NCBI RefSeq assembly: GCF_012849375.1
Contig: NZ_CP051684.1
Span: 2,790,001-2,854,000, forward strand
Reading direction: 5' to 3'
DNA: 64,000 bases
Source of the DNA: Duganella dendranthematis
Lineage (GTDB): Bacteria > Pseudomonadota > Gammaproteobacteria > Burkholderiales > Burkholderiaceae_D
Shown here: piece by piece, positions 1 to 64,000 of the stretch
Position numbering within the stretch: the first letter of the stretch is position 1
How the letters are laid out: each line of letters begins with the position of its first letter
Notes under the pieces: model-generated
What the model saw: only the letters and a program-made list of their open reading frames with translations
What the model was told of the DNA's origin: nothing
Databases searched by the model: none
Made by a program: the position numbers and the translations under genes

Positions 1-969
<969 letters not shown>

Positions 970-983
970 GTCACAAGCGCGCA

Positions 984-1009
984 GCCCCGTCGGCCTTCGC
1001 CGGCGGGGC
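984..1009 (+). other. rpoB-rpoC intergenic hairpin
   Basis: An 11-bp stem (arms 984-994 and 999-1009, one G-T pair) closes on a CTTC loop between rpoB and rpoC. No T-run follows, so it is unlikely to be a strong terminator. It more likely affects mRNA stability, processing or partial attenuation between the two subunit genes. The hairpin is seen directly; the role is inferred. Confidence 0.6.
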
Positions 1010-1043
1010 AGTTTAAAGAATTCATCACTACCTGGAGTGATAC

Positions 1044-4000
1044 ATGAAAGCACTGCTCGATCTATTCAAGCAAGTACAGACGAACGAGACTTTTGACGCG
1101 ATCAAAATCGGTCTCGCTTCGCCTGAAAAAATCCGTTCGTGGTCCTACGGCGAAGTTAAAAAGCCGGAAACCATCAACTATCGTACCTTCAAGCCTGAGC
1201 GCGATGGTCTGTTCTGCGCCAAGATCTTTGGCCCGATCAAAGACTACGAATGCCTGTGCGGCAAGTACAAACGCCTGAAACACCGCGGCGTGATCTGCGA
1301 AAAATGCGGCGTCGAAGTGACGCTGGCCAAAGTGCGCCGCGAGCGCATGGGCCACATCGAACTGGCGTCGCCAACCGCGCACATCTGGTTCCTGAAATCG
1401 CTGCCGTCGCGTCTGGGTATGGTGCTGGACATGACGCTGCGCGATATCGAACGCGTGCTGTACTTCGAAGCTTATGTCGTGACCGATCCAGGCATGACCC
1501 CGCTGAAGAAGTGCCAGATCATGTCGGAAGACGACTACGCCGCCAAGTACGAAGAGTATGGCGACGACTTCACCGCCTTCATGGGCGCCGAAGGTATCCG
1601 TGAACTGCTGCGCTCGATCGACATCCACCGCGATGCCGAGACCCTGCGCGTGGAACTGAAGGAATCGAAGTCCGAAGCGAAGATCAAGAAATACGCCAAG
1701 CGTCTGAAAGTGCTGGAAGCGTTCCAGCGTTCGGGCATCAAGCCTGAGTGGATGATCATGGAAGTGCTGCCGGTGCTGCCACCGGAACTGCGTCCACTGG
1801 TGCCACTGGACGGCGGCCGTTTCGCGACCTCGGATCTGAACGATCTGTATCGCCGCGTGATCAACCGTAACAACCGTCTGAAACGCCTGATGGAGCTGCG
1901 CGCTCCAGAGATCATCACGCGCAACGAAAAGCGCATGCTGCAAGAAGCAGTCGATTCGCTGCTGGACAACGGCCGTCGCGGTAAAGCGATGACCGGCGCC
2001 AACAAGCGTCCGCTGAAATCGCTGGCTGAGATGATCAAAGGTAAGGGCGGCCGCTTCCGTCAGAACTTGCTGGGTAAGCGCGTCGACTACTCGGGCCGTT
2101 CGGTCATCGTGGTGGGTCCACAGCTGAAACTGCACCAGTGCGGTCTGCCGAAACTGATGGCGCTGGAACTGTTCAAGCCATTCATCTTCAACAAGCTGGA
2201 ACTGATGGGTCTGGCTACGACCATCAAGGCAGCGAAGAAACTGGTTGAAATCCAAGAGCCGGTGGTTTGGGACATCCTGGAAGACGTGATCCGCGAACAC
2301 CCGATCATGCTGAACCGTGCACCAACCCTGCACCGGCTGGGCATCCAGGCTTTCGAGCCGGTCCTGATCGAAGGTAAAGCAATCCAGCTGCACCCACTGG
2401 TCTGCGCGGCATTCAACGCCGACTTCGACGGTGACCAGATGGCAGTTCACGTGCCGCTGTCGATCGAAGCACAGATGGAAGCCCGTACGCTGATGCTGGC
2501 ATCGAACAACATTCTGTTCCCATCGAACGGCGAACCGTCGATCGTTCCGTCGCAGGATATCGTGCTGGGTCTGTACTACGCGACCCGCGAAGCGATCAAT
2601 GCGAAAAACGAAGGCATGCTGTTCCCGGACGTGTCGGAAGTCATCCGTGCCTACGACAACAAGGAAGTGGAGCTGACCACCCGTATCACGGTGCGTATCG
2701 TCGAGAATCCAAAAGATCTCGAAACGGGCGAGTTCGTCCGTACCGTGACCCGCTACGAAACCACGGTTGGCCGCGCCATCCTGTCGGAAATCCTGCCGAA
2801 AGGTCTGCCTTTCTCGGTGCTGAATCGCGCGCTGAAAAAGAAAGAAATTTCCAAGCTGATCAACACCTCGTTCCGTAAGTGCGGTCTGCGCGCGACGGTC
2901 GTGTTTGCTGACCAACTGATGCAGTCGGGCTTCCGCCTGGCAACCCGCGCCGGTATTTCGATCTGCGTGGACGACATGCTGGTACCGCCACAAAAAGTCA
3001 CCCTGATTTCGGCTGCAGAGTCCGAAGTCAAACAGATCGAGCAGCAGTACGCTTCGGGTCTGGTGACCGCCGGCGAGCGTTACAACAAGGTCGTCGACAT
3101 CTGGGGCAAAACCTCGGATGAAGTCGGCAAGGCCATGATGGACCAGCTGAAAGTGGAAGACGTCATCAAGCGTGACGGCACCAAGTCGACCCAGGAATCG
3201 TTCAACGCGATTTACATGATGGCCGACTCGGGCGCGCGTGGCTCGGCTGCCCAGATTCGCCAGCTGGCGGGTATGCGTGGTCTGATGGCGAAACCGGATG
3301 GTTCGATTATCGAAACGCCGATTACCGCGAACTTCCGCGAAGGTCTGAACGTGTTGCAGTACTTCATTTCGACCCACGGCGCTCGTAAAGGTCTGGCCGA
3401 TACGGCACTGAAAACGGCAAACTCGGGTTACCTGACCCGTCGTCTGGTCGACGTCACCCAGGATCTGGTCGTGATCGAAGATGATTGCGGCACCAGCAAC
3501 GGTACCGTGATGAAGGCGATGGTTGAGGGCGGTGAAGTCATCGAAGCCCTGCGCGATCGTATTCTGGGCCGCGTGGCCGGCACCGACATCGTCAACCCTG
3601 AAACCCAGGCGACGCTGTACCCAGCCAACACGCTGCTGGACGAAGACATGGTCGAAGAGATCGAGCGTCTGGGCATCGACGAAGTCAAAGTTCGCACCCC
3701 GCTGACCTGCGATACCCGTTTCGGCCTGTGCGCCATGTGCTACGGTCGCGACCTGGGCCGCGGCATGCTGGTCAACTCCGGCGAAGCAGTCGGTGTGGTG
3801 GCAGCGCAGTCGATTGGTGAGCCGGGTACCCAGCTGACCATGCGTACCTTCCACATTGGTGGTGCGGCATCGCGTGCAGCAGTGGCCTCGTCGGTTGAAG
3901 CCAAGTCGAACGGTGTGATTCGTTTCACCTCGACCATGCGTTACGTCACCAACGGCAAGGGCGCGCAAATCGTCATTTCCCGTTCGGGCGAAGTGCTGAT

Positions 4001-5276
4001 CACTGACGACCACGGTCGTGAGCGTGAGCGTCACAAAGTGCCGTACGGCGCCACCCTGATCGTCAAGGATGGCATGGTCATCAAGGCCGGTACCGCACTG
4101 GCAACTTGGGATCCGCTGACCCGTCCGATCATTACCGAGTACGCCGGTACGGTGCGTTTCGAGAACGTCGAAGAAGGCGTGACCGTGGCCCGTCAGGTGG
4201 ACGAAGTGACCGGTCTGGCAACGCTGGTGGTGATCGATGCGAAACGTCGCGGTTCGTTGACCAAAACGCTGCGTCCACAGGTCAAACTGTTGAACGAAGA
4301 TGGCAACGAAGTTAAGATCGCCGGCACCGAACACGCGGTGGCGATTGGCTTCCAGGTCGGCGCGCTGATCATGGTGAAAGACGGCCAGGCAGTATCGGTG
4401 GGTGAAGTGCTGGCACGTATCCCGACCGAATCGCAGAAAACCCGTGACATTACCGGTGGTCTGCCGCGCGTTGCCGAGCTGTTCGAAGCACGCTCGCCAA
4501 AAGACGCCGGCATGCTGGCGGAAGTGACCGGTACTGTGGCCTTCGGTAAAGAAACCAAAGGTAAGCAGCGTCTGGAAATTACCGACATGGACGGTAACAA
4601 GCACGAATTCCTGATTACCAAGGATAAACAAGTGCTGGTTCACGACGGCCAGGTGGTGAATAAAGGCGAGATGATTGTTGACGGCCCAGCCGATCCACAA
4701 GATATTCTGCGTCTGCTGGGTATCGAAGCGCTGGCACGTTATATCGTTGACGAAGTGCAGGACGTTTATCGTCTGCAAGGCGTGAAGATTAATGACAAGC
4801 ACATTGAAGTCATTGTGCGTCAGATGCTGCGTCGTGTTCAGATCGTGAATGCTGGCGACACCAACTACATCGTTGGCGAGCAAGTTGAGCGTTCGGAACT
4901 GCTGGATGAGAATGATCGCGTCAATGCAGAGAATAAGATCCCTGCAACTTACGAGAACGTTCTGCTGGGTATTACCAAGGCATCGCTGTCGACCGATTCG
5001 TTCATCTCGGCCGCATCGTTCCAGGAAACCACCCGCGTGCTGACCGAAGCAGCGATCATGGGCAAACGCGATGGTCTGCGTGGCCTGAAAGAAAACGTGA
5101 TCGTGGGTCGTCTGATTCCAGGCGGTACCGGTCTGGCCTTCCACCGCGCTCGCAAGGAAAAAGAAGCGTGGGAAGTCGAAGAGCGCCAGGCGCTGCTGGC
5201 TTCCGAGAAGGCAGCCATGTCCGGTGGTGATGTGGAAGCAATCGAAGCGGTTGCCCCACACAGCGACGAAGCGTAA
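1044..5276 (+). CDS. rpoC: RNA polymerase beta-prime subunit
   Basis: Full-length 1410-residue beta-prime subunit, close to the usual proteobacterial length of about 1400. The N-terminal zinc ribbon uses C70, C72, C85 and C88. The catalytic NADFDGD loop places the Mg-binding aspartates at residues 460, 462 and 464. The second zinc site is visible in the segment with [13 protein letters not shown] near residue 900, and the trigger-loop region follows with [19 protein letters not shown]. The ATG at 1044 is preceded by a GGAG site. It forms the core enzyme with alpha, beta and omega. The gene is last in its transcription unit, with a terminator 17 bp after the stop. Codon use is strongly biased, as expected for a highly expressed gene. 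Confidence 0.99.
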
Positions 5277-5292
5277 TCTTCTAAGCACCAAC

Positions 5293-5323
5293 AAAAACGG
5301 CACCTTCGGGTGCCGTTTTTTTT
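5293..5323 (+). terminator. Rho-independent terminator after rpoC
   Basis: A 12-bp stem with the stable TTCG loop (arms 5293-5304 and 5309-5320) is followed by a run of T. The A-run before the stem could let it work on the other strand as well. It closes the rpoBC transcript. Confidence 0.95.
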
Positions 5324-5390
5324 CGCCTATGCTTGTGGCGTCCCGCTATATGCATGCCAGACGGTAGTACGTTCATGCTAAGATTTGGCT

Positions 5391-6005
5391 ATGATTGCTC
5401 AAGCCCTCTTCACTCCCGCCCAGCAAAAACTGCTGGGCTTGCTGTTTGTACGTGTCAATCAAGGATTCCACTTGAATGAGATCATGCGCTTGACCGGCTT
5501 GGGCAGCGCGTCGGCGCAGCGCGAGTTGAAGCGGCTGCATGAGTCGGGCGTGATCGTGTCGGAGCGGATCGGCAATGTGCGCCGCTTCAAGCCGAACAAG
5601 GACTGCATCGTGTTCGGCGAACTCAGTGGCCTGGTGAAGAAAACCTTCGGCCTGGTCAGCGTGCTGAACTCCGCTCTGGCGCCGCTGCAGCATGTGCTGA
5701 ACGTGGCGTTTGTGTACGGCGCCACCGCCAAGGAGCAGGAGAATATGGATACGCCGGTGGAGTTATTGCTGATCGGCGATAACACCAGTTACGGTGAATT
5801 ATTATCCCGCCTGCCGGTGGCCGAACGTTTATTGCGCCGCAAGATTAATCCCAACCTGTATTCCATTCCCGATTTTAAACGTCGCCTGCGCGAACAGCAG
5901 CCATTTATTCTGGATGTTTTAAGCGGCCAAAAGATTTATGTTTTGGGCGATGAAACGGATCTGGATAAAGTCAGCGGTGAAGACATCGCTCAATTAACCG
6001 GGTAG
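5391..6005 (+). CDS. Winged-helix regulator with degenerate nucleotidyltransferase domain
   Basis: 204 residues from the ATG at 5391; a TTG two codons upstream is possible but less likely. Residues 1-70 form a winged helix (FHLNEIMRLTGLGSASAQRELKRL) of the kind found in small DNA-binding regulators. The rest resembles the minimal nucleotidyltransferase fold: a YGATAKEQE turn stands where active enzymes have GS-x10-D-x-D. Here the segment reads TPVEL, so the metal-binding aspartates are absent and catalysis is doubtful. No antitoxin-like partner gene is adjacent. It most likely acts as a transcriptional regulator of unknown target. It overlaps the end of the convergent kinase gene by 16 bp. 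Confidence 0.7.
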   Translation: MIAQALFTPAQQKLLGLLFVRVNQGFHLNEIMRLTGLGSASAQRELKRLHESGVIVSERIGNVRRFKPNKDCIVFGELSGLVKKTFGLVSVLNSALAPLQHVLNVAFVYGATAKEQENMDTPVELLLIGDNTSYGELLSRLPVAERLLRRKINPNLYSIPDFKRRLREQQPFILDVLSGQKIYVLGDETDLDKVSGEDIAQLTG

Positions 6006-7393
6006 TTAATCCGCTGCGGAAACCATAATGAAAAGCGGGTATATCTACCGGCCTGCGATTCACAGTGAATACTGCCGCCAAATGCGGTAATCACTTTCTG
6101 GCAAAACGCCAATCCTATTCCCGTACCGCCGGTGCTGTAAAACGGCTCGAATACATGCGGCAACACATCGTCCGGAATACCCGAGCCGGTATCGGTGACC
6201 AGTAGCTGCCGGTCCGCCAGCGTAATCTCCACCTCGCCCCGCCCAGCCACCTTGATGGCGTGCAGCGCATTCTTGAACAGGTTATACAGCACGTAGACCA
6301 GCAGCACGTCCGAACCGAAAAAGGTGAAGTCGTTGCTGCCGCGTACGCTGACTTTCTCGCGCATCGTGCTTTCAAACGGATAACTGGCCAGCGCCTCGTC
6401 GACGCATTTCTTCACCGAGTGGTCGGCGAAGTCGGTGGGATTCAGCGTGCCGGCGCGTGCCGAGGCCAGCATCATGTCGACGATGAAATTGGAGCGGCGG
6501 ATCTCCGCCTCGATGTGCTGGTTCAGTTGATATAAGTATTGCAACTGCGCCGCCGGCAGCGTCGGCCGGATATGCTGATGCTCCACCGCCATCTGGTAAC
6601 CGGCCAGCAGGTCCGGCAGGCACTTGGCCAACATGCGCGACTGGTTGCGGATGGTCGCCAGCGGCGTGCGCATTTCGTGGGCGATGGTGGCCGCCACTTC
6701 CAGCGGATCGGCCAGCAGGTTATGGCGCACCATGGCCTGGGCGATCAGGCCGAGGCTGGTGGCGACAAACAGCACACCGGGCGGATAGAAGGCCACGCCG
6801 TAGTTACACAGGTAGTCGACTGCGGCGAAGAAGTAGATCAGCAGGCTGACCAGGCAGTAGCGCAGCCGGGTCTTCTCGGTGGACACCGCCAGCCGCTGGC
6901 GCCGGTACAGCAGCCACAGCCCACGGCCGACCACCAGCACGGTCTGGAGCAGGTGCAGCGGATGCAGCGGGCCGGCTTTCGGATAGAAGCCGAAGAAATA
7001 CGGATACAGCCCGGAAATCATCCAGTCAGTGGTCAGCAGCAGCACACCGAGCAGGCCCGCCACGCCGTATGACAACGCCACCCAGCGCCGTTCGCCACGC
7101 TGGTTGGTGAGTTCCGCGATGAAGTGGTACAGCGTGGTCGGCAGGAACAGGATCAGTAGATAGCCCAGCTTGGCCAGAGAGAACGCTTCATGCTCGTCGT
7201 GCAGCTGGAACAGGATGGCCCAGGTCGACTGCCAGCAAAAGGTGGTCACGCACAGCAGGAAGAAGGTCAGGCTGATGCGGCTGACGCCGCGCGAGTGCAA
7301 TACGTAGGCGCCGTAGCACAGGAACAGGATGGAAACGACGGCAGGCAGAACGGAGTGCATAGCGCTGTCCATGATGAGTGAACCGAACGCCAA
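5990..7393 (-). CDS. Sensor histidine kinase with 7TM N-terminus
   Basis: 467 residues. About seven hydrophobic helices fill residues 10-225, with little between them, so the sensor is membrane-embedded rather than periplasmic. The kinase core follows: H box IAHEMRTPLATIRNQ with the phospho-accepting histidine at 239, N box NLFKNALHAI, and the G1/G2 boxes DTGSGIPD and GGTGIGLAFCQKV. No receiver domain is fused and no response regulator gene is next to it, so it is an orphan kinase whose partner lies elsewhere. A second ATG at 7372 is also possible. The signal sensed is unknown; the architecture recalls 7TM-linked and quorum-type kinases, but assignment to any of those would be speculation. 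Confidence 0.85.
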   Translation of the reverse strand: MAFGSLIMDSAMHSVLPAVVSILFLCYGAYVLHSRGVSRISLTFFLLCVTTFCWQSTWAILFQLHDEHEAFSLAKLGYLLILFLPTTLYHFIAELTNQRGERRWVALSYGVAGLLGVLLLTTDWMISGLYPYFFGFYPKAGPLHPLHLLQTVLVVGRGLWLLYRRQRLAVSTEKTRLRYCLVSLLIYFFAAVDYLCNYGVAFYPPGVLFVATSLGLIAQAMVRHNLLADPLEVAATIAHEMRTPLATIRNQSRMLAKCLPDLLAGYQMAVEHQHIRPTLPAAQLQYLYQLNQHIEAEIRRSNFIVDMMLASARAGTLNPTDFADHSVKKCVDEALASYPFESTMREKVSVRGSNDFTFFGSDVLLVYVLYNLFKNALHAIKVAGRGEVEITLADRQLLVTDTGSGIPDDVLPHVFEPFYSTGGTGIGLAFCQKVITAFGGSIHCESQAGRYTRFSLWFPQRINYPVN

Positions 7394-7529
7394 GTATTGC
7401 GCGGACCGCAGCGCCTCGCTTGATTATCACCACAGCCTTTGCGGCAGATCAAACTTCCGCCACGCCAACTCCCGCCTAGTGGGATTGCCCGGTTGCCGGG
7501 TAACCAACTATTCATTAAGGAGTGACATC

Positions 7530-7943
7530 ATGTTGATGCAAGTTTCCGCCGAGACCTTTACCCACTCGCTGACGATTTACCTGAAGGATTCCAACGCCTA
7601 CGGCAACACCTACTTTGCGCGCTATTTTGAGTGGCAGGGCATCTGCCGCGAAAAGTGGTTCTACGAGTGCATATCGCGCGACATGCTGCAAAAAGAGGGC
7701 GTGTTCATCACCAAGCACGCAGAGCAGGACTATCTGCAGGAAAGCTTCCCGTTCCAGGAAATTTCTTGCGAGTTGAACGCGTATGACGTCAAGAAGTGCT
7801 CATTTTGGCTGGAGTTTCGCTTCTACGCCGAGGGCAGGCCGATCTCCGTCGGACGCCAGCAGATCGTGTTTGCCAACCATGCCAAGCAGATCACGGCCTT
7901 GCCTGAGCCGATTATCGCCAGCATCAAGCGCTACGTGAAGTAA
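7530..7943 (+). CDS. Acyl-CoA/acyl-ACP thioesterase, hotdog fold
   Basis: 137 residues from the ATG at 7530, chosen because a perfect AAGGAG lies at 7517-7522; the open frame extends further upstream without a comparable site. The N-terminal segment NTYFARYFEWQGICREKWFYE matches the 4HBT hotdog thioesterases of the YbgC and enediyne/polyketide (CalE7-like) type, where the N..Y..RYFEWQG..RE region forms the active site. It should hydrolyse acyl thioesters in the cytoplasm. No polyketide synthase or fatty acid gene lies nearby, so the physiological acyl substrate cannot be told from context. It is a single-gene unit ending at a strong hairpin. Confidence 0.8.
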   Translation: MLMQVSAETFTHSLTIYLKDSNAYGNTYFARYFEWQGICREKWFYECISRDMLQKEGVFITKHAEQDYLQESFPFQEISCELNAYDVKKCSFWLEFRFYAEGRPISVGRQQIVFANHAKQITALPEPIIASIKRYVK

Positions 7944-7951
7944 GATAGATG

Positions 7952-7971
7952 GGCGGGCCGCTTGGCCCGCC
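7952..7971. terminator. Hairpin between convergent genes
   Basis: A perfect 8-bp GC-only stem (GGCGGGCC and GGCCCGCC) with a GCTT loop lies between the thioesterase and DUF885 stop codons. It has no clear T-run on either side, so it could be a weak bidirectional terminator or a 3' stability element. Confidence 0.5.
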
Positions 7972-7986
7972 TGTGGGTGACCAGCT

Positions 7987-9807
7987 TTACTGCTGTTTCG
8001 TGGCAATCCAGTGGTTCACTTTGTCTTCCAGCAAGGCCAGCGGCAGCGTGCCGTCGCCCAGCACCACGGCGTGGAATTCAGGCGGGCTGAACTTGTCGCC
8101 GAGGGCGGCCTGCGCGCGTTGGCGCAGCTCCTGAATCTTCAGCGAACCGACCTTGTAGCCCAGCGCCTGGCCCGGCCACGCCATGTAGCGCTCGGTCTCG
8201 GTCTTGGCGACCACGTCATAACCCAGCGTGTCTTTCATGTACTGGATGCTTTGCTCGCGGGTCCAGCCTTGCGCATGCATACCGGTATCCACCACCAGCC
8301 GCACGGCGCGCAGCATCTCGTCGTTCAGGTGGCCGAAGTATTGCGCAGGATCATCGAACAGGCCCATCTCCTTGCCCAGCGTTTCCGCGTACAGCGCCCA
8401 GCCTTCGGTGAAGGCGTTGTTGCCGCCGTATTTGCGGAAGTTCGGCAGGTTCAGTTCCTGCATCAGGGCGATATGGAAGTGGTGGCCAGGCTTGCCTTCG
8501 TGCAGGAACAGCGTGGTCATGCCGGTGCTGCCGTACTTGGTCGGATCGTTGACTACCGACCAGAACACGCCCGGACGCGAACCGTCGCCGGCCGGCGCGG
8601 TGTAGTGGTCGGAAGCGGTGGCGCGGCTCAGTTCAGGCTCCAGGCGCAGGTCCAGCTTGGCTTTTGGCTGCAAGGTGAACATCAGCGGTAGCTTGGTGTC
8701 CAGCACGTCGTTCAGCTTGTGATACACGGCCTGTACTTCCTGCTCGGTCTTGAACGGGAAGAACTTCGGCTGCGCCGCCACCCACACCGGCAGGCCGGCG
8801 GCTGGACCGTCGTAGCCCAGCTTCGGACCCAGCACGGCAAACTGCGCCTGGATGCGCGCCACTTCTTTCAGGCCGATGGCATGGATTTCGTCCGGTTTGA
8901 GCGTGGTTGTCGTCGCGTTGGCGACACGGGCCTGATACCAGGCGGCGCCATCCGGCAGCGCGCCGAGTCCGGTCGAGGTGCGGCAGGCCGGCACGTATTC
9001 TTTTTCCAGGAAGGTGGACAGGCGCACCAGTGCCGGCATCACTTTGTCGTTGATGGTCTTGCGGTAGGCGGCGGTCAGGCGCTGCTTGTCGGCATCGGAG
9101 AAGGCGGCCGGCAGCTTGGTGATCGGCGTGTAATAAATACTGGCTTCGGGCGCCGCGCTCACCAGCTGCTGGAACTGCGGCAGCGCCGAAATCATGATGG
9201 CCTTCGGCTGCGTCACGCCTTTCTTGATGCCTTCACGCATATTGGCGATGGCCTGGTCGATCCACGCCGGCAGCTGCGACACGCGGCTCAGGTAGGCATC
9301 GTATTCCTTGACGGTGCCGATCGGCTGCGACGCTTCGCCGCCTGCGTAGTTGGCCAGCGTCACCGGCACGCTGTCCATCTGGTTCAGCGGCAGCAGTTGC
9401 TCCGGGAAGCGCTCCATGGCGATCAGGCCGGTCAGCTCGTATTGCAGGATGTCGTAATTGATGCGCGCTTTCACATCCAGCTGGTAAGGCTTGATGGCTT
9501 GCAGGCGTTGCAGGAACTTGCGGTACAGCTTGAACTGCGCGGCGCGCTTGGCCGGCGCAATGCTCAGGCCCAGCTGGTTGTCGAAACGGTTATCGCCATT
9601 CTCGGTGGCGCCGATCGGCTCGAAGCGGGCGACCGCGTCATAGTATTCGTCGGCGATTGCCAGCACCGCCTTGTTGGCCGAGGCGGCCACTTCGGCGCTG
9701 ACCTTGCCGGCCGGGGCGGCGGCATACACAGGGCTCATCGGCGCGAAGGCAAGCGCGATAGCGGCGGCGAAAGGGGCGAGGGCGAACAGGGTGCGGCGAT
9801 ACGTCAT
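7987..9807 (-). CDS. DUF885 family metallopeptidase-like exported protein
   Basis: 606 residues from the ATG at 9807. The frame is open further upstream into the neighbouring gene, but this start gives a classical signal peptide (MTYRRTLFALAPFAAAIALAFA with an AAPA-type cleavage region) and has AAGG upstream. The family signature HEGKPGHHF near residue 475 is an HExxxHH zinc-binding motif. The later EGWALYAE and QALGYKVG blocks are typical of DUF885 proteins, which are related to M32-like zinc peptidases. It probably acts in the periplasm as a peptidase, but substrates of this family are poorly known. It is monocistronic and convergent with the thioesterase gene. Confidence 0.85.
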   Translation of the reverse strand: MTYRRTLFALAPFAAAIALAFAPMSPVYAAAPAGKVSAEVAASANKAVLAIADEYYDAVARFEPIGATENGDNRFDNQLGLSIAPAKRAAQFKLYRKFLQRLQAIKPYQLDVKARINYDILQYELTGLIAMERFPEQLLPLNQMDSVPVTLANYAGGEASQPIGTVKEYDAYLSRVSQLPAWIDQAIANMREGIKKGVTQPKAIMISALPQFQQLVSAAPEASIYYTPITKLPAAFSDADKQRLTAAYRKTINDKVMPALVRLSTFLEKEYVPACRTSTGLGALPDGAAWYQARVANATTTTLKPDEIHAIGLKEVARIQAQFAVLGPKLGYDGPAAGLPVWVAAQPKFFPFKTEQEVQAVYHKLNDVLDTKLPLMFTLQPKAKLDLRLEPELSRATASDHYTAPAGDGSRPGVFWSVVNDPTKYGSTGMTTLFLHEGKPGHHFHIALMQELNLPNFRKYGGNNAFTEGWALYAETLGKEMGLFDDPAQYFGHLNDEMLRAVRLVVDTGMHAQGWTREQSIQYMKDTLGYDVVAKTETERYMAWPGQALGYKVGSLKIQELRQRAQAALGDKFSPPEFHAVVLGDGTLPLALLEDKVNHWIATKQQ

Positions 9808-9883
9808 GATCGGAATCCTTGGGATGGACAAAGTTGGCCGATAGCATAAGCTATTGCCCCAGCCGCAGGAAACTAATTTTGTA

Positions 9884-11053
9884 TCAAGCCGCCGCTTCCG
9901 CGAAACGGCTCTCGTACAGCGCCGCCACCAGATCCGATTGGGTGATGATGCCGACAAATCGCTGCTCATGATCGATGATCGGGATGTGGTGGAAACCCGA
10001 GTCCGCCATCAGCGGCACCAGGTCGACGATCGGCGTATCGGTCCGCGCGGTGGTCGGATGCTGGGTCATGATCTGGCCGACCACTTCGGCTTTTTCGGTG
10101 TGGGTGACGCCGCTTTTACGCAGGAATCGGCGCAGTTGCTGGCGAATGCTGCGGTAGTCGTCCAGCCCGCCATGGTCGAGGAAATCGGTCTGGGTGACGA
10201 TGCCGATCACCCGTCGCGCGCGGTTTAGCACCGGCAGGCAAGTCACGCGGTGCGCGCGCATCTGCTGCCACGCATCGTCCAGTCCGGTGCCGAACTCGGC
10301 GCTGACGATATCGCGCGACATGATGTCGGCGCAGCTGATGATGCCGAAGCGGCGCTGGTAGGCACGCTGCTCGGTCTGCATGAACAGCGACTCCAGATCG
10401 TCGCGGCTGATGTCCAGCACTTGATTATGTTGTTGCAGCACCGCGTCCAGATCCTCCGGCTTGAAGCCCAGCCGCACGGTGGGCACCGCATCTCTGGTGG
10501 CGTGCGGATTGACGTGCGCGTGTTGCACGTGCGGATAGCTGCGCCCGGTCAGGTTGTTATAGGTGACGGCCATCAGCACTAACAGCACCGAATCGGCCAG
10601 CACCGTCATCAGCACGAATTCATAGCCGGCCGCCTGCACCACCGAGCCGCCGATCACCGCAGTCAGCGCCACCGCGCCGCCGGGCGGATGCAGGCAGCGC
10701 GCGACGAACATGGCGGCAATCGCGCCGCCGCAGGCCAGCCCGGCCAGCAAGGGCAGCGGCAGGATGTCGCCGAACCAGTGCACGCAGGCCACGCCGACCA
10801 GCCCGCTGACGACGTTACCGCCGATCACCGACCACGGCTGCGCCAGCGGACTGGCCGGCAAGGCAAACAGCAGCACCGACGAGGCGCCGATCGGTGCGAC
10901 CAGGAATGTGGCCGCGTGGGTCGATTGCAGCAGCAGCTGACTGAGCAGGGCGGTCAGCAAGATGCCGCACAGGGCGCCGAAGGAGGCGCGCAGCTGTTCG
11001 CGGCGGTTGGCGGTAGGGGCGCTGGGCAGCCAGCTTTCAAAGAAGGCGCGCAT
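9884..11053 (-). CDS. HPP family membrane protein with paired CBS domains
   Basis: 389 residues. The N-terminal half (about 20-175) has four to five membrane helices and the HPP-family signature region around FLVAPIGASSVLLFALPASPLAQPW, plus RCLHPPGGAVALTAVIGG. The C-terminal half (about 235-385) contains two CBS motifs, CADIMSRDIVSAEFGTGLDDA and GQIMTQHPTTARTDTPIVD, which usually bind adenosine nucleotides and regulate the attached channel or transporter. Some HPP proteins are implicated in nitrite transport; nothing nearby supports that here. The gene stands 76 bp upstream of the DUF885 start on the same strand, and co-transcription is possible. Confidence 0.85.
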   Translation of the reverse strand: MRAFFESWLPSAPTANRREQLRASFGALCGILLTALLSQLLLQSTHAATFLVAPIGASSVLLFALPASPLAQPWSVIGGNVVSGLVGVACVHWFGDILPLPLLAGLACGGAIAAMFVARCLHPPGGAVALTAVIGGSVVQAAGYEFVLMTVLADSVLLVLMAVTYNNLTGRSYPHVQHAHVNPHATRDAVPTVRLGFKPEDLDAVLQQHNQVLDISRDDLESLFMQTEQRAYQRRFGIISCADIMSRDIVSAEFGTGLDDAWQQMRAHRVTCLPVLNRARRVIGIVTQTDFLDHGGLDDYRSIRQQLRRFLRKSGVTHTEKAEVVGQIMTQHPTTARTDTPIVDLVPLMADSGFHHIPIIDHEQRFVGIITQSDLVAALYESRFAEAAA

Positions 11054-11102
11054 TGGCTTTAAATCAAGTATTTAACATGAAGCATTATCTCATGATTGCA
11101 CT

Positions 11103-11579
11103 TTATTGGTGCGAGACCAGCCCCAGCGGCAGCGAGGTGGTGATCTTGATCTGTTCCATCGAGAACGCCGACGACACCCCGGTCAGCTGCACGGACTTGA
11201 TCAGCTTCTTGTAAAAACGGTCATAGCCGGCGATGTCGATCGTCACCACCTTCAGCAGGTAATCGACGTCGCCGCTCATGCGGTGAAACTCCTGCACTTC
11301 CGGCAATGCCGCCACCGCAGCGGCAAAGCGGGCGAACCATTTCTCATCGTGCTGGGTGGTGCGCACGCTGACAAACACCGTCACCGGCAGGCCGACCTTG
11401 TTGCGGTTGATGATGGCCACGCGGTTCTCGATATACCCTTCCTCCTCCAGCCGGCGCAGCCGTTTCCAGCAGGGCGTGGAGGACAAACCTATTTGTTCGC
11501 TGAGCTGGGCAACGGACAGCGTGCCGTCCCGTTGCAGGGCGTCGAGGATGGCGTAGTCAAAGCGGTCAAGTTGATTCAT
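11103..11579 (-). CDS. Lrp/AsnC family transcriptional regulator
   Basis: 158 residues, the standard length of the family. The N-terminal helix-turn-helix (LDRFDYAILDALQRDGTLSV, then LSEQIGLSSTPCWKRLRRLEEEGYI) is textbook Lrp/AsnC. The C-terminal half is the RAM ligand-binding fold with the MSGDVDYLLKVV strand. The gene is divergent from the cysteine desulfurase-rhodanese fusion with 99 bp between starts, which suggests it controls that gene and may sense an amino acid such as cysteine; DecR/YbaO is a known relative with such a role. Ligand and target are inferred from position only. Confidence 0.9.
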   Translation of the reverse strand: MNQLDRFDYAILDALQRDGTLSVAQLSEQIGLSSTPCWKRLRRLEEEGYIENRVAIINRNKVGLPVTVFVSVRTTQHDEKWFARFAAAVAALPEVQEFHRMSGDVDYLLKVVTIDIAGYDRFYKKLIKSVQLTGVSSAFSMEQIKITTSLPLGLVSHQ

Positions 11580-11618
11580 TCTATTTATCGGGAAAAGAGA
11601 GCATGTAACCTCTCCATC

Positions 11619-11661
11619 TTATGCCTGAGCGCAGCATTTTGGTACGTTTATTTCGGCATAA
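11619..11661. promoter_or_regulatory. Candidate operator between Lrp gene and cysteine desulfurase gene
   Basis: A perfect 7-bp inverted repeat, TTATGCC (11619-11625) and GGCATAA (11655-11661), spans the divergent intergenic region. The arm spacing of 36 bp centre to centre is about 3.4 helical turns. Lrp-family dimers and octamers often bind spaced dyads in such positions. The repeat is seen; binding is inferred. Confidence 0.35.
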
Positions 11662-11678
11662 CTGCGTAAGCTATATGG

Positions 11679-13769
11679 ATGACTACTGAAATCTACCTCG
11701 ACAGCAACGCCACCAGCGTTGTTCTGCCCGCCGCGATTGCCGCTGCCACCGACGCCATGGGCCAGCGCTACGGCAATCCCAGCAGCACCCACGCGACCGG
11801 CCTGAAGGCCAAGGTCATCCTCGATGCAGCGCGTGCCTGCGCGGTGCGCCTGCTGGGCGTCGGCAACGGCCGCCTGATGTTCAACAGCGGCGCCACGGAG
11901 GGGATCCAGACCGCCGTGCTGTCGTCGCTGGTGGCGCTGCGTGAGCGCAAGGACGCTGGCAAGGCCATCGGCACGCTGCTGGTCTACGGCGCCACCGAGC
12001 ACAAGGCCGTGCCGGAAAGCCTGGCCCACTGGAATCGCCTGCTGGGCCTGAACCTGACGCTGCACAAGCTGCCGGTCGATCACAACGGCGCGCACAGCCT
12101 GAGCGCGCTGCGCGACATCGCCGCCCAAGCCGCGATGGTGTGCACCATGGCCGCCAACAATGAAACCGGCGTCATCTCCGATCTGGCCGGCATCGAGGCG
12201 GTGCTGCTGCAAACCGGCAGCAAGGCTTACTGGCTGGTGGACTGCGTCCAGGGATTGGGCAAGCTCAAGCTGGATCTGTCGTCTACCCGCATCGATTACG
12301 CGCCGTTCTCCGGTCATAAACTGAATGCGCCGAAAGGCATCGGCATGCTGTACGTGCGCGCCGGCACGCCGTTCACCGCGCTGATACAGGGGGGCGGCCA
12401 GGAAGCCGGACAGCGCTCGGGCACCGAGAACATGGCTGGCATCGCCGCGCTGGGCGCTGTGCTGGGCGCACTGGAGCGGGGCGATACCTTCCGCAGCCAG
12501 GCCGAGCTATGCAACTTCCGCGCGCGCCTGGCGGACAGCCTGCGCACCGCCTTGCCGGGCGTGGTGTTCAACCATCCGTTCGACACAGCCTTGCCGACCA
12601 CGCTGAACTTCTCCGTCCCCGGCTTGTCGAGCCGCGAGCTGATGGATGTGTTCGACGCCGCCGATGTACGCGTCAGCGCCGGCAGCGCCTGCTCCTCGTC
12701 CAAGGCCGCGCCTAGTTACGTGCTGGACGCGATGGGCTTCCCGCTGTGGCGCAGCGCCGGCGCCATTCGCATGTCGTTCGGCCCGTTGACCGATGAGGCC
12801 ACCATTGCCGCCGCCTGCACCCGCATCGAGCGCTGCGGCGCGGCGCTGCGCGCCAGCTGCCTAATCCCGTCCGACCGCACCGCCGTGCCGCACGACGGCT
12901 TGCTGCAACTGGGCGTGGAAGGCGCGTGCAGCTGGATGGTGCTGGACGCCGCCAGCCGCAGCTGCATCGTCATCGATCCGTTGCCGGAGCACACTGCGCG
13001 CATCGAAGCGTACGTGCGCTGCCAGAACTACCAGGTGCAAGCCGTGGTCAGCACGCTGCCGAATGCCGGCCGCGCCATGCTGGTCGAGGCGCTGGGCCGC
13101 CACTTCAACCGCGCGGCCGAGGCCGACGCTTATGGCTGGCCGCAAAACGCCACTGCTATCGCGCTGGACAATGGCGCCGGCGCCACCGCCATCACGCTCG
13201 GCGCGCAAGTGCTGGCCTGCGTGCCCTGCGGCACCGGCAACGAACTGCGCGCTTATCTGCTGGGCTCGGCGGACGAGGCGCGGCTGCCGGCTGCTGCGGT
13301 GCGCTTCGCCTTCAGCGCCCGTCCGGCGCAACAGGCTTTGCATGAAATTATCAGCGAGCGCACGCTGCTGTGCCCGACGCGGGATGAACAGAATCAATTC
13401 TGCGCCAGCATGAATGCTGAACCGTCGGCAATCATCGCTGCCGATGCGCAACTCGACGGCAGCGCGCTGGATGCCTTCCTGGCGGCGCATCCGGATGCGT
13501 GCCTGGTGGATGTGCGTGAGCCGTATGAATTTGCCGCGACCATCGCGCCGCTGCCGGCCGGGCGCATGGCCTTGAGCGTGCCGCTGAGCCGCCTGGCCGA
13601 GTACGCCAGTGCATGGCTGGGTGCGGAGCAGGCGCCGCTGGTGTTTTTCTGCCGCAGCGGCAACCGCAGCATGATGGCGGCGCTGTGCCTGCGCCGCTTG
13701 GGACATCGCCACGCGTACAGCCTCAACGGCGGACTGGCGCTGGCGACGCCGCTGCCGCTGGCAGCCTGA
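11679..13769 (+). CDS. Cysteine desulfurase fused to degenerate MBL region and rhodanese
   Basis: 696 residues in three parts. Residues 1-390 are a class V aminotransferase/NifS-IscS-type cysteine desulfurase: the PLP lysine is K214 in SGHKLNAPKGIG, and the persulfide cysteine is C338 in SAGSACSSSK. Residues 400-570 resemble the metallo-beta-lactamase fold of persulfide dioxygenases (ACSWMVLDAASRSCIVIDP), but the HxHxDH metal motif is replaced by STLPNAGRAM, so it is probably non-catalytic. Residues 590-696 are a rhodanese with the VDVREPYEF strand and active-site C658 in CRSGNRS. The likely role is to pass cysteine-derived sulfane sulfur internally to the rhodanese. No Fe-S scaffold genes are adjacent. 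Confidence 0.85.
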   Translation: MTTEIYLDSNATSVVLPAAIAAATDAMGQRYGNPSSTHATGLKAKVILDAARACAVRLLGVGNGRLMFNSGATEGIQTAVLSSLVALRERKDAGKAIGTLLVYGATEHKAVPESLAHWNRLLGLNLTLHKLPVDHNGAHSLSALRDIAAQAAMVCTMAANNETGVISDLAGIEAVLLQTGSKAYWLVDCVQGLGKLKLDLSSTRIDYAPFSGHKLNAPKGIGMLYVRAGTPFTALIQGGGQEAGQRSGTENMAGIAALGAVLGALERGDTFRSQAELCNFRARLADSLRTALPGVVFNHPFDTALPTTLNFSVPGLSSRELMDVFDAADVRVSAGSACSSSKAAPSYVLDAMGFPLWRSAGAIRMSFGPLTDEATIAAACTRIERCGAALRASCLIPSDRTAVPHDGLLQLGVEGACSWMVLDAASRSCIVIDPLPEHTARIEAYVRCQNYQVQAVVSTLPNAGRAMLVEALGRHFNRAAEADAYGWPQNATAIALDNGAGATAITLGAQVLACVPCGTGNELRAYLLGSADEARLPAAAVRFAFSARPAQQALHEIISERTLLCPTRDEQNQFCASMNAEPSAIIAADAQLDGSALDAFLAAHPDACLVDVREPYEFAATIAPLPAGRMALSVPLSRLAEYASAWLGAEQAPLVFFCRSGNRSMMAALCLRRLGHRHAYSLNGGLALATPLPLAA

Positions 13770-13791
13770 GTCAACTTTCCTCCTTTTGCAG

Positions 13792-13818
13792 GGGCCGCGC
13801 AAGCGGTCCTTTTTTTTT
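13792..13818 (+). terminator. Rho-independent terminator
   Basis: A 7-bp stem with a GCAA loop (arms 13792-13798 and 13803-13809, one G-T pair) is followed by a run of nine T. It ends the cysteine desulfurase-rhodanese transcript. Confidence 0.9.
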
Positions 13819-13831
13819 GCTCACCCTGTTA

Positions 13832-13872
13832 TGTACGTCACCGTACAGTCCCCTTCCGTGCGCCACCGTACG
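13832..13872. promoter_or_regulatory. Dyad plus repeat upstream of cyclic glucan synthase
   Basis: A perfect inverted repeat TGTACG-TCAC-CGTACA lies at 13832-13847. The half-element CACCGTAC recurs at 13864-13871, 25 bp further on. Both sit 50-90 bp before the synthase start, where an operator would be expected. No specific regulator can be named. Confidence 0.35.
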
Positions 13873-13921
13873 ATTGCTTGGCCCATAATTTTCCATTCGC
13901 CGCGTCGAAGCGAGGTCCAAG

Positions 13922-16900
13922 TTGAACAAGTCCAATCCTATCCTGCCCGAGATGACCCTGGGTTTCCGAGAATCACAGTCCGGCTCCCTGGTGTCCGAAG
14001 ACGATGACGAAGACCTGCCGCTGCGCGCGGAACTCTTCAGTGCCGCCCAAATGGCCGCGCACGGCAAAACGCTGGCCCAGCATCATGAGCTGAGCAAGCG
14101 CGGCGGCCGCGACCGCTTGCTGTCGCGCCTGACGGAAAACGCCGCCGTCATCGATTCCACCTGCGATGAACTGACCGCCGCCATCAAGGCCGGGCGCCAG
14201 ATCACGCCAGCGTCGGAATGGCTGCTGGATAATTTCTATCTGATCGAAGAACAGATCCGCATCGCCCGCCGCCACCTGCCCAAGGATTACAGCAAGGAAT
14301 TGCCGCGCCTGGGCAAGGGCGCGCCGGATGGCTGCCCGCGCGTCTACAAGATCGCGCTGGAGATCATTTCGCACGGCGACGGCCGCGTCGATCCGGAATC
14401 GCTGTGCCGCTTTGTCGACGCCTACCAGGAAGTCGCCACCCTCAAGCTGGGCGAACTGTGGGCGATCCCGATCATGCTGCGCCTGGCGCTGATCGAGAAC
14501 CTGCGCCGCGTGGCCGCGCGCGTGGCCGACAACCGCGCCCAGCGCGACCTGGCCAACACCTGGGCCGATCAGATGACCGAGATCGCCGACAAGAATCCGA
14601 GCGGCCTGATCCTGATGGTGGCCGACATGGCGCGCTCCAATCCGCCGATCACCAGCGCCTTCGTGGCCGAACTGGCGCGCCGCCTGCAAGGACAAAGCCC
14701 GGCGCTGACGCTGGCGCTGACGTGGATCACGCACCGCCTGGCGGAAATCGGCCAGACCATCGAACAGCAGATCCAGACCGAGATCCAGCAGCAGGCGGCG
14801 GAGCAGGTCTCCATCGCCAACAGCATCGGCAGCCTGCGCTTCCTCGGCACCATGGACTGGCAGGAGTTTGTCGAGACCATGAGCAAGGTCGAACAAACCC
14901 TGCGCCAGGACCCGGCCGACATCTACGGCAAAATGGAATTCGCCACGCGCGACCAGTATCGCCATTCGATTGAAAAAATCGCCAAGCGCTCGCGCTTCAC
15001 CGAAGAAGAAGTGGCGCAGCAGGCCCTGGCGCTGGCCATGGCGCATCATGGCACCGGCGATTCGCGCCATGGCCACGTCGGCTTCTACCTGATCGGCGGC
15101 GGCCTGGCCGCGCTGGAAAAACAAACGCAGATGCGCCGGCCGTGGAACGAGGCGATGCAGCAGACATCCAGCGCCTCGCCGCTGACCTCCTACCTCGGCG
15201 CCATCGCCGCCATTTCGCTGGTGTCGACCGCGCTGCTGCTGGAGCGCGCATCGTTCTACGGTGTGCATGGCTTTGTGCTGTTCGCGCTGGGCGTGCTGGC
15301 GCTGCTGGGCAGCAGCCATCTGGCGCTGAACCTGGTGAACTGGGTGGCCACGCTGGTTACCCATCCACGGCCTTTGCCGCGCATGGACTTCAAGGACGGC
15401 ATCCCGTCCGACGCGCGCGCCGTCGTAGTGGTGCCGACGCTGGTCTACAGCAAGGAAAACATTGACGATCTGTTCGAGCAGATGGAAGTGCGCTTCCTCG
15501 CCAATCGCGATCCCAACCTGACGTTTTGCCTGCTGACCGACTTCGCCGACGCCCGTTCCGAGAAGATGCCGAACGACGACGCGCTGACCGAGCAGATGAA
15601 GCGCTGCACCGCGCACCTGAATCACAAGTATGCCAACGGTTCGCCGCACGCGCCGTTCCTGCTGCTGCACCGTCCGCGCATGTGGAATCCGCAGGAAGGC
15701 GTGTGGATGGGCTATGAGCGCAAGCGCGGCAAGCTGGAAGACCTGAACGCCTTCCTGCGTGGCGGCGCGCGCGACAAATTCTCGCTGGTGGTGGGCGACA
15801 CCACGGAGCTGGAAAGCATCCGTTACGTGATCACGCTGGACACCGACACCCAGCTGCCGCGCGACGCGGCCAAGGAATTCATCGCCACCATGCAGCACCC
15901 GCTGAACCGTCCGCGCGTCGACCTGCAGCGTGGTCGCGTGACCGAAGGCTATGGCATCCTGCAACCGCGCGTGGCGGTGGCGCTGCCGAGCGAGAACGCT
16001 TCGCGCTACGAAAAACTGTGCGGCGGCGAACCGGGCATCGACCCGTATACCCGCACCGTGTCGGACGTCTATCAGGATGTGTTCTTTGAGGGCTCCTTCA
16101 TCGGCAAGGGCATCTACGATATCGACGTGTTCCAGCAAGTGCTGGGCGGCCGCCTGCCGGAAAACAAGATCCTCAGCCACGATTTGCTGGAAGGCTGCTA
16201 CATCCGCGCTGGCCTGCTGAGCGACGCGCAGCTGTACGAAGCCTATCCAGCCCAATACGGCGATGACGTCAGCCGCCGCCAGCGCTGGATACGCGGCGAC
16301 TGGCAGTTGATCGGCTGGCTGGCCGGCCGCGTGCCGAGCGGCCGCGGCAAGCGCGAACGCAATCCGCTGTCGCTGCTGTCGCGCTGGAAGCTGTTCGATA
16401 ACCTGCGCCGCAGCCTGACCGCGCCGGCGCTGGTGCTGTCGCTGATCACCGCGTGGCGCTGGTTGCCCGATCCATGGATGTGGACCGGCGCCGTGCTGAC
16501 CGTGATCTTCCTGCCTCCGCTGGTCAGCATGGTATATGACCTGTGCCGCCGTCCGCGCGACACCTTGTGGAGCCAGCATATCCGCGCCTCATTGCGCCGC
16601 AGCGGGCTGCATTTCTCGCATGCGATCCTGATGCTGGCCTTCCTGCCATACGAAGCTTACTTTAGCGTGGACGCGATCCTGCGCAGCCTGTGGCGCTCCT
16701 TCGTCTCGCACCGCAAGCTGCTGGAATGGCGCGCCTCCACCCTGGCGCGCCAGGCCGACGGCACGGTCAGCACCTGGCGCACCATGTGGTTCGCGCCGGT
16801 GCTGTCGCTGTTCGTCGGCGGCGCGCTGCTGGGATGGCATCCATCCAGCCTGCCGCCGGCATCGCTGTTCCTGCTGGCGTGGCTGGTGGCGCCGGCCATC

Positions 16901-19900
16901 GCCGACTGGATCAGCCGTCCGATCGAACGCAAGGCGGCGCAGCTGTCGGCCGAACAGACGCTGTTCCTCAACAAGCTGGCGCGCCGCACCTGGGCGTATT
17001 TCGAGCGCTTCGTCGGCCAGGAAGACAACTGGCTGCCGCCGGATAATATGCAGGAGCATCCGGTACAGGTGATTGCGCACCGCACCTCGCCGACCAACAT
17101 CGGCATGGCGCTGCTGGCCAACCTGACCGCCACCGATTTCGGCTACATCACTGTCAGCCAGCTGATGGCGCGCACCGCCAATACGCTGGACACCATGGAC
17201 CAGCTGGAGCGTCACCAGGGCCACTTCTACAACTGGTACGACACGCTGACGCTCAAGCCGCTGCATCCGATGTACGTCTCGACGGTGGACAGCGGCAACC
17301 TGGCCGGCCACCTGCTGACCATGGCGCCGGGCCTGACCGGCCTGTATGACGAGCCTGTGCTCGGCAAGCAAATCGTTGACGGCATCGCCACCACCGCCCG
17401 CGTGCTGCAAGAGACGCTGGCCGATGCCGGCATTGCGGCCGGCGCTACGGCCACCGGCGCGGCCATCACCTCCGCCGTGGCCGCCGATGCAATCGACGCG
17501 CTGCTGGCCGCACTGACGCCGGCGCCGGACGCCGGCAACCTGCAAGAGCTGTATGGCTGGCTGACGCGCGTCAGCGCCGCAGCGGACGAATTCCATCCGC
17601 ACGCCGTCACTCACAGCGAAGCCGCCGCCATGTGGGCCGAATCGCTGGTGCAGCAATGCCGCGCCGCGCTGGACGAACTGGCCGCGTTGACGCCATGGGC
17701 CGCGCTGTCGCCGGACGCCATCTTCGACACCAGCATGACCCGCATGCCGACCTTGCGCGAACTGGCGGCGCTGGCGCGTTCCACCGCTTCCATCGCCATC
17801 AACGACCTGGCGCCGGACGAACGCGATCGCCAGCAACGCCTGGCCGCACTGTTCGAGCAAGGCAGCACCGCTGCGCATGAGCGCATGCGCGCGCTGGCCG
17901 ACCTGGCGCTGCGCTGCGGCGCTTTCGCCCAGATGGAATATGGCTTCCTGTTCAACCCGACCACCAACCTGCTGGCGATCGGCTACAACGTCAGCGACCG
18001 CCGCCTGGACGCCAGCTACTACGATCTGCTGGCGTCGGAAGTACGACTGGCCAGCTTTGTCGCCATCGCTCAGGGCCAGCTGCCGCAAGAGCACTGGTTC
18101 GCGCTCGGCCGCCAGCTGTGCATCGTCGCCGGCAAGCCGGTGCTGCTGTCGTGGAGCGGCTCGATGTTCGAGTACCTGATGCCGCTGCTGGTGATGCCGA
18201 ACTATCCAAGCACGCTGCTGGACCAGACCTACAATTCCGTGATCGACGCGCAGATCGACTACGGCAAGCAGCGCAACGTGCCGTGGGGGATTTCCGAATC
18301 CGGCTACAACACGGTGGACGCCAGCCTGAATTACCAGTACCGCGCCTTCGGCGTGCCGGGCCTGGGCCTGAAGCGCGGCCTGGCCGACGATCTGGTGATC
18401 GCGCCATACGCCAGCATGATGGGCCTGATGGTGCAGCCGGAAGCCTCGTGCGCCAACTTGCAGAAGATGGCGGAACTGGGCTATATGGGCCGCTACGGCT
18501 TCTACGAAGCGATCGACTACACGGCGTCGCGCCTGCCGCGCGGCCAGAGCGCGGCGGTGATCCGTTCGTTCATGGTCCACCACCAGGGCATGGGCTTCCT
18601 GTCGCTCAGCTACCTGCTGCACGACCGGCCGATGCAGCGCCGTTTCGAATCCGATCCGCTGCTGCAATCGACGCTGCTGGTGCTGCAGGAACGCAGCCCG
18701 CAGGTCGGCGCGTTCTACTCCAACACCACCGAGATGGCGGCGATCCGCACCACCGCGCCGGAGCAGTCGATGCCGATGCGCGTGCTGACGCAGCATTCGA
18801 CGCCGGTGCCGGAAACCCAGCTGCTGTCCAACGGCCGCTATCACGTCATGGTCACCAACTCCGGCGGCAGCTACAGCCGCTGGAAAGACCTGGCCGTGAC
18901 GCGCTGGCGCGAAGACAGCACGCGCGACAACTGGGGCAACTTCTGCTACGTGCGCGATGTGGAGGACGGCGAGTTCTGGTCCACCACTTATCAACCTACG
19001 CTGGTCGAGCCGCGCAAGCATGAAGTGATCTTCTCCGAAGGCCGCGCCGAGTTCCGCCGCTCCGATCGTCACATCGACCTGTACACGGAAATCGTGGTGT
19101 CGCCGGAAGACGATATCGAATTGCGTCGTACCCGCATCACCAACAAGTCGGACCGCGTGCGCACCATCGAGGTGACCAGCTACGCCGAAGTGGTGATGGC
19201 GCCGGCCGCCGCCGACAACGCCCACCCGGCCTTCAGCAAGCTGTTTGTGCAGACCGAAATCCTGCCGCAGGAACGCGCCATCCTGTGCACGCGCCGTCCG
19301 CGCGGCGCGCACGAGACGCCGCCATGGATGATGCACTCGATGATGGTGCACGATGCGCCGGTGGTCAACGTCTCGTACGAAACCGACCGCTCGCGCTTCA
19401 TCGGCCGCGGCAACACCATGGCCGCGCCGAGCGCGATGCTGAACAAAGGGCCGCTCAGCGGCGGCGAGGGTTCGGTGCTCGATCCGGTGGTGGCGATCCG
19501 CTACACCATCACGCTCAAGCCGGACCAGTTTGCGACAGTGGACATCGTCACCGGCATGACCGAGCAGCGCGACGTCGCGCTGCACCTGATCGACAAATAC
19601 CAGGACCGCCATCTGGCCGATCGGGTGTTCGAGCTGGCGTGGACTCACAGCCAGGTCGTGCTGCGCCAGCTGAACGCCAGCGAAGCGGACGGCCAGCTGT
19701 ACGGCCGCCTGGCCAATTCGGTGATCTACCCGAACGCCGGCCTGCGCGCTGAAGCGGCGACGCTGATCAAGAATCAGCGCGGTCAGTCCGGCCTGTGGGC
19801 GTACGCGATTTCCGGCGACCTGCCGATCGTGCTGATGCAGATTAAAGATCCGTCCAACATCGAACTGGCGCGCCAGATGGTGCAGGCGCACGCCTACTGG

Positions 19901-22690
19901 CGCCTGAAAGGGCTGGTGGTCGATCTGGTGATCTGGTACGAAGACCAATCCGGCTACCGCCAAGCGCTGCACGACCAGATCATGGGCCTGATCGCGTCCG
20001 GCATCGACGCCCAGGCGATCGACCGTCCGGGCGGCATTTTCGTGCGCCTGATGGACCAGATTCCGAACGAAGACCGGGTGCTGATGCAGTCGGTGGCGCG
20101 CGTCATCATCAGTGACTCGCGCGGTTCGCTGGCTGAACAGATCAAGCGGCCGACGCCGCCGACGCTGCGCATGCCGCCACTGCTGGCGGACAATCGCGGC
20201 GAGTACGCGGACGCCGGTCCGGTCACCCATCCGGCGCGTGGCCTGATCCTGGAAAACGGCACCGGCGGCTTTACCCCGGACGGCCGCGAGTACGTGATCA
20301 CCACCAGCAACGCCCAGCGTACGCCGGCGCCGTGGTCCAACGTGCTGGCCAATCCGCAGTTCGGCACCGTGATCTCGGAAAGCGGCCAGGCCTACACCTG
20401 GCACGAGAACGCGCATGAATACCGCATCACGCCGTGGGACAACGATCCGGTCAGCGACAGCAGCGGCGAAGCGTTCTACCTGCGCGATGAACAGAGCGGC
20501 CAGTTCTGGTCGCCGACGGCGCTGCCGGCGCGCGGCAATGGCGACTACATTACGCGCCACGGCTTCGGCTACAGCGTGTTTGAACATATCGAGGCCGGCA
20601 TCTACACCGAGATGACCACCTTCGTCGCGCTCGACGCGCCGATCAAGTACACGGTGCTGAAAGTGCGCAACGACTCGCTGGTGCAGCGCCGCCTGTCGGC
20701 CTTCGGTTACGTGGAATGGGTGCTGGGCGATATGCGCTCCAAGTCGGGCATGCACATCGTCACCGAGGCCGATCCGGTCAGCGGTGCGCTGTTCGCCAAG
20801 AACCCGTACAACACGGAGTTCAGCGGCCGCGTGGCCTTCTTCAATTGCGACGCTACGCTGCGCAGCATCACCGCCGACCGCACGGAGTTCATGGGCCGTA
20901 ACGGCACGCTGGCGGCACCGGCTGCGCTGCGCCGTTCTCGCCTGTCCGGCAAGATCGGCGCCGGGCTGGATGCCTGTGCAGCGATTCAGGCGCCATTCGA
21001 CCTGCTGCCTGGCCAGGAGCGCGAGATCGTGTTTGTGCTGGGTGTGGCCGGCCGCCGCAACGCCGACGCCAGCAGCCTGGTACAGAAACACCGCAGTGCC
21101 GAAGCGGCGCACGAAGCGCTGCGCGCGGTGCATGCGCATTGGGAGAAAACGCTGGGCGCCGTGCGCATCGAAACGCCGGAGCCGGAGCTGGACGTCATCG
21201 CCAACGGTTGGCTGATGTACCAGACCATCGCTTGCCGCATCTGGGCACGCAGCGGCTACTACCAGTCGGGCGGCGCGTTCGGCTTCCGCGACCAGCTGCA
21301 GGATGCGATGGCCACCATTCACACCCAGCCGCAACTGCTGCGCGATCAGCTGATGCTGTGCGCGGCCCACCAGTTCCTGGAAGGCGATGTGCAGCACTGG
21401 TGGCATCCGCCGTCGGACCGTGGCGTGCGCACGCACTGCTCGGACGATTATCTGTGGCTGCCGCTGGGCGCCTGGCGCTATGTCGCCAGCACCGGGGACA
21501 TGAGCATCCTCGATGAGATGGCGCCATATCTGGAAGGCCGCGCGGTCAAGCCGGAAGAGGATTCGTACTACGACATGCCGGCCCGCTCCAGCGAGCAGGG
21601 CACGCTGTACGATCACTGCCAGCGCGCGATCCGCAACGGCTTGCGCTTCGGCGTCAATGGCTTGCCGCTGATCGGTTCCTGCGACTGGAACGACGGCATG
21701 GATAAAGTCGGCGAGCATGGCAAAGGGGAGAGCGTGTGGTTGGCCTTCTTCCTGTGCGAAGTGCTGAAACGCTTCGCCGAGGTGGCCGATATGCGCAACG
21801 ATACGGCGTTCGCCGCCGAGTGCCGCGAACAGGCGCGCCGCGTCGCCGCCAACGTCGAGCAGAATGCATGGGACGGCGAATGGTATCGCCGCGCCTACTT
21901 CGACGACGGTACGCCGCTCGGTTCCCACACCAACGAGGAATGCCAGATCGATTCGATTTCGCAAAGCTGGGGCGTGCTGTCCGGCTCCGCCGATCCGGTG
22001 CGGGTGCGCGGGGCGATGGAGCAGGTCAACCAGCGACTGGTGCGCCGCGATTCGGGCATCATCCAGCTGCTCGATCCGCCGTTCGACAAGGCCGGGCCGA
22101 ATCCGGGCTATATCCGCGGCTACGTGCCGGGCGTGCGCGAAAACGGCGGTCAGTACACCCACGCCGCAATCTGGACCGCGATGGCCTTCGCGCGCCTGGG
22201 CGACAACGAACGGGCATGGGAACTGGCGCGCATGATCAATCCGGTCATGCACGGTCGCACGCCGGAAGACACCGCGATCTACAAGGTGGAACCGTATGTG
22301 GTGACGGCCGACGTGTACGCTGTGGCGCCGCATGTGGGACGTGGCGGCTGGAGTTGGTACACCGGTTCGTCCGGCTGGATGTATCGTTTGATACTGGAGT
22401 CGCTGCTGGGCCTCACGCGCACGGCCAACCATCTGAAGCTGGAGCCGCGCATGCCGGAGAACTGGACCACGTTCACGCTGACGTATCGCTACGCCAGCGC
22501 CACCTACGAGATCCGCGTCAACAAAGGCGCGACCTCCGCGCCGATCATGTCGGTGGACGGCGTGCCGCAGCCCGATGGCTTGATCGCGTTGCAGGACAGC
22601 GGCCGCACGCACCGCGTTGAGTTGCTGGTGCCGGCGGGAGCGCCGCCGGCCACTGCGATGTTAAACGCCCAGGGAGGCGCCGGCGCCTAA
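13922..22690 (+). CDS. ndvB: Cyclic beta-1,2-glucan synthase
   Basis: 2922 residues, near the roughly 2870 of Rhizobium and Brucella enzymes. The TTG at 13922 has GAGG 6 bp upstream; an in-frame ATG at 13952 is the alternative. An N-terminal soluble region is followed by membrane helices (about 421-480). A GT84 glycosyltransferase domain comes next, with the D-x-D motif at 640-642 in TLDTDTQLPR, then more helices (about 830-1000). A glycoamylase-like region with GISESGYNTVDASLNYQY comes next, near 1455. Two beta-sandwich segments and a GH94 phosphorylase domain with DWND at 2588-2591 complete the protein. It polymerises UDP-glucose, trims the chain and cyclises it for export to the periplasm. 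The gene stands alone; no ndvA/chvA exporter is adjacent. It overlaps the convergent exporter gene by 30 bp. Confidence 0.93.
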   Translation: MNKSNPILPEMTLGFRESQSGSLVSEDDDEDLPLRAELFSAAQMAAHGKTLAQHHELSKRGGRDRLLSRLTENAAVIDSTCDELTAAIKAGRQITPASEWLLDNFYLIEEQIRIARRHLPKDYSKELPRLGKGAPDGCPRVYKIALEIISHGDGRVDPESLCRFVDAYQEVATLKLGELWAIPIMLRLALIENLRRVAARVADNRAQRDLANTWADQMTEIADKNPSGLILMVADMARSNPPITSAFVAELARRLQGQSPALTLALTWITHRLAEIGQTIEQQIQTEIQQQAAEQVSIANSIGSLRFLGTMDWQEFVETMSKVEQTLRQDPADIYGKMEFATRDQYRHSIEKIAKRSRFTEEEVAQQALALAMAHHGTGDSRHGHVGFYLIGGGLAALEKQTQMRRPWNEAMQQTSSASPLTSYLGAIAAISLVSTALLLERASFYGVHGFVLFALGVLALLGSSHLALNLVNWVATLVTHPRPLPRMDFKDGIPSDARAVVVVPTLVYSKENIDDLFEQMEVRFLANRDPNLTFCLLTDFADARSEKMPNDDALTEQMKRCTAHLNHKYANGSPHAPFLLLHRPRMWNPQEGVWMGYERKRGKLEDLNAFLRGGARDKFSLVVGDTTELESIRYVITLDTDTQLPRDAAKEFIATMQHPLNRPRVDLQRGRVTEGYGILQPRVAVALPSENASRYEKLCGGEPGIDPYTRTVSDVYQDVFFEGSFIGKGIYDIDVFQQVLGGRLPENKILSHDLLEGCYIRAGLLSDAQLYEAYPAQYGDDVSRRQRWIRGDWQLIGWLAGRVPSGRGKRERNPLSLLSRWKLFDNLRRSLTAPALVLSLITAWRWLPDPWMWTGAVLTVIFLPPLVSMVYDLCRRPRDTLWSQHIRASLRRSGLHFSHAILMLAFLPYEAYFSVDAILRSLWRSFVSHRKLLEWRASTLARQADGTVSTWRTMWFAPVLSLFVGGALLGWHPSSLPPASLFLLAWLVAPAIADWISRPIERKAAQLSAEQTLFLNKLARRTWAYFERFVGQEDNWLPPDNMQEHPVQVIAHRTSPTNIGMALLANLTATDFGYITVSQLMARTANTLDTMDQLERHQGHFYNWYDTLTLKPLHPMYVSTVDSGNLAGHLLTMAPGLTGLYDEPVLGKQIVDGIATTARVLQETLADAGIAAGATATGAAITSAVAADAIDALLAALTPAPDAGNLQELYGWLTRVSAAADEFHPHAVTHSEAAAMWAESLVQQCRAALDELAALTPWAALSPDAIFDTSMTRMPTLRELAALARSTASIAINDLAPDERDRQQRLAALFEQGSTAAHERMRALADLALRCGAFAQMEYGFLFNPTTNLLAIGYNVSDRRLDASYYDLLASEVRLASFVAIAQGQLPQEHWFALGRQLCIVAGKPVLLSWSGSMFEYLMPLLVMPNYPSTLLDQTYNSVIDAQIDYGKQRNVPWGISESGYNTVDASLNYQYRAFGVPGLGLKRGLADDLVIAPYASMMGLMVQPEASCANLQKMAELGYMGRYGFYEAIDYTASRLPRGQSAAVIRSFMVHHQGMGFLSLSYLLHDRPMQRRFESDPLLQSTLLVLQERSPQVGAFYSNTTEMAAIRTTAPEQSMPMRVLTQHSTPVPETQLLSNGRYHVMVTNSGGSYSRWKDLAVTRWREDSTRDNWGNFCYVRDVEDGEFWSTTYQPTLVEPRKHEVIFSEGRAEFRRSDRHIDLYTEIVVSPEDDIELRRTRITNKSDRVRTIEVTSYAEVVMAPAAADNAHPAFSKLFVQTEILPQERAILCTRRPRGAHETPPWMMHSMMVHDAPVVNVSYETDRSRFIGRGNTMAAPSAMLNKGPLSGGEGSVLDPVVAIRYTITLKPDQFATVDIVTGMTEQRDVALHLIDKYQDRHLADRVFELAWTHSQVVLRQLNASEADGQLYGRLANSVIYPNAGLRAEAATLIKNQRGQSGLWAYAISGDLPIVLMQIKDPSNIELARQMVQAHAYWRLKGLVVDLVIWYEDQSGYRQALHDQIMGLIASGIDAQAIDRPGGIFVRLMDQIPNEDRVLMQSVARVIISDSRGSLAEQIKRPTPPTLRMPPLLADNRGEYADAGPVTHPARGLILENGTGGFTPDGREYVITTSNAQRTPAPWSNVLANPQFGTVISESGQAYTWHENAHEYRITPWDNDPVSDSSGEAFYLRDEQSGQFWSPTALPARGNGDYITRHGFGYSVFEHIEAGIYTEMTTFVALDAPIKYTVLKVRNDSLVQRRLSAFGYVEWVLGDMRSKSGMHIVTEADPVSGALFAKNPYNTEFSGRVAFFNCDATLRSITADRTEFMGRNGTLAAPAALRRSRLSGKIGAGLDACAAIQAPFDLLPGQEREIVFVLGVAGRRNADASSLVQKHRSAEAAHEALRAVHAHWEKTLGAVRIETPEPELDVIANGWLMYQTIACRIWARSGYYQSGGAFGFRDQLQDAMATIHTQPQLLRDQLMLCAAHQFLEGDVQHWWHPPSDRGVRTHCSDDYLWLPLGAWRYVASTGDMSILDEMAPYLEGRAVKPEEDSYYDMPARSSEQGTLYDHCQRAIRNGLRFGVNGLPLIGSCDWNDGMDKVGEHGKGESVWLAFFLCEVLKRFAEVADMRNDTAFAAECREQARRVAANVEQNAWDGEWYRRAYFDDGTPLGSHTNEECQIDSISQSWGVLSGSADPVRVRGAMEQVNQRLVRRDSGIIQLLDPPFDKAGPNPGYIRGYVPGVRENGGQYTHAAIWTAMAFARLGDNERAWELARMINPVMHGRTPEDTAIYKVEPYVVTADVYAVAPHVGRGGWSWYTGSSGWMYRLILESLLGLTRTANHLKLEPRMPENWTTFTLTYRYASATYEIRVNKGATSAPIMSVDGVPQPDGLIALQDSGRTHRVELLVPAGAPPATAMLNAQGGAGA

Positions 22691-23236
22691 CAGCGTCGCC
22701 ACGCCCAGCACCGCGAAGATCACGGCAGCGATGCCGTGAACCAGCTTGAGCGAGATCTTGTTGGCGATCCTGTCGCCGAAGTAGACCGCAGGGACGTTGG
22801 CCAGCATCATGCCCAGCGTGGTGCCGCATACCACGGCAACCATGCTGTGGTAGCGGGCCGCTAGCGCCACGGTGGCCACCTGCGTCTTGTCGCCCATTTC
22901 GGCCAGGAAGAAGGCGATCAGCGTGGTCAGGAACACGCCGTATTTCGCCAGCTTGGCGTCTTCCTCATCCAGCTTGTCCGGCACCAGCGTCCATGCGGCC
23001 ATCGCGAGGAAGGACGCGCCCAGCACCCAGCGTAGCAACTCCGGTCCCAGCATGCTGGTGATCCAGGTGCCGATGGCGGCGGCGAAGGCGTGGTTGGCGA
23101 TGGTCGCGACCAGGATCGCGGCAACGATAGGCAGGGGACGGCGGAACCTGGCGGCGAGTACAAAAGCGAGGAGCTGGGTTTTGTCGCCGATTTCTGCGAG
23201 GGCGACAATGCCGGTAGAGACGAAGAATGCTTCCAT
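22661..23236 (-). CDS. TMEM165/GDT1 (UPF0016) family manganese exporter
   Basis: 191 residues from the ATG at 23236, which fits the family's usual MEAF start; a TTG 12 codons upstream is possible. Two halves each carry the signature E-x-G-D-K-T: EIGDKTQLLAFVLAARF near residue 15 and EMGDKTQVATVALAARY near residue 110. About six membrane helices are present. Family members export Mn2+ or Ca2+ from the cytoplasm. The upstream yybP-ykoY riboswitch on the same strand directly supports a manganese role here. No Shine-Dalgarno is obvious before the ATG, which suits control at the RNA level. It is convergent with the glucan synthase gene. Confidence 0.92.
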   Translation of the reverse strand: MEAFFVSTGIVALAEIGDKTQLLAFVLAARFRRPLPIVAAILVATIANHAFAAAIGTWITSMLGPELLRWVLGASFLAMAAWTLVPDKLDEEDAKLAKYGVFLTTLIAFFLAEMGDKTQVATVALAARYHSMVAVVCGTTLGMMLANVPAVYFGDRIANKISLKLVHGIAAVIFAVLGVATLLGAGASLGV

Positions 23237-23315
23237 GATGAGTAAGGTACGCGGGCCGGAACGGTTAACCAATGATCCAGGCGCGGCTCCGGCCCATCAC
23301 GGCCGCCCCAAGGAT

Positions 23316-23430
23316 CATGGTCTCGCCAAGCCGGTGCTATTTGCACGGCCACCTGCGCCACGGTCTGCGGACCGATTATGTTGACACAGGTTCTTGCACC
23401 GGGCGGCGCAAGCCGACTACTCCCCACTAA
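23316..23430 (-). ncRNA. yybP-ykoY manganese riboswitch
   Basis: Read on the minus strand, the leader has the two conserved internal-loop strands of this class: GGGGAGTAG (23425-23417) and GGCGAGACC (23327-23319). Between them is an 8-bp hairpin with arms CTTGCGCC and GGTGCAAG. The characteristic GTCAACATAATCGG linker and further short helices follow. This family binds Mn2+ and turns on Mn export genes. Its position before a UPF0016 exporter gene is the classic arrangement. Boundaries are approximate. Confidence 0.9.
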
Positions 23431-23511
23431 CGGCGCGGATTTTAACACATGGCAGAAACATGCCTATGGTATTCTGCTTCGCGCTGAAGATAACATTGAA
23501 AGTATCGCCAC

Positions 23512-25353
23512 ATGATCAAGAAGACCATTGCCGCACTCGTGCTGACCGCATGCATGTCGCTCTCCGCTCACGCCGATCCGTTGAGCTATGCCCGCTACGA
23601 CCAGGTCCGCACCACCGATCTGCACCTGGACCTGAAAGCGGATTTCAGCCACAAGATCCTGTCCGGCTACGCCGAACTGTCGCTCAACTGGATCGACAAG
23701 TCGGCCCGCACGCTGGTGCTGGATACCAATGAACTCAACATCGCCAAGGTGCAGGTGCTGGCCGCCGATGGCCGCTGGACCGCCGCCTCCTTCATGCTCG
23801 ACAAGCTGGATGTGGAGAAGGGCCGCGCGCTGCGCATCGCCCTTCCGTTCCAGCCGCAGAAAGTGCGCATCTACTACCGCACCGCGCCGTCGGCCACCGC
23901 GCTGCAATGGCTGACGCCTGAGCAGACCATGTCCGGCAAGCGTCCGTTCATGTTCAGCCAATCGGAAACCATCAACGCCCGTTCGTGGGCGCCGGTGCAG
24001 GACACGCCGGCGGTGCGCTTCACCTACAGCGCCCGCGTGGAAGCGCCGTCCGGCATGCGCGTGGTGATGAGCGCCGAGAACGACCAGCAAGCCACCGGCG
24101 CCGGCGGCTGGAAGTTCAAGATGACGCAGCCGATTCCATCCTACCTGCTGGCCATCGCCATCGGCGAGATCGACGTGCGCAACGTCGGTCCGCGTTCGGC
24201 GGTGTACGCCGAGCCGCAGCGCATCGAAGCTGCCGCCAGTGAAATGGCCGACACCGAAAAAATGATCGCCGCCGCTGAAGGCCTGTATGGCCCGTACCGG
24301 TGGGAGCGTTACGACATGATCGTGCTGCCGCCATCGTTCCCGATCGGCGGCATGGAAAATCCGCGCCTGACGTTCGTCACGCCGACCATGATCGCGGGCG
24401 ACAAGAGCCTGGTCGACCTGATCGCGCACGAACTGGCGCACTCGTGGTCCGGCAACCTGGTGACCAACGCCTCGTGGAAGCACTTCTGGCTTAACGAAGG
24501 CTTCACCACCTACGTCACCACCCGCATCGTGGAAAAACTGTACGGCGAAGAAGTGGCGGAGATGAACCTGCAAGTGGAGCAGGAAGAAGCGATTGCGTCG
24601 CTGGCCGGCATCCCGGCCGCCAAGCAGGCTTTGATATCGCGCGATCCGGACACCAGCGCCGCCAGCTATACCGACACTGGCCTGGTATATCCGAAAGGCG
24701 CGTGGTTGCTGCGCACCCTGGAGCAGCGCGCCGGCCGCGACGTGTTCGATCCCTTCCTGCGCGGCTGGTTCGACCAGCATGCCTTCCAGTCCGCCACCAC
24801 CGGCGAATTTGTCGACTACCTGAAGAAAAACCTGCTGGACGCGCATCCGGAAATTATGTCGCAATCCGAGCTGGATGAGTGGCTGTATGGTCCCGGCATT
24901 CCGGCCAGCGCCAAGCGCGCCGCCTCGCCACGCCTGGCCGCGCTGGATACGCAGCGCACCGCGTGGCTGAAAGGCGAATTCCCGACTGCCGACCTGCCGG
25001 CCAAAAACTGGATCGCGCTGGAGTGGATGCACTTCCTGAACGATATCGACGGCAAGGCCACGGCAGCGCAGATGCAGGAGCTGGACCAGACCTTCGGCCT
25101 GGGTAAAACCGGCAACAACGAAATCGCCTTCCGCTTCTTCCTGGCGTCGGTGCATGCCGGTTACAACGTGCGCGAGCCGTTGAATAAATTCCTGATGAGC
25201 GTCGGCCGCCAGAAGTTTGTGGTGCCGCTGTACACCGCGTTGCTGAAGAACCCTAACGAGAAAGACTGGGCCAAGGGCGTGTACGCCAAGGCGCGTTCGC
25301 ACTATCATCCGGTCACCCAGACCTCCGTCGACAAGGCATTTAAAAAGCAATGA
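23512..25353 (+). CDS. Exported M1 family aminopeptidase
   Basis: 613 residues. An N-terminal signal peptide (MIKKTIAALVLTACMSLSAHA) precedes the M1 beta-sandwich domain. The GGMENP exopeptidase motif is near residue 280. The zinc site HELAH has ligands H306 and H310, with E307 catalytic, and the third ligand is E329 in LNEGF. The C-terminal region resembles the leukotriene A4 hydrolase-type helical domain. It should cleave N-terminal residues from peptides in the periplasm. The stop overlaps the next start as ATGA, so the serine hydrolase gene is translationally coupled to it. Confidence 0.93.
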   Translation: MIKKTIAALVLTACMSLSAHADPLSYARYDQVRTTDLHLDLKADFSHKILSGYAELSLNWIDKSARTLVLDTNELNIAKVQVLAADGRWTAASFMLDKLDVEKGRALRIALPFQPQKVRIYYRTAPSATALQWLTPEQTMSGKRPFMFSQSETINARSWAPVQDTPAVRFTYSARVEAPSGMRVVMSAENDQQATGAGGWKFKMTQPIPSYLLAIAIGEIDVRNVGPRSAVYAEPQRIEAAASEMADTEKMIAAAEGLYGPYRWERYDMIVLPPSFPIGGMENPRLTFVTPTMIAGDKSLVDLIAHELAHSWSGNLVTNASWKHFWLNEGFTTYVTTRIVEKLYGEEVAEMNLQVEQEEAIASLAGIPAAKQALISRDPDTSAASYTDTGLVYPKGAWLLRTLEQRAGRDVFDPFLRGWFDQHAFQSATTGEFVDYLKKNLLDAHPEIMSQSELDEWLYGPGIPASAKRAASPRLAALDTQRTAWLKGEFPTADLPAKNWIALEWMHFLNDIDGKATAAQMQELDQTFGLGKTGNNEIAFRFFLASVHAGYNVREPLNKFLMSVGRQKFVVPLYTALLKNPNEKDWAKGVYAKARSHYHPVTQTSVDKAFKKQ

Positions 25354-26963
25354 AGATGATCCGACCTTTTGCAACCGCTGCGCTGACGCTGGCGGTGTGG
25401 GGCGCGCTGTCCGGCGCGCCTGTTATGGCGGCGCCGGTGACGGCGCCCGATACTACCGCCGCAGTGACGGCGTCGCTGGGCGATGACGTCAGCCGCGCGC
25501 TGAAGACTTTCCAGGTGCCGGGCATGGCGATTGCCATCGTCAAGGATGGCAAGGTGGTGGTGGCCCAGGGCTTCGGCGTGCGCAAGCTGGGCGATCCAAC
25601 GCCGGTGGACGGCAAGACGCTGTTTGAAGTGGCTTCCAATTCCAAGGCCTTCACCGCCGCCACGCTGGCGATGCTGGTCGATGAAGGCAAGATCGCCTGG
25701 AACGATCCGGTCACCAAGCACCTGCCGGGCTTTCAGATGTACGACTCGTACGTCACCGGCCAGATGACGGTGCGCGACCTGCTGACCCATCGCAGCGGCC
25801 TCGGTCTCGGCGCCGGCGATTTGCTGTGGTGGCCAAGCACCCAGTTCAGCACCGACGAAATCATCGAGCGGCTGCGTTACGTCAAGCCGGCCACCAGCTT
25901 CCGCGCCAGCTACGCCTATGACAACCTGCTGTACATCGTGGCCGGCAAGATCATCGCCGCCAAGACCGGCAAGCCGTGGGGCGAGGCGGTGCAGGAGCGC
26001 ATCCTGACGCCGCTGGGCATGAGCGACACCAAGACCAGCGTGGCCGACATGCTGGCCACCAGTGACTACTCGGCGCCGCACAGCAAGATCCACGACAAGA
26101 TCTCGGTGGTGAAGCCGATGCCGGTGCCGAATGCGGTCGGCGCGGTGGGCATTAACACCAGCGCCGAAGACATCGCGCGCTGGATGAACCTCCTGCTCAA
26201 ACAGGGCAAGACGCCAGACGGCAAGCAACTGATCAGCGCCAAACAGGTCGCCGAATTGTGGAGCGAGCAGACGCCGATGCCGATCAGGGATCCGAAGCCG
26301 GCGCTGGCGGCCACCAAGCCCAACTTCCTGTCGTATGGCCTGGGCTTCCAGCTGCGCGACTACAGGGGGCACAAAATCGCCATGCACGGCGGCGCGTTGC
26401 AAGGCTTTTATTCGACGGTGCTGATGGTGCCGGACCAAGAGCTGGGCATCGCCATCCTGACCAATGCGGAGAACAGCCCGGCCATGGCCTCGCTGTACTA
26501 CACGATACTGGACACGTTCCTGGATGTGCCGGTGAAGACCGACTGGATCGGGCTGTACGCCGACCAGGAAGCGGCCGCGCACAAGGAGGAACTGGAGCGT
26601 CAGGGCAAAGAGCACAAGGCGCGCGCGGCCGCCTCGAAACCGTCGCTGCCGCTGGCGGCCTACGACGGCGAGTATGAGGATGCATGGTACGGCAAGGCCA
26701 GCATCCACGAGGAGGGCGGCAAGCGCATCATGCGTTTCGAGCGCACGCCGGACCTGAGCGGGGAACTGGAGCACTTCCAGCACGACACCTTCATCGTGCG
26801 CTGGAAGGAACGCAACTTCAACGCCGACGCCTATGTGACGTTTGCGCTGAATCCGGACGGCAGCATCGAGCGCATGAAGATGGCGCCGATTTCCACCGAA
26901 ACGGACTTCAGCTACGACTTCCGCGATCTGACCTTTACCCCGGTGAAGACGGCGAAGAAATAA
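25350..26963 (+). CDS. Exported serine hydrolase, beta-lactamase/ClpP-independent class C type
   Basis: 537 residues. A signal peptide (about 1-26) precedes a class C beta-lactamase/penicillin-binding-type serine hydrolase domain. The nucleophile is S96 with K99 in SNSK, followed by a YxN-type motif in SYAYDN near residue 190 and an HGG motif (MHGGALQGF) near residue 348. The C-terminal 120 residues form a DUF3471-like beta domain. These proteins are usually peptidases or esterases, not resistance enzymes. The gene starts inside the stop of the M1 peptidase gene, so the pair probably works together on periplasmic peptides. A second ATG lies two codons downstream. Confidence 0.88.
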   Translation: MKMIRPFATAALTLAVWGALSGAPVMAAPVTAPDTTAAVTASLGDDVSRALKTFQVPGMAIAIVKDGKVVVAQGFGVRKLGDPTPVDGKTLFEVASNSKAFTAATLAMLVDEGKIAWNDPVTKHLPGFQMYDSYVTGQMTVRDLLTHRSGLGLGAGDLLWWPSTQFSTDEIIERLRYVKPATSFRASYAYDNLLYIVAGKIIAAKTGKPWGEAVQERILTPLGMSDTKTSVADMLATSDYSAPHSKIHDKISVVKPMPVPNAVGAVGINTSAEDIARWMNLLLKQGKTPDGKQLISAKQVAELWSEQTPMPIRDPKPALAATKPNFLSYGLGFQLRDYRGHKIAMHGGALQGFYSTVLMVPDQELGIAILTNAENSPAMASLYYTILDTFLDVPVKTDWIGLYADQEAAAHKEELERQGKEHKARAAASKPSLPLAAYDGEYEDAWYGKASIHEEGGKRIMRFERTPDLSGELEHFQHDTFIVRWKERNFNADAYVTFALNPDGSIERMKMAPISTETDFSYDFRDLTFTPVKTAKK

Positions 26964-26964
26964 T

Positions 26965-28695
26965 CTAAGCCGCGCTCTCCACGCGGTTGCGGCCTTTGCG
27001 CTTGGCGCTGTACAGCGCCAGGTCGGCCGCATGCAGCAGATCGTCCAGCGCCGCCGCAGGTCCAGTGGCGCTGGCGACGCCGAAGCTGGCCGTCACCCGC
27101 AGCAGCTGGCCATCGGCCAGCGTCAATGGCGCCGAGGCGATGGCGAGCCGCAGACGCTCGGCCAGCGCGCAAGCCTGTTCCAGCTGGCAGTAGGCCGGCA
27201 TCACCACAAACTCTTCGCCGCCATGGCGCGCCAGGATTTCGCCGTCGCGCAATTCATCGCGCACCAGCGCCGCTATCCGTATCAGCACCTGGTCGCCGGC
27301 TTCGTGGCCGTGGGCGTCGTTGACCGCCTTGAAGTGATCGATATCAAACAGCAGCACCGCCAGCGTTTCCCGGCAGTCGCGCGCGCGTTGCAGCCGCTGG
27401 TTGCTGGCGGCGACAAACGCGCGCCGATTCAGGATGCCGGTCAGGTAGTCGGTGTTGGCGCGTAGCCGCAGTTCGTCGATCAGGCTTTGGCGCTCCAGTT
27501 CCAGCTGCTGGCGCTCGATGCTGTTAGTGCGCAGCGTGGCCAGCGCGCGCAGCATGTCGCCGATTTCGTCGGCGCGCTGCGAGCCGCCAGAGTCGCGCGA
27601 GTAGTCGCCATTCCCCAATCGAATCACCGCGCGGGTGGCGCGCAGCAGCGGCACGATCACGCGCCGCCGCACGATCAGCAGCAACAGCGTGAGCGACAGC
27701 AGGATGGCGATGCCGGACAGGGTGGCGATCCACAGTTCGCGGCGCGCGTGCTCATGGTCGTTTTGCGCCTGCGTCTCGGCTTCCTGCAGCAGTTCGTCGC
27801 GCAGCGCCAGGATCGGCGTCATGGTCGGCACGTAGCGCTGCGCCAGTTGCGCGGTATCGAGCTCGTAGGCGCGGCCGGCGCGGCTGGCCTGTTCGATGTC
27901 GGTCACCAGTTGCAGGCCTTCGCCGAAGTAGATGTCGTCCACGCGCTGCGTCACGATGGCCAGGTTGCCGCCGCTGTCGGTCGCCTGCACTTGCTGGCGC
28001 AGCTGGGCGATGCGGCCGCGCAGCATTTGCAGCCGCGTGTACTCGGCCGGCGTCAGCGCCTGACGCGTGGCCAGCGGCACGGTCAGCAGGGAGCCGAGGC
28101 GGCCGGCGTACTCGCGCAGTTCGACCGCGTAGCGCGCCTTGATCAGCGCCCGCGTGATGCGCGGGTACGCCAGTTCGGAGGCCTGCGTGTAGCTGGTGAC
28201 GGCGTCCAGCGCCAGTGGCACCAGCCCGAACATCTGCTCGATGGCTTGCTTCAGTTGTTCCGGCGTGCGTTCGGCCGGCGGCAGGGCGGCCACCTGGTCG
28301 ACGCTGTGGCGCGCCGCCGCCAGCGCCGCACGCAGCGGCGTCAGCACCACCCGCCGTGGCACGCTGCCGGCGGCTGGACGGTTGCCGTCATCGGCCAGCA
28401 GTTCGCGCTCCAGCTGCAGTAGCGCCAGGTCGGTGGCGGCGCGGCCGCGCTGCAGACGTTCGCGCCGCGCCGGATCGGCAGTAACACGTTCTCCCAGCAC
28501 GGCGTTAACCGGGCCGCGCTCAAACGACAGTTTTTCCGCCGCCACCATGGCGGCGCGCGTCAGCCGCAGCGCTTGCAGGCCGGCGTCGGTGGCGTCATAG
28601 CGCAGCCAGGCGTTGCGGGTGATGTGGCCCAGCATGCCGCATACCAGCAACGCCAAAACGGCGGTGGACAGCGAGAGCAGGCGGGTCAGCTTCAT
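26965..28695 (-). CDS. Membrane diguanylate cyclase with HAMP
   Basis: 576 residues. A first membrane helix (about 5-25), a periplasmic helical sensor region of about 280 residues and a second helix (about 318-340, ATLSGIAILLSLTLLLLIV) lead into a HAMP domain and a C-terminal GGDEF domain. The active motif is GGEEF in ARHGGEEFVVM, a functional variant, so it should make c-di-GMP. The inhibitory-site position reads RDGE instead of RxxD, so product inhibition may be weakened. It is convergent with the serine hydrolase gene with one base between stops. Confidence 0.92.
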   Translation of the reverse strand: MKLTRLLSLSTAVLALLVCGMLGHITRNAWLRYDATDAGLQALRLTRAAMVAAEKLSFERGPVNAVLGERVTADPARRERLQRGRAATDLALLQLERELLADDGNRPAAGSVPRRVVLTPLRAALAAARHSVDQVAALPPAERTPEQLKQAIEQMFGLVPLALDAVTSYTQASELAYPRITRALIKARYAVELREYAGRLGSLLTVPLATRQALTPAEYTRLQMLRGRIAQLRQQVQATDSGGNLAIVTQRVDDIYFGEGLQLVTDIEQASRAGRAYELDTAQLAQRYVPTMTPILALRDELLQEAETQAQNDHEHARRELWIATLSGIAILLSLTLLLLIVRRRVIVPLLRATRAVIRLGNGDYSRDSGGSQRADEIGDMLRALATLRTNSIERQQLELERQSLIDELRLRANTDYLTGILNRRAFVAASNQRLQRARDCRETLAVLLFDIDHFKAVNDAHGHEAGDQVLIRIAALVRDELRDGEILARHGGEEFVVMPAYCQLEQACALAERLRLAIASAPLTLADGQLLRVTASFGVASATGPAAALDDLLHAADLALYSAKRKGRNRVESAA

Positions 28696-28842
28696 GAAAA
28701 TAGTTGAATACGTTTACAAGTAAACAATATGCCACAAAGCGACTTGCAATGGTGAGGAATGGTACAATGCCGCCCTCGCGTCGCTGCCCCTGCCTGGACA
28801 GGATGGCAAGGTTGAACGCTTACTATCGAGGGAAAGAATTCT

Positions 28843-29202
28843 ATGCAACGTATTATGCTGCGCTCCAAGCTGCACCGCGTAACGGTGACCCAGGCCGACC
28901 TGAACTACGAAGGTTCCTGCGGTATCGACGTGGACCTGCTGGAAGCCGCCGATATCAAAGTCAACGAGCAGATCGAACTGTATAACGTCAACAACGGTGA
29001 GCGTTTCGCCACCTACGCCATTCCTGGCAAGCGCGGCAGTGGTGAGATTTCGCTGAACGGCGCCGCCGCCCGCAAGGCGCAGCTGGGCGACCTGCTAATC
29101 ATTTGCACCTATGGTCCGATGACCGACCAGGAAATCGAAACCCACGTGCCGAAGCTGGTGTTTGTGGATGAAAACAACAAAATCAAAAGCATCAAGAAAT
29201 AA
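28843..29202 (+). CDS. panD: Aspartate 1-decarboxylase
   Basis: 119 residues, the normal PanD length. The self-processing site is visible as YEGSCGID with the Gly24-Ser25 bond; cleavage yields the pyruvoyl cofactor at Ser25. The enzyme makes beta-alanine from aspartate for pantothenate and coenzyme A synthesis in the cytoplasm. GAGGGA lies upstream of the ATG. The gene is not beside panB or panC here. It ends at a strong terminator. Confidence 0.97.
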
Positions 29203-29218
29203 ATAAAAGGCAGTAAAT

Positions 29219-29249
29219 GAAAAGGCGCTCCGTGGAGCGCCTTTTTTAT
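29219..29249. terminator. Bidirectional terminator after panD
   Basis: A-run, a stem of about 10 bp (GGCGCTC and GAGCGCC core) with a CGTG loop, then a T-run. The A-run and T-run make it usable from both directions, serving panD and the convergent Crp/Fnr gene, whose stop overlaps its edge. Confidence 0.93.
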
Positions 29250-29869
29250 TACCGCTTGCTGCCGTCCAGCCGCAATAGCTGCGACATGTACTGCGGCGTA
29301 ATGCCCAGGAACGACGCCACCACCTTCTGCGAAATGCGTTGCTCCAGCCCCGGATACTCGCGGCGGAAGGCATTCAGGCGGCCCTGCGCCGGCGAGGCGT
29401 TCAGGTACAGCCGGCGGCTCTGGTCGATGATGCTGCGCTGGGCTGCGCCCAGGTAGTAATCGCGCATGTCGCTGTTGCGTTTATACAGCGCGCTGATTTC
29501 CGACCAGTCCAGCCGATAGCCATGTATGGCCGTCTCCGCCACCACAAAATTCAATGCCGGTTCCGATTCGCACGAACGCAACAGATCGTCATGGGCGCCG
29601 ACCGACTCGCCGTCGGTCTGGAAGTGCTGCGTGACTTCGTTGCCGGCCTCGGTAATGAAGCCGGTACGCGTGACGCCGCTGTGCAGCCAGTGCACATACT
29701 GCGCCGGCGTGCCGATGCGTTGCAGGTATTCGCCCTTGCGCATGCTGAAAGGGACAGCCAGCGGCGCCAGCTGGCGCGAGGCTTCGTCGTACAGTTCTGG
29801 GGTCACGCCGTAACGGCGTGACACGACTTCGCGGTATTTAGCGCGGTGTTCTAGGAATGCGTTGCTCAT
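29249..29869 (-). CDS. Crp/Fnr family transcriptional regulator
   Basis: 206 residues. Residues 20-130 are a cyclic-nucleotide-binding-like beta roll (MRKGEYLQRIGTPAQYVHWLHSG). Residues 150-206 form a C-terminal helix-turn-helix with ISQKVVASFLGITPQYMSQLLR. No cysteine cluster of the FNR type is present, so an Fe-S oxygen sensor is unlikely. The effector is unknown. It is monocistronic and shares a terminator with panD. Confidence 0.88.
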   Translation of the reverse strand: MSNAFLEHRAKYREVVSRRYGVTPELYDEASRQLAPLAVPFSMRKGEYLQRIGTPAQYVHWLHSGVTRTGFITEAGNEVTQHFQTDGESVGAHDDLLRSCESEPALNFVVAETAIHGYRLDWSEISALYKRNSDMRDYYLGAAQRSIIDQSRRLYLNASPAQGRLNAFRREYPGLEQRISQKVVASFLGITPQYMSQLLRLDGSKR

Positions 29870-30120
29870 CTCAGTTGTTTGGGAGTGGCGTGGGAACAGT
29901 CGACAAGGTTGTCTTTAAAGCCAACGATGTAAACGGCTGTACAAGTTAATCCGAAAGTGTAAACCTTTTCCCAGTCCATGACACAAGATTTGTTGCAAAT
30001 TAGAATGGAAATTAAAAATTTATTTCAAACTTCAAACAGTTGAAGAAGTTGCTTTTATTCATGATTTCGGAGTTACTATAGCGCTACGATAGAACCATAA
30101 TTTTCCAGTGGAGACTCCGC

Positions 30121-31729
30121 ATGAAAATCAGTGACCTCAGCATAGGCCGCCGCCTTGCCTTGGGCTTTGCCATCATCCTTGCCGTACTGATCCTGAACAC
30201 CGGTCTCGGCATTTACCGCCTGCAAGGCGTGGCCTCCGCCACCCGCGACATGATGCAAACACCGCTGGCCAAGGAACGCCTGATTTCCGACTGGTACCGC
30301 ACGGTCTTTGCCGGCATCCGCCGCACCACCGCCATCGCCAAGAGCGCCGATCCGTCGCTGGCCACCTTCTTTGCGGACGAGGCCAAGGAAGGCGTCAACT
30401 TCGCCTCCAGCCTGGTCAAGCAGATCGAAGCGCTGACCGACGAGCGCGACAAGAAGCTGATGGAAGAACTGGTGGAGATGCGCAAGCTCTACGTCAGTTC
30501 GCGCGACAACGTGATGAAGGCCAAGAGCGCCGGCAACGACGCCGAAGCCACGCGCCTGCTGGAGCAGGTCTATCTGCCGGCCGCCAAGACTTATGAAGGC
30601 AAGCTGCAAAACATCCTCGACCACCAGCGCAAGGAAATCGACGCCGCCGCGTCCCGCATCGACGAGGTGGCGGCGCAGAGCCGCAACCTGCTGGTGATGC
30701 TGGCGATCCTGGTGGTGGCGTTTGGCGTGGCCTTCGCCTGGTGGCTGACCAGCGGCATCACGCGGCCGATCAATGAAGCGGTGGCGCTGGCCGAATCGGT
30801 GGCTGAGGGCGACCTGGTCGACCATCGCCATGGCGCGCACGACGATTACAGCAAGGATGAAACGGGCAAGCTGCTGCACGCGCTGCAGCGCATGTCGGCC
30901 AGCCTGGTGCGCATCGTCGGCGATGTGCGCAACGGGACGGAGACGATCACCACCGCGTCGACGGAGATCGCCGCCGGCAATCTGGACCTGTCGTCGCGCA
31001 CCGAGGAACAGGCCAGCGCGCTGGAGGAAACCGCGTCGTCGATGGAAGAGCTGACCAGCACCGTCAAGCAGAATGCCGAGAACGCCCGTCAGGCCAACCA
31101 GCTGGCTGCCCAGCGCGGCCGAGGTGGCGCAGCGCGGCGGTGCCGAGGTGTCGGACGTGGTGCAGACCATGGCTTCCATCGATCAATCGTCGAAGAAGAT
31201 TGTCGACATCATCGGCGTGATCGATGGCATCGCGTTCCAGACCAACATCCTGGCCTTGAACGCGGCGGTGGAAGCGGCGCGCGCCGGCGAGCAGGGACGC
31301 GGCTTTGCCGTGGTGGCTTCCGAAGTGCGCAATCTGGCGCAGCGCTCGGCCGCCGCCGCCAAGGAAATCAAGACGCTGATCGACGATTCGGTCGGCAAGG
31401 TGGAAACCGGCACCCGGCTGGTGGGCCAGGCCGGCAGCACCATGGAGCAGGTGGTCAGCAGCATCCAGCGCGTGACTGCCATCATGGCCGAGATCAGCAA
31501 CGCCAGCGTCGAGCAGACCCACGGCATCGAACAGATCAACGTCGCCATCTCGCAGATGGACCATGTGACGCAGCAGAACGCCGCGCTGGTGGAGCAGGCC
31601 GCAGCGGCGGCCGGCGCCATGCAGGAACAGGCCGCGCAGCTGGCCGACGCGGTCAGCATCTTCAAGCTCGATGCTGCGCCGCAGCGCGCCGTCTTGCGCA
31701 GCGCAGCACGGCCGCTGCTGGCAAGCTGA
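30121..31729 (+). pseudogene. Methyl-accepting chemotaxis protein, frameshifted
   Basis: A membrane receptor of about 535 residues broken by a single-base frameshift. The first frame gives TM1 (about 12-34), a periplasmic four-helix-bundle-type sensor, TM2 (about 190-212), HAMP and the start of the signalling domain up to [10 protein letters not shown]. At the CCC run 31109-31111 there is one extra C; removing it restores [18 protein letters not shown] in the next frame. The conserved hairpin tip [21 protein letters not shown] then follows and the frame runs to 31729. As written, the first frame gives a nonsense tail to 31776. It could be a real inactivation or a base-calling error. It opens the chemotaxis island. 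Confidence 0.85.
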
Positions 31730-31863
31730 CACTGGGTTGTATCGGTGCAACAGCAATAGCATTCACCATCGCGTGATGGCGCGTGCGCGGGTTTCTGCGC
31801 TACAGTGGGACTTCCGGAGGCGCCGATCCAGCGGCGCCCCGCTCCGAAGCGAGGTGAGGTCCA

Positions 31864-33027
31864 GTGAAGAACTCAACCGGTGTCACTAGCAAAACAATAG
31901 TACCGCTTGGCCTAGCCGCCGCCGGCGCCTTGGGCACGGTTGTGGCCGGATGGAGCGCCTGGGGCTGGTTCACGTTGATCTGGGCCGTGCTGTTGCTGGG
32001 CGCCGCCGCCTGGCTGACGCGCGACACCGGCTTCAGTGCCAGCGCCGCCACCGGCGACAACCCGATGATCGACAACTATCTTGCAAGCCGCGAGCACTTC
32101 GGTGACGCGGTGCTGCCGGTGTGGTGCCGGCATATCGAAAACTCCCGTACGCAGATGGAGGAAGCGGTGTCCGACCTGGCGTCGCGCTTCTCCAGCATCG
32201 TCGACAAACTGGACAACGCGCTGCACGTATCCGGCGCCGCCAACCAGAGCGGCAGTTCAATGACCGAGGTGTTTGCGCACAGCGAAACGCAACTCGGCTC
32301 GGTGGTGACGTCGATGAAATCGGCGATGGCGTCCAAGCACGCCATGCTGGGACAAATCAAGGATCTGGAACGCTTCACGCGCGAGCTGCGCGGCATGGCC
32401 GAGGGTGTGGCCAGCATCGCCGCGCAAACCAATCTGCTGGCGCTCAATGCGGCGATCGAAGCGGCGCGTGCCGGTCCGGCCGGCGCCGGCTTCGCGGTGG
32501 TGGCCACCGAGGTGCGCATGCTGTCGATGCGCTCGGCCGAAACCGGCAAGGAAATCACCAACCGCGTGGGCCTGATCAGCAGCGCCATCCTGGCCGCCAG
32601 CCAGGCCGCCGAACAATCCAGCGAGGCGGAAGACAAATCGATGCAGTCGGCCGAGGGCATGATCGAGGCGGTGCTTAACGAATTCCGCCAGATGACGGAC
32701 GCGCTGGTGCAGTCGTCCGAACTGCTCAAGCAGGAGAGCGTCGGCATCCAGGGCGAAGTGGGCGAGGCGCTGGTGCAGCTGCAGTTCCAGGACCGCGTCA
32801 GCCAGGTGATGTCGCACGTGCGCGAGAACATGGAGCGCTTGCCGGCGGTGCTGCGCGAGCACCGGGCCGCCTACGAAGCCAGCGGCGTGCTAGATGCGCT
32901 CGACCCGGACGTGCTGCTGCGCGAACTGCAGAAGACCTACGCGATGGCGGAAGAACACGCGGTGCACAGCGGCGCCAGACTGGCGGCGCCTGCCGCAACG
33001 GACGCCGATGAAGTTACTTTTTTCTGA
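31864..33027 (+). CDS. Short receptor-like MCP without periplasmic sensor
   Basis: 387 residues from a GTG with GGTGAGG upstream. Two membrane helices (about 9-33 and 35-53) are separated by almost nothing, so no extracytoplasmic sensor exists. The cytoplasmic part is helical and contains a receptor tip-like segment, [22 protein letters not shown], near residues 180-203. The hairpin after the tip is shorter than in classical receptors, and the tail ends DEVTFF. It is the first gene of the tightly spaced che run and 13 bp before cheY. It may be an internal signal input or a CheA/CheY-interacting adaptor; its exact role is unknown. Confidence 0.8.
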
Positions 33028-33040
33028 GGATAGATAAGAC

Positions 33041-33409
33041 ATGGCAAAAACCATTATGGTGGTCGATGATTCAGCTTCGCTGCGGCAGGTGGTGGGCATT
33101 GCGCTGAAAGGCGCGGGATACGAAGTAATCGAGGGACGCGACGGCGTTGATGCGCTGTCCAAATGCACCGGGCAGAAAATCCATCTGGTGGTGTGCGACG
33201 TGAACATGCCAAATATGGACGGCATCACCTTCGTCAAGCAGTTCAAGCAGCTGCCCAACTATAAATTCACGCCGGTGATCATGCTGACCACCGAGTCGCA
33301 AGAGAGCAAGAAGGAAGAGGGCAAGGCCGCAGGCGCCAGGGCGTGGGTGGTCAAGCCGTTCAAACCGGAAGTGCTGCTGGGCGCCGTGGCCAAGCTGGTA
33401 CTGCCATAA
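33041..33409 (+). CDS. cheY: Chemotaxis response regulator CheY
   Basis: 122 residues, a single receiver domain. The acid pocket (VVDDSASLRQ), phospho-acceptor D53 in CDVNMPNMDG, the switch Thr in MLTTESQ and K in VVKPFKPE are all present. It should carry phosphate from CheA to an output such as the flagellar motor, or act as a phosphate sink. It lies between the short receptor-like gene and the STAS gene in the che operon. Confidence 0.95.
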   Translation: MAKTIMVVDDSASLRQVVGIALKGAGYEVIEGRDGVDALSKCTGQKIHLVVCDVNMPNMDGITFVKQFKQLPNYKFTPVIMLTTESQESKKEEGKAAGARAWVVKPFKPEVLLGAVAKLVLP

Positions 33410-33438
33410 TCGATTGAGCTAACTGGACGGAGGCTGCG

Positions 33439-33735
33439 ATGGCGGACGACGTTACCCGGATTTCCCTGGACGGCGAACTGACGATCTACCGCGCCGCCGA
33501 TCTGAAAGTCAGCGTGCTGGAAGCGCTGCGCAAGACGCGCGTGCTGGAAATCGATTTGTCCGGCGTGATCGAACTGGATACCGCCGGCCTGCAAGTGCTG
33601 ATGCTGGCCAAGCAGACCGCGGCGGCGGAGCAGCGCGAACTGCGGCTGCTGCAGCACAGCCCCGCCGTGGTGGAAATTATTGAGATGCTGGACCTGGTCG
33701 CCTTCTTCGGCGACGCCGTGCTGATACACGCTTGA
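33439..33735 (+). CDS. STAS domain protein of the che operon
   Basis: 98 residues, a lone STAS domain. The motif after the second strand reads LDTAGLQVL. In SpoIIAA-type antagonists the second residue after Asp is the phosphorylated serine; here it is alanine and the first is threonine, as in MlaB-like STAS proteins. Classical serine phosphorylation is therefore unlikely. It lies between cheY and cheA with 9 bp to cheA, so it probably acts on the Che system, for example as a CheA-binding modulator. That role is inferred. Confidence 0.85.
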   Translation: MADDVTRISLDGELTIYRAADLKVSVLEALRKTRVLEIDLSGVIELDTAGLQVLMLAKQTAAAEQRELRLLQHSPAVVEIIEMLDLVAFFGDAVLIHA

Positions 33736-33744
33736 GGGGACGCC

Positions 33745-35916
33745 ATGAACCTGGACGACGCGCTACAGACCTTTATCGCCGAAAGCCGCGAGCTGCTGGA
33801 GGAGATGGAGAACGCTCTGCTGAATGTGGACCTGGCCGGCGACCAGGACGAAGCGATCAACGCCATCTTCCGCGCTGCGCACACCATCAAGGGCTCGGCG
33901 GGGCTGTTCAGCCTTGATCATATTGTCGCCTTCACGCACGTGGTGGAAAGCCTGCTGGACAAGGTGCGCGACGGCAGCGTGACGCTCAACGACGAGATGG
34001 TGGTGCTGCTGCTGTCCTGCTGCGATTACCTGTCCGGCATGATCAACGGACTGGCCGCCGGCCAGCATGAGCAGAACCCCGATACCGCGCCGGAAGGCGA
34101 GATGCTGCAACAGCAACTGCGCCGCCACATGGACGGCGAGGCGACGGCATCATCGGCGGCGGTGGCGGCCCACTTGACGGTGAATGCGGAGCCCAGCGTC
34201 GAACGCATCGACAGCGAGCGTGGGGACAGCGACTACTGGCACATCTCGCTGCGCTTCGGCCGCGTGGTGCTGCAAAACGGCATGGACCCCATCGCCTTCC
34301 TGCGCTACCTGGGCAAGCTGGGACGCATCGTCGGCATCGCCACCATCCCGGACGCGCTGCCGTCCGCCGACGAAATGGATGCGGAACTGTGCTATCTGGG
34401 TTTTGAAATCGCCTTTGACAGCACGGCCGATCGCGAAGCCATCGCCGGCGTATTTGAATTTGTGCAGGACGATTGCGAGATCCGCATTATCCCGCCCAAC
34501 AGCAAGGTGTCGGAATACGTCAACCTGATACGCTCGTTGCCGGAGCGCGCCGCGCGGCTGGGCGAGATCCTGGTCCGCTGCGGCAGCGTCACCGCGCATG
34601 AACTGGAAGAGGCGCTGCAACAGCAGTCCGGCAAGCAGGATAGCGCGCCGGCGCAGCAACTGGGCAGCATCCTGGTCGACGGCGGCAATGTGCCGCCGGT
34701 GGTGGTGGAAGCCGCGCTGGCCAAGCAGAAACAGGTCAGCGAACAGAAGGCGCAGGAGAGCCGCTCGATCCGCGTCGATTCCGACAAGCTGGATCGGCTG
34801 ATCGACCTGGTGGGCGAACTGATTATCGCCGGCGCGCGCGCCAACCTGATAGGCCAGCGCATACAAAACACCGAACTACTGGAGTGCACCTCGACGCTCA
34901 CCGGCCTGGTGGAGGACGTGCGCGACGCCGCGCTGGAACTGCGCATGGTGAAGATCGGCGCCACCTTCAACCGTTTCCAGCGCGTGGTGCATGACGTGGC
35001 GCGGGAACTGGGCAAGGACATCGGTCTGATCGTCGACGGCGAGGATTCGGAGCTGGACAAAACCGTCGTCGAGAAAATCGGCGATCCGCTGATGCACCTG
35101 GTACGCAACGCCATGGACCACGGCATCGAGCCAGCCGAGGTGCGGGTGGCCGCCGGCAAACCTGCCAAGGGCATGATCAAGCTGAATGCCTTCCACGAAT
35201 CGGGCAGCATCGTGATTGAGGTCAGTGACGACGGCGGCGGCCTGCGCAAGGAGAAGATCCTGGCCAAGGCCATCGAGCGCGGACTGGTGGACCCGGAACG
35301 CAAGCTGACCGACAGCGAAATCTACAACCTGATTTTTGAAGCCGGCTTCTCGACGGCGGAGAAGATCACCAACCTGTCCGGGCGCGGCGTCGGCATGGAT
35401 GTGGTCAAGCGCAATATCCAGGCGCTGCGCGGCAGCGTGGACGTCGGCAGCAAGGAAGGGCAGGGCACCACGGTGACGGTGCGTTTGCCGCTGACGCTGG
35501 CCATCATCGATGGCTTCCTGGTGCAGGTGGGGTCGTCGGTCTTCGTCATCCCGTTGGACATGATCGAAGAGTGCATTGAGTACGCCACCGAGCCGGGACA
35601 GGACTACACCAATTTGCGCGGCCAGGTGCTGCCGCTGGTGCGCCTGCGTCAGGTGTTCCGCATCGACGGCGCGGCCACGCGGCGCGAGAGCATCGTGGTA
35701 CTCAAGTTCGGCAACCAGCGCGCCGGTTTGGTTGTGGATACGCTGCTGGGCGAATTCCAGACCGTGATCAAGCCCTTGAGCCCCCTGTTCAGCGAAGTGA
35801 AATGCATCAGCGGCTCCACCATCCTGGGCAGCGGCGAAGTGGCCTTGATCCTGGACGTGGCGGCCCTGATGCATGTCGTCGGCGCCAAGGGCGCCGTGGC
35901 GGCACTGGCCGCATAG
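33745..35916 (+). CDS. cheA: Chemotaxis histidine kinase CheA
   Basis: 723 residues. The P1/Hpt domain has H46 in AAHTIKGSAG. A middle segment (about 160-260) has two related halves and probably replaces or includes P2. P3 dimerisation begins at SIRVDSDKLDRLIDLVGELII (about 340). The P4 ATPase shows LVRNAMDHGIEP and GRGVGMDVVKRNI. P5, the CheW-like domain, fills the C-terminus. It autophosphorylates under receptor control and passes phosphate to CheY and CheB. The start at 33745 has GAGGGG upstream. It sits in the middle of the che operon, 12 bp before cheW. Confidence 0.96.
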   Translation: MNLDDALQTFIAESRELLEEMENALLNVDLAGDQDEAINAIFRAAHTIKGSAGLFSLDHIVAFTHVVESLLDKVRDGSVTLNDEMVVLLLSCCDYLSGMINGLAAGQHEQNPDTAPEGEMLQQQLRRHMDGEATASSAAVAAHLTVNAEPSVERIDSERGDSDYWHISLRFGRVVLQNGMDPIAFLRYLGKLGRIVGIATIPDALPSADEMDAELCYLGFEIAFDSTADREAIAGVFEFVQDDCEIRIIPPNSKVSEYVNLIRSLPERAARLGEILVRCGSVTAHELEEALQQQSGKQDSAPAQQLGSILVDGGNVPPVVVEAALAKQKQVSEQKAQESRSIRVDSDKLDRLIDLVGELIIAGARANLIGQRIQNTELLECTSTLTGLVEDVRDAALELRMVKIGATFNRFQRVVHDVARELGKDIGLIVDGEDSELDKTVVEKIGDPLMHLVRNAMDHGIEPAEVRVAAGKPAKGMIKLNAFHESGSIVIEVSDDGGGLRKEKILAKAIERGLVDPERKLTDSEIYNLIFEAGFSTAEKITNLSGRGVGMDVVKRNIQALRGSVDVGSKEGQGTTVTVRLPLTLAIIDGFLVQVGSSVFVIPLDMIEECIEYATEPGQDYTNLRGQVLPLVRLRQVFRIDGAATRRESIVVLKFGNQRAGLVVDTLLGEFQTVIKPLSPLFSEVKCISGSTILGSGEVALILDVAALMHVVGAKGAVAALAA

Positions 35917-35928
35917 GAGAACCTTCAG

Positions 35929-36483
35929 ATGAACGCTGCAAACCAATCCTCTTCCAGCGTGGCCAGCTACGGCAGCAGCGCCGTCGCCGCGCTGCAAACC
36001 GAAGCCGCGCTGCCAAGCCAGTTCCTGACCTTCATGCTGGGCGATGAGCAGTACGCGGTCGGCATCCTGCACATCAAGGAGATCATCGAATACGGCAGCC
36101 TGGCGACGGTGCCGATGATGCCGGAATGTGTGCGCGGCGTGATCAACCTGCGTGGCGCGGTGGTGCCGGTGATGGACCTGTCGGCGCGCTTCGGCCGTCC
36201 GCCTAGCGTGATTGGCAAGCGTAGCTGCATCGTCATCGTGGAAGCTGGCGGGGAAGAGAAGCAGGTGCTGGGCATGCTGGTGGACGCTGTCAACGCCGTG
36301 GTGGAAATCGCTGCAACGGATATCGAACCGGCGCCGTCGTTCGGCACCCGCATCCGGCCCGACTTCATCGCCGGCATGGGCAAGCACAGTGGCCGTTTTG
36401 TGATCCTGCTCGACATCGAGCGCGTGCTGTCGGGCGAAGAGATCGTTGACCTGGCGCGCAGCACCGCTGCCGCCCAGGCGTGA
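35929..36483 (+). CDS. cheW: Chemotaxis adaptor CheW
   Basis: 184 residues. After a low-complexity N-terminal tail of about 25 residues, a CheW/SH3-like domain is clear: FMLGDEQYAVGILHIKEI, then MPECVRGVINLRGAVVPVMDL. It couples receptors to CheA P5. The C-terminal SGEEIVDLA tail is typical. It lies directly between cheA and cheR. Confidence 0.96.
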   Translation: MNAANQSSSSVASYGSSAVAALQTEAALPSQFLTFMLGDEQYAVGILHIKEIIEYGSLATVPMMPECVRGVINLRGAVVPVMDLSARFGRPPSVIGKRSCIVIVEAGGEEKQVLGMLVDAVNAVVEIAATDIEPAPSFGTRIRPDFIAGMGKHSGRFVILLDIERVLSGEEIVDLARSTAAAQA

Positions 36484-36496
36484 ATCGCGGTGCATC

Positions 36497-37306
36497 ATGA
36501 CCGTGGCGATGATCACCGAGCGCGAGTTCCTGCAATTCCAGCGCTTTATCTTCGACGCCGCCGGAATCACCATGTCCGATGGTAAGCAGGCGCTGGTCAG
36601 CGGCCGTCTGGCCAAGCGACTGGCGCATTACCAGCTCAATAGCTACAGCGACTATCTGCGCCTGCTGGAAAGCCGCTCACAGCCAGCCGAATTGCAGGTA
36701 GCGGTCGATCTGCTGACCACTAACGAGACTTACTTTTTCCGCGAGCCCAAACACTTCGCGCTGCTGCGGGACGTGGCGCAGGAAGCACAGGAAAAAAGCC
36801 GTGCACTGCGTGTGTGGAGCGCAGCCAGTTCCAGCGGCGAGGAGCCGTACAGTATCGCCATGGTGCTGGCCGACGTGATGGGCGTGGATGGCGCCTGGGA
36901 AGTGCTGGGCACCGACATCAGCACCCGCGTGTTGCAGCGCGCGCGCAGCGGCCATTATCCGATGGAGCGGGCGTCGCAGATGCCGCAGCACTACCTGAAG
37001 CGCTTCTGCCTCAAAGGCCAGGGCACGGAAGAAGGCACGATGCTGATCGAACGTCCGCTGCGGCAGCGCGTGCAGTTCCAGCATCTCAACCTGAATGCGC
37101 CACTGCCGCGCCTTGGCACCTTCGACGTGATCTTCCTGCGCAATGTGATGATCTACTTTAGCCTGGAGACCAAGCGCCAGGTGGTGGCGCGCTTGCTGGC
37201 GCAATTGCGGCCGGGCGGCTACTTTCTGATCGGCCACTCGGAAACGCTGAACGACATCAACGACACCTTAACCGCAGTCGCACCGTCGATTTATCGCAAG
37301 CCATGA
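36497..37306 (+). CDS. cheR: Chemotaxis protein methyltransferase CheR
   Basis: 269 residues from the ATG at 36497, 13 bp after the cheW stop; an ATG at 36509 is nearly as good. The N-terminal helical domain (ITEREFLQFQRFIFDAAG) and the SAM-binding domain are present, with the family motif SAASSSGEEPYSIAM and TDISTRVLQRARSGHY. It methylates receptor glutamates for adaptation. The stop overlaps cheD as ATGA. Whether it binds receptor C-terminal pentapeptides cannot be decided by eye, but one receptor here has such a tail. Confidence 0.95.
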   Translation: MTVAMITEREFLQFQRFIFDAAGITMSDGKQALVSGRLAKRLAHYQLNSYSDYLRLLESRSQPAELQVAVDLLTTNETYFFREPKHFALLRDVAQEAQEKSRALRVWSAASSSGEEPYSIAMVLADVMGVDGAWEVLGTDISTRVLQRARSGHYPMERASQMPQHYLKRFCLKGQGTEEGTMLIERPLRQRVQFQHLNLNAPLPRLGTFDVIFLRNVMIYFSLETKRQVVARLLAQLRPGGYFLIGHSETLNDINDTLTAVAPSIYRKP

Positions 37307-37824
37307 ACGACGCCAAGTTGATCGATATCTTCCTGATGCCGGGCGATTACTTCGTCGGCGACGGGCAGTATCGGGTGCGCACTTTGCTGGGGTCGTGCGT
37401 GTCGATCACGCTGTGGCATCCGGCGCTGCGTATTGGCGCCATGTCGCATTTCCTGCTGCCGGGCCACGGGCGCCGCAACAGCGACCGGCCGAACGACAAG
37501 CCGGGGTTGTATGGCGCCGACGCCATGCAGCTGATGGCGGACGGCATGGCGCAGCAGGGCGTGCCGCTGATCCAGTGCCAGGGCAAAATCTTCGGCGGCG
37601 GCGCGATGTTCCCGCGCCGCGCCAGGGTCAAGGATATCGGCATGCAGAACGGCGATTACGCGCGCAGCATGCTGCAGCAGCATGGCATACAAGTGGTGTC
37701 CGAAAGCCTGTTCGGCGAGGGGCATCGTCAACTCATCTTCACCATCCGTAACGGCGAGGTGCTGAGCCGCCAGGTTCCGCCGGAACCCGGATGGGGCAAC
37801 GCAGGAGCAAGGAATCAGGCATGA
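37303..37824 (+). CDS. cheD: Receptor glutamine deamidase CheD
   Basis: 173 residues. The catalytic pair is visible: C32 in [14 protein letters not shown] and H49 in AMSHFLLP, followed by GGGAMF. It deamidates receptor glutamines. It is coupled to cheR and cheB by ATGA overlaps at both ends. Confidence 0.95.
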
Positions 37825-38906
37825 GTGAAATCAAGGTCATGATCGTCGACGATTCCGCCGTGGTGCGGCAGGTGCTGAGCGGCCTGCTGAACGCGGCGCC
37901 CGGCATCACCGTCACCCATGCGGTGGCCAATCCGCTATTGGCGATTGAGCGCATGAAGGTGCAGTGGCCGGACGTGATCGTGCTGGACGTGGAGATGCCC
38001 AAGATGGACGGCATCACCTTCCTGCGCAAGCTGATGACCGAACATCCGACGCCGGTGGTGATCTGCTCGACGTTGACGGAGAAGGGCGCGCAGACCTCGG
38101 TGGAAGCGCTGACTGCCGGCGCGGTCGCCATCATCACCAAGCCGCGTCTGGACCTGAAGCAGTTCTTGCATGACAGCGCCGACGAACTGGTGTCCGCCGT
38201 GCGCGCCGCCGCCGGCGCCCATGTGGGCAAGCTGGCGCCGCGCGCGCTGGCTTCGGCGCCACCACCGCCGGTCACCGTCAAGCTGAATGCGGACGCCATC
38301 CTGCCGCCTACCGATGCGCGGCCGATGACCGCCACCACCGAACGGGTGGTGGCCATCGGCACTTCCACCGGCGGCACGCAGGCGCTGGAAGAGGTGCTGA
38401 CGGCGCTGCCACGCGTCTCGCCTGGCATCGTGGTGGTGCAGCATATGCCGGAGAAGTTCACGGCGGCGTTTGCGGCACGGCTGGACAGCGTGTGCGAGGT
38501 GCGGGTGAAGGAGGCGGAGAACAATGACCGCGTGCTGCAAGGACAGGTGCTGATTGCGCCGGGCGGCAAGCATATGCTGTTGCGGCGCACGGGCGCGCAG
38601 TATTTTGTGGAGGTGGTGGATGGGCCGCTGGTCAATCGCCACCGGCCATCGGTGGATGTGCTGTTCCGCTCCGCCGCGCGCGCGGCCGGCGCCAATGCGC
38701 TGGGCGTGATCATGACCGGCATGGGCGACGACGGCGCGGCCGGCATGCTGGAGATGCTCAAGGCCGGCGCGCGCACGGTGGCGCAGGACGAGGCCAGCTG
38801 CGTGGTGTATGGCATGCCGAAGGAAGCGGTGAAGCGCGGCGGCGTCGAGAAGTCGGTGCCGCTCAACGCGATCTACCGCGAAATCCTGCAGCAGCTTCAA
38901 TACTGA
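37821..38906 (+). CDS. cheB: Chemotaxis methylesterase/deamidase CheB
   Basis: 361 residues from the ATG at 37821, which overlaps the cheD stop and has AAGGAA upstream; the frame is open 30 bp further up but that lies in cheD. A receiver domain with D56 in [10 protein letters not shown] is joined by a linker to the methylesterase domain. The catalytic serine is in GTSTGG, the histidine in VQHMPEKFT and the aspartate in [11 protein letters not shown]. It removes receptor methyl groups when phosphorylated by CheA. Confidence 0.96.
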
Positions 38907-38908
38907 AC

Positions 38909-40162
38909 ATGAACATGCCAACCACTTCCGCTCCCTGGGCCGGCCGCCGCGTGCTGGTGGTCGAGGATAGCGCCGTGCAACGCGGTTATCTGGTCGGCCT
39001 GCTGAAGCAACTGGAGTTTGGCGACATCTTCGAAGCGGCCGACGGCAACGAAGCCTTGCAGCTGCTGGAGCGCGAACGGCACGACCGCATTTTCCTGGTG
39101 CTGACCGATCTGGAAATGCCCGGCATGGACGGCATCGAACTGACCTGCCAGCTGCGCGAACGCGATCTGGCGGATAACCTGATCGTGGTCAGCGCGCGCG
39201 ATCCGCGTCTGCTGGAGATCATTGAAAACATGGCCTGCGAAGACGCCTCCATCGGCCTGCTGGGCACCTTGCTTAAACCGGTGCAGCTGGACTCCCTGAC
39301 GCAGCTGCTGTCCAAGGTCAATGACCGCAGCAGCGATTGCCGCCCCGCCGTGCCACCGCCGCCGGCTCAGGCTTCGCTGGAAGAATTGGCACAGGCGCTG
39401 GAGCGCAAGGAATTCCTGCCCTGGTTCCAGCCCAAGATCGCCATGCAGAGCGGCCAGCTGAAAGGCGTGGAAGCGCTGGCGCGCTGGCAGCATCCGCAGC
39501 GCGGGTTGCTGTCGCCGGCCTACTTCATCGACACGCTGGAAGGCCATCCGCTGATGGCCGATTTTACGCTGGCGCTGGTGCAGCAGGTGTTGCAGTACAT
39601 GCTGCACTGGCAGCAGGCCGGCCTGCCGCCGTTGTCGGTGTCGGTCAACCTGTCGGCCGACAACCTGTCCGACCGTGCCTTCATCGATCGCCTGACGGCG
39701 CTGGTGATGCAGTCCGGCGTGGCGCCGGCGTCGCTGGTGTGGGAGGTGACCGAGACCAGCGTGATGCGCCAGCTGTCGCAGGCGCTGACCAATATGGGCC
39801 GCTTGCGGCTGATGGGCTTTGGGCTGGCGATGGACGATTTCGGCATCGGCTATTCATCGATGCAGCAGTTTGCGCGCTGCCCGTTCACCGAGCTGAAAAT
39901 CGACCGCGCCTTCGTCAACGGTGCGACGCAATGGCCGAACCGCCTGCTGGTGTTGAAAAGCGCGCTCGATCTGGGCCAGAGCCTGGGCGTGGCCACGGTG
40001 GCGGAAGGGGTGGAAACGGTGGAAGACTGGAAGCTGCTGCGCGATCTCGGTTGCGATCTGGCGCAGGGCTATCTGCTGGCCAAACCCATGCCGGCGGAGG
40101 ATTTAGTGGGATGGATGCGACAGGACCGGCGCCGCTTGCGCGCGCTGGCGGGGATGGAATAA
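38909..40162 (+). CDS. Response regulator with EAL c-di-GMP phosphodiesterase domain
   Basis: 417 residues. A receiver domain (about 15-135) has D67 in [11 protein letters not shown]. The EAL domain (about 160-405) keeps VEALARW, the DDFGIGYSS loop and KIDRAFV, so phosphodiesterase activity is expected. It starts two bases after the cheB stop and is followed by a receptor gene 13 bp later, so it is an operon member. Phosphorylation by CheA would link the chemosensory pathway to lowering of c-di-GMP; this link is an inference. Confidence 0.92.
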
Positions 40163-40175
40163 CAAGGAGAAGCTC

Positions 40176-41795
40176 ATGTTGGCGAAATTGACAGTCAGGA
40201 CCAAGATCCTGGCGCTGATTGCTGTGGCAGTGCTGGCGTTGTTGTTGGTGGTGGTGATCGCCTTCCAGGGGCTGAAAAAAGAAGGCGAGATGCTGGCGGA
40301 AATTGGCCGGAACCGCATGCCATCGGTGCAGGCGCTGATGGTCATCAATGAGGGCAAGACCGGCATTCGTTCCTCCAACCGCGCGGCGGAAGCGGTTGCA
40401 TCCTACCCTGAAAACACGGCGGAGATCGCGCAGCAGATCAAGCGCCGCGCGGAGATTTTCACACAGATCGACCAGGCCTGGAAGATCTACGATGCGTTGC
40501 CGCAGTCGCCGGAGGAAGCTACGGTATGGAAGACCTTCGTCAAGGCCTGGGAGACGTGGAAGAACAAGGACGCGGAATTCGGCAGCGTGCTGACGCAGAT
40601 CCAGGGCGCCGAACCGGCCAGGCGCAAGGACTTGTTCGTCGCGCTGCATAACAACCTGATCGACAACCGCGCCGCCTTCCACGAGCTGGAAACCAATCTG
40701 GATAAGCTGGTGGAACTGAACGTCCGTTATGGCGACGAGGCGGTGAAGGAAGCCGACGCCGCATCGGCCTCCGCCGCATCGCGCATGACCACCGCCTCCG
40801 TGGTGGCGCTGGCGCTGCTGGTGGCCTTGGGCCTGGTAATCCTGCGCGGCATCATGAAGCAGCTGGGCGGCGATCCGTCGTATGCGGCGGACATTGTGCG
40901 GCAGGTGGCCGATGGCGACCTGAGTGCGGAGGTGCTGCTCAAAGCCGGCGACACCAGCAGCCTGCTGGCGGCGATGAAAGGCATGATCGACAAGCTGTCC
41001 GGCGTGGTGCAGGAAGTGAACAACGGCGCCGAGGCGCTGGCGTCGGCATCGGAAGAAGTCAGCGCCACGGCGCAGTCCCTGTCGCAGGCCGCCAGCGAAC
41101 AGGCGGCGGGTACCGAGGAGACCAGCGCCTCGGTCGAGCAGATGACGGCTTCCATTTCGCAGAACACCGAAAACGCCAAGGTCACCGACAGCATCGCCAG
41201 CAAGGCCGCGCTGGAAGCGGCGGAGGGTGGCGCGGCGGTCAAGTCCACCGTGGCGGCGATGCAGCAGATCGCCAAGAAGATCAGCATCATCGACGATATC
41301 GCTTATCAAACCAATCTGCTGGCGCTCAACGCGGCCATCGAGGCGGCGCGTGCCGGCGAACATGGCAAGGGCTTTGCCGTGGTGGCGGCCGAGGTGCGCA
41401 AGCTGGCGGAGCGCAGCCAGGTGGCGGCGCAGGAAATCGAACAGGTGGCGTCCAGCAGCGTGGAGCTGGCGGAAAAGGCCGGCCACCTGCTGGACGAGAT
41501 GGTGCCGAACATTCGCCGCACCTCGGACCTGGTGCAGGAGATTACGGCGGCATCGGAAGAGCAGTCGGCCGGCGTCGGTCAGATTAACTCTGCCGTGACG
41601 CAGCTGAGCCAGACCACGCAGCAGAACGCATCCAGCTCCGAGCAGCTGGCGGCGACGGCGGAAGAGATGAGCGCGCAGGCGGAGCAGCTGCAACAGGCCA
41701 TGTCGTTCTTCAAGCTGGCTGGCGGCAAGCGGCCGGTGCGCGCGCCGGTCGTCACCCCAAGCCGCGCCGCGCCGGCCGCCAGCCGCTTGGCGTAG
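40176..41795 (+). CDS. Methyl-accepting chemotaxis protein, C-terminal tail out of frame
   Basis: 539 residues. TM1 (about 11-30), a periplasmic helical sensor region, TM2 (about 200-225), HAMP-like segment and a complete signalling domain with [22 protein letters not shown] near residue 372. The coding frame stops at 41793-41795. The -1 frame stays open beyond this and ends DETNFVKF at 41852-41854, closely like the tail of the next receptor. A one-base deletion in the GC-rich stretch between about 41700 and 41790 would explain it. The receptor itself should still assemble with CheA and CheW. Confidence 0.9.
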
Positions 41796-41830
41796 CCTCC
41801 AGCCGCCGCATGCCGGAGATGAGCGACCCC

Positions 41831-41857
41831 GATGAGACAAACTTCGTGAAGTTCTGA
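41831..41857 (+). other. Out-of-frame CheR-docking-type tail of the upstream receptor
   Basis: In the -1 frame relative to the upstream receptor, codons encode DETNFVKF and then TGA. The last five residues fit the x-[HFYW]-x-x-[HFYW] pentapeptide known to tether CheR or CheB. The next receptor ends DETKFTRF in frame. This looks like a tail lost by frameshift. Confidence 0.6.
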
Positions 41858-41952
41858 CGCTGGAATGCCGCACCGTTAGTTTTGGTGAGAATTAGCGGTC
41901 AATATTGGTTCACAATGAATCGTGATCCCGTCTCTCCAAGGAGTACCCGCCC

Positions 41953-43428
41953 ATGTTCAAGCAGATGAAAATGGAGACCCGGCTGCATGCCGGGTTTGGA
42001 CTTGTTGTTGTGTTGGTGGTGCTGATGGGCGTGATCGCCTTCAGCAAACTGACGTCCCTGCACGACCACTGGACCGACTTTGAAAACGTCACGCTGGCGC
42101 GCAAGAACGCCGTACTGGAAGCGGTGACGGCGCACGGTCGCGCGGTGCGTCACTTCAAAAATTATATCCTCCGTGGTCCCGACAGTAACGCGCAGTTCCG
42201 CACCGAGCTGGCGGTGATCGAAAAAGAGATGGCAGCGTATCGCGCCGCCAGTGCGCTGTCGGCGGAAGAGCAGGCATTGCTGGGGGAGGTGCAGGACGGC
42301 GTCAAGGCCTATGACCACAGCATGGCCCAGCTGGAAGCGATGCACGAGAAGGGCATGACAGCCCTGGAGATGGACAAGAACATCAAGGGTGCGGACGAAG
42401 CCATCGCCGCCGCCTTTCGCAAGCTGTTAAAGGTGAACGACGCCGAGACCCAGAAGGAGTCGGCGGCCATGACGGACGTCACCAACTCCGCCAAGCAGAT
42501 GATATTGGCGGTGGATGTGGTGATCGCGATTCTCGGTTGCGTGCTGGCGGTGTGGCTGGCGCGCAGCCTGTCGTCGATTGTGCGCGATGTGCAGACCGTG
42601 GTGGCCGGATTGTCGAGCGCATCGCAGGAGGTCAGCGCGACGGCGCAGTCCTTGTCGCAGGCGGCCAGCGAGCAGGCGGCGGGCGTGGAAGAGACCAGCG
42701 CTTCCATCGAGCAGATGACGGCGTCGATCGCGCAGAATACCGAGAACGCCAAGATCACCGACGGCATCGCCACGCAGGCGGCGGTGGAAGCGGCGCGCGG
42801 CGGCGAGGTGGTGAAAGCCACCGCTTCGGCCATGAAGCAAATCGCCGGCAAGATCGGCATCATCGACGATATCGCTTACCAGACCAATTTGCTGGCGCTG
42901 AACGCGGCGATTGAAGCGGCGCGCGCCGGCGAGCATGGCAAGGGGTTTGCGGTGGTGGCGGCCGAGGTGCGCAAATTGGCCGAGCGTAGCCAGGTGGCGG
43001 CGCAAGAGATCAGCGCGGTGGCGGCGGACAGCGTCAAACTGGCGGAGCAGGCCGGCGAGATGTTCGATCAGCTGGCGCCGAATATCCGCAAGACCTCGGA
43101 GCTGGTGCAGGAAATTACGGCGGCGTCGGAAGAGCAGTCGTCCGGCGTGCGGCAGATTAATGGCGCGGTGATTCAGCTGAGTGAGACCACGCAGGTGAAC
43201 GCGGCCAGTTCGGAAGAGCTGGCGGCGACGGCGGAAGAGATGAGCGCGCAGTCGGACCAGTTGCGGCGCCTGATGGCGGTATTCAAGCAGTACGCGGTGG
43301 ACGACGCGCCGCGCGTGGCCCTGCGTCGGCCAGCGGTGCTGAAGACCGCCGCCAGCGCACGGCCGGCACGCCCGGTCGGGCTGGGCGCCGACAGCGCGCC
43401 GGACGAAACCAAGTTCACGCGTTTTTGA
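41953..43428 (+). CDS. Methyl-accepting chemotaxis protein
   Basis: 491 residues from the ATG at 41953 with AAGGAG upstream. TM1 (about 12-32), a periplasmic four-helix region of about 140 residues, TM2 (about 180-200, [20 protein letters not shown]) and a signalling domain with [22 protein letters not shown]. The C-terminus has a linker rich in Ala, Pro and Arg and ends DETKFTRF, where KFTRF fits the CheR-tethering pentapeptide pattern. Its signalling domain is very like that of the upstream receptor at the DNA level, so the two are recent paralogues. The ligand is unknown. Confidence 0.93.
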
Positions 43429-43438
43429 ATCGCGTTTA

Positions 43439-44350
43439 CTAGCGTCCTCCGGGCTTGCGTCCACGCAGACTCAACGCTGCAACCACCAGCGAAAATGCCG
43501 CCGTCGGCTGGCGCCGGCTTGGATAGTAGAGGTGGTACCCTGACATCGGCGCCGACCATTCGGCCAACACCCGTTGTAGCCTGCCCGCCGCGATATGCTC
43601 CTTCACCACATCGTCGGGCAGGTAGCCCAGCCCCAGCCCCGCCAGACAGCTGTCCAGTTGCAGAGCGATCGTGTTGAACGCGAGCTGCGCGCCGGGTCGA
43701 ACCTTGATTTCGCGTCCCTCTTTGACAAATGGCCATGACCACACACCGCCGGAGGTGGGCAGGCGCAATGCGATGCAGCGATGTTCGGTCAATTCGTGCG
43801 GCGCCTTGGGCTTGCCGTACTTTTTGAAGTATGCCGGCGACCCGACCACGCATTGCTTGAAGTCCGACCCAATACGCACGGCAATCATATCCTGCGCGAC
43901 CTGTTCGCCCAGGCGTACCCCGGCATCGAACCGGTCCGCCACAATGTCGGCCAGACTGTAGTCGTTGATGATCTCCACCGTGATATCCGGGTAGTCAGCA
44001 AGCAGCGGCGCCAGCGCCGGCAGCAGTATGGTCTGCGACGCATGTTCGACCGAAGTAATCCGCACGCTGCCCACCGGTTTGTCGCGCAGTTCACTCAACG
44101 CATTTAACCCGGATGCGATGCCGTCGAAGTGCGGACCGATCGACTTGAACAGTCTTTCGCCTGCCTCGGTGGTGGCGACGCTGCGCGTTGAACGCGTCAG
44201 CAACCGTACCCCGAGCCGGGCTTCCAGCCCCGTGATTTTTGCACTCAATGCCGGCTGTGAAATGCCCAGCTGTGCCGCCGCGCGCGTAAAGCTACGTTGC
44301 GTCGCCACCAGCAGGAACGCTCCCAGGTCATCCATGCTCTCTTTTACCAT
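43439..44350 (-). CDS. LysR family transcriptional regulator
   Basis: 303 residues. The N-terminal winged helix-turn-helix (FLLVATQRSFTRAAAQLGISQPALSAKITGLEA, residues 13-45 region) and the substrate-binding-like effector domain are standard. It is divergent from the aldo-keto reductase gene, and a T-N11-A palindrome lies between them, so it probably controls that gene and the Old Yellow Enzyme gene behind it. Close relatives often respond to quinones or electrophiles; the effector here is unknown. Confidence 0.93.
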   Translation of the reverse strand: MVKESMDDLGAFLLVATQRSFTRAAAQLGISQPALSAKITGLEARLGVRLLTRSTRSVATTEAGERLFKSIGPHFDGIASGLNALSELRDKPVGSVRITSVEHASQTILLPALAPLLADYPDITVEIINDYSLADIVADRFDAGVRLGEQVAQDMIAVRIGSDFKQCVVGSPAYFKKYGKPKAPHELTEHRCIALRLPTSGGVWSWPFVKEGREIKVRPGAQLAFNTIALQLDSCLAGLGLGYLPDDVVKEHIAAGRLQRVLAEWSAPMSGYHLYYPSRRQPTAAFSLVVAALSLRGRKPGGR

Positions 44351-44356
44351 TTATAA

Positions 44357-45601
<1,245 letters not shown>

Positions 45602-45637
45602 TTTGCTCCCACCAGCCCTTAATGAAAGTGAAGCTCC

Positions 45638-46774
45638 GTGAAATACAGTACATTATTTGAGCCGATGACGCTCCTCCCAGGTCTGGTTGTGCGCAACCGC
45701 ATCGTGATGGCGCCGATGACCACCTGGGCCGGCAACGACGATGGCACGGTCTCCGATGAGGAGGAGGCCTACTATCGCCGCCGGGCGCAGGACGTTGGCC
45801 TGGTGATCATTGGCTGCACGCACGTCCAGGAAAATGGTGTCGGTTTTACTGGCGAATTTGCCGCGCACGACGACCGCTACATTCCGAGCCTGCGCAAACT
45901 GGCGCGTGCCGCCAAAAGTGGCGGCGCACCGGCTATCCTGCAAATCTTCCACGCCGGCGTCAAGACTTTGCCGGCGCTGGTCACCGACGTGGTGGCTGCC
46001 AGTGCTGTTGCTGGTGACGGCGGTCCGTTCGCATCGGCCATCATGCCAAGAGCGCTAGATGGCGAAGAAATACCGGATATCGTAGAGGCATTCGCCGATG
46101 CCACGCGGCGCGCCATCATGGCTGGCTTTGATGGCGTCGAATTGCATGGTGCGCACGGATTCCTGATCCAGAATTTCTTCTCGCCGCGTTCGAATCGCCG
46201 CACCGATGAGTGGGGTGGCTCGCTGGAAAATCGCATGCGGTTTCCGCTGGCGATTGTGGCAGCCGTCCGGCGCACCATCGCCGAACATGCAGACCGGCCG
46301 TTTGCACTCGGCTATCGCATTTCGGTGGAAGAGGAGGTCCAAGGCGGCCTGACGCTGGATGATTCGCTACAGTTGATCACGCGCCTGATTGACGCCGGCG
46401 CAAGCTATATCCATGCCTCGCTTGGCAGTGCGTTAGACCAGCAGCCGTCGACCGGCGAGCATCGTGGGACGATCGTCAGCATATTGCGTGCTCACATAGA
46501 CGGCCGCGTGCCGCTGATGGCGGCGGGCCGCGTCAAGACGCCCGCACAAGCTGCCAGCGCGCTCGATATGGGCCTGGCGCTGGTCGCTGTGGGACAGGGT
46601 TTGGTTATCGATCCGGAGTGGGTGTCGCATGCCCGCGCCGGACGGGATGCTGATGTTCGCACGACCATCTCCGCTGACGATGTGGCGCGCACCAGCATCC
46701 CTGGCAAACTATGGGGCGTCATCAATGCGACGCCCGGCTGGTTCGAGGTGGTTGCCCCGGATAGTGCCGCTTAA
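45638..46774 (+). CDS. NADH:flavin oxidoreductase, Old Yellow Enzyme family
   Basis: 378 residues from a GTG start. A TIM-barrel FMN enzyme: NRIVMAPMTTWAGNDDGTVS at the N-terminus, the HGAHGFLIQNFFSPRSNRRTD segment near residue 168, and the phosphate-binding MAAGRVKTPAQA region. It should reduce activated C=C bonds or other electrophiles with NAD(P)H in the cytoplasm. It lies behind the reductase gene and probably forms a LysR-controlled operon with it. Its stop overlaps the convergent methyltransferase stop by 4 bp. Confidence 0.9.
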   Translation: MKYSTLFEPMTLLPGLVVRNRIVMAPMTTWAGNDDGTVSDEEEAYYRRRAQDVGLVIIGCTHVQENGVGFTGEFAAHDDRYIPSLRKLARAAKSGGAPAILQIFHAGVKTLPALVTDVVAASAVAGDGGPFASAIMPRALDGEEIPDIVEAFADATRRAIMAGFDGVELHGAHGFLIQNFFSPRSNRRTDEWGGSLENRMRFPLAIVAAVRRTIAEHADRPFALGYRISVEEEVQGGLTLDDSLQLITRLIDAGASYIHASLGSALDQQPSTGEHRGTIVSILRAHIDGRVPLMAAGRVKTPAQAASALDMGLALVAVGQGLVIDPEWVSHARAGRDADVRTTISADDVARTSIPGKLWGVINATPGWFEVVAPDSAA

Positions 46775-47583
46775 GGCTTGACGAATTTAAGCGTCATGCG
46801 GTCGCTCTCGCCGATGGCCTGATACTTGGCGCGGTCCTCGTCCTTGTTGGCATAGGTCGGCGGCAGCGCCCACACGCCGCCTTTGTGGTCGGCGGTGTCC
46901 TTCGGGTTGGCGTTGACTTCCGAACGGCCGGCCAGCTTGAAGCCCGCCGCTTCCGCCAGCTTGATCACATACTGCTCGTGCATATAACCGCTGCTGGCCG
47001 TCGCATCCTGCGTTTTCGACGCCGGCAGGCGATGCTCTTCCACACCCAGCACACCGCCCGGTTTCAGCACCGTGTACAGGTTGCCGAACAAATCCTTCAT
47101 CTTGTCCGGACCCAGCTCGATCCAGTTATGGATATTACGGAAGGTCAGCACCATGTCCACGCTGTTCGGCGCCGCCAGCTCGTATTTGCGGCCCGGCGAG
47201 AACACGCCAATCGCCACCTTGTTGTATGCCTCCGGCTTGGCGTTCAGGCGCGCCATGAAGCGCTCTGCGCCACGACGTTCACCTTCGTTGGGCGAGGCCA
47301 GGTCATTGCCGCCGGTGATCAGTTTTCCGTGATCGCGCAGGTACGGCGCCAGGATCTCGGTGTACCAGCCGCCGCCCGGCGCCAGTTCCACCACCGTCAT
47401 GGTCGGCTTGATGCCGAAGAAGCTCAGCGTCTCGTACGGATGGCGATAGACATCGCGCTTGACGTTGTCCGGCGTGCGCGTTGGGGCGGCGATGGCGGCC
47501 TTCAGTGCGTCGTCGGCCAGTGCGGCGCTGTTGGCGCCGACCAGCGTCATGGTGGCGATAGCCGCCAGGATAAATCGTTTCAT
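46771..47583 (-). CDS. Exported class I SAM-dependent methyltransferase-like protein
   Basis: 270 residues with a clear signal peptide (MKRFILAAIATMTLVGANSAALA) and GGAGA upstream of the ATG. The fold signature is VVELAPGGGWYTEILAPYL (motif I) and a GGVLGVEEHR strand. Export is odd because the periplasm is not known to contain S-adenosylmethionine. Many proteobacteria keep such exported relatives, so it may bind a different ligand or be a non-methyltransferase homologue. It is divergent from the TldD operon across a 301-bp regulatory region. Confidence 0.85.
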   Translation of the reverse strand: MKRFILAAIATMTLVGANSAALADDALKAAIAAPTRTPDNVKRDVYRHPYETLSFFGIKPTMTVVELAPGGGWYTEILAPYLRDHGKLITGGNDLASPNEGERRGAERFMARLNAKPEAYNKVAIGVFSPGRKYELAAPNSVDMVLTFRNIHNWIELGPDKMKDLFGNLYTVLKPGGVLGVEEHRLPASKTQDATASSGYMHEQYVIKLAEAAGFKLAGRSEVNANPKDTADHKGGVWALPPTYANKDEDRAKYQAIGESDRMTLKFVKP

Positions 47584-47676
47584 GCACAGTCTCCTGATGT
47601 GTGGTGGTGAGCGCGATCATCGGCCAAGCACTCAAACAGGTCAAGCGAAAAGGCGCGTCCGCACCGCCCCGGTGCG

Positions 47677-47715
47677 CGGACAGTCGCGGACACTCGGCGG
47701 ACACATGCCGGACAC
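47677..47715. repeat. Four helically phased CGGACA(C) direct repeats
   Basis: CGGACA begins at 47677, and CGGACAC at 47687, 47698 and 47709. The spacing is 10, 11 and 11 bp, one helical turn each. Such phasing places all copies on one DNA face and suggests a multimeric activator or repressor site. The last copy is about 53 bp before the sigma-54 motif. Confidence 0.65.
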
Positions 47716-47767
47716 TTCGTCATGGATGCCACACAAATAAAACAGACACTTGCACAACACTTGTCGA

Positions 47768-47783
47768 TGGCATACATTTTGCA
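47768..47783 (+). promoter_or_regulatory. Sigma-54 (RpoN) type promoter
   Basis: TGGCA-N6-TTGCA spans 47768-47783, with GG and GC separated by exactly 10 bases as required for the -24/-12 elements. Transcription would start near 47794 and read into the TldD operon with a leader of about 90 bases. The match is good, but single motifs can arise by chance. Confidence 0.5.
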
Positions 47784-47884
47784 ATCCGTGTTCTTAATCC
47801 GCCGCTAATATTGGCAAATCACTAGAACAGGCGACGGATATTTTGCCAAATGGGCGGCTGGCCCACAACAATGTTGGAGATACT

Positions 47885-49522
47885 ATGGAACGACGTGCTT
47901 TCCTCAATATCAGTAGTCTGGCGCTGGGCACGATGCTGTTGCCCAGCTTTGGCCGCGCCATCGCTGCCGAAGAACTGCTGACGCAAGTGGATGTGAAGTT
48001 CAAAAAAGCCCTGGCCGATACCGCGATGACGGCCGCCACCCAGGCCGGCGCTTCCTACTGCGACGTGCGCGTGGGCCGCTACCTGAATCAGTTCATTACC
48101 ACCCGTGACCTGAATGTGGAAAACGTCACCAACACCGAGTCGGCCGGCGTCGGCGTGCGCGTAATCTCCGGCGGCGCCTATGGCTTTGCCGCCACCAACG
48201 ACATGACGCCGGACGGCGTGGCAGCCGCCGCGCGCCAGGCGGTCGCCATCGCCAAGGCCAATGCCAAGCTGCAAACCGAACCGCTGATCCTGGCGCCGGT
48301 AAAAGGCGTGGGCGAAGTGGCGTGGGCCACCCCGATCACCAAGGATTGGCGCACGGTGCCGATCAAGGAAAAGGCCGAGCTGCTGATCGCCGCCAACAAG
48401 GCCGGCATGGACGGCGGCGCCAGCTTCATGCAGTCCTTGCTGTTCCAGGTGAACCAGCAGAAGTACTTCGCATCGACCGACGGCTCCTACATCGACCAGG
48501 ACGTGCACCGTTTGTGGGTGCCGTTCTTCGCCACCGCCGTCGACCAGAAAGAGAACAAGTTCCGTTCGCGCCAGGGCCTGTCGGCGCCGGTCGGCATGGG
48601 TTACGAATACCTGGACGCGCGGCCCGAGCACAAGCTGCAGGCGGCCGGCGGCGTGACCACGCTGTACACCAAGTCCTACGACATCATCGAAGACGCGCGC
48701 CTGGCCGGCAAGCAGGCCAAGGCCAAGCTGAAAGCCAAGTCGGTGGAGCCGGGCAAATACGATCTGGTGCTGTCGCCGGAACACCTGTGGCTGACCATTC
48801 ACGAATCCGTCGGCCACCCGACCGAGCTGGATCGCGTGCTGGGCTACGAGGCCAATTACGCAGGCACCAGCTTCGCCACGCTGGACAAATGGCAGTCTAA
48901 GAAATTCAAGTACGGTTCGGACCTGGTCAACATCGTCGCCGACAAGACTACACCAGGTTCGCTCGGCGCGGTCGGTTACGACGACGAAGGCGTCAAGTGC
49001 AAGAACTGGGACATCATCAAGGACGGCATCCTGGTCAACTACCAGGCCACGCGCGACCAGGCCCACATCATCGGCGAGAAGGAATCGCACGGCTGCTCGT
49101 ATGCGGACAACTGGGCCAATGTGCAGTTCCAGCGCATGCCGAACGTGTCGCTCAAGGCCGGCGCCAGGAAGCAGACGCCGGACGACATGATCAAGGACGT
49201 CAAGAAGGGCATCTACATCGTCGGCGATGGCTCGTTCTCGATCGACCAGCAGCGCTACAATTTCCAGTTTGGCGGCCAGCTGTTCTACGAAATCAAGAAC
49301 GGCAAGATCGGCCAGCAGCTGGAAGACGTGGCCTACCAGTCCAACACCCAGGAGTTCTGGAACGCCTGCGTGGGCATCTGCGACGAGCGCGATTGGCGCA
49401 TGGGCGGCTCCTTCTTCGACGGCAAGGGCCAGCCACCGCAAGTGTCCATCGTGTCGCACGGCGCGGCGACGACGCGCTTCAACGGCATTAACGTGATCAA
49501 CACCGCCCGCAAGATCGGCTAA
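47885..49522 (+). CDS. TldD-family metalloprotease, Tat-exported, copy 1
   Basis: 545 residues from the ATG at 47885 with GGAG upstream. A twin-arginine signal peptide (ERRAFLNISSLALGTMLLP, cleavage near AIA-AEE) is present. The TldD fold follows, with the HExxxH zinc motif at H306, E307 and H311 in HESVGH. TldD works as a heterodimer with TldE and degrades or processes unfolded or modified peptides. The cysteine normally found near the end in a CGKDGQ context is not there; the matching region reads GGSFFDGKGQP. It is the first gene of a ten-gene run and is followed by its TldE partner after 18 bp. Confidence 0.9.
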   Translation: MERRAFLNISSLALGTMLLPSFGRAIAAEELLTQVDVKFKKALADTAMTAATQAGASYCDVRVGRYLNQFITTRDLNVENVTNTESAGVGVRVISGGAYGFAATNDMTPDGVAAAARQAVAIAKANAKLQTEPLILAPVKGVGEVAWATPITKDWRTVPIKEKAELLIAANKAGMDGGASFMQSLLFQVNQQKYFASTDGSYIDQDVHRLWVPFFATAVDQKENKFRSRQGLSAPVGMGYEYLDARPEHKLQAAGGVTTLYTKSYDIIEDARLAGKQAKAKLKAKSVEPGKYDLVLSPEHLWLTIHESVGHPTELDRVLGYEANYAGTSFATLDKWQSKKFKYGSDLVNIVADKTTPGSLGAVGYDDEGVKCKNWDIIKDGILVNYQATRDQAHIIGEKESHGCSYADNWANVQFQRMPNVSLKAGARKQTPDDMIKDVKKGIYIVGDGSFSIDQQRYNFQFGGQLFYEIKNGKIGQQLEDVAYQSNTQEFWNACVGICDERDWRMGGSFFDGKGQPPQVSIVSHGAATTRFNGINVINTARKIG

Positions 49523-49540
49523 GTCCTGGAGAGAGACAAG

Positions 49541-50878
49541 ATGAAATTCCTGAGTCAAGAAGAGACCAAGCGTATCAGCGACAAACTGCTGGCGCTGACC
49601 AAGGCCGATCAGTGCGAGATCACCATCAACGGCAGCCGCAAGGGCAATATCCGCTATGCGCGCAACGCCGTTTCCACCGCGGGCCTGATTGAGGACACGC
49701 AGCTGGTGGTGTCCGTCGCCTTCGGCAAAAAACAGGGCACGGCTTCCGTCAATGAGTTCGACGACAAGTCGCTGGAAAAAGCCGTGCGCCGCGCGGAAGA
49801 CCTGGCGCGCCTGGCGCCGGAAAATCCGGAGTTCATGCCGACGCCGACCAAGCAAGAGTACAAGGCGTCGCAGACCTTCTTCCAGAAGACCGCCGACATC
49901 GATCCTGAGTTCCGCGCGCAGGTGGCGGCTTACAGTATCGAGAATTCGCGCAAGAACAAGCTGGTGGCGGCGGGCTTCTTCACCGACGGCGCGCAGTTCA
50001 CTTCCATCGCCAACTCCAACGGCGTGTTCGGCTACCAGACCGACACGGGCCTGGACTTCACGCTGACGGTGCGCACCGAAGACGGCCGCGGTTCCGGCTG
50101 GGTCAAGCGCAGCGTGGGCGATGCCAGCAAGTTCGATGCGCGCGCTGCATCGGATGTCGCCATTGAAAAGGCGTTGCGTTCGGTGGATGCCAAGGCGCTG
50201 GAGCCGGGCCGCTACACGGTGATCCTGGAGCCGGCCGCCACTTCCGACGTGCTGGCGTATATGTTCAATTCCTTCGATGCGCGTTCGGCCGACGAAGGCC
50301 GCAGCTTTCTGTCGAAAAAGGGCGGCGGCAATCGCATGGGCGAGAAGCTGTTCGATGAGCAGGTCAATGTGTGGGCCGATCCGTGGGACAAGGATGTCGC
50401 CGTGCTGCCGTGGGATACCGGCAGCATGCTGGCGCGCGAACGCCAGGACATCATCAAGAACGGCCGCATCGCCAACCTGGATTACTCGCAGTATTGGGCC
50501 AAGAAGCAGGGCAAGCGCGCCATCGGCACGCCGGGCAATATCATCATGGCCGGCACCAACAAGTCGACCGAAGAGCTGATCGCCAATACCAAGAAGGGCA
50601 TCCTGGTTACGCGTACCTGGTATATCCGCATGGTGGACCCGCAGTCGGTGCTGCTGACCGGCCTGACGCGCGACGGCACGTTCTACATCGAGAACGGCAA
50701 GATCAAGCATCCGATCAAGAACTTCCGCTTCAATGAAAGCCCAGTGTCGATGTTGAACAACATCGATGAAATCGGCAAACCGGAGATTCTCTCGGGCGAT
50801 GAGTGGCAGTATCAGTTGCTGATTCCGGCGATGAAGGTCCGTGACTTCAACTTCACCTCTTTGTCGGACGCGGTGTAA
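49541..50878 (+). CDS. TldE/PmbA-family subunit, copy 1
   Basis: 445 residues with GGAGA before the ATG. It has the TldE/PmbA fold (NIRYARNAVSTAGLIEDTQLVVSVAFGKKQG near the start) but no HExxxH motif, as expected for the non-catalytic partner. There is no signal peptide, although the TldD partner is Tat-targeted. It could therefore be carried across the membrane bound to TldD. It ends DFNFTSLSDAV, as does copy 2. The second TldD gene starts 2 bp after its stop. Confidence 0.88.
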   Translation: MKFLSQEETKRISDKLLALTKADQCEITINGSRKGNIRYARNAVSTAGLIEDTQLVVSVAFGKKQGTASVNEFDDKSLEKAVRRAEDLARLAPENPEFMPTPTKQEYKASQTFFQKTADIDPEFRAQVAAYSIENSRKNKLVAAGFFTDGAQFTSIANSNGVFGYQTDTGLDFTLTVRTEDGRGSGWVKRSVGDASKFDARAASDVAIEKALRSVDAKALEPGRYTVILEPAATSDVLAYMFNSFDARSADEGRSFLSKKGGGNRMGEKLFDEQVNVWADPWDKDVAVLPWDTGSMLARERQDIIKNGRIANLDYSQYWAKKQGKRAIGTPGNIIMAGTNKSTEELIANTKKGILVTRTWYIRMVDPQSVLLTGLTRDGTFYIENGKIKHPIKNFRFNESPVSMLNNIDEIGKPEILSGDEWQYQLLIPAMKVRDFNFTSLSDAV

Positions 50879-50880
50879 TC

Positions 50881-52518
50881 ATGGAGCGACGTTCATTCCT
50901 GAAAGTAGGCGCCGTCGCTGGCGGCAGCCTGCTGGTGCCGGTCTTCGGTAACGCGATTGCAGCCGAAGAGCTGCTCAACCCCATGGCTGTGCAGTTCAAG
51001 AAGTCGCTGGCCGACGCCGCAATGAACGCCGCGACCAAGGCCGGTGCCTCGTACTGCGACGTGCGCATCGGCCGCTATCTGAACCAGTTCATCACCACGC
51101 GTGACCTGAACGTGGAAAATATCGTCAACACCGAATCGTCCGGCGTTGGCGTGCGCGTGATCGCCGGCGGCGCTTATGGCTTTTGCTCGACCAACGTGAT
51201 GACACTGGACTCGGTGGCCGACGCGGCGCGCCAGGCGGTCGCCATCGCCAAGGCCAACGCCAAGCTGCAAACCGAGCCGGTGGTGCTGGCGCCGGTTAAG
51301 GGCGTGGGTGAAGTGGCGTGGGCTACGCCGTTCAAGAAGGACTGGCGCGCGGTGCCGATCAAGGACAAGGCGGACATGCTGCTGGCCGCGAACAAGGCCG
51401 GGCTGGATGCCGGCGCCAGCTTCATGGCGGCCAATCTGTTCCAGGTGAATCAGCAGAAGTATTTTGCATCCACCGACGGCTCGTATATCGACCAGGACAT
51501 CCATCGTCTGTGGTCGCCGTTTACCGCCACCGCCGTCGATAAAACCAGCGGCAAGTTCCGCACGCGCGACGGCCTGTCTTCGCCGGCCAGCATGGGCTTT
51601 GAATTCTTCGACTGCAAAGCGGAGAACCGCGTCAAGGCTGCAGGTGGCGTCACCACGCTGTACAAGGGTGCTTACGATCTGATTGAAGATGCGCGCGCGG
51701 CGGGCCGCCAGGCACGCGAAAAGCTGACTGCGAAGACGGTCGATCCGGGCAAGTACGATTTGGTGCTGTCGCCGGAACACCTGTTCCTGACCATTCACGA
51801 ATCGGTCGGCCATGCCACCGAACTGGATCGCGTGCTGGGCTACGAGGCCAATTACGCAGGCACCAGCTTCGCTACGCTGGACAAGTGGAAGTCGAAGAAC
51901 TTCAAGTATGGCTCGGAGCTGGTCAACATCGTCGCCGACAAGACCACGCCGGGTTCACTGGGCCTGGTCGGTTACGACGATGAAGGCGTCGCCTCCAAAC
52001 GCTGGGATTTGATCCGCAACGGCATTCTGGTCAACTACCAGGCCACGCGCGACCAGGCCGCCATCATCGGCGAGAAGGAATCGCAGGGCTGCTCGTATGC
52101 CGATAGCTGGAGCAGCGTGCAGTTCCAGCGCATGCCCAACGTGTCGCTGGAAGCGGGCAAGAAGCAGCTGACGCCCGACGAAATGGTCAAGGACGTCAAG
52201 AAGGGCATTTATATCCTGGGTCGCGGTTCGTACTCGATCGACCAGCAACGCTACAACTTCCAGTTTGGCGGCCAGCTGTACTTCGAAATCAAGAACGGCA
52301 AAATCGTCAACCAGCTGGAGGACGTGGCCTATCAGTCGAACACCCAGGAATTTTGGAACGCCTGCACCGCGCTGTGCGATGAACGCGACTGGCGCATGGG
52401 CGGCTCGTTCTTCGATGGCAAAGGCCAGCCTAGCCAGGTGAGCGCCGTGTCGCATGGTTCGCCGACGACGCGCTTCAACGGCATCAACGTAATCAACACC
52501 GCTCGCAAGATTGGATAA
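50881..52518 (+). CDS. TldD-family metalloprotease, Tat-exported, copy 2
   Basis: 545 residues, the same length as copy 1 and alike over its whole length. The Tat signal is close to ideal (ERRSFLKVGAVAGGSLLVP, cleavage near AIA-AEE). The zinc motif HESVGH again falls at 306-311. Like copy 1 it has NAC-x3-C-DERDWRMGGSFF near the end and lacks the usual CGKDGQ. The gene overlaps nothing but starts 2 bp after the TldE copy 1 stop, so it is co-transcribed. It arose by tandem duplication of the pair. Confidence 0.9.
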   Translation: MERRSFLKVGAVAGGSLLVPVFGNAIAAEELLNPMAVQFKKSLADAAMNAATKAGASYCDVRIGRYLNQFITTRDLNVENIVNTESSGVGVRVIAGGAYGFCSTNVMTLDSVADAARQAVAIAKANAKLQTEPVVLAPVKGVGEVAWATPFKKDWRAVPIKDKADMLLAANKAGLDAGASFMAANLFQVNQQKYFASTDGSYIDQDIHRLWSPFTATAVDKTSGKFRTRDGLSSPASMGFEFFDCKAENRVKAAGGVTTLYKGAYDLIEDARAAGRQAREKLTAKTVDPGKYDLVLSPEHLFLTIHESVGHATELDRVLGYEANYAGTSFATLDKWKSKNFKYGSELVNIVADKTTPGSLGLVGYDDEGVASKRWDLIRNGILVNYQATRDQAAIIGEKESQGCSYADSWSSVQFQRMPNVSLEAGKKQLTPDEMVKDVKKGIYILGRGSYSIDQQRYNFQFGGQLYFEIKNGKIVNQLEDVAYQSNTQEFWNACTALCDERDWRMGGSFFDGKGQPSQVSAVSHGSPTTRFNGINVINTARKIG

Positions 52519-52521
52519 CAG

Positions 52522-53859
52522 ATGAAGATGCTGAATCAGGAAGAAGCGAAACGCGTTTGCGACAAGCTGATGTCACTGTCCAAGGCGGACGAGTGCCGGG
52601 TGCAGATCAGCGGCTCGCGCAACGGTAACATCCGCTATGCGCGCAATGCGGTATCGACGGCAGGCCTGGCGGAGAACACGCAGCTGACGGTGAGCGTCGC
52701 CTTCGGCAAGCGCCAGGGCACGGCCTCGATCAACGAGTTTGACGACAAGTCGCTGGAAAAGGTAATCCGCCGCGCCGAAGACGTGGCGCGCCTGGCGCCG
52801 GAAAATCCGGAGTTCCAGCCGGCGGTGAAGAAGCAGGATTACAAATCGTCCGTTACCTTTAGCGAGGCCACGGCGGCCATCGATCCCGAGTACCGCGCCG
52901 AAGTGGCGGCGCTCAGCATCAATTCGGCGCGCAAGCAGGGACTGGTGGCGGCAGGCTTTTTCAGCGACACCACCGGTTTTGAAACAGTGGCCAACTCCAA
53001 CGGCGTGTTCGGCTACCAGACCTTGAGTAATCTGGGCTTTACCGTCACCACGCGCACCGAAGATGGTCGTGGCTCCGGCTGGGTGACGCGTTCCGCCAAC
53101 GACGCGCGCAAGTTCGACGCCCGCGAAGCGTCCGAGATCGCCATCGAGAAAGCGTTGAAATCGGTCGACGCGAAAGCGCTGGAGCCGGGCCGCTACACGG
53201 TGATTCTGGAGCCGGCGGCGACGTCGGAAATCATCGGCCGCATGTTCGGCGCCTTCGATGCGCGCCAGGCGGACGAAGGCCGCAGCTTCCTGTCGAAGAA
53301 GGGCGGCGGCAATCGCCTGGGTGAGAAGCTGTTCGATGAGCAGGTCAATATCTGGGCCGATCCTTGGAACCCAGACGTGCCGGTGCTGCCATGGGATGGC
53401 CAGGCGATGCTGGCGCGCGAGCGCGCGGACGTGGTCAAGGGCGGCAAGATCGCCTCGCTGGACTATACGCGCTACTGGGCCGAGAAACAGGGACAGCGTG
53501 CCACCGGCCGTCATGGCAACATGATCATGGCTGGCGGCGGCAAGTCGACCGAGGAGCTGATTGCGTCGACAAAAAAGGGGATACTGGTCACGCGCACCTG
53601 GTATATCCGCATGGTCGATCCGCAGTCCTTGCTGCTGACCGGCTTGACGCGCGACGGCACGTTCTACATCGAGAACGGCAAGATCAAGCATCCGGTGAAG
53701 AACTTCCGCTTTAATGAAAGCCCGGTGTCGATGCTGAACAATATCGATGAACTGGGCAAGCCGGTGGTCATCGGCGGCGACGAGGTACGCTATCAGATGC
53801 TGATTCCGCCGATGAAGGTGCGCGACTTTAACTTCACGTCCCTGTCGGACGCGGTGTAA
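52522..53859 (+). CDS. TldE/PmbA-family subunit, copy 2
   Basis: 445 residues, exactly the length of copy 1, beginning 3 bp after the TldD copy 2 stop. It keeps the NIRYARNAVSTAG start and the GYQT, GRGSGW and ILVTRTWYIRMVDPQS blocks of copy 1, has no zinc motif and no signal peptide. It is probably the dedicated partner of TldD copy 2; cross-pairing between the copies is possible. Confidence 0.88.
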   Translation: MKMLNQEEAKRVCDKLMSLSKADECRVQISGSRNGNIRYARNAVSTAGLAENTQLTVSVAFGKRQGTASINEFDDKSLEKVIRRAEDVARLAPENPEFQPAVKKQDYKSSVTFSEATAAIDPEYRAEVAALSINSARKQGLVAAGFFSDTTGFETVANSNGVFGYQTLSNLGFTVTTRTEDGRGSGWVTRSANDARKFDAREASEIAIEKALKSVDAKALEPGRYTVILEPAATSEIIGRMFGAFDARQADEGRSFLSKKGGGNRLGEKLFDEQVNIWADPWNPDVPVLPWDGQAMLARERADVVKGGKIASLDYTRYWAEKQGQRATGRHGNMIMAGGGKSTEELIASTKKGILVTRTWYIRMVDPQSLLLTGLTRDGTFYIENGKIKHPVKNFRFNESPVSMLNNIDELGKPVVIGGDEVRYQMLIPPMKVRDFNFTSLSDAV

Positions 53860-53867
53860 GGACGGCT

Positions 53868-54491
53868 GTGGCCTCGTACGATTTTTATTTCACCCGCCTG
53901 ACTTACGAGTCGGGCGACTGGGATGTGGATGTCCGCATGCCCAGCAACGTGCTTAACTCGCTGGTGGAGTACACCACCTTGCGGGTCGATCCCGTTGAGC
54001 GCATCGTAGCGCTGTCCGATCCGAAGATGCTGGAGGCGCCGTTTTGCTATTTCGCCGGGCACAAGCTGGTGCAGTTTACGGCGGCCGAGCGCAAGAACCT
54101 GGAACGCTACATCAAGGGCGGCGGCTTTCTCTTCGTGGACGACTGCAACCACGATATCGACGGGCTGTTTGCGAAATCGTTTGAGGCTGAAATCGGCCGC
54201 ATCTTCGGGCCGAAGGCGCTGCACAAGATCCCCAACAATCATGCGATCTATTCGAGCTTCTTCAAGTTTGAAGACGGTCCGCCGAACACCGGCGTGGAGC
54301 TGAACGGCTGGGGCGACGATCTTGTTCACGACTATCTGAAAGCGGTTGAAGTCGGCGGCCGCGTGCGGCTTTTGTACAGCAACAAGGACTACGGCTGCGA
54401 GTGGGATTACGACTTCCGCAACAAGCGCTTTCTCGCGGTCGACAATACCCGCTTTGCGGTCAATATCATTCAATATGCGTTGGGAGCGTAG
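53868..54491 (+). CDS. DUF4159 domain protein
   Basis: 207 residues from a GTG start, 8 bp after the TldE stop. The family signature is present: GGGFLFVDDCNHDIDG near residue 85, the IPNNHAIYSSFFKF block near 125, and YSNKDYGCEWDYDF near 170. DUF4159 resembles a glutamine-amidotransferase-like fold without known activity and often occurs beside MoxR and DUF58 genes. No signal peptide or membrane helix is seen, so it is probably cytoplasmic. Its function is unknown. Confidence 0.88.
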   Translation: MASYDFYFTRLTYESGDWDVDVRMPSNVLNSLVEYTTLRVDPVERIVALSDPKMLEAPFCYFAGHKLVQFTAAERKNLERYIKGGGFLFVDDCNHDIDGLFAKSFEAEIGRIFGPKALHKIPNNHAIYSSFFKFEDGPPNTGVELNGWGDDLVHDYLKAVEVGGRVRLLYSNKDYGCEWDYDFRNKRFLAVDNTRFAVNIIQYALGA

Positions 54492-54496
54492 TTATT

Positions 54497-55498
54497 ATGG
54501 CTGATGGTGCAATCGCCTGGAGCGAAAATGAAATCGGCGCGCTGACCGCCAAGGTGAAGGCGCTCAAGGCCAGCATGGCGCGCGTGATCATCGGCCAGGA
54601 AAACGTGATCGATTCGCTGATCATCTGCCTGCTGGCGGGCGGCCATGCGCTGGTGGAGGGTGTGCCGGGACTGGGCAAGACGCTGCTGGTCAAGTCGCTG
54701 TCGCAGGCGACGGAGCTGGACTTCCATCGCGTGCAGTTCACGCCGGACCTGATGCCGTCGGATATCGTCGGCACCGAGATCCTGGAAGAAGACCATGCGA
54801 CGCGCAAGCGCGAGTTCCGCTTCCAGCAAGGTCCCGTGTTCACGCAAGTGCTGCTGGCGGATGAAATCAACCGCGCGCCGCCTAAGACGCAATCTGCTTT
54901 GCTGGAAGCGATGCAGGAGCGCTCCGTCACCTTCGCCGGGCAGACGCACAAGCTGCCCAAGCCGTTCTTTGTGCTGGCGACGCAGAATCCGATCGAGCAG
55001 GCCGGCACGTATCCGCTGCCGGAGGCGCAGCTGGACCGCTTCCTGCTGCGCATCGATGTCGTGTATCCGACCGAGGCCGAGGAAATCGCGATGGTATCGG
55101 CCACCACGCAGGCAGGCCTGAAAGACGCCGAGCCGGTGATGGATGTCTCCACGCTGCTGCGCCTTCAGCAACTGGTGCGTGATATCGAGATCGGCGAGCA
55201 CCTGTTGGCGTATGCCACGCGGCTGGTGCGAGCGACGCGGCCGGCGCTGACCACGGTGCCGGCGGTGAAGAAGCATATCGCCTGGGGCGCCGGACCGCGC
55301 GCCGGCCAGGCGCTGGTACTGGCCTCCAAGGCGCGCGCGCTGATGCAGGGCCGCCTGGCCGTCACACGTGAGGACATCGCCGAGATGCTGCTGCCGGTGC
55401 TGGCGCACCGCGTGCTGCGCAACTTCGAGGCGGAGGCGGATGGGGTGGCAATCGCCGAGATCCTGCAAGCGCTGCGCGAACATATTCGCCCGGACTAA
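54497..55498 (+). CDS. MoxR family AAA+ ATPase
   Basis: 333 residues from the ATG at 54497; the frame is open further upstream but inside the DUF4159 gene. Walker A is GVPGLGKTLLVKS and Walker B LLADEINRAPPKTQSALLEAMQE. The sensor region ATQNPIEQAGTYPLPEAQLDRF is typical of MoxR. These ATPases act as chaperones that assemble or activate complexes, often with DUF58 and VWA proteins. Here it lies between DUF4159 and DUF58 genes, the usual company. Confidence 0.95.
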   Translation: MADGAIAWSENEIGALTAKVKALKASMARVIIGQENVIDSLIICLLAGGHALVEGVPGLGKTLLVKSLSQATELDFHRVQFTPDLMPSDIVGTEILEEDHATRKREFRFQQGPVFTQVLLADEINRAPPKTQSALLEAMQERSVTFAGQTHKLPKPFFVLATQNPIEQAGTYPLPEAQLDRFLLRIDVVYPTEAEEIAMVSATTQAGLKDAEPVMDVSTLLRLQQLVRDIEIGEHLLAYATRLVRATRPALTTVPAVKKHIAWGAGPRAGQALVLASKARALMQGRLAVTREDIAEMLLPVLAHRVLRNFEAEADGVAIAEILQALREHIRPD

Positions 55499-55505
55499 GC
55501 TGCCG

Positions 55506-56420
55506 ATGCAATCGACCGCAACGCAGCCCGCTGGCGCAATGACCGCCATGCTGGCCCAGACCAGGGATCTGGATCTGGTGATCCGCCACGTGCTGGCGGG
55601 GCTGGGCCATGGCATCCATATTGGCCGCGAGCGCGGCGCCGGTGTCGAGTTCTCCGAATATCGCGCCTACGCCCCCGGCGACGAATGGCGCCGGGTGGAC
55701 TGGAAGCTGCTGGCGCGCGCCGACCGCTATTTCGTCCGCGAGGCGGAGCGCGACAGCCATGTCGCAGTCTGGCTCTGGCTCGATGCCACGGCATCGATGG
55801 CGGAGCCGAGCCGCGAGATAAATGGTATCGACAAGCTGTGGTTTGCACGCACCGTGCTGGCCTGTGTGGCCGCTATTGCGCAGCGCCAGGGTGACGCTTT
55901 CGGGCTGGTGGTGTGCAGCGGGGGCAAGGTTGACTACATGCCGGCTGCGCGTGGGCCGCGCCAGCTCCAGCGCGTGCTGGCTGCGCTGAACAAGGCGACG
56001 CCGCAGGGCGAGCTGCCATCAGCCGAAACGCTGCGCGCCAGCCTGCACTTCGCGCGCGCGCCGGGCATGATCTTCGCCGCCAGCGATTTCCTCGACTGGC
56101 CGTCGCCGCTCAGCGAGGCCTTGCTCCGTTTGCGGAATATGCGCCACGACGTGCGCCTGCTCACGCTGCGCACGCAGGCGGAGGTGGACGCCAGTTTCAA
56201 ATCCGGCGCCGGCTACCGCGATCCGGAGCGCGACGATGGCCTGCACCGCATGAGCAACGCCGACCGCGAACACTACAAGCAGCAAAGCCGCGCGCATTTC
56301 GGCAGCGTGGCGGCAAGCTGTCGTCAACATAACATCGTCCACTACGAGGCGCGCATCGAACAGCCATTGAGTGGCGTCTTGCGCAGCTGGTTGCAGCTGG
56401 CGGGAGCGCGGGCCAGATGA
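55506..56420 (+). CDS. DUF58 domain protein
   Basis: 304 residues from the ATG at 55506, 7 bp after the MoxR stop. The DUF58 signature RAYAPGDEWRRVDWKLLARADRYFVREAE (about 53-81) is clear, followed by a VWA-like fold (VWLWLDATASM with the D-A-T-A-S metal-site-like strand). It is a common partner and likely client of MoxR. The stop overlaps the next start as ATGA. Confidence 0.93.
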   Translation: MQSTATQPAGAMTAMLAQTRDLDLVIRHVLAGLGHGIHIGRERGAGVEFSEYRAYAPGDEWRRVDWKLLARADRYFVREAERDSHVAVWLWLDATASMAEPSREINGIDKLWFARTVLACVAAIAQRQGDAFGLVVCSGGKVDYMPAARGPRQLQRVLAALNKATPQGELPSAETLRASLHFARAPGMIFAASDFLDWPSPLSEALLRLRNMRHDVRLLTLRTQAEVDASFKSGAGYRDPERDDGLHRMSNADREHYKQQSRAHFGSVAASCRQHNIVHYEARIEQPLSGVLRSWLQLAGARAR

Positions 56421-57526
56421 TCTTGAGTTCTTATCCTTGGTGGTGGCTGGCGTTGCCGCTACTGCTGTTGCCGGTTTGGTGGCATCGCCAGAAGCGCCAG
56501 CGACTGAAAGCCGAGCCGCTGGCTACTGCGCGCTTCCTGCCACCGGCGGCGCCGGAACAGTTGCGTGTCTGGCAGTGGCGCGACAAGTTGTTGTTGCTGG
56601 TGCGCTGCCTGCTGTTGGTGACATTGATCGCGTGGCTGGCTGCCACCATATTCCCGTGGCGCGGCGACACGGTGATGATTGATGCCGGCGCAGACAAGAC
56701 CTGGGCCGAACAGCAAATCGCCGCAGCAGGCTTCAACACCTCCGCGCGTATCGACCTGCCGCCAAATCCGCTGGCATGGTTGCGCGCCAATGAGCGCAAT
56801 TGGCGTCCGACAGCACGACTGCTTATCGTCGCACGCGCCGATCAAATCGCCATGCCGGCCCGCGTGCCGCAATTCAGCCACCAGCTAGAACTGCGCACCG
56901 CCAACGCGCCGGTCATCCCGGTCGCGCCGTCCACGCCCGCCGCACGTGTGACGCCGCCTGGGGCACCTGCTTCGCCGCAGACCGCAACGACGCACCACAT
57001 TGTGCTGACCGCACCAGCCGCTCGCTTGCCAGCATGGCAATCACTGTTCGCCGCCTTCGACGTCGCCGGCAACGCAGCCACGCGCCACCAATTCACCGCC
57101 GAACCAGACGCTGGAACGACGCTGATTGTGTGGGACACGCCAGCGACCTCACCGGCCGCTAACTGGCGCGGCCCGCACTGGTGGATCGCTCCCGCTGCCG
57201 CCGCCGGCTTCACCGAGTTAGCATCCGCGACCAAGCTGACGATTAACGGTATCCAGCTGCGCTACGTCGATTCACCGCGCGGCCGTCTGTGGACGTCGGA
57301 CGCATTCCCACCACGCGATGCAGACACTGCTCGCGCGCTGTACGAAGCCTGGCAGCTGCTGTCCGCCGCACCGGCGCCAGCCTACGCCACGCCATCCCAA
57401 ACCTTTAGCGCCGCCCGCAGCGCGCTGCCCGCCATCACCAACGCCAAGTCAGCCTACTGGCTCGCTTTGGCCCTGCTGGCGCTTTTCATCCTCGAACGGA
57501 CCCTCACGCATGCACGGCGAAACTGA
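56417..57526 (+). CDS. BatA-like membrane protein
   Basis: 369 residues. Two N-terminal helices (about 5-20 and 55-80) surround a short LATARFLPP region typical of the BatA/aerotolerance N-terminal domain, and one C-terminal helix (about 345-362) is present. The middle part, residues 90-340, is rich in Ala, Pro and Thr and resembles a degenerate VWA-like region with no clear metal motif. It is coupled by overlap to the DUF58 gene and to the next gene. It probably anchors a MoxR-dependent complex in the membrane. Confidence 0.75.
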   Translation: MILSSYPWWWLALPLLLLPVWWHRQKRQRLKAEPLATARFLPPAAPEQLRVWQWRDKLLLLVRCLLLVTLIAWLAATIFPWRGDTVMIDAGADKTWAEQQIAAAGFNTSARIDLPPNPLAWLRANERNWRPTARLLIVARADQIAMPARVPQFSHQLELRTANAPVIPVAPSTPAARVTPPGAPASPQTATTHHIVLTAPAARLPAWQSLFAAFDVAGNAATRHQFTAEPDAGTTLIVWDTPATSPAANWRGPHWWIAPAAAAGFTELASATKLTINGIQLRYVDSPRGRLWTSDAFPPRDADTARALYEAWQLLSAAPAPAYATPSQTFSAARSALPAITNAKSAYWLALALLALFILERTLTHARRN

Positions 57527-59540
57527 CTACCTGCGCCGCCGCCTCTGGACCGCCATCTTGCGTCGCCGCAGCCCGCAATGGCTGGCCGCACTCTTGCCAA
57601 TGCTATTGGCCAGCTGGATGCTGTCCACCACCCGCATCGCCATGGCAGCAGCCATCACCCTCTGGGGAATTTGTGCCATCGCCGACGGCTACCGCTGGAA
57701 GCAACGCATCGCCGCGCAATGGCAATCTTGGCTCAACGCTGCCGTCCCCTCACTGGAAGACAGCAGCGAACTCCTGACAAGCGACGCAAAATCGCCTATC
57801 GCCAAACTCCAGCAACAACGCCTGCAAGCCCGCCTCGCCAGCGTGCTCACAGACGCCGACTACCAGCGCATTGCCCGCAGCCAGGCGCGCTTCTCTATCT
57901 GGCCGCTGCTGCTTGCCGTCCTCGCCACTGGAGTAGCCATCGCATGGCAAGGCCAGACAGCACCAACGCAAACAAAGCCAGCAGCGGCCATCCACGCCAA
58001 TAAACCAATCATTGACGGCGAGGTATACCTCAGCGTCACACCGCCAGCCTACACCGGCGTCAAGCCTTTCGAGACAGGTGCGCGCGACATCCAGATCCCG
58101 CAATACACCGACGTCCGATGGTGTGTTCGCAATGCCGCCGGCGCCGAACCCGCCGTCGAACTAGGCGATGGCCACACCCTCGCCATCGGCAAAGACTGCG
58201 CAAAACTCCGCGTTGAAGACTCGCTGTTCTGGCGCGTGCGGGGAACATCTACCACCCGCTACAACATCCGCGTCACGCCGGACCAGGCACCGCAAGTCAC
58301 CATCATCGAACCGACACAACTGATCCACCTACTGCAAAAAGACGCCAAGTCGGTACAAATCTCCATCAGCGCCCGCGACGACTACGCCATCGTCCGCGCC
58401 AGCCTGCACATGACCCTCGCGCGAGGCAGCGGCGAAAACATCCGCTTCAGCGACAAGGAAGTCCCGCTGCCGCAATCCAGCGATCCCAAATCGCGCAGCT
58501 GGAAAAAACAATGGACGCTGGCGGAACTCGGCATGGAGCCGGGCGATGAACTCTACTTCTTCGTCCGCGCCACCGACAACGCGCTGGAGAACCCGCATAC
58601 CGCACAATCGCCAACCTACACGCTGCGCCTGCCAGGACCGGAAGCCGAAAGCCTGGACTCCACCGCGTTGCCATCCATGAGCAAACCGGAAAACTTGCGC
58701 AGCCAGCGCCAGATCATCATCGACACCGAACAACTGGTCGCCGACCTGAAAGCCAATCCCGGCATGTCCGCCGCCACGCAACGCTCGCGCAGCGAAGGCA
58801 TCGCCGCCGACCAGGCCGCGCTGCGCCTGCGCTACGGCCAATTCCTCGGCGAAGAATCCAGCCTGTTCGGCGACGAGGAACATGAGCACGAACATCACGG
58901 CCAGGAAAAAGTCGGCAGCGAAATCAGCGTCATGAAGGAATTCGGCCACGCGCACGACGTCGAGGACAACGCCACTATCTTCGACCCACAGACCAAAGCG
59001 GTCCTTAAACGAGCACTGTCCGCGATGTGGGACGCGGAGAAGTCGCTGCGCGCCGTCTCGCCCAAGACCGCGCTTCCGCCGGAGTATAAGGCGCTGGACG
59101 CCATCAAGGAATTGCAGGCCGCAGAACGCGTCTACCTGCACCGCACCGCCTTTGTGCCGCCCGCATTGAAGGAAGAGAAGCGCATGACTGGCGACATCGT
59201 CGGCGCCATGAGCTACAAGCGCGCACAAGGTGAGGCCAGCGACACCGTGCCGGCCGAAGTGCGCGATCTGGTGCAAGCGTTGTCGCGGGATGGCACGTTG
59301 CCCGCGCTGTGGACCAAGGCCGCGCGTGAGGCGATTACCTCTCGCATCACCGATCAGGAACAGAAGTTGAGCGCGCAGCGCGCCGTGCAGGATGTACAGG
59401 ATGGGTGTGTTCCATGCCGTGCCGAGTTGCGCGCATGGTTGCGCGGTACGCTGACCGATGCGCCGGTACTGCTGCAAGCACGCCCTTCGGCGGATACGTC
59501 CTTCCGTCAGGCGTGGAGTGGCAAGGAGCAGGTTAAATGA
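57510..59540 (+). CDS. DUF4175-like membrane protein
   Basis: 676 residues from the ATG at 57510, which overlaps the previous gene by 17 bp. Helices lie near 28-60 and 130-146. A periplasmic part follows with an Ig-like segment (DDYAIVRASLHMTLA, then ELGMEPGDELYFFVRATDNA near 340) as in DUF4175 proteins, then a helical C-terminal region with a His/Glu-rich EEHEHEHHGQEK stretch near 455. Its function is unknown; the context points to a membrane complex with the MoxR system. The stop overlaps the next start as ATGA. Confidence 0.65.
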   Translation: MHGETDYLRRRLWTAILRRRSPQWLAALLPMLLASWMLSTTRIAMAAAITLWGICAIADGYRWKQRIAAQWQSWLNAAVPSLEDSSELLTSDAKSPIAKLQQQRLQARLASVLTDADYQRIARSQARFSIWPLLLAVLATGVAIAWQGQTAPTQTKPAAAIHANKPIIDGEVYLSVTPPAYTGVKPFETGARDIQIPQYTDVRWCVRNAAGAEPAVELGDGHTLAIGKDCAKLRVEDSLFWRVRGTSTTRYNIRVTPDQAPQVTIIEPTQLIHLLQKDAKSVQISISARDDYAIVRASLHMTLARGSGENIRFSDKEVPLPQSSDPKSRSWKKQWTLAELGMEPGDELYFFVRATDNALENPHTAQSPTYTLRLPGPEAESLDSTALPSMSKPENLRSQRQIIIDTEQLVADLKANPGMSAATQRSRSEGIAADQAALRLRYGQFLGEESSLFGDEEHEHEHHGQEKVGSEISVMKEFGHAHDVEDNATIFDPQTKAVLKRALSAMWDAEKSLRAVSPKTALPPEYKALDAIKELQAAERVYLHRTAFVPPALKEEKRMTGDIVGAMSYKRAQGEASDTVPAEVRDLVQALSRDGTLPALWTKAAREAITSRITDQEQKLSAQRAVQDVQDGCVPCRAELRAWLRGTLTDAPVLLQARPSADTSFRQAWSGKEQVK

Positions 59541-61309
59541 TTATTTCTACCGACTTGGCGAATATTGCGCCGCCCTTGGTAGCGCTGGCTGCTGGCTTGA
59601 TCAGCGCCGTGCTGTATGGCCGCACGCGCCGCTGGATCGACGCAGCGTTGGCTGGCGTGGCCGGCATCGCGCTGGCGGTGGCGATTGCGGATGTGCGCTT
59701 GCCTGCAGGCGCTGCGGCACCGTTGGCCGTCAGCACGGAGGCTGGACGCATCAGCGCGTCCGATCTGTCTGCGATCCCGGCTGCATCCGGCATTGTGCTG
59801 AGTGGCGATGGCGTGCGCGAGGCAGAGTGGCGCGATTTGCCAGCGCGTCCGCTGCAATGGAAGCCGGCGGCGGCGGAGTTGTTATGGCTAGATTTTCCGC
59901 GTTCGATGTCGCTGGGCCGTATCTTTACGCTGACTGTGCGGCGTTCATCGGCGCCGGCGCAGTGGCGCTTGCAGCTACTGGCTGAGAACAAGCAGGTACT
60001 GGCGGATTCCGGTCTGGCGGCGGAGCCGCAGCTGTCCGTGCAGTGGTTGCCGCCGGTGGCGGAGGTCATGGTGCTGCAAGCCCGCCTGCTCGACAAGAAC
60101 GGCAAGACAATTGCGCAGGGACCGATTCCATTGCAGGTGAAGGATGCCGTGCCGTTGCAGATTCAGGGCCGTTTCGATGCGCCGTCGTTTGATGCGCGGG
60201 CATTGAATCAGTTGCTGTCCGATGGCGGTGCGGTATTGGATTGGAATGTCACTCTGGGCAAGTCGATCACGCGCAGCGAGACTGCGCGCGTGCCTCTGGT
60301 GGCAGCCAATGCGGTGTTTATCGATGCGGCGTATGTTGAACATTTGAGCGCTGCGGCGCGTGCGGCTTTGCTGGCGCAGGCCGGTAAGGGCGTGCCGCTG
60401 GTGGTCCTGGGCGGGAATGCTTCGGATGCGGGCATGTGGCAGCGGGAGTTTGGCTTGTCGCTGCGTCCGCAGTCGCCAACGACGGAGAAAGAGGACGTGC
60501 GGCAGTTTGGTGTGCTATCGCTGCCGCCGGCGCAATTGAATCCTTCGGAGAGTGTCGCGGCGCCGTGGTCTGTTCTGGCGCGGGATGCTCGCAAGCAGCC
60601 GTGGTTGTGGCAGCGTGGTGTTGGTCAGGGACGCGTGGTGTGGGTAGGCGTGGCAGACTGGCATAAGTATGCGATTAGTGCGCCGCAGGCGTTGGCGCTG
60701 TGGTGGCAATCGGCAATGGATTTGATTGCGTTGGATGACGCGCAAAAAGCGGTTTGGCAGATGAACGATCCTCTGCCAGTGCCGGGATTGCGTAGTGAGG
60801 TGTGTGCGCAAGGTGTGAAGACCGGGACGGTGCTGACGGCCGAAGGCTATGCGGCGATGGCGCTGGCTGCGCGCGTGGACAAGGCGGATGCTGTGTGTGC
60901 GGCGTTTTGGCCGCAGAAGGCTGGCTGGGTGAAATTCAGCGCGGCGGGCATGACGGAGCAGGGCGTGGAATACGTCTACGCCTCCGGCGATTGGCCCGCG
61001 TGGCAGAAGGCGCTGCGCCGCGACGCAACCATGCAGTACGCCGCCCGCTCCGCGCCAACACCCACCGGCGAAGACACCGCCGCCACGACGGCCACTGCCA
61101 CTGCAACTACGCGGAGCGGCGCTGCCAACGCCATGGCTTTGGCCACCGCGACGGCCGTCGACGCAGGCCAAGTCTCGGCTGTCGCTGGCGTCGCGGATGG
61201 CGCTAGCTGGCCAGGTGCGCGGGCGGCTGGCGTGCTGTTTGCGCTAGTGCTGCTTGCTCTTTGGTGGCGTGAGCAGCGGCACATCGGCGGCGCTGGCGAT
61301 AGGTTATGA
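59537..61309 (+). CDS. Membrane protein at the end of the TldD-MoxR operon
   Basis: 590 residues. Two N-terminal helices (about 10-28 and 35-52) and one near the C-terminus (about 562-580) flank a large periplasmic or cytoplasmic part. Segments such as VPLVVLGGNASDAGMW and GQGRVVWVGVADWHKYAI resemble the glutamine-amidotransferase-like domain of large BatA-type proteins. A Thr/Ala-rich low-complexity stretch lies near 515-530. No family can be named with confidence. It is the last gene of the run before a gap to the aldolase gene. Confidence 0.6.
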   Translation: MIISTDLANIAPPLVALAAGLISAVLYGRTRRWIDAALAGVAGIALAVAIADVRLPAGAAAPLAVSTEAGRISASDLSAIPAASGIVLSGDGVREAEWRDLPARPLQWKPAAAELLWLDFPRSMSLGRIFTLTVRRSSAPAQWRLQLLAENKQVLADSGLAAEPQLSVQWLPPVAEVMVLQARLLDKNGKTIAQGPIPLQVKDAVPLQIQGRFDAPSFDARALNQLLSDGGAVLDWNVTLGKSITRSETARVPLVAANAVFIDAAYVEHLSAAARAALLAQAGKGVPLVVLGGNASDAGMWQREFGLSLRPQSPTTEKEDVRQFGVLSLPPAQLNPSESVAAPWSVLARDARKQPWLWQRGVGQGRVVWVGVADWHKYAISAPQALALWWQSAMDLIALDDAQKAVWQMNDPLPVPGLRSEVCAQGVKTGTVLTAEGYAAMALAARVDKADAVCAAFWPQKAGWVKFSAAGMTEQGVEYVYASGDWPAWQKALRRDATMQYAARSAPTPTGEDTAATTATATATTRSGAANAMALATATAVDAGQVSAVAGVADGASWPGARAAGVLFALVLLALWWREQRHIGGAGDRL

Positions 61310-61343
61310 TATCCGGCACCCCAGCCACGACGGAGTTGTCGCC

Positions 61344-62237
61344 ATGTTTACCGGACTCAGTGCATTCCCACTAACGCCCATGAACGAAGACGGTATCGAT
61401 ACCGTCGCCTACGCAGGTCTGGTCCGTCGCCTGGCTGACGCCGGCGTCGATTCCATCGGTGCGCTTGGTTCTTCGGGCAGCTATGCGTACCTCTCGCGCG
61501 AAGAGCGCGCGCGGGTTGCGCACATTGCGGTGGAAAGCGCGGGTACTGTGCCGGTCATGATCGGCGTCGGCGCGCTGCGCACGCGCGATGTATTGCTGCT
61601 GGCGGAAGACGCGCAAAAAGCCGGCGCCAGCGCGGTCCTGTTGGCGCCTGTGTCGTACAACAAGCTCTCCGCCGAAGAGGTGTATAGCCACTTCGAAGCA
61701 GTAACGCGCAATCTGTCGATTCCCCTGTGCGTCTACGATAATCCCGGCACCACCAATTTCCAGTTCAGCGATGAACTCCATGGTCGCATCGCGCAACTGC
61801 CGAATGTCCGTTCTATCAAAATCCCCGGCATGCCTCTTGACCCGCAGGAGGCCAAGGCGCGTGTCGATCGTCTGCGTGCATTGATTCCCGCGCATGTGTC
61901 GATCGGCGTCAGCGGCGACTGGTTTGGCGCCATCGGCTTGAATGCTGGCTGCGAGGTCTGGTACTCGGCCTGGGGCGGCCTGTTTCCGCGCGCGCTGCTG
62001 GAGATCACGCGCGCGGCGCAACGTGGTGATGCGCAGGAGGCCAGTCAGCTGCTGGAGCGCCTGTGTCCATTGTGGGATTTAGTCGCGAGGCAGGGGGGAA
62101 GCCTGCGCGTGATGGCCGCCGCTGCCGAGTTACTCGGACTGGTGAAGTCACCCTGCCTGCCGCTTCCGCTGAAGGCAATCCAAGGCCCTGACCGCGCACA
62201 TCTTGCGGAGCTGATCGCATCGCTGGAGCTTCAATAA
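61344..62237 (+). CDS. Dihydrodipicolinate synthase family aldolase
   Basis: 297 residues from the ATG at 61344 with CGGAG upstream. A TIM-barrel class I aldolase: the GALGSSGSYAYLSREER loop replaces the GTTGE of true DapA. The catalytic tyrosine region is YDNPGTTNF and the Schiff-base lysine lies in SIKIPGMP near residue 160. It probably cleaves or forms a pyruvate-type aldol, but the substrate is unknown. The altered substrate loop argues against lysine biosynthesis. Confidence 0.88.
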   Translation: MFTGLSAFPLTPMNEDGIDTVAYAGLVRRLADAGVDSIGALGSSGSYAYLSREERARVAHIAVESAGTVPVMIGVGALRTRDVLLLAEDAQKAGASAVLLAPVSYNKLSAEEVYSHFEAVTRNLSIPLCVYDNPGTTNFQFSDELHGRIAQLPNVRSIKIPGMPLDPQEAKARVDRLRALIPAHVSIGVSGDWFGAIGLNAGCEVWYSAWGGLFPRALLEITRAAQRGDAQEASQLLERLCPLWDLVARQGGSLRVMAAAAELLGLVKSPCLPLPLKAIQGPDRAHLAELIASLELQ

Positions 62238-62333
62238 CGTTTGAGCGGATCGGCACCGAATCCGACTGATACGGCACAGACGCGGCGCCACGCGGCGGCT
62301 ACACTATGTGTGTTCCCACTAACGGACGCTCAT

Positions 62334-63161
62334 ATGCAAGCTCCTTCCAATGCAGACCGCTACATCCACGCCATACCGGGCGTGGGCGCTGCCGCGCATG
62401 TGCTACAGGGACGCGAGCTGGAGATACTGCGCGTTCACGTGCAGCAGCCGGCGCTGGTCCTGGTCGACCGGGGCGTCAAGACGGTGCGTACCTCGCAGGG
62501 ACTCAGCGTGCGTGCGCGTCCAGGTGAGGCGCTGGTTCTTGGCGGTGGCCAGACCGTTGACTTCACCAACGCTGTGCACGAGGGCGACCATTACGAGGCG
62601 CGCTGGCTGGTGTTCGATCCAGTGCTGCTGGATGATCCGTTTTATCGCGGCGAGGCTGTCGGTAAAGCCGTTTCGGCACGCGCGGTGACGAAGGTTGCAG
62701 ATGGACTAACCGATGCATTCGGTCGCGCCACCCAGGCATTGGTACACAGCCTGCCCGCAGCAGTAGCGCGTCAGCGGCTGCTGGAGGTGATGCACTGGCT
62801 ACTGGAGGCAGGTGTTGCGTTGTCCGCGCCGCCGGCTGCCGCCAACATCTCATGCAAGGTGCGCGCGCTGATCGGCGCCCGTCCACAACAGGACTGGAGT
62901 GCCGGTCGCGTGGCCATTGAGCTGGCCGTGTCGCAGGCCACGCTGCGTCGCCGCCTTGCCGCCGAAGGCAACTCGCTGACAGAACTGTTAGTGGACACCC
63001 GCATGGCGACGGCACTCACGCTGCTGCAGGCCACCACGCAGCCCGTCTCCCACATCGCGCTCTCCGTGGGCTATGAATCTCCATCGCGCTTTGCTGTACG
63101 GTTTCGCCAGCGTTTCGGCTTTGCGCCGACGGCGGTGCGGGGCCACGAGCGCACATTATGA
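62334..63161 (+). CDS. AraC family transcriptional regulator
   Basis: 275 residues from the ATG at 62334; the frame is open further upstream without a good start. The C-terminal 100 residues hold two helix-turn-helix motifs (VAIELAVSQATLRRRLAAEGNSL and ISHIALSVGYESPSRFAVRFR regions). The N-terminal half is a cupin-like effector domain. The stop overlaps the start of the GST-like gene as ATGA, so they are co-transcribed. The effector is unknown. Confidence 0.88.
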   Translation: MQAPSNADRYIHAIPGVGAAAHVLQGRELEILRVHVQQPALVLVDRGVKTVRTSQGLSVRARPGEALVLGGGQTVDFTNAVHEGDHYEARWLVFDPVLLDDPFYRGEAVGKAVSARAVTKVADGLTDAFGRATQALVHSLPAAVARQRLLEVMHWLLEAGVALSAPPAAANISCKVRALIGARPQQDWSAGRVAIELAVSQATLRRRLAAEGNSLTELLVDTRMATALTLLQATTQPVSHIALSVGYESPSRFAVRFRQRFGFAPTAVRGHERTL

Positions 63162-63814
63162 AAGCAGCTGCCATGATCAAAATCCATCACCTCGGCCATG
63201 CCCAATCCGAACGCGTCGTCTGGCTCTGCGAAGAACTGGAGGTGCCGTATGAGATTCAACATTACACGCGCGATCCGGTGACGATGCTGTCGCCTCCGGA
63301 GCTGAAGGCGCTGCATCCGCTCGGCGCCGCGCCGGTGATCGAGGAAGGCGGCTTGATGCTGGCGGAATCGGCCGCCATCGTCGAGTACATCATCGTCAAG
63401 CATGGCGGCGGGCGACTCAAGCCTGGGCTGGAGCACCCGCACTATGCGGACTTTCTTTACTGGTTCCACTTCGCGAACGGGAACCTGCAACCAGCGATCG
63501 GCAGGGTGCTGTTCATGCGGCGTACCGGTCTGCCTGCCGACCATCCGGCGTTGGCTGCCGTGCAGGCACGCATGGATCGTGTGCTGCTGCTGATGGAAGA
63601 GCGGCTGGGAGAAGCAGCATACCTTGCCGGCAGCGAGTTCTCCGCAGCAGACATCATGACGGTTTTCTCACTCACAACCATGCGTCTGTTCCAGCCGTTT
63701 GACCTGGCGCCGTATCCGCACATTCGGGCGTATTTGCAGCGCATCGGCGCGCGACCTGCGTATCGCCATGCCATGAGCAAGAGCGATCCGGACCTGACGC
63801 CGATGCTGGACTGA
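63158..63814 (+). CDS. Glutathione S-transferase family protein
   Basis: 218 residues; an ATG five codons downstream is an equally good start. The N-terminal thioredoxin-like domain shows HAQSERVVWLCEELEVPYE, and the cis-proline/SNAIL-type region reads LGAAPVIEEGGLMLAESAAIVEYI. The C-terminal helical domain includes GSEFSAADIMTVF. It should conjugate or reduce substrates with glutathione in the cytoplasm; the substrate is unknown. It is coupled to the AraC gene. Confidence 0.92.
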   Translation: MKAAAMIKIHHLGHAQSERVVWLCEELEVPYEIQHYTRDPVTMLSPPELKALHPLGAAPVIEEGGLMLAESAAIVEYIIVKHGGGRLKPGLEHPHYADFLYWFHFANGNLQPAIGRVLFMRRTGLPADHPALAAVQARMDRVLLLMEERLGEAAYLAGSEFSAADIMTVFSLTTMRLFQPFDLAPYPHIRAYLQRIGARPAYRHAMSKSDPDLTPMLD

Positions 63815-63816
63815 CG

Positions 63817-64000
63817 TCAGCCCTGCTGCCAGCGCCGCACGTATTCCGGCGCCGGGAGTGTGCAGGCGGGATCGGTGATCGGTGCCTGATGGGTGCGGGA
63901 GAAGGGCAGAACGCCGGCCCATGCCGGCCAGCTCAGGTCTTCTTCATCGTCGCCCGGCAGGCCGCTGCGGATTTTGCAGGCCGCTTCTGTCAGCGGGATG
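63817..64000 (-). CDS. Pyridoxamine 5'-phosphate oxidase-like protein, C-terminal part
   Basis: The last 60 residues of a minus-strand gene that enters from beyond the window, so no start is available. The frame reads LPGDDEEDLSWPAWAGVLPF and ends PAPEYVRRWQQG before a TGA at 63819-63817. The WAGVLP segment followed by a Pro-rich tail is typical of PNPOx-like flavin-binding proteins (PF12900 type). It converges with the GST gene, with 2 bp between stops. Confidence 0.7.
   Translation of the reverse strand, partial: IPLTEAACKIRSGLPGDDEEDLSWPAWAGVLPFSRTHQAPITDPACTLPAPEYVRRWQQG

Follow-up and report, generated by a model that had tools for sequence, protein, structure and literature searches.

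How does a two-subunit protease reach its place of work when only one of the subunits carries an export signal? In Escherichia coli, TldD/E is a cytoplasmic protease that matures peptides, and neither subunit of that pair is known to bear a signal. We analysed a 64,000-nucleotide stretch of the Duganella dendranthematis genome, referred to as the window, in which TldD is predicted to be a substrate of the Tat pathway and TldE has no signal at all. We consider it likely that the window encodes an exported TldD/TldE heterodimeric metalloprotease in which TldE crosses the membrane as a Tat hitchhiker.

Two TldD/TldE pairs open a conserved operon

The two pairs lie on the forward strand between 47885 and 53859, where an earlier sequence-only reading had placed them. 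They comprise the catalytic subunits TldD1 (47885..49522) and TldD2 (50881..52518), each of 545 aa with a predicted Tat signal, and the 445-aa proteins TldE1 (49541..50878) and TldE2 (52522..53859), called from open reading frames and Pfam. Neither TldE has a signal peptide, and TldE1 lacks the HExxxH motif. PF01523, PF19290 and PF19289 (PmbA_TldD) all scored above gathering in all four proteins, which have the TldD/PmbA fold that defines the PmbA/TldD superfamily. TldD2 is 79% identical to TldD1. Scores against the NCBIfam equivalogs of the E. coli type fell below cut-off, at 78.4 bits for TldD1 (PRK10735, TldD; cut-off 513) and 59.5 bits for TldE1 (PRK11040, PmbA; cut-off 438), and the same genome encodes signal-less TldD-like and PmbA-like proteins elsewhere. 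Compared with E. coli TldD/TldE (PmbA; PDB 5NJ5), the system described here differs in the Tat signal on TldD and in its operon.

The pairs are the first genes of a conserved operon that continues on the forward strand with a stand-alone DUF4159 protein of 207 aa (53868..54491; PF13709, 171.8 bits), which has no signal here, and a MoxR-family AAA+ ATPase (AAA_3, Pfam; 54497..55498). These are followed by a DUF58 protein (55368..56420), a BatA-like membrane protein (56417..57526) and a DUF4175 membrane protein (57318..59540), the DUF58 and DUF4175 genes being Pfam-matched open frames whose actual starts are probably internal. The BatA-like protein matched the N-terminal double-anchor region of PF07584 at 25.1 bits, just below the cut-off of 25.9, and has two N-terminal hydrophobic segments and one C-terminal segment at a lenient threshold. 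The final gene of the block (59537..61309) encodes a 590-aa membrane protein with hydrophobic segments and no Pfam match; relatives of it are present at some other loci. A promoter and terminator scan gave no signal beyond that of shuffled sequence.

A twin-arginine signal is conserved on TldD

Both TldD copies carry an N-terminal twin arginine followed by a hydrophobic stretch, as had been proposed. Read from the sequence, the predicted Tat signal peptides span 47885..47965 in TldD1 (ERRAFLN) and 50881..50961 in TldD2 (ERRSFLK), both on the forward strand, and cleavage is expected after AIA, that is, after MERRAFLNISSLALGTMLLPSFGRAIA in TldD1 and MERRSFLKVGAVAGGSLLVPVFGNAIA in TldD2, each followed by AEE. 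Residues 1-22 of TldD1 have pLDDT values below 50. Across 78 loci from Pseudomonadota, Bacteroidota and one Verrucomicrobiota MAG, RR stands at exactly residues 3-4 in 141 of 142 TldD relatives, a constancy that makes the twin arginine more than a product of chance. In an alignment of 49 selected TldD, which left out the single copy without RR (the first copy in L111, KRSEF), only M1, R3 and R4 are invariant before A56. A simple Tat test was passed by 139/142 TldD from their aligned starts and by 17/867 other ORFs (at least 250 aa, first ATG).

Curated Tat profiles are less favourable and recovered only a minority of this set. TIGR01409 gave TldD2 16.3 bits (cut-off 16.7, E 0.0094), TldD1 matched neither TIGR01409 nor PF10518, and at E 0.05 the two profiles matched 7/49 and 10/49 TldD, respectively. 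Arg-Lys occurs in 5 of 30 distinct Bacteroidota TldD, counted by eye. TatC was found in all 31 host genomes tested, and genome G000 has a TatC gene; since 197 of 198 Bacteroidota genomes have it, its presence hardly discriminates, and a comparison of TatC presence and absence was dropped as an export test for want of power. It is the conservation of the twin arginine that makes predicted export of TldD by the Tat pathway well supported.

TldE has no signal and keeps to TldD

TldE1 and TldE2 begin straight at the mature fold (MKFLSQEETKRISDK... and MKMLNQEEAKRVCDK...), in agreement with the earlier claim that neither copy has a signal. The sequence-only reading had also proposed a search for Tat-signal TldD genes beside signal-less TldE genes, and the pattern proved lineage-wide in the 78 loci: set against the 139 Tat-like TldD, 0/123 TldE are Tat-like, and TIGR01409 matched 0/44 TldE. 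TldD and TldE are neighbours in 122 cases with a median gap of 16 bases, an adjacency kept across phyla. The order TldD-TldE-TldD-TldE is found at 35/41 Oxalobacteraceae loci; among relatives, single pairs and unequal gene numbers occur. The two paralogous pairs, once put forward as part of a new setting for this protease, are thus typical of Oxalobacteraceae and not the essence of the system. Copy 2 of the Oxalobacteraceae clusters in both trees (TldD 67/86, TldE 87/82), which is compatible with joint duplication.

With the export tag on one half only, the TldD/TldE pair probably crosses the membrane jointly. In E. coli, activity has been observed only when both subunits are present, and the heterodimer, about 65 Å across, is preferred and stabler than the TldD homodimer (PMC5810440); Tat substrates measure 20-70 Å (PMC4273604). 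HybOC and PaoABC are Tat hitchhikers that likewise have a Tat signal on one subunit and a signal-less partner or partners (PMC4273604). They are redox enzymes, whereas TldD/E is a metalloprotease whose co-export we infer. The earlier proposal that TldE hitchhikes on Tat-borne TldD fits both the E. coli biochemistry and these precedents, and TldE would on this evidence be co-exported.

One rival reading holds that TldD is exported alone and works as a homodimer, leaving TldE in the cytoplasm. Ultracentrifugation revealed E. coli TldD homodimers, and activity was reported for a homodimeric Sulfolobus TldD (PMC5810440), so that TldD might in principle function without TldE; the absence of a Tat signal from 123/123 TldE and the excess of TldD over TldE genes at some loci would suit such an arrangement. 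However, TldE adjoins TldD across phyla, the duplicated copies look joint, and a cytoplasmic TldE would be without a partner from its own operon, making this explanation unlikely. We consider it quite unlikely, too, that the twin-arginine segment stays uncut as an anchor, leaving TldD/E on the cytoplasmic side of the membrane or only tethered. A clear AxA site is missing in many Bacteroidota members and the operon contains many membrane proteins, but AIA-AEE or a near variant is frequent among proteobacterial TldD, DUF4159 partners bear export signals in other Pseudomonadota, and the twin arginine is far more conserved than the remaining segment, which argues for Tat rather than plain anchoring. 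That the signal is vestigial, with TldD and TldE both cytoplasmic in function like their E. coli relative, is very improbable, as a twin arginine held at residues 3-4 in 141/142 TldD over several phyla is unlike a vestige. Least credible of all is export of TldE by another route or by a signal hidden through start-site choice: TldE start codons were set by alignment, but with every in-frame ATG/GTG/TTG start as far as 60 codons upstream allowed, 0/123 TldE gave a Tat-like and 2/123 a merely hydrophobic N-terminus (one of them using starts about 50 codons upstream), and many loci have a stop just upstream of the TldE start.

Co-export of TldE with TldD remains our preferred reading. We also looked for TldD and TldE joined in one chain. 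No natural TldD-TldE fusion was found in 691 ORFs matching any of ten window proteins. A joined TldD-TldE query gave 722 matches; of the 120 matches listed, P0241 and P0310 span both parts, and both were rejected by eye as frameshift-derived, with out-of-frame joins and broken ends. Neither TldD nor TldE of the clade is poor in cysteine (means of 4.9 and 2.3, respectively), and loss of this residue was therefore discarded as a general sign of export.

The third metal-ligand position changed in the main lineage

The HExxxH motif reads HESVGH in both copies, at 48800..48817 in TldD1 (residues 306-311; the E. coli TldD counterparts by homology are His262/His267, PMC5810440) and, by alignment with TldD1, at 51796..51813 in TldD2, both on the forward strand. 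HE..GH is present in 142/142 TldD; a further Bacteroidota paralogue, L162, has HESVAH. The third metal-ligand position, Cys454 in E. coli, corresponds by homology to Asp512 of TldD1 (49418..49420) and by alignment to Asp512 of TldD2 (52414..52416), again on the forward strand. It is Asp in 139/139 readable clade members and Cys in 20 signal-less TldD (11/11 outgroup sequences and, by eye, 9/9 more), and the clade therefore lacks the Cys ligand used as a criterion of catalytic TldD. Asp can replace Cys as the third metal ligand of TldD (PMC5810440), and Asp512 is probably that ligand here. Besides this substitution, the protein shares 21% identity with E. coli TldD in a structural alignment with 5nj5_A. 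A Gemmatimonas sp. TldD resembles the clade in having Asp at the Cys454 position; the excerpt of PMC5810440 that describes it does not mention export.

Signal-bearing Asp-type TldD are monophyletic (96/81), and their sister L045 and other nearest relatives have no signal. A second lineage (L153, L154), apparently separate from the Asp-type clade, pairs Tat-TldD with signal-less TldE and has kept Cys. The pattern as a whole suggests that in one lineage the third ligand moved from Cys to Asp along with a change of compartment; because L153 and L154 combine a Tat signal with Cys, the switch is not obligatory, and Asp-for-Cys was rejected as a requirement for export.

DUF4159 and MoxR/Bat-like neighbours

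Of 299 genomes, exactly the same 9 contain Asp-type Tat-TldD and stand-alone DUF4159, and the stand-alone form is found in none of the 63 other genomes with DUF4159. In those 63 Pseudomonadota genomes, which have no Asp-type Tat-TldD, DUF4159 lies inside a much longer open frame. Eight such proteins were examined; all are membrane proteins, and 7/8 (the exception being L206) have a 17-mer with a mean hydropathy of at least 1.5 in the 45 residues preceding DUF4159. Counted with the preceding segment, this 17-mer would have the fused DUF4159 domain face the periplasm, but a higher threshold leaves the second segment in only some of them, so we are unsure of the side. Among the N-termini of 71 DUF4159 relatives, a signal-like start was found at 22/22 Pseudomonadota loci outside Oxalobacteraceae when the most hydrophobic start was taken (21 above threshold, the remaining one at 1.31), and at 0/40 Oxalobacteraceae and 0/9 Bacteroidota loci, so that DUF4159 lends no direct support to export in the window, although its signals in many relatives fit Tat export of TldD. 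Under a stricter Tat test, 5/63 DUF4159 proteins are Tat-like.

Operons with MoxR, DUF58 and Bat-like proteins are known from Bacteroides (BatI) and Borrelia (bb0170-bb0176; PMC5700661) and from Rhizobium (RL3499-RL3502; PMC3893208, PMC4287336), and the excerpts of these papers do not mention TldD/E. An uncharacterised Stenotrophomonas maltophilia operon, NIPOLPBK_01784-01792, some of whose genes are lower in biofilms, contains two TldD, a putative protease, MoxR, a membrane protein and three hypotheticals (PMC7688217). Judged by its gene descriptions it is probably the same operon as here; the excerpt of that paper does not mention export.

A model for an exported TldD/TldE protease

We propose that TldD, with HExxxH and probably Asp512 as third ligand, and motif-less TldE would fold, pair and be loaded with metal in the cytoplasm. 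The Tat translocase would read the twin-arginine signal of TldD and move the hollow heterodimer across, TldE hitchhiking, and signal peptidase would cut TldD after AIA. In the periplasm, TldD/E may trim unfolded chains or peptides from their N-termini, a role already proposed for the cytoplasmic E. coli enzyme, acting with the DUF4159 protein and the membrane-bound MoxR/DUF58/BatA-like/DUF4175 machine of the same operon. More speculatively, and with considerable doubt, one TldD Tat signal in Oxalobacteraceae and Bacteroidota might carry TldD, TldE and DUF4159, which has its own signal in other lineages, into a periplasmic energy-coupled trimming complex whose substrates the MoxR/DUF58/Bat-like machine would feed or unfold, the TldD signal having arisen at least twice.

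Titles and abstract openings of the open-licence PMC literature yielded, among the matches listed, no exported TldD/E. The hypothesis is directly testable. If it is true, a closed TldD/E protease chamber sits in the envelope of several phyla, and the Tat hitchhikers gain a metalloprotease heterodimer. In Rhizobium, the MoxR protein RL3499 has been tied to membrane integrity and cell morphology (PMC3893208), and an exported TldD/E would offer a lead on the role of DUF4159/MoxR/Bat-type operons.

The TldD/TldE operon and its surroundings

The window carries four genes head to tail on the forward strand, TldD1 (47885-49522, +), TldE1 (49541-50878, +), TldD2 (50881-52518, +) and TldE2 (52522-53859, +), each encoding three PmbA_TldD Pfam domains. 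Directly after them lie genes for DUF4159 (53868-54491) and MoxR AAA_3 (54497-55498), followed in order by DUF58, a BatA-like membrane protein, DUF4175 and a membrane protein of 590 aa that has no match in Pfam. Among named relatives, those closest to TldD1 belong to Duganella and Pseudoduganella, family Oxalobacteraceae. PmbA_TldD_1st has six matches in the 6.53 Mb single-contig host genome, four in this operon and two elsewhere; as the latter are one TldD-like and one PmbA-like protein, both signal-less, the operon comes on top of the ordinary pair. Likened by description, an uncharacterised operon of Stenotrophomonas maltophilia, some genes of which are lower in biofilms according to excerpts of its report (PMC7688217), is probably the same operon.

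Other genes in the window include one at 46771-47583 (-), whose 270-aa product carries a Sec-like signal, MKRFILAAIATMTLVGANSAALAD, and after it weak matches to methyltransferases that stay below Pfam cut-offs; it is apparently an exported methyltransferase-like protein. An aldo/keto reductase (44405-45601, +; 270.4 bits) has a Tat-like signal in front if an internal Met is the start. The 2922-aa product of 13922-22690 (+), with GH94 and glucoamylase-like domains and glycosyltransferase domains below cut-off, resembles a cyclic beta-glucan synthase, and 1044-5276 (+) encodes an RNA polymerase beta-prime-type subunit with RNA_pol_Rpb1 domains.

TldD carries a twin-arginine signal that TldE lacks

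TldD1 begins with MERRAFLNISSLALGTMLLPSFGRAIAAEE and TldD2 with MERRSFLKVGAVAGGSLLVPVFGNAIAAEE; TldE1 and TldE2 start with the mature fold. These N-termini, together with those of relatives, bear out the sequence-only reading, which had placed twin-arginine signals on both TldD and none on either TldE. Genome contigs were scanned for relatives, and the best 80 of at least 585 confirmed relatives gave 78 loci from Oxalobacteraceae, Gammaproteobacteria, Sphingobium, Bacteroidota and one MAG named Verrucomicrobia. The search for Tat-signal TldD beside signal-less TldE which that reading had proposed found the pattern recurring among these 78 loci, across several phyla. Residues 3-4 are RR in 141 of the 142 TldD; the sole exception, the first copy in locus L111, reads KRSEF and lies close to a contig end. 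RR plus a hydrophobic stretch was present in 139/142 TldD, 0/123 TldE and 17/867 other long ORFs, a comparison set in which many are not real genes. By eye, 30 distinct Bacteroidota TldD of the Asp-bearing clade described below, from a set sharing some genomes with the 78 loci, showed RR in 25 cases and RK in five. Curated Tat profiles were less sensitive, matching 7/49 and 10/49 TldD at E 0.05 and leaving TldD1 unmatched; at this threshold TIGR01409 matched 0/44 TldE. Judged by the conservation of its twin arginine, TldD is very probably exported by Tat.

Active site and phylogeny of the probably exported TldD

HExxxH is present in all 142 TldD and absent from the TldE rows listed. In E. coli TldD, Cys454 is the third ligand of the metal, according to excerpts of PMC5810440, which add that in some species Asp can take its place; a link between this substitution and export was not found in those excerpts. 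At this position 139/139 readable TldD carry Asp (three of 142 being cut or frameshifted), and 11/11 fetched outgroup TldD carry Cys. Nine other Bacteroidota TldD (L163-L171), which have no RR signal, also have Cys in 9/9 tails by eye. The predicted structures of TldD1 (mean pLDDT 83.9) and TldE1 (89.7) have solved TldD and TldE chains as their best structural matches; the signal and loops 407-416 and 511-522, the latter including Asp512, are poorly predicted in the TldD1 model.

In a tree of 58 TldD from chosen rows, one clade (96/81) holds all 36 TldD with both Tat signal and Asp. Its sister is L045, a signal-less TldD with Cys, and the branch to both has 100/97 support. Two Bacteroidota TldD with a Tat signal and Cys, L153 and L154, are placed elsewhere, beside four canonical TldD (93/89); they appear to form a second lineage, with signal-less TldE, in 2/198 Bacteroidota genomes. 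Two origins of the TldD Tat signal are thus likely rather than proven, because the tree program warned that the L153/L154 and L045 joins are long-branch meetings. The Tat/Asp clade occurs in 9/299 Pseudomonadota genomes (nine with at least 778 bits) and 20/198 Bacteroidota genomes (22 matches minus the two of the second lineage). The genome that encodes L162 (1501-3135, -), a TldD paralogue with HESVAH and an Arg-Lys signal, has three clade TldD matches.

Copies of the pair and the DUF4159 partner

The order TldD-TldE-TldD-TldE is found in 35/41 Oxalobacteraceae loci and TldD-TldE-TldD in 6/41, two of these cut by a contig end; in the loci L063, L069, L086 and L088 of this family a second TldD is present and no second TldE was detected upstream of DUF4159. 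The 37 loci from outside this family range from one pair to TldD-TldD-TldE-TldD-TldE. Oxalobacteraceae copy 2 groups together in both the TldD (67/86) and TldE (87/82) trees. These trees would allow the pair to have been duplicated jointly but do not prove it, since copy 1 has no supported clade of its own, L070_TldE1 falling nearer copy 2.

A DUF4159 gene was detected in 63/78 loci. Among the remaining 15, six end <100 bases past the last matched gene (L083, L085, L105, L116, L124, L131) and L125 ends 1.4 kb past it; in eight Bacteroidota loci with room (L097, L104, L107, L108, L110, L111, L118, L128) DUF4159 was not detected. PF13709 occurs in 72/299 Pseudomonadota genomes. The nine Tat-TldD genomes, and no others, have it as a short stand-alone open frame of 219-299 aa; the remaining 63 have it within long open frames of 578-1222 aa. 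All eight long proteins inspected are large, and each has two hydrophobic segments at the N-terminus and DUF4159 at the C-terminal end. Taking the most hydrophobic start for each, stand-alone DUF4159 has a signal-like N-terminus in 22/22 Pseudomonadota loci outside Oxalobacteraceae (21 over threshold; RR by eye in eight), in 0/40 Oxalobacteraceae and in 0/9 Bacteroidota. The stricter Tat test used for TldD and TldE scored 5/63 DUF4159 as Tat-like. The signal-like N-termini in other Pseudomonadota argue that, in several lineages, one soluble partner encoded in the operon is exported. In the window, among TldD, TldE and DUF4159, TldD alone has a recognisable signal. A literature search on DUF4159 found no paper.

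Probable export as a pair and possible function

The sequence-only reading had TldE perhaps crossing as a hitchhiker. Excerpts of PMC5810440 report E. coli TldD/E activity only with both subunits, and a heterodimer shell ~65 A wide; those of PMC4273604 describe Tat substrates as folded proteins of 20-70 A and name HybC, PaoB and PaoC as translocating with a signal-bearing partner. On these analogies, the simplest reading is that TldD/E would assemble and load metal in the cytoplasm and then cross the membrane as a pair, and co-export of TldE with TldD appears likely. Excerpts of PMC3893208 ascribe an important role in membrane integrity and cell morphology to RL3499, a Rhizobium leguminosarum MoxR protein (MRP subfamily), which gives a weak hint of an envelope function. 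In our opinion the enzyme most likely trims unfolded envelope proteins or peptides at their N-termini. Among titles and abstract openings listed in our literature search, none tells of exported TldD/E; the one paper found for TldD together with twin-arginine concerns, by its title, a hot-spring community, and three were found for TldD together with MoxR. The pattern of Tat-signal TldD with signal-less TldE is real, conserved and little noticed, and the operon in the window is a variant of a known protease, new as a variant and not a new kind.
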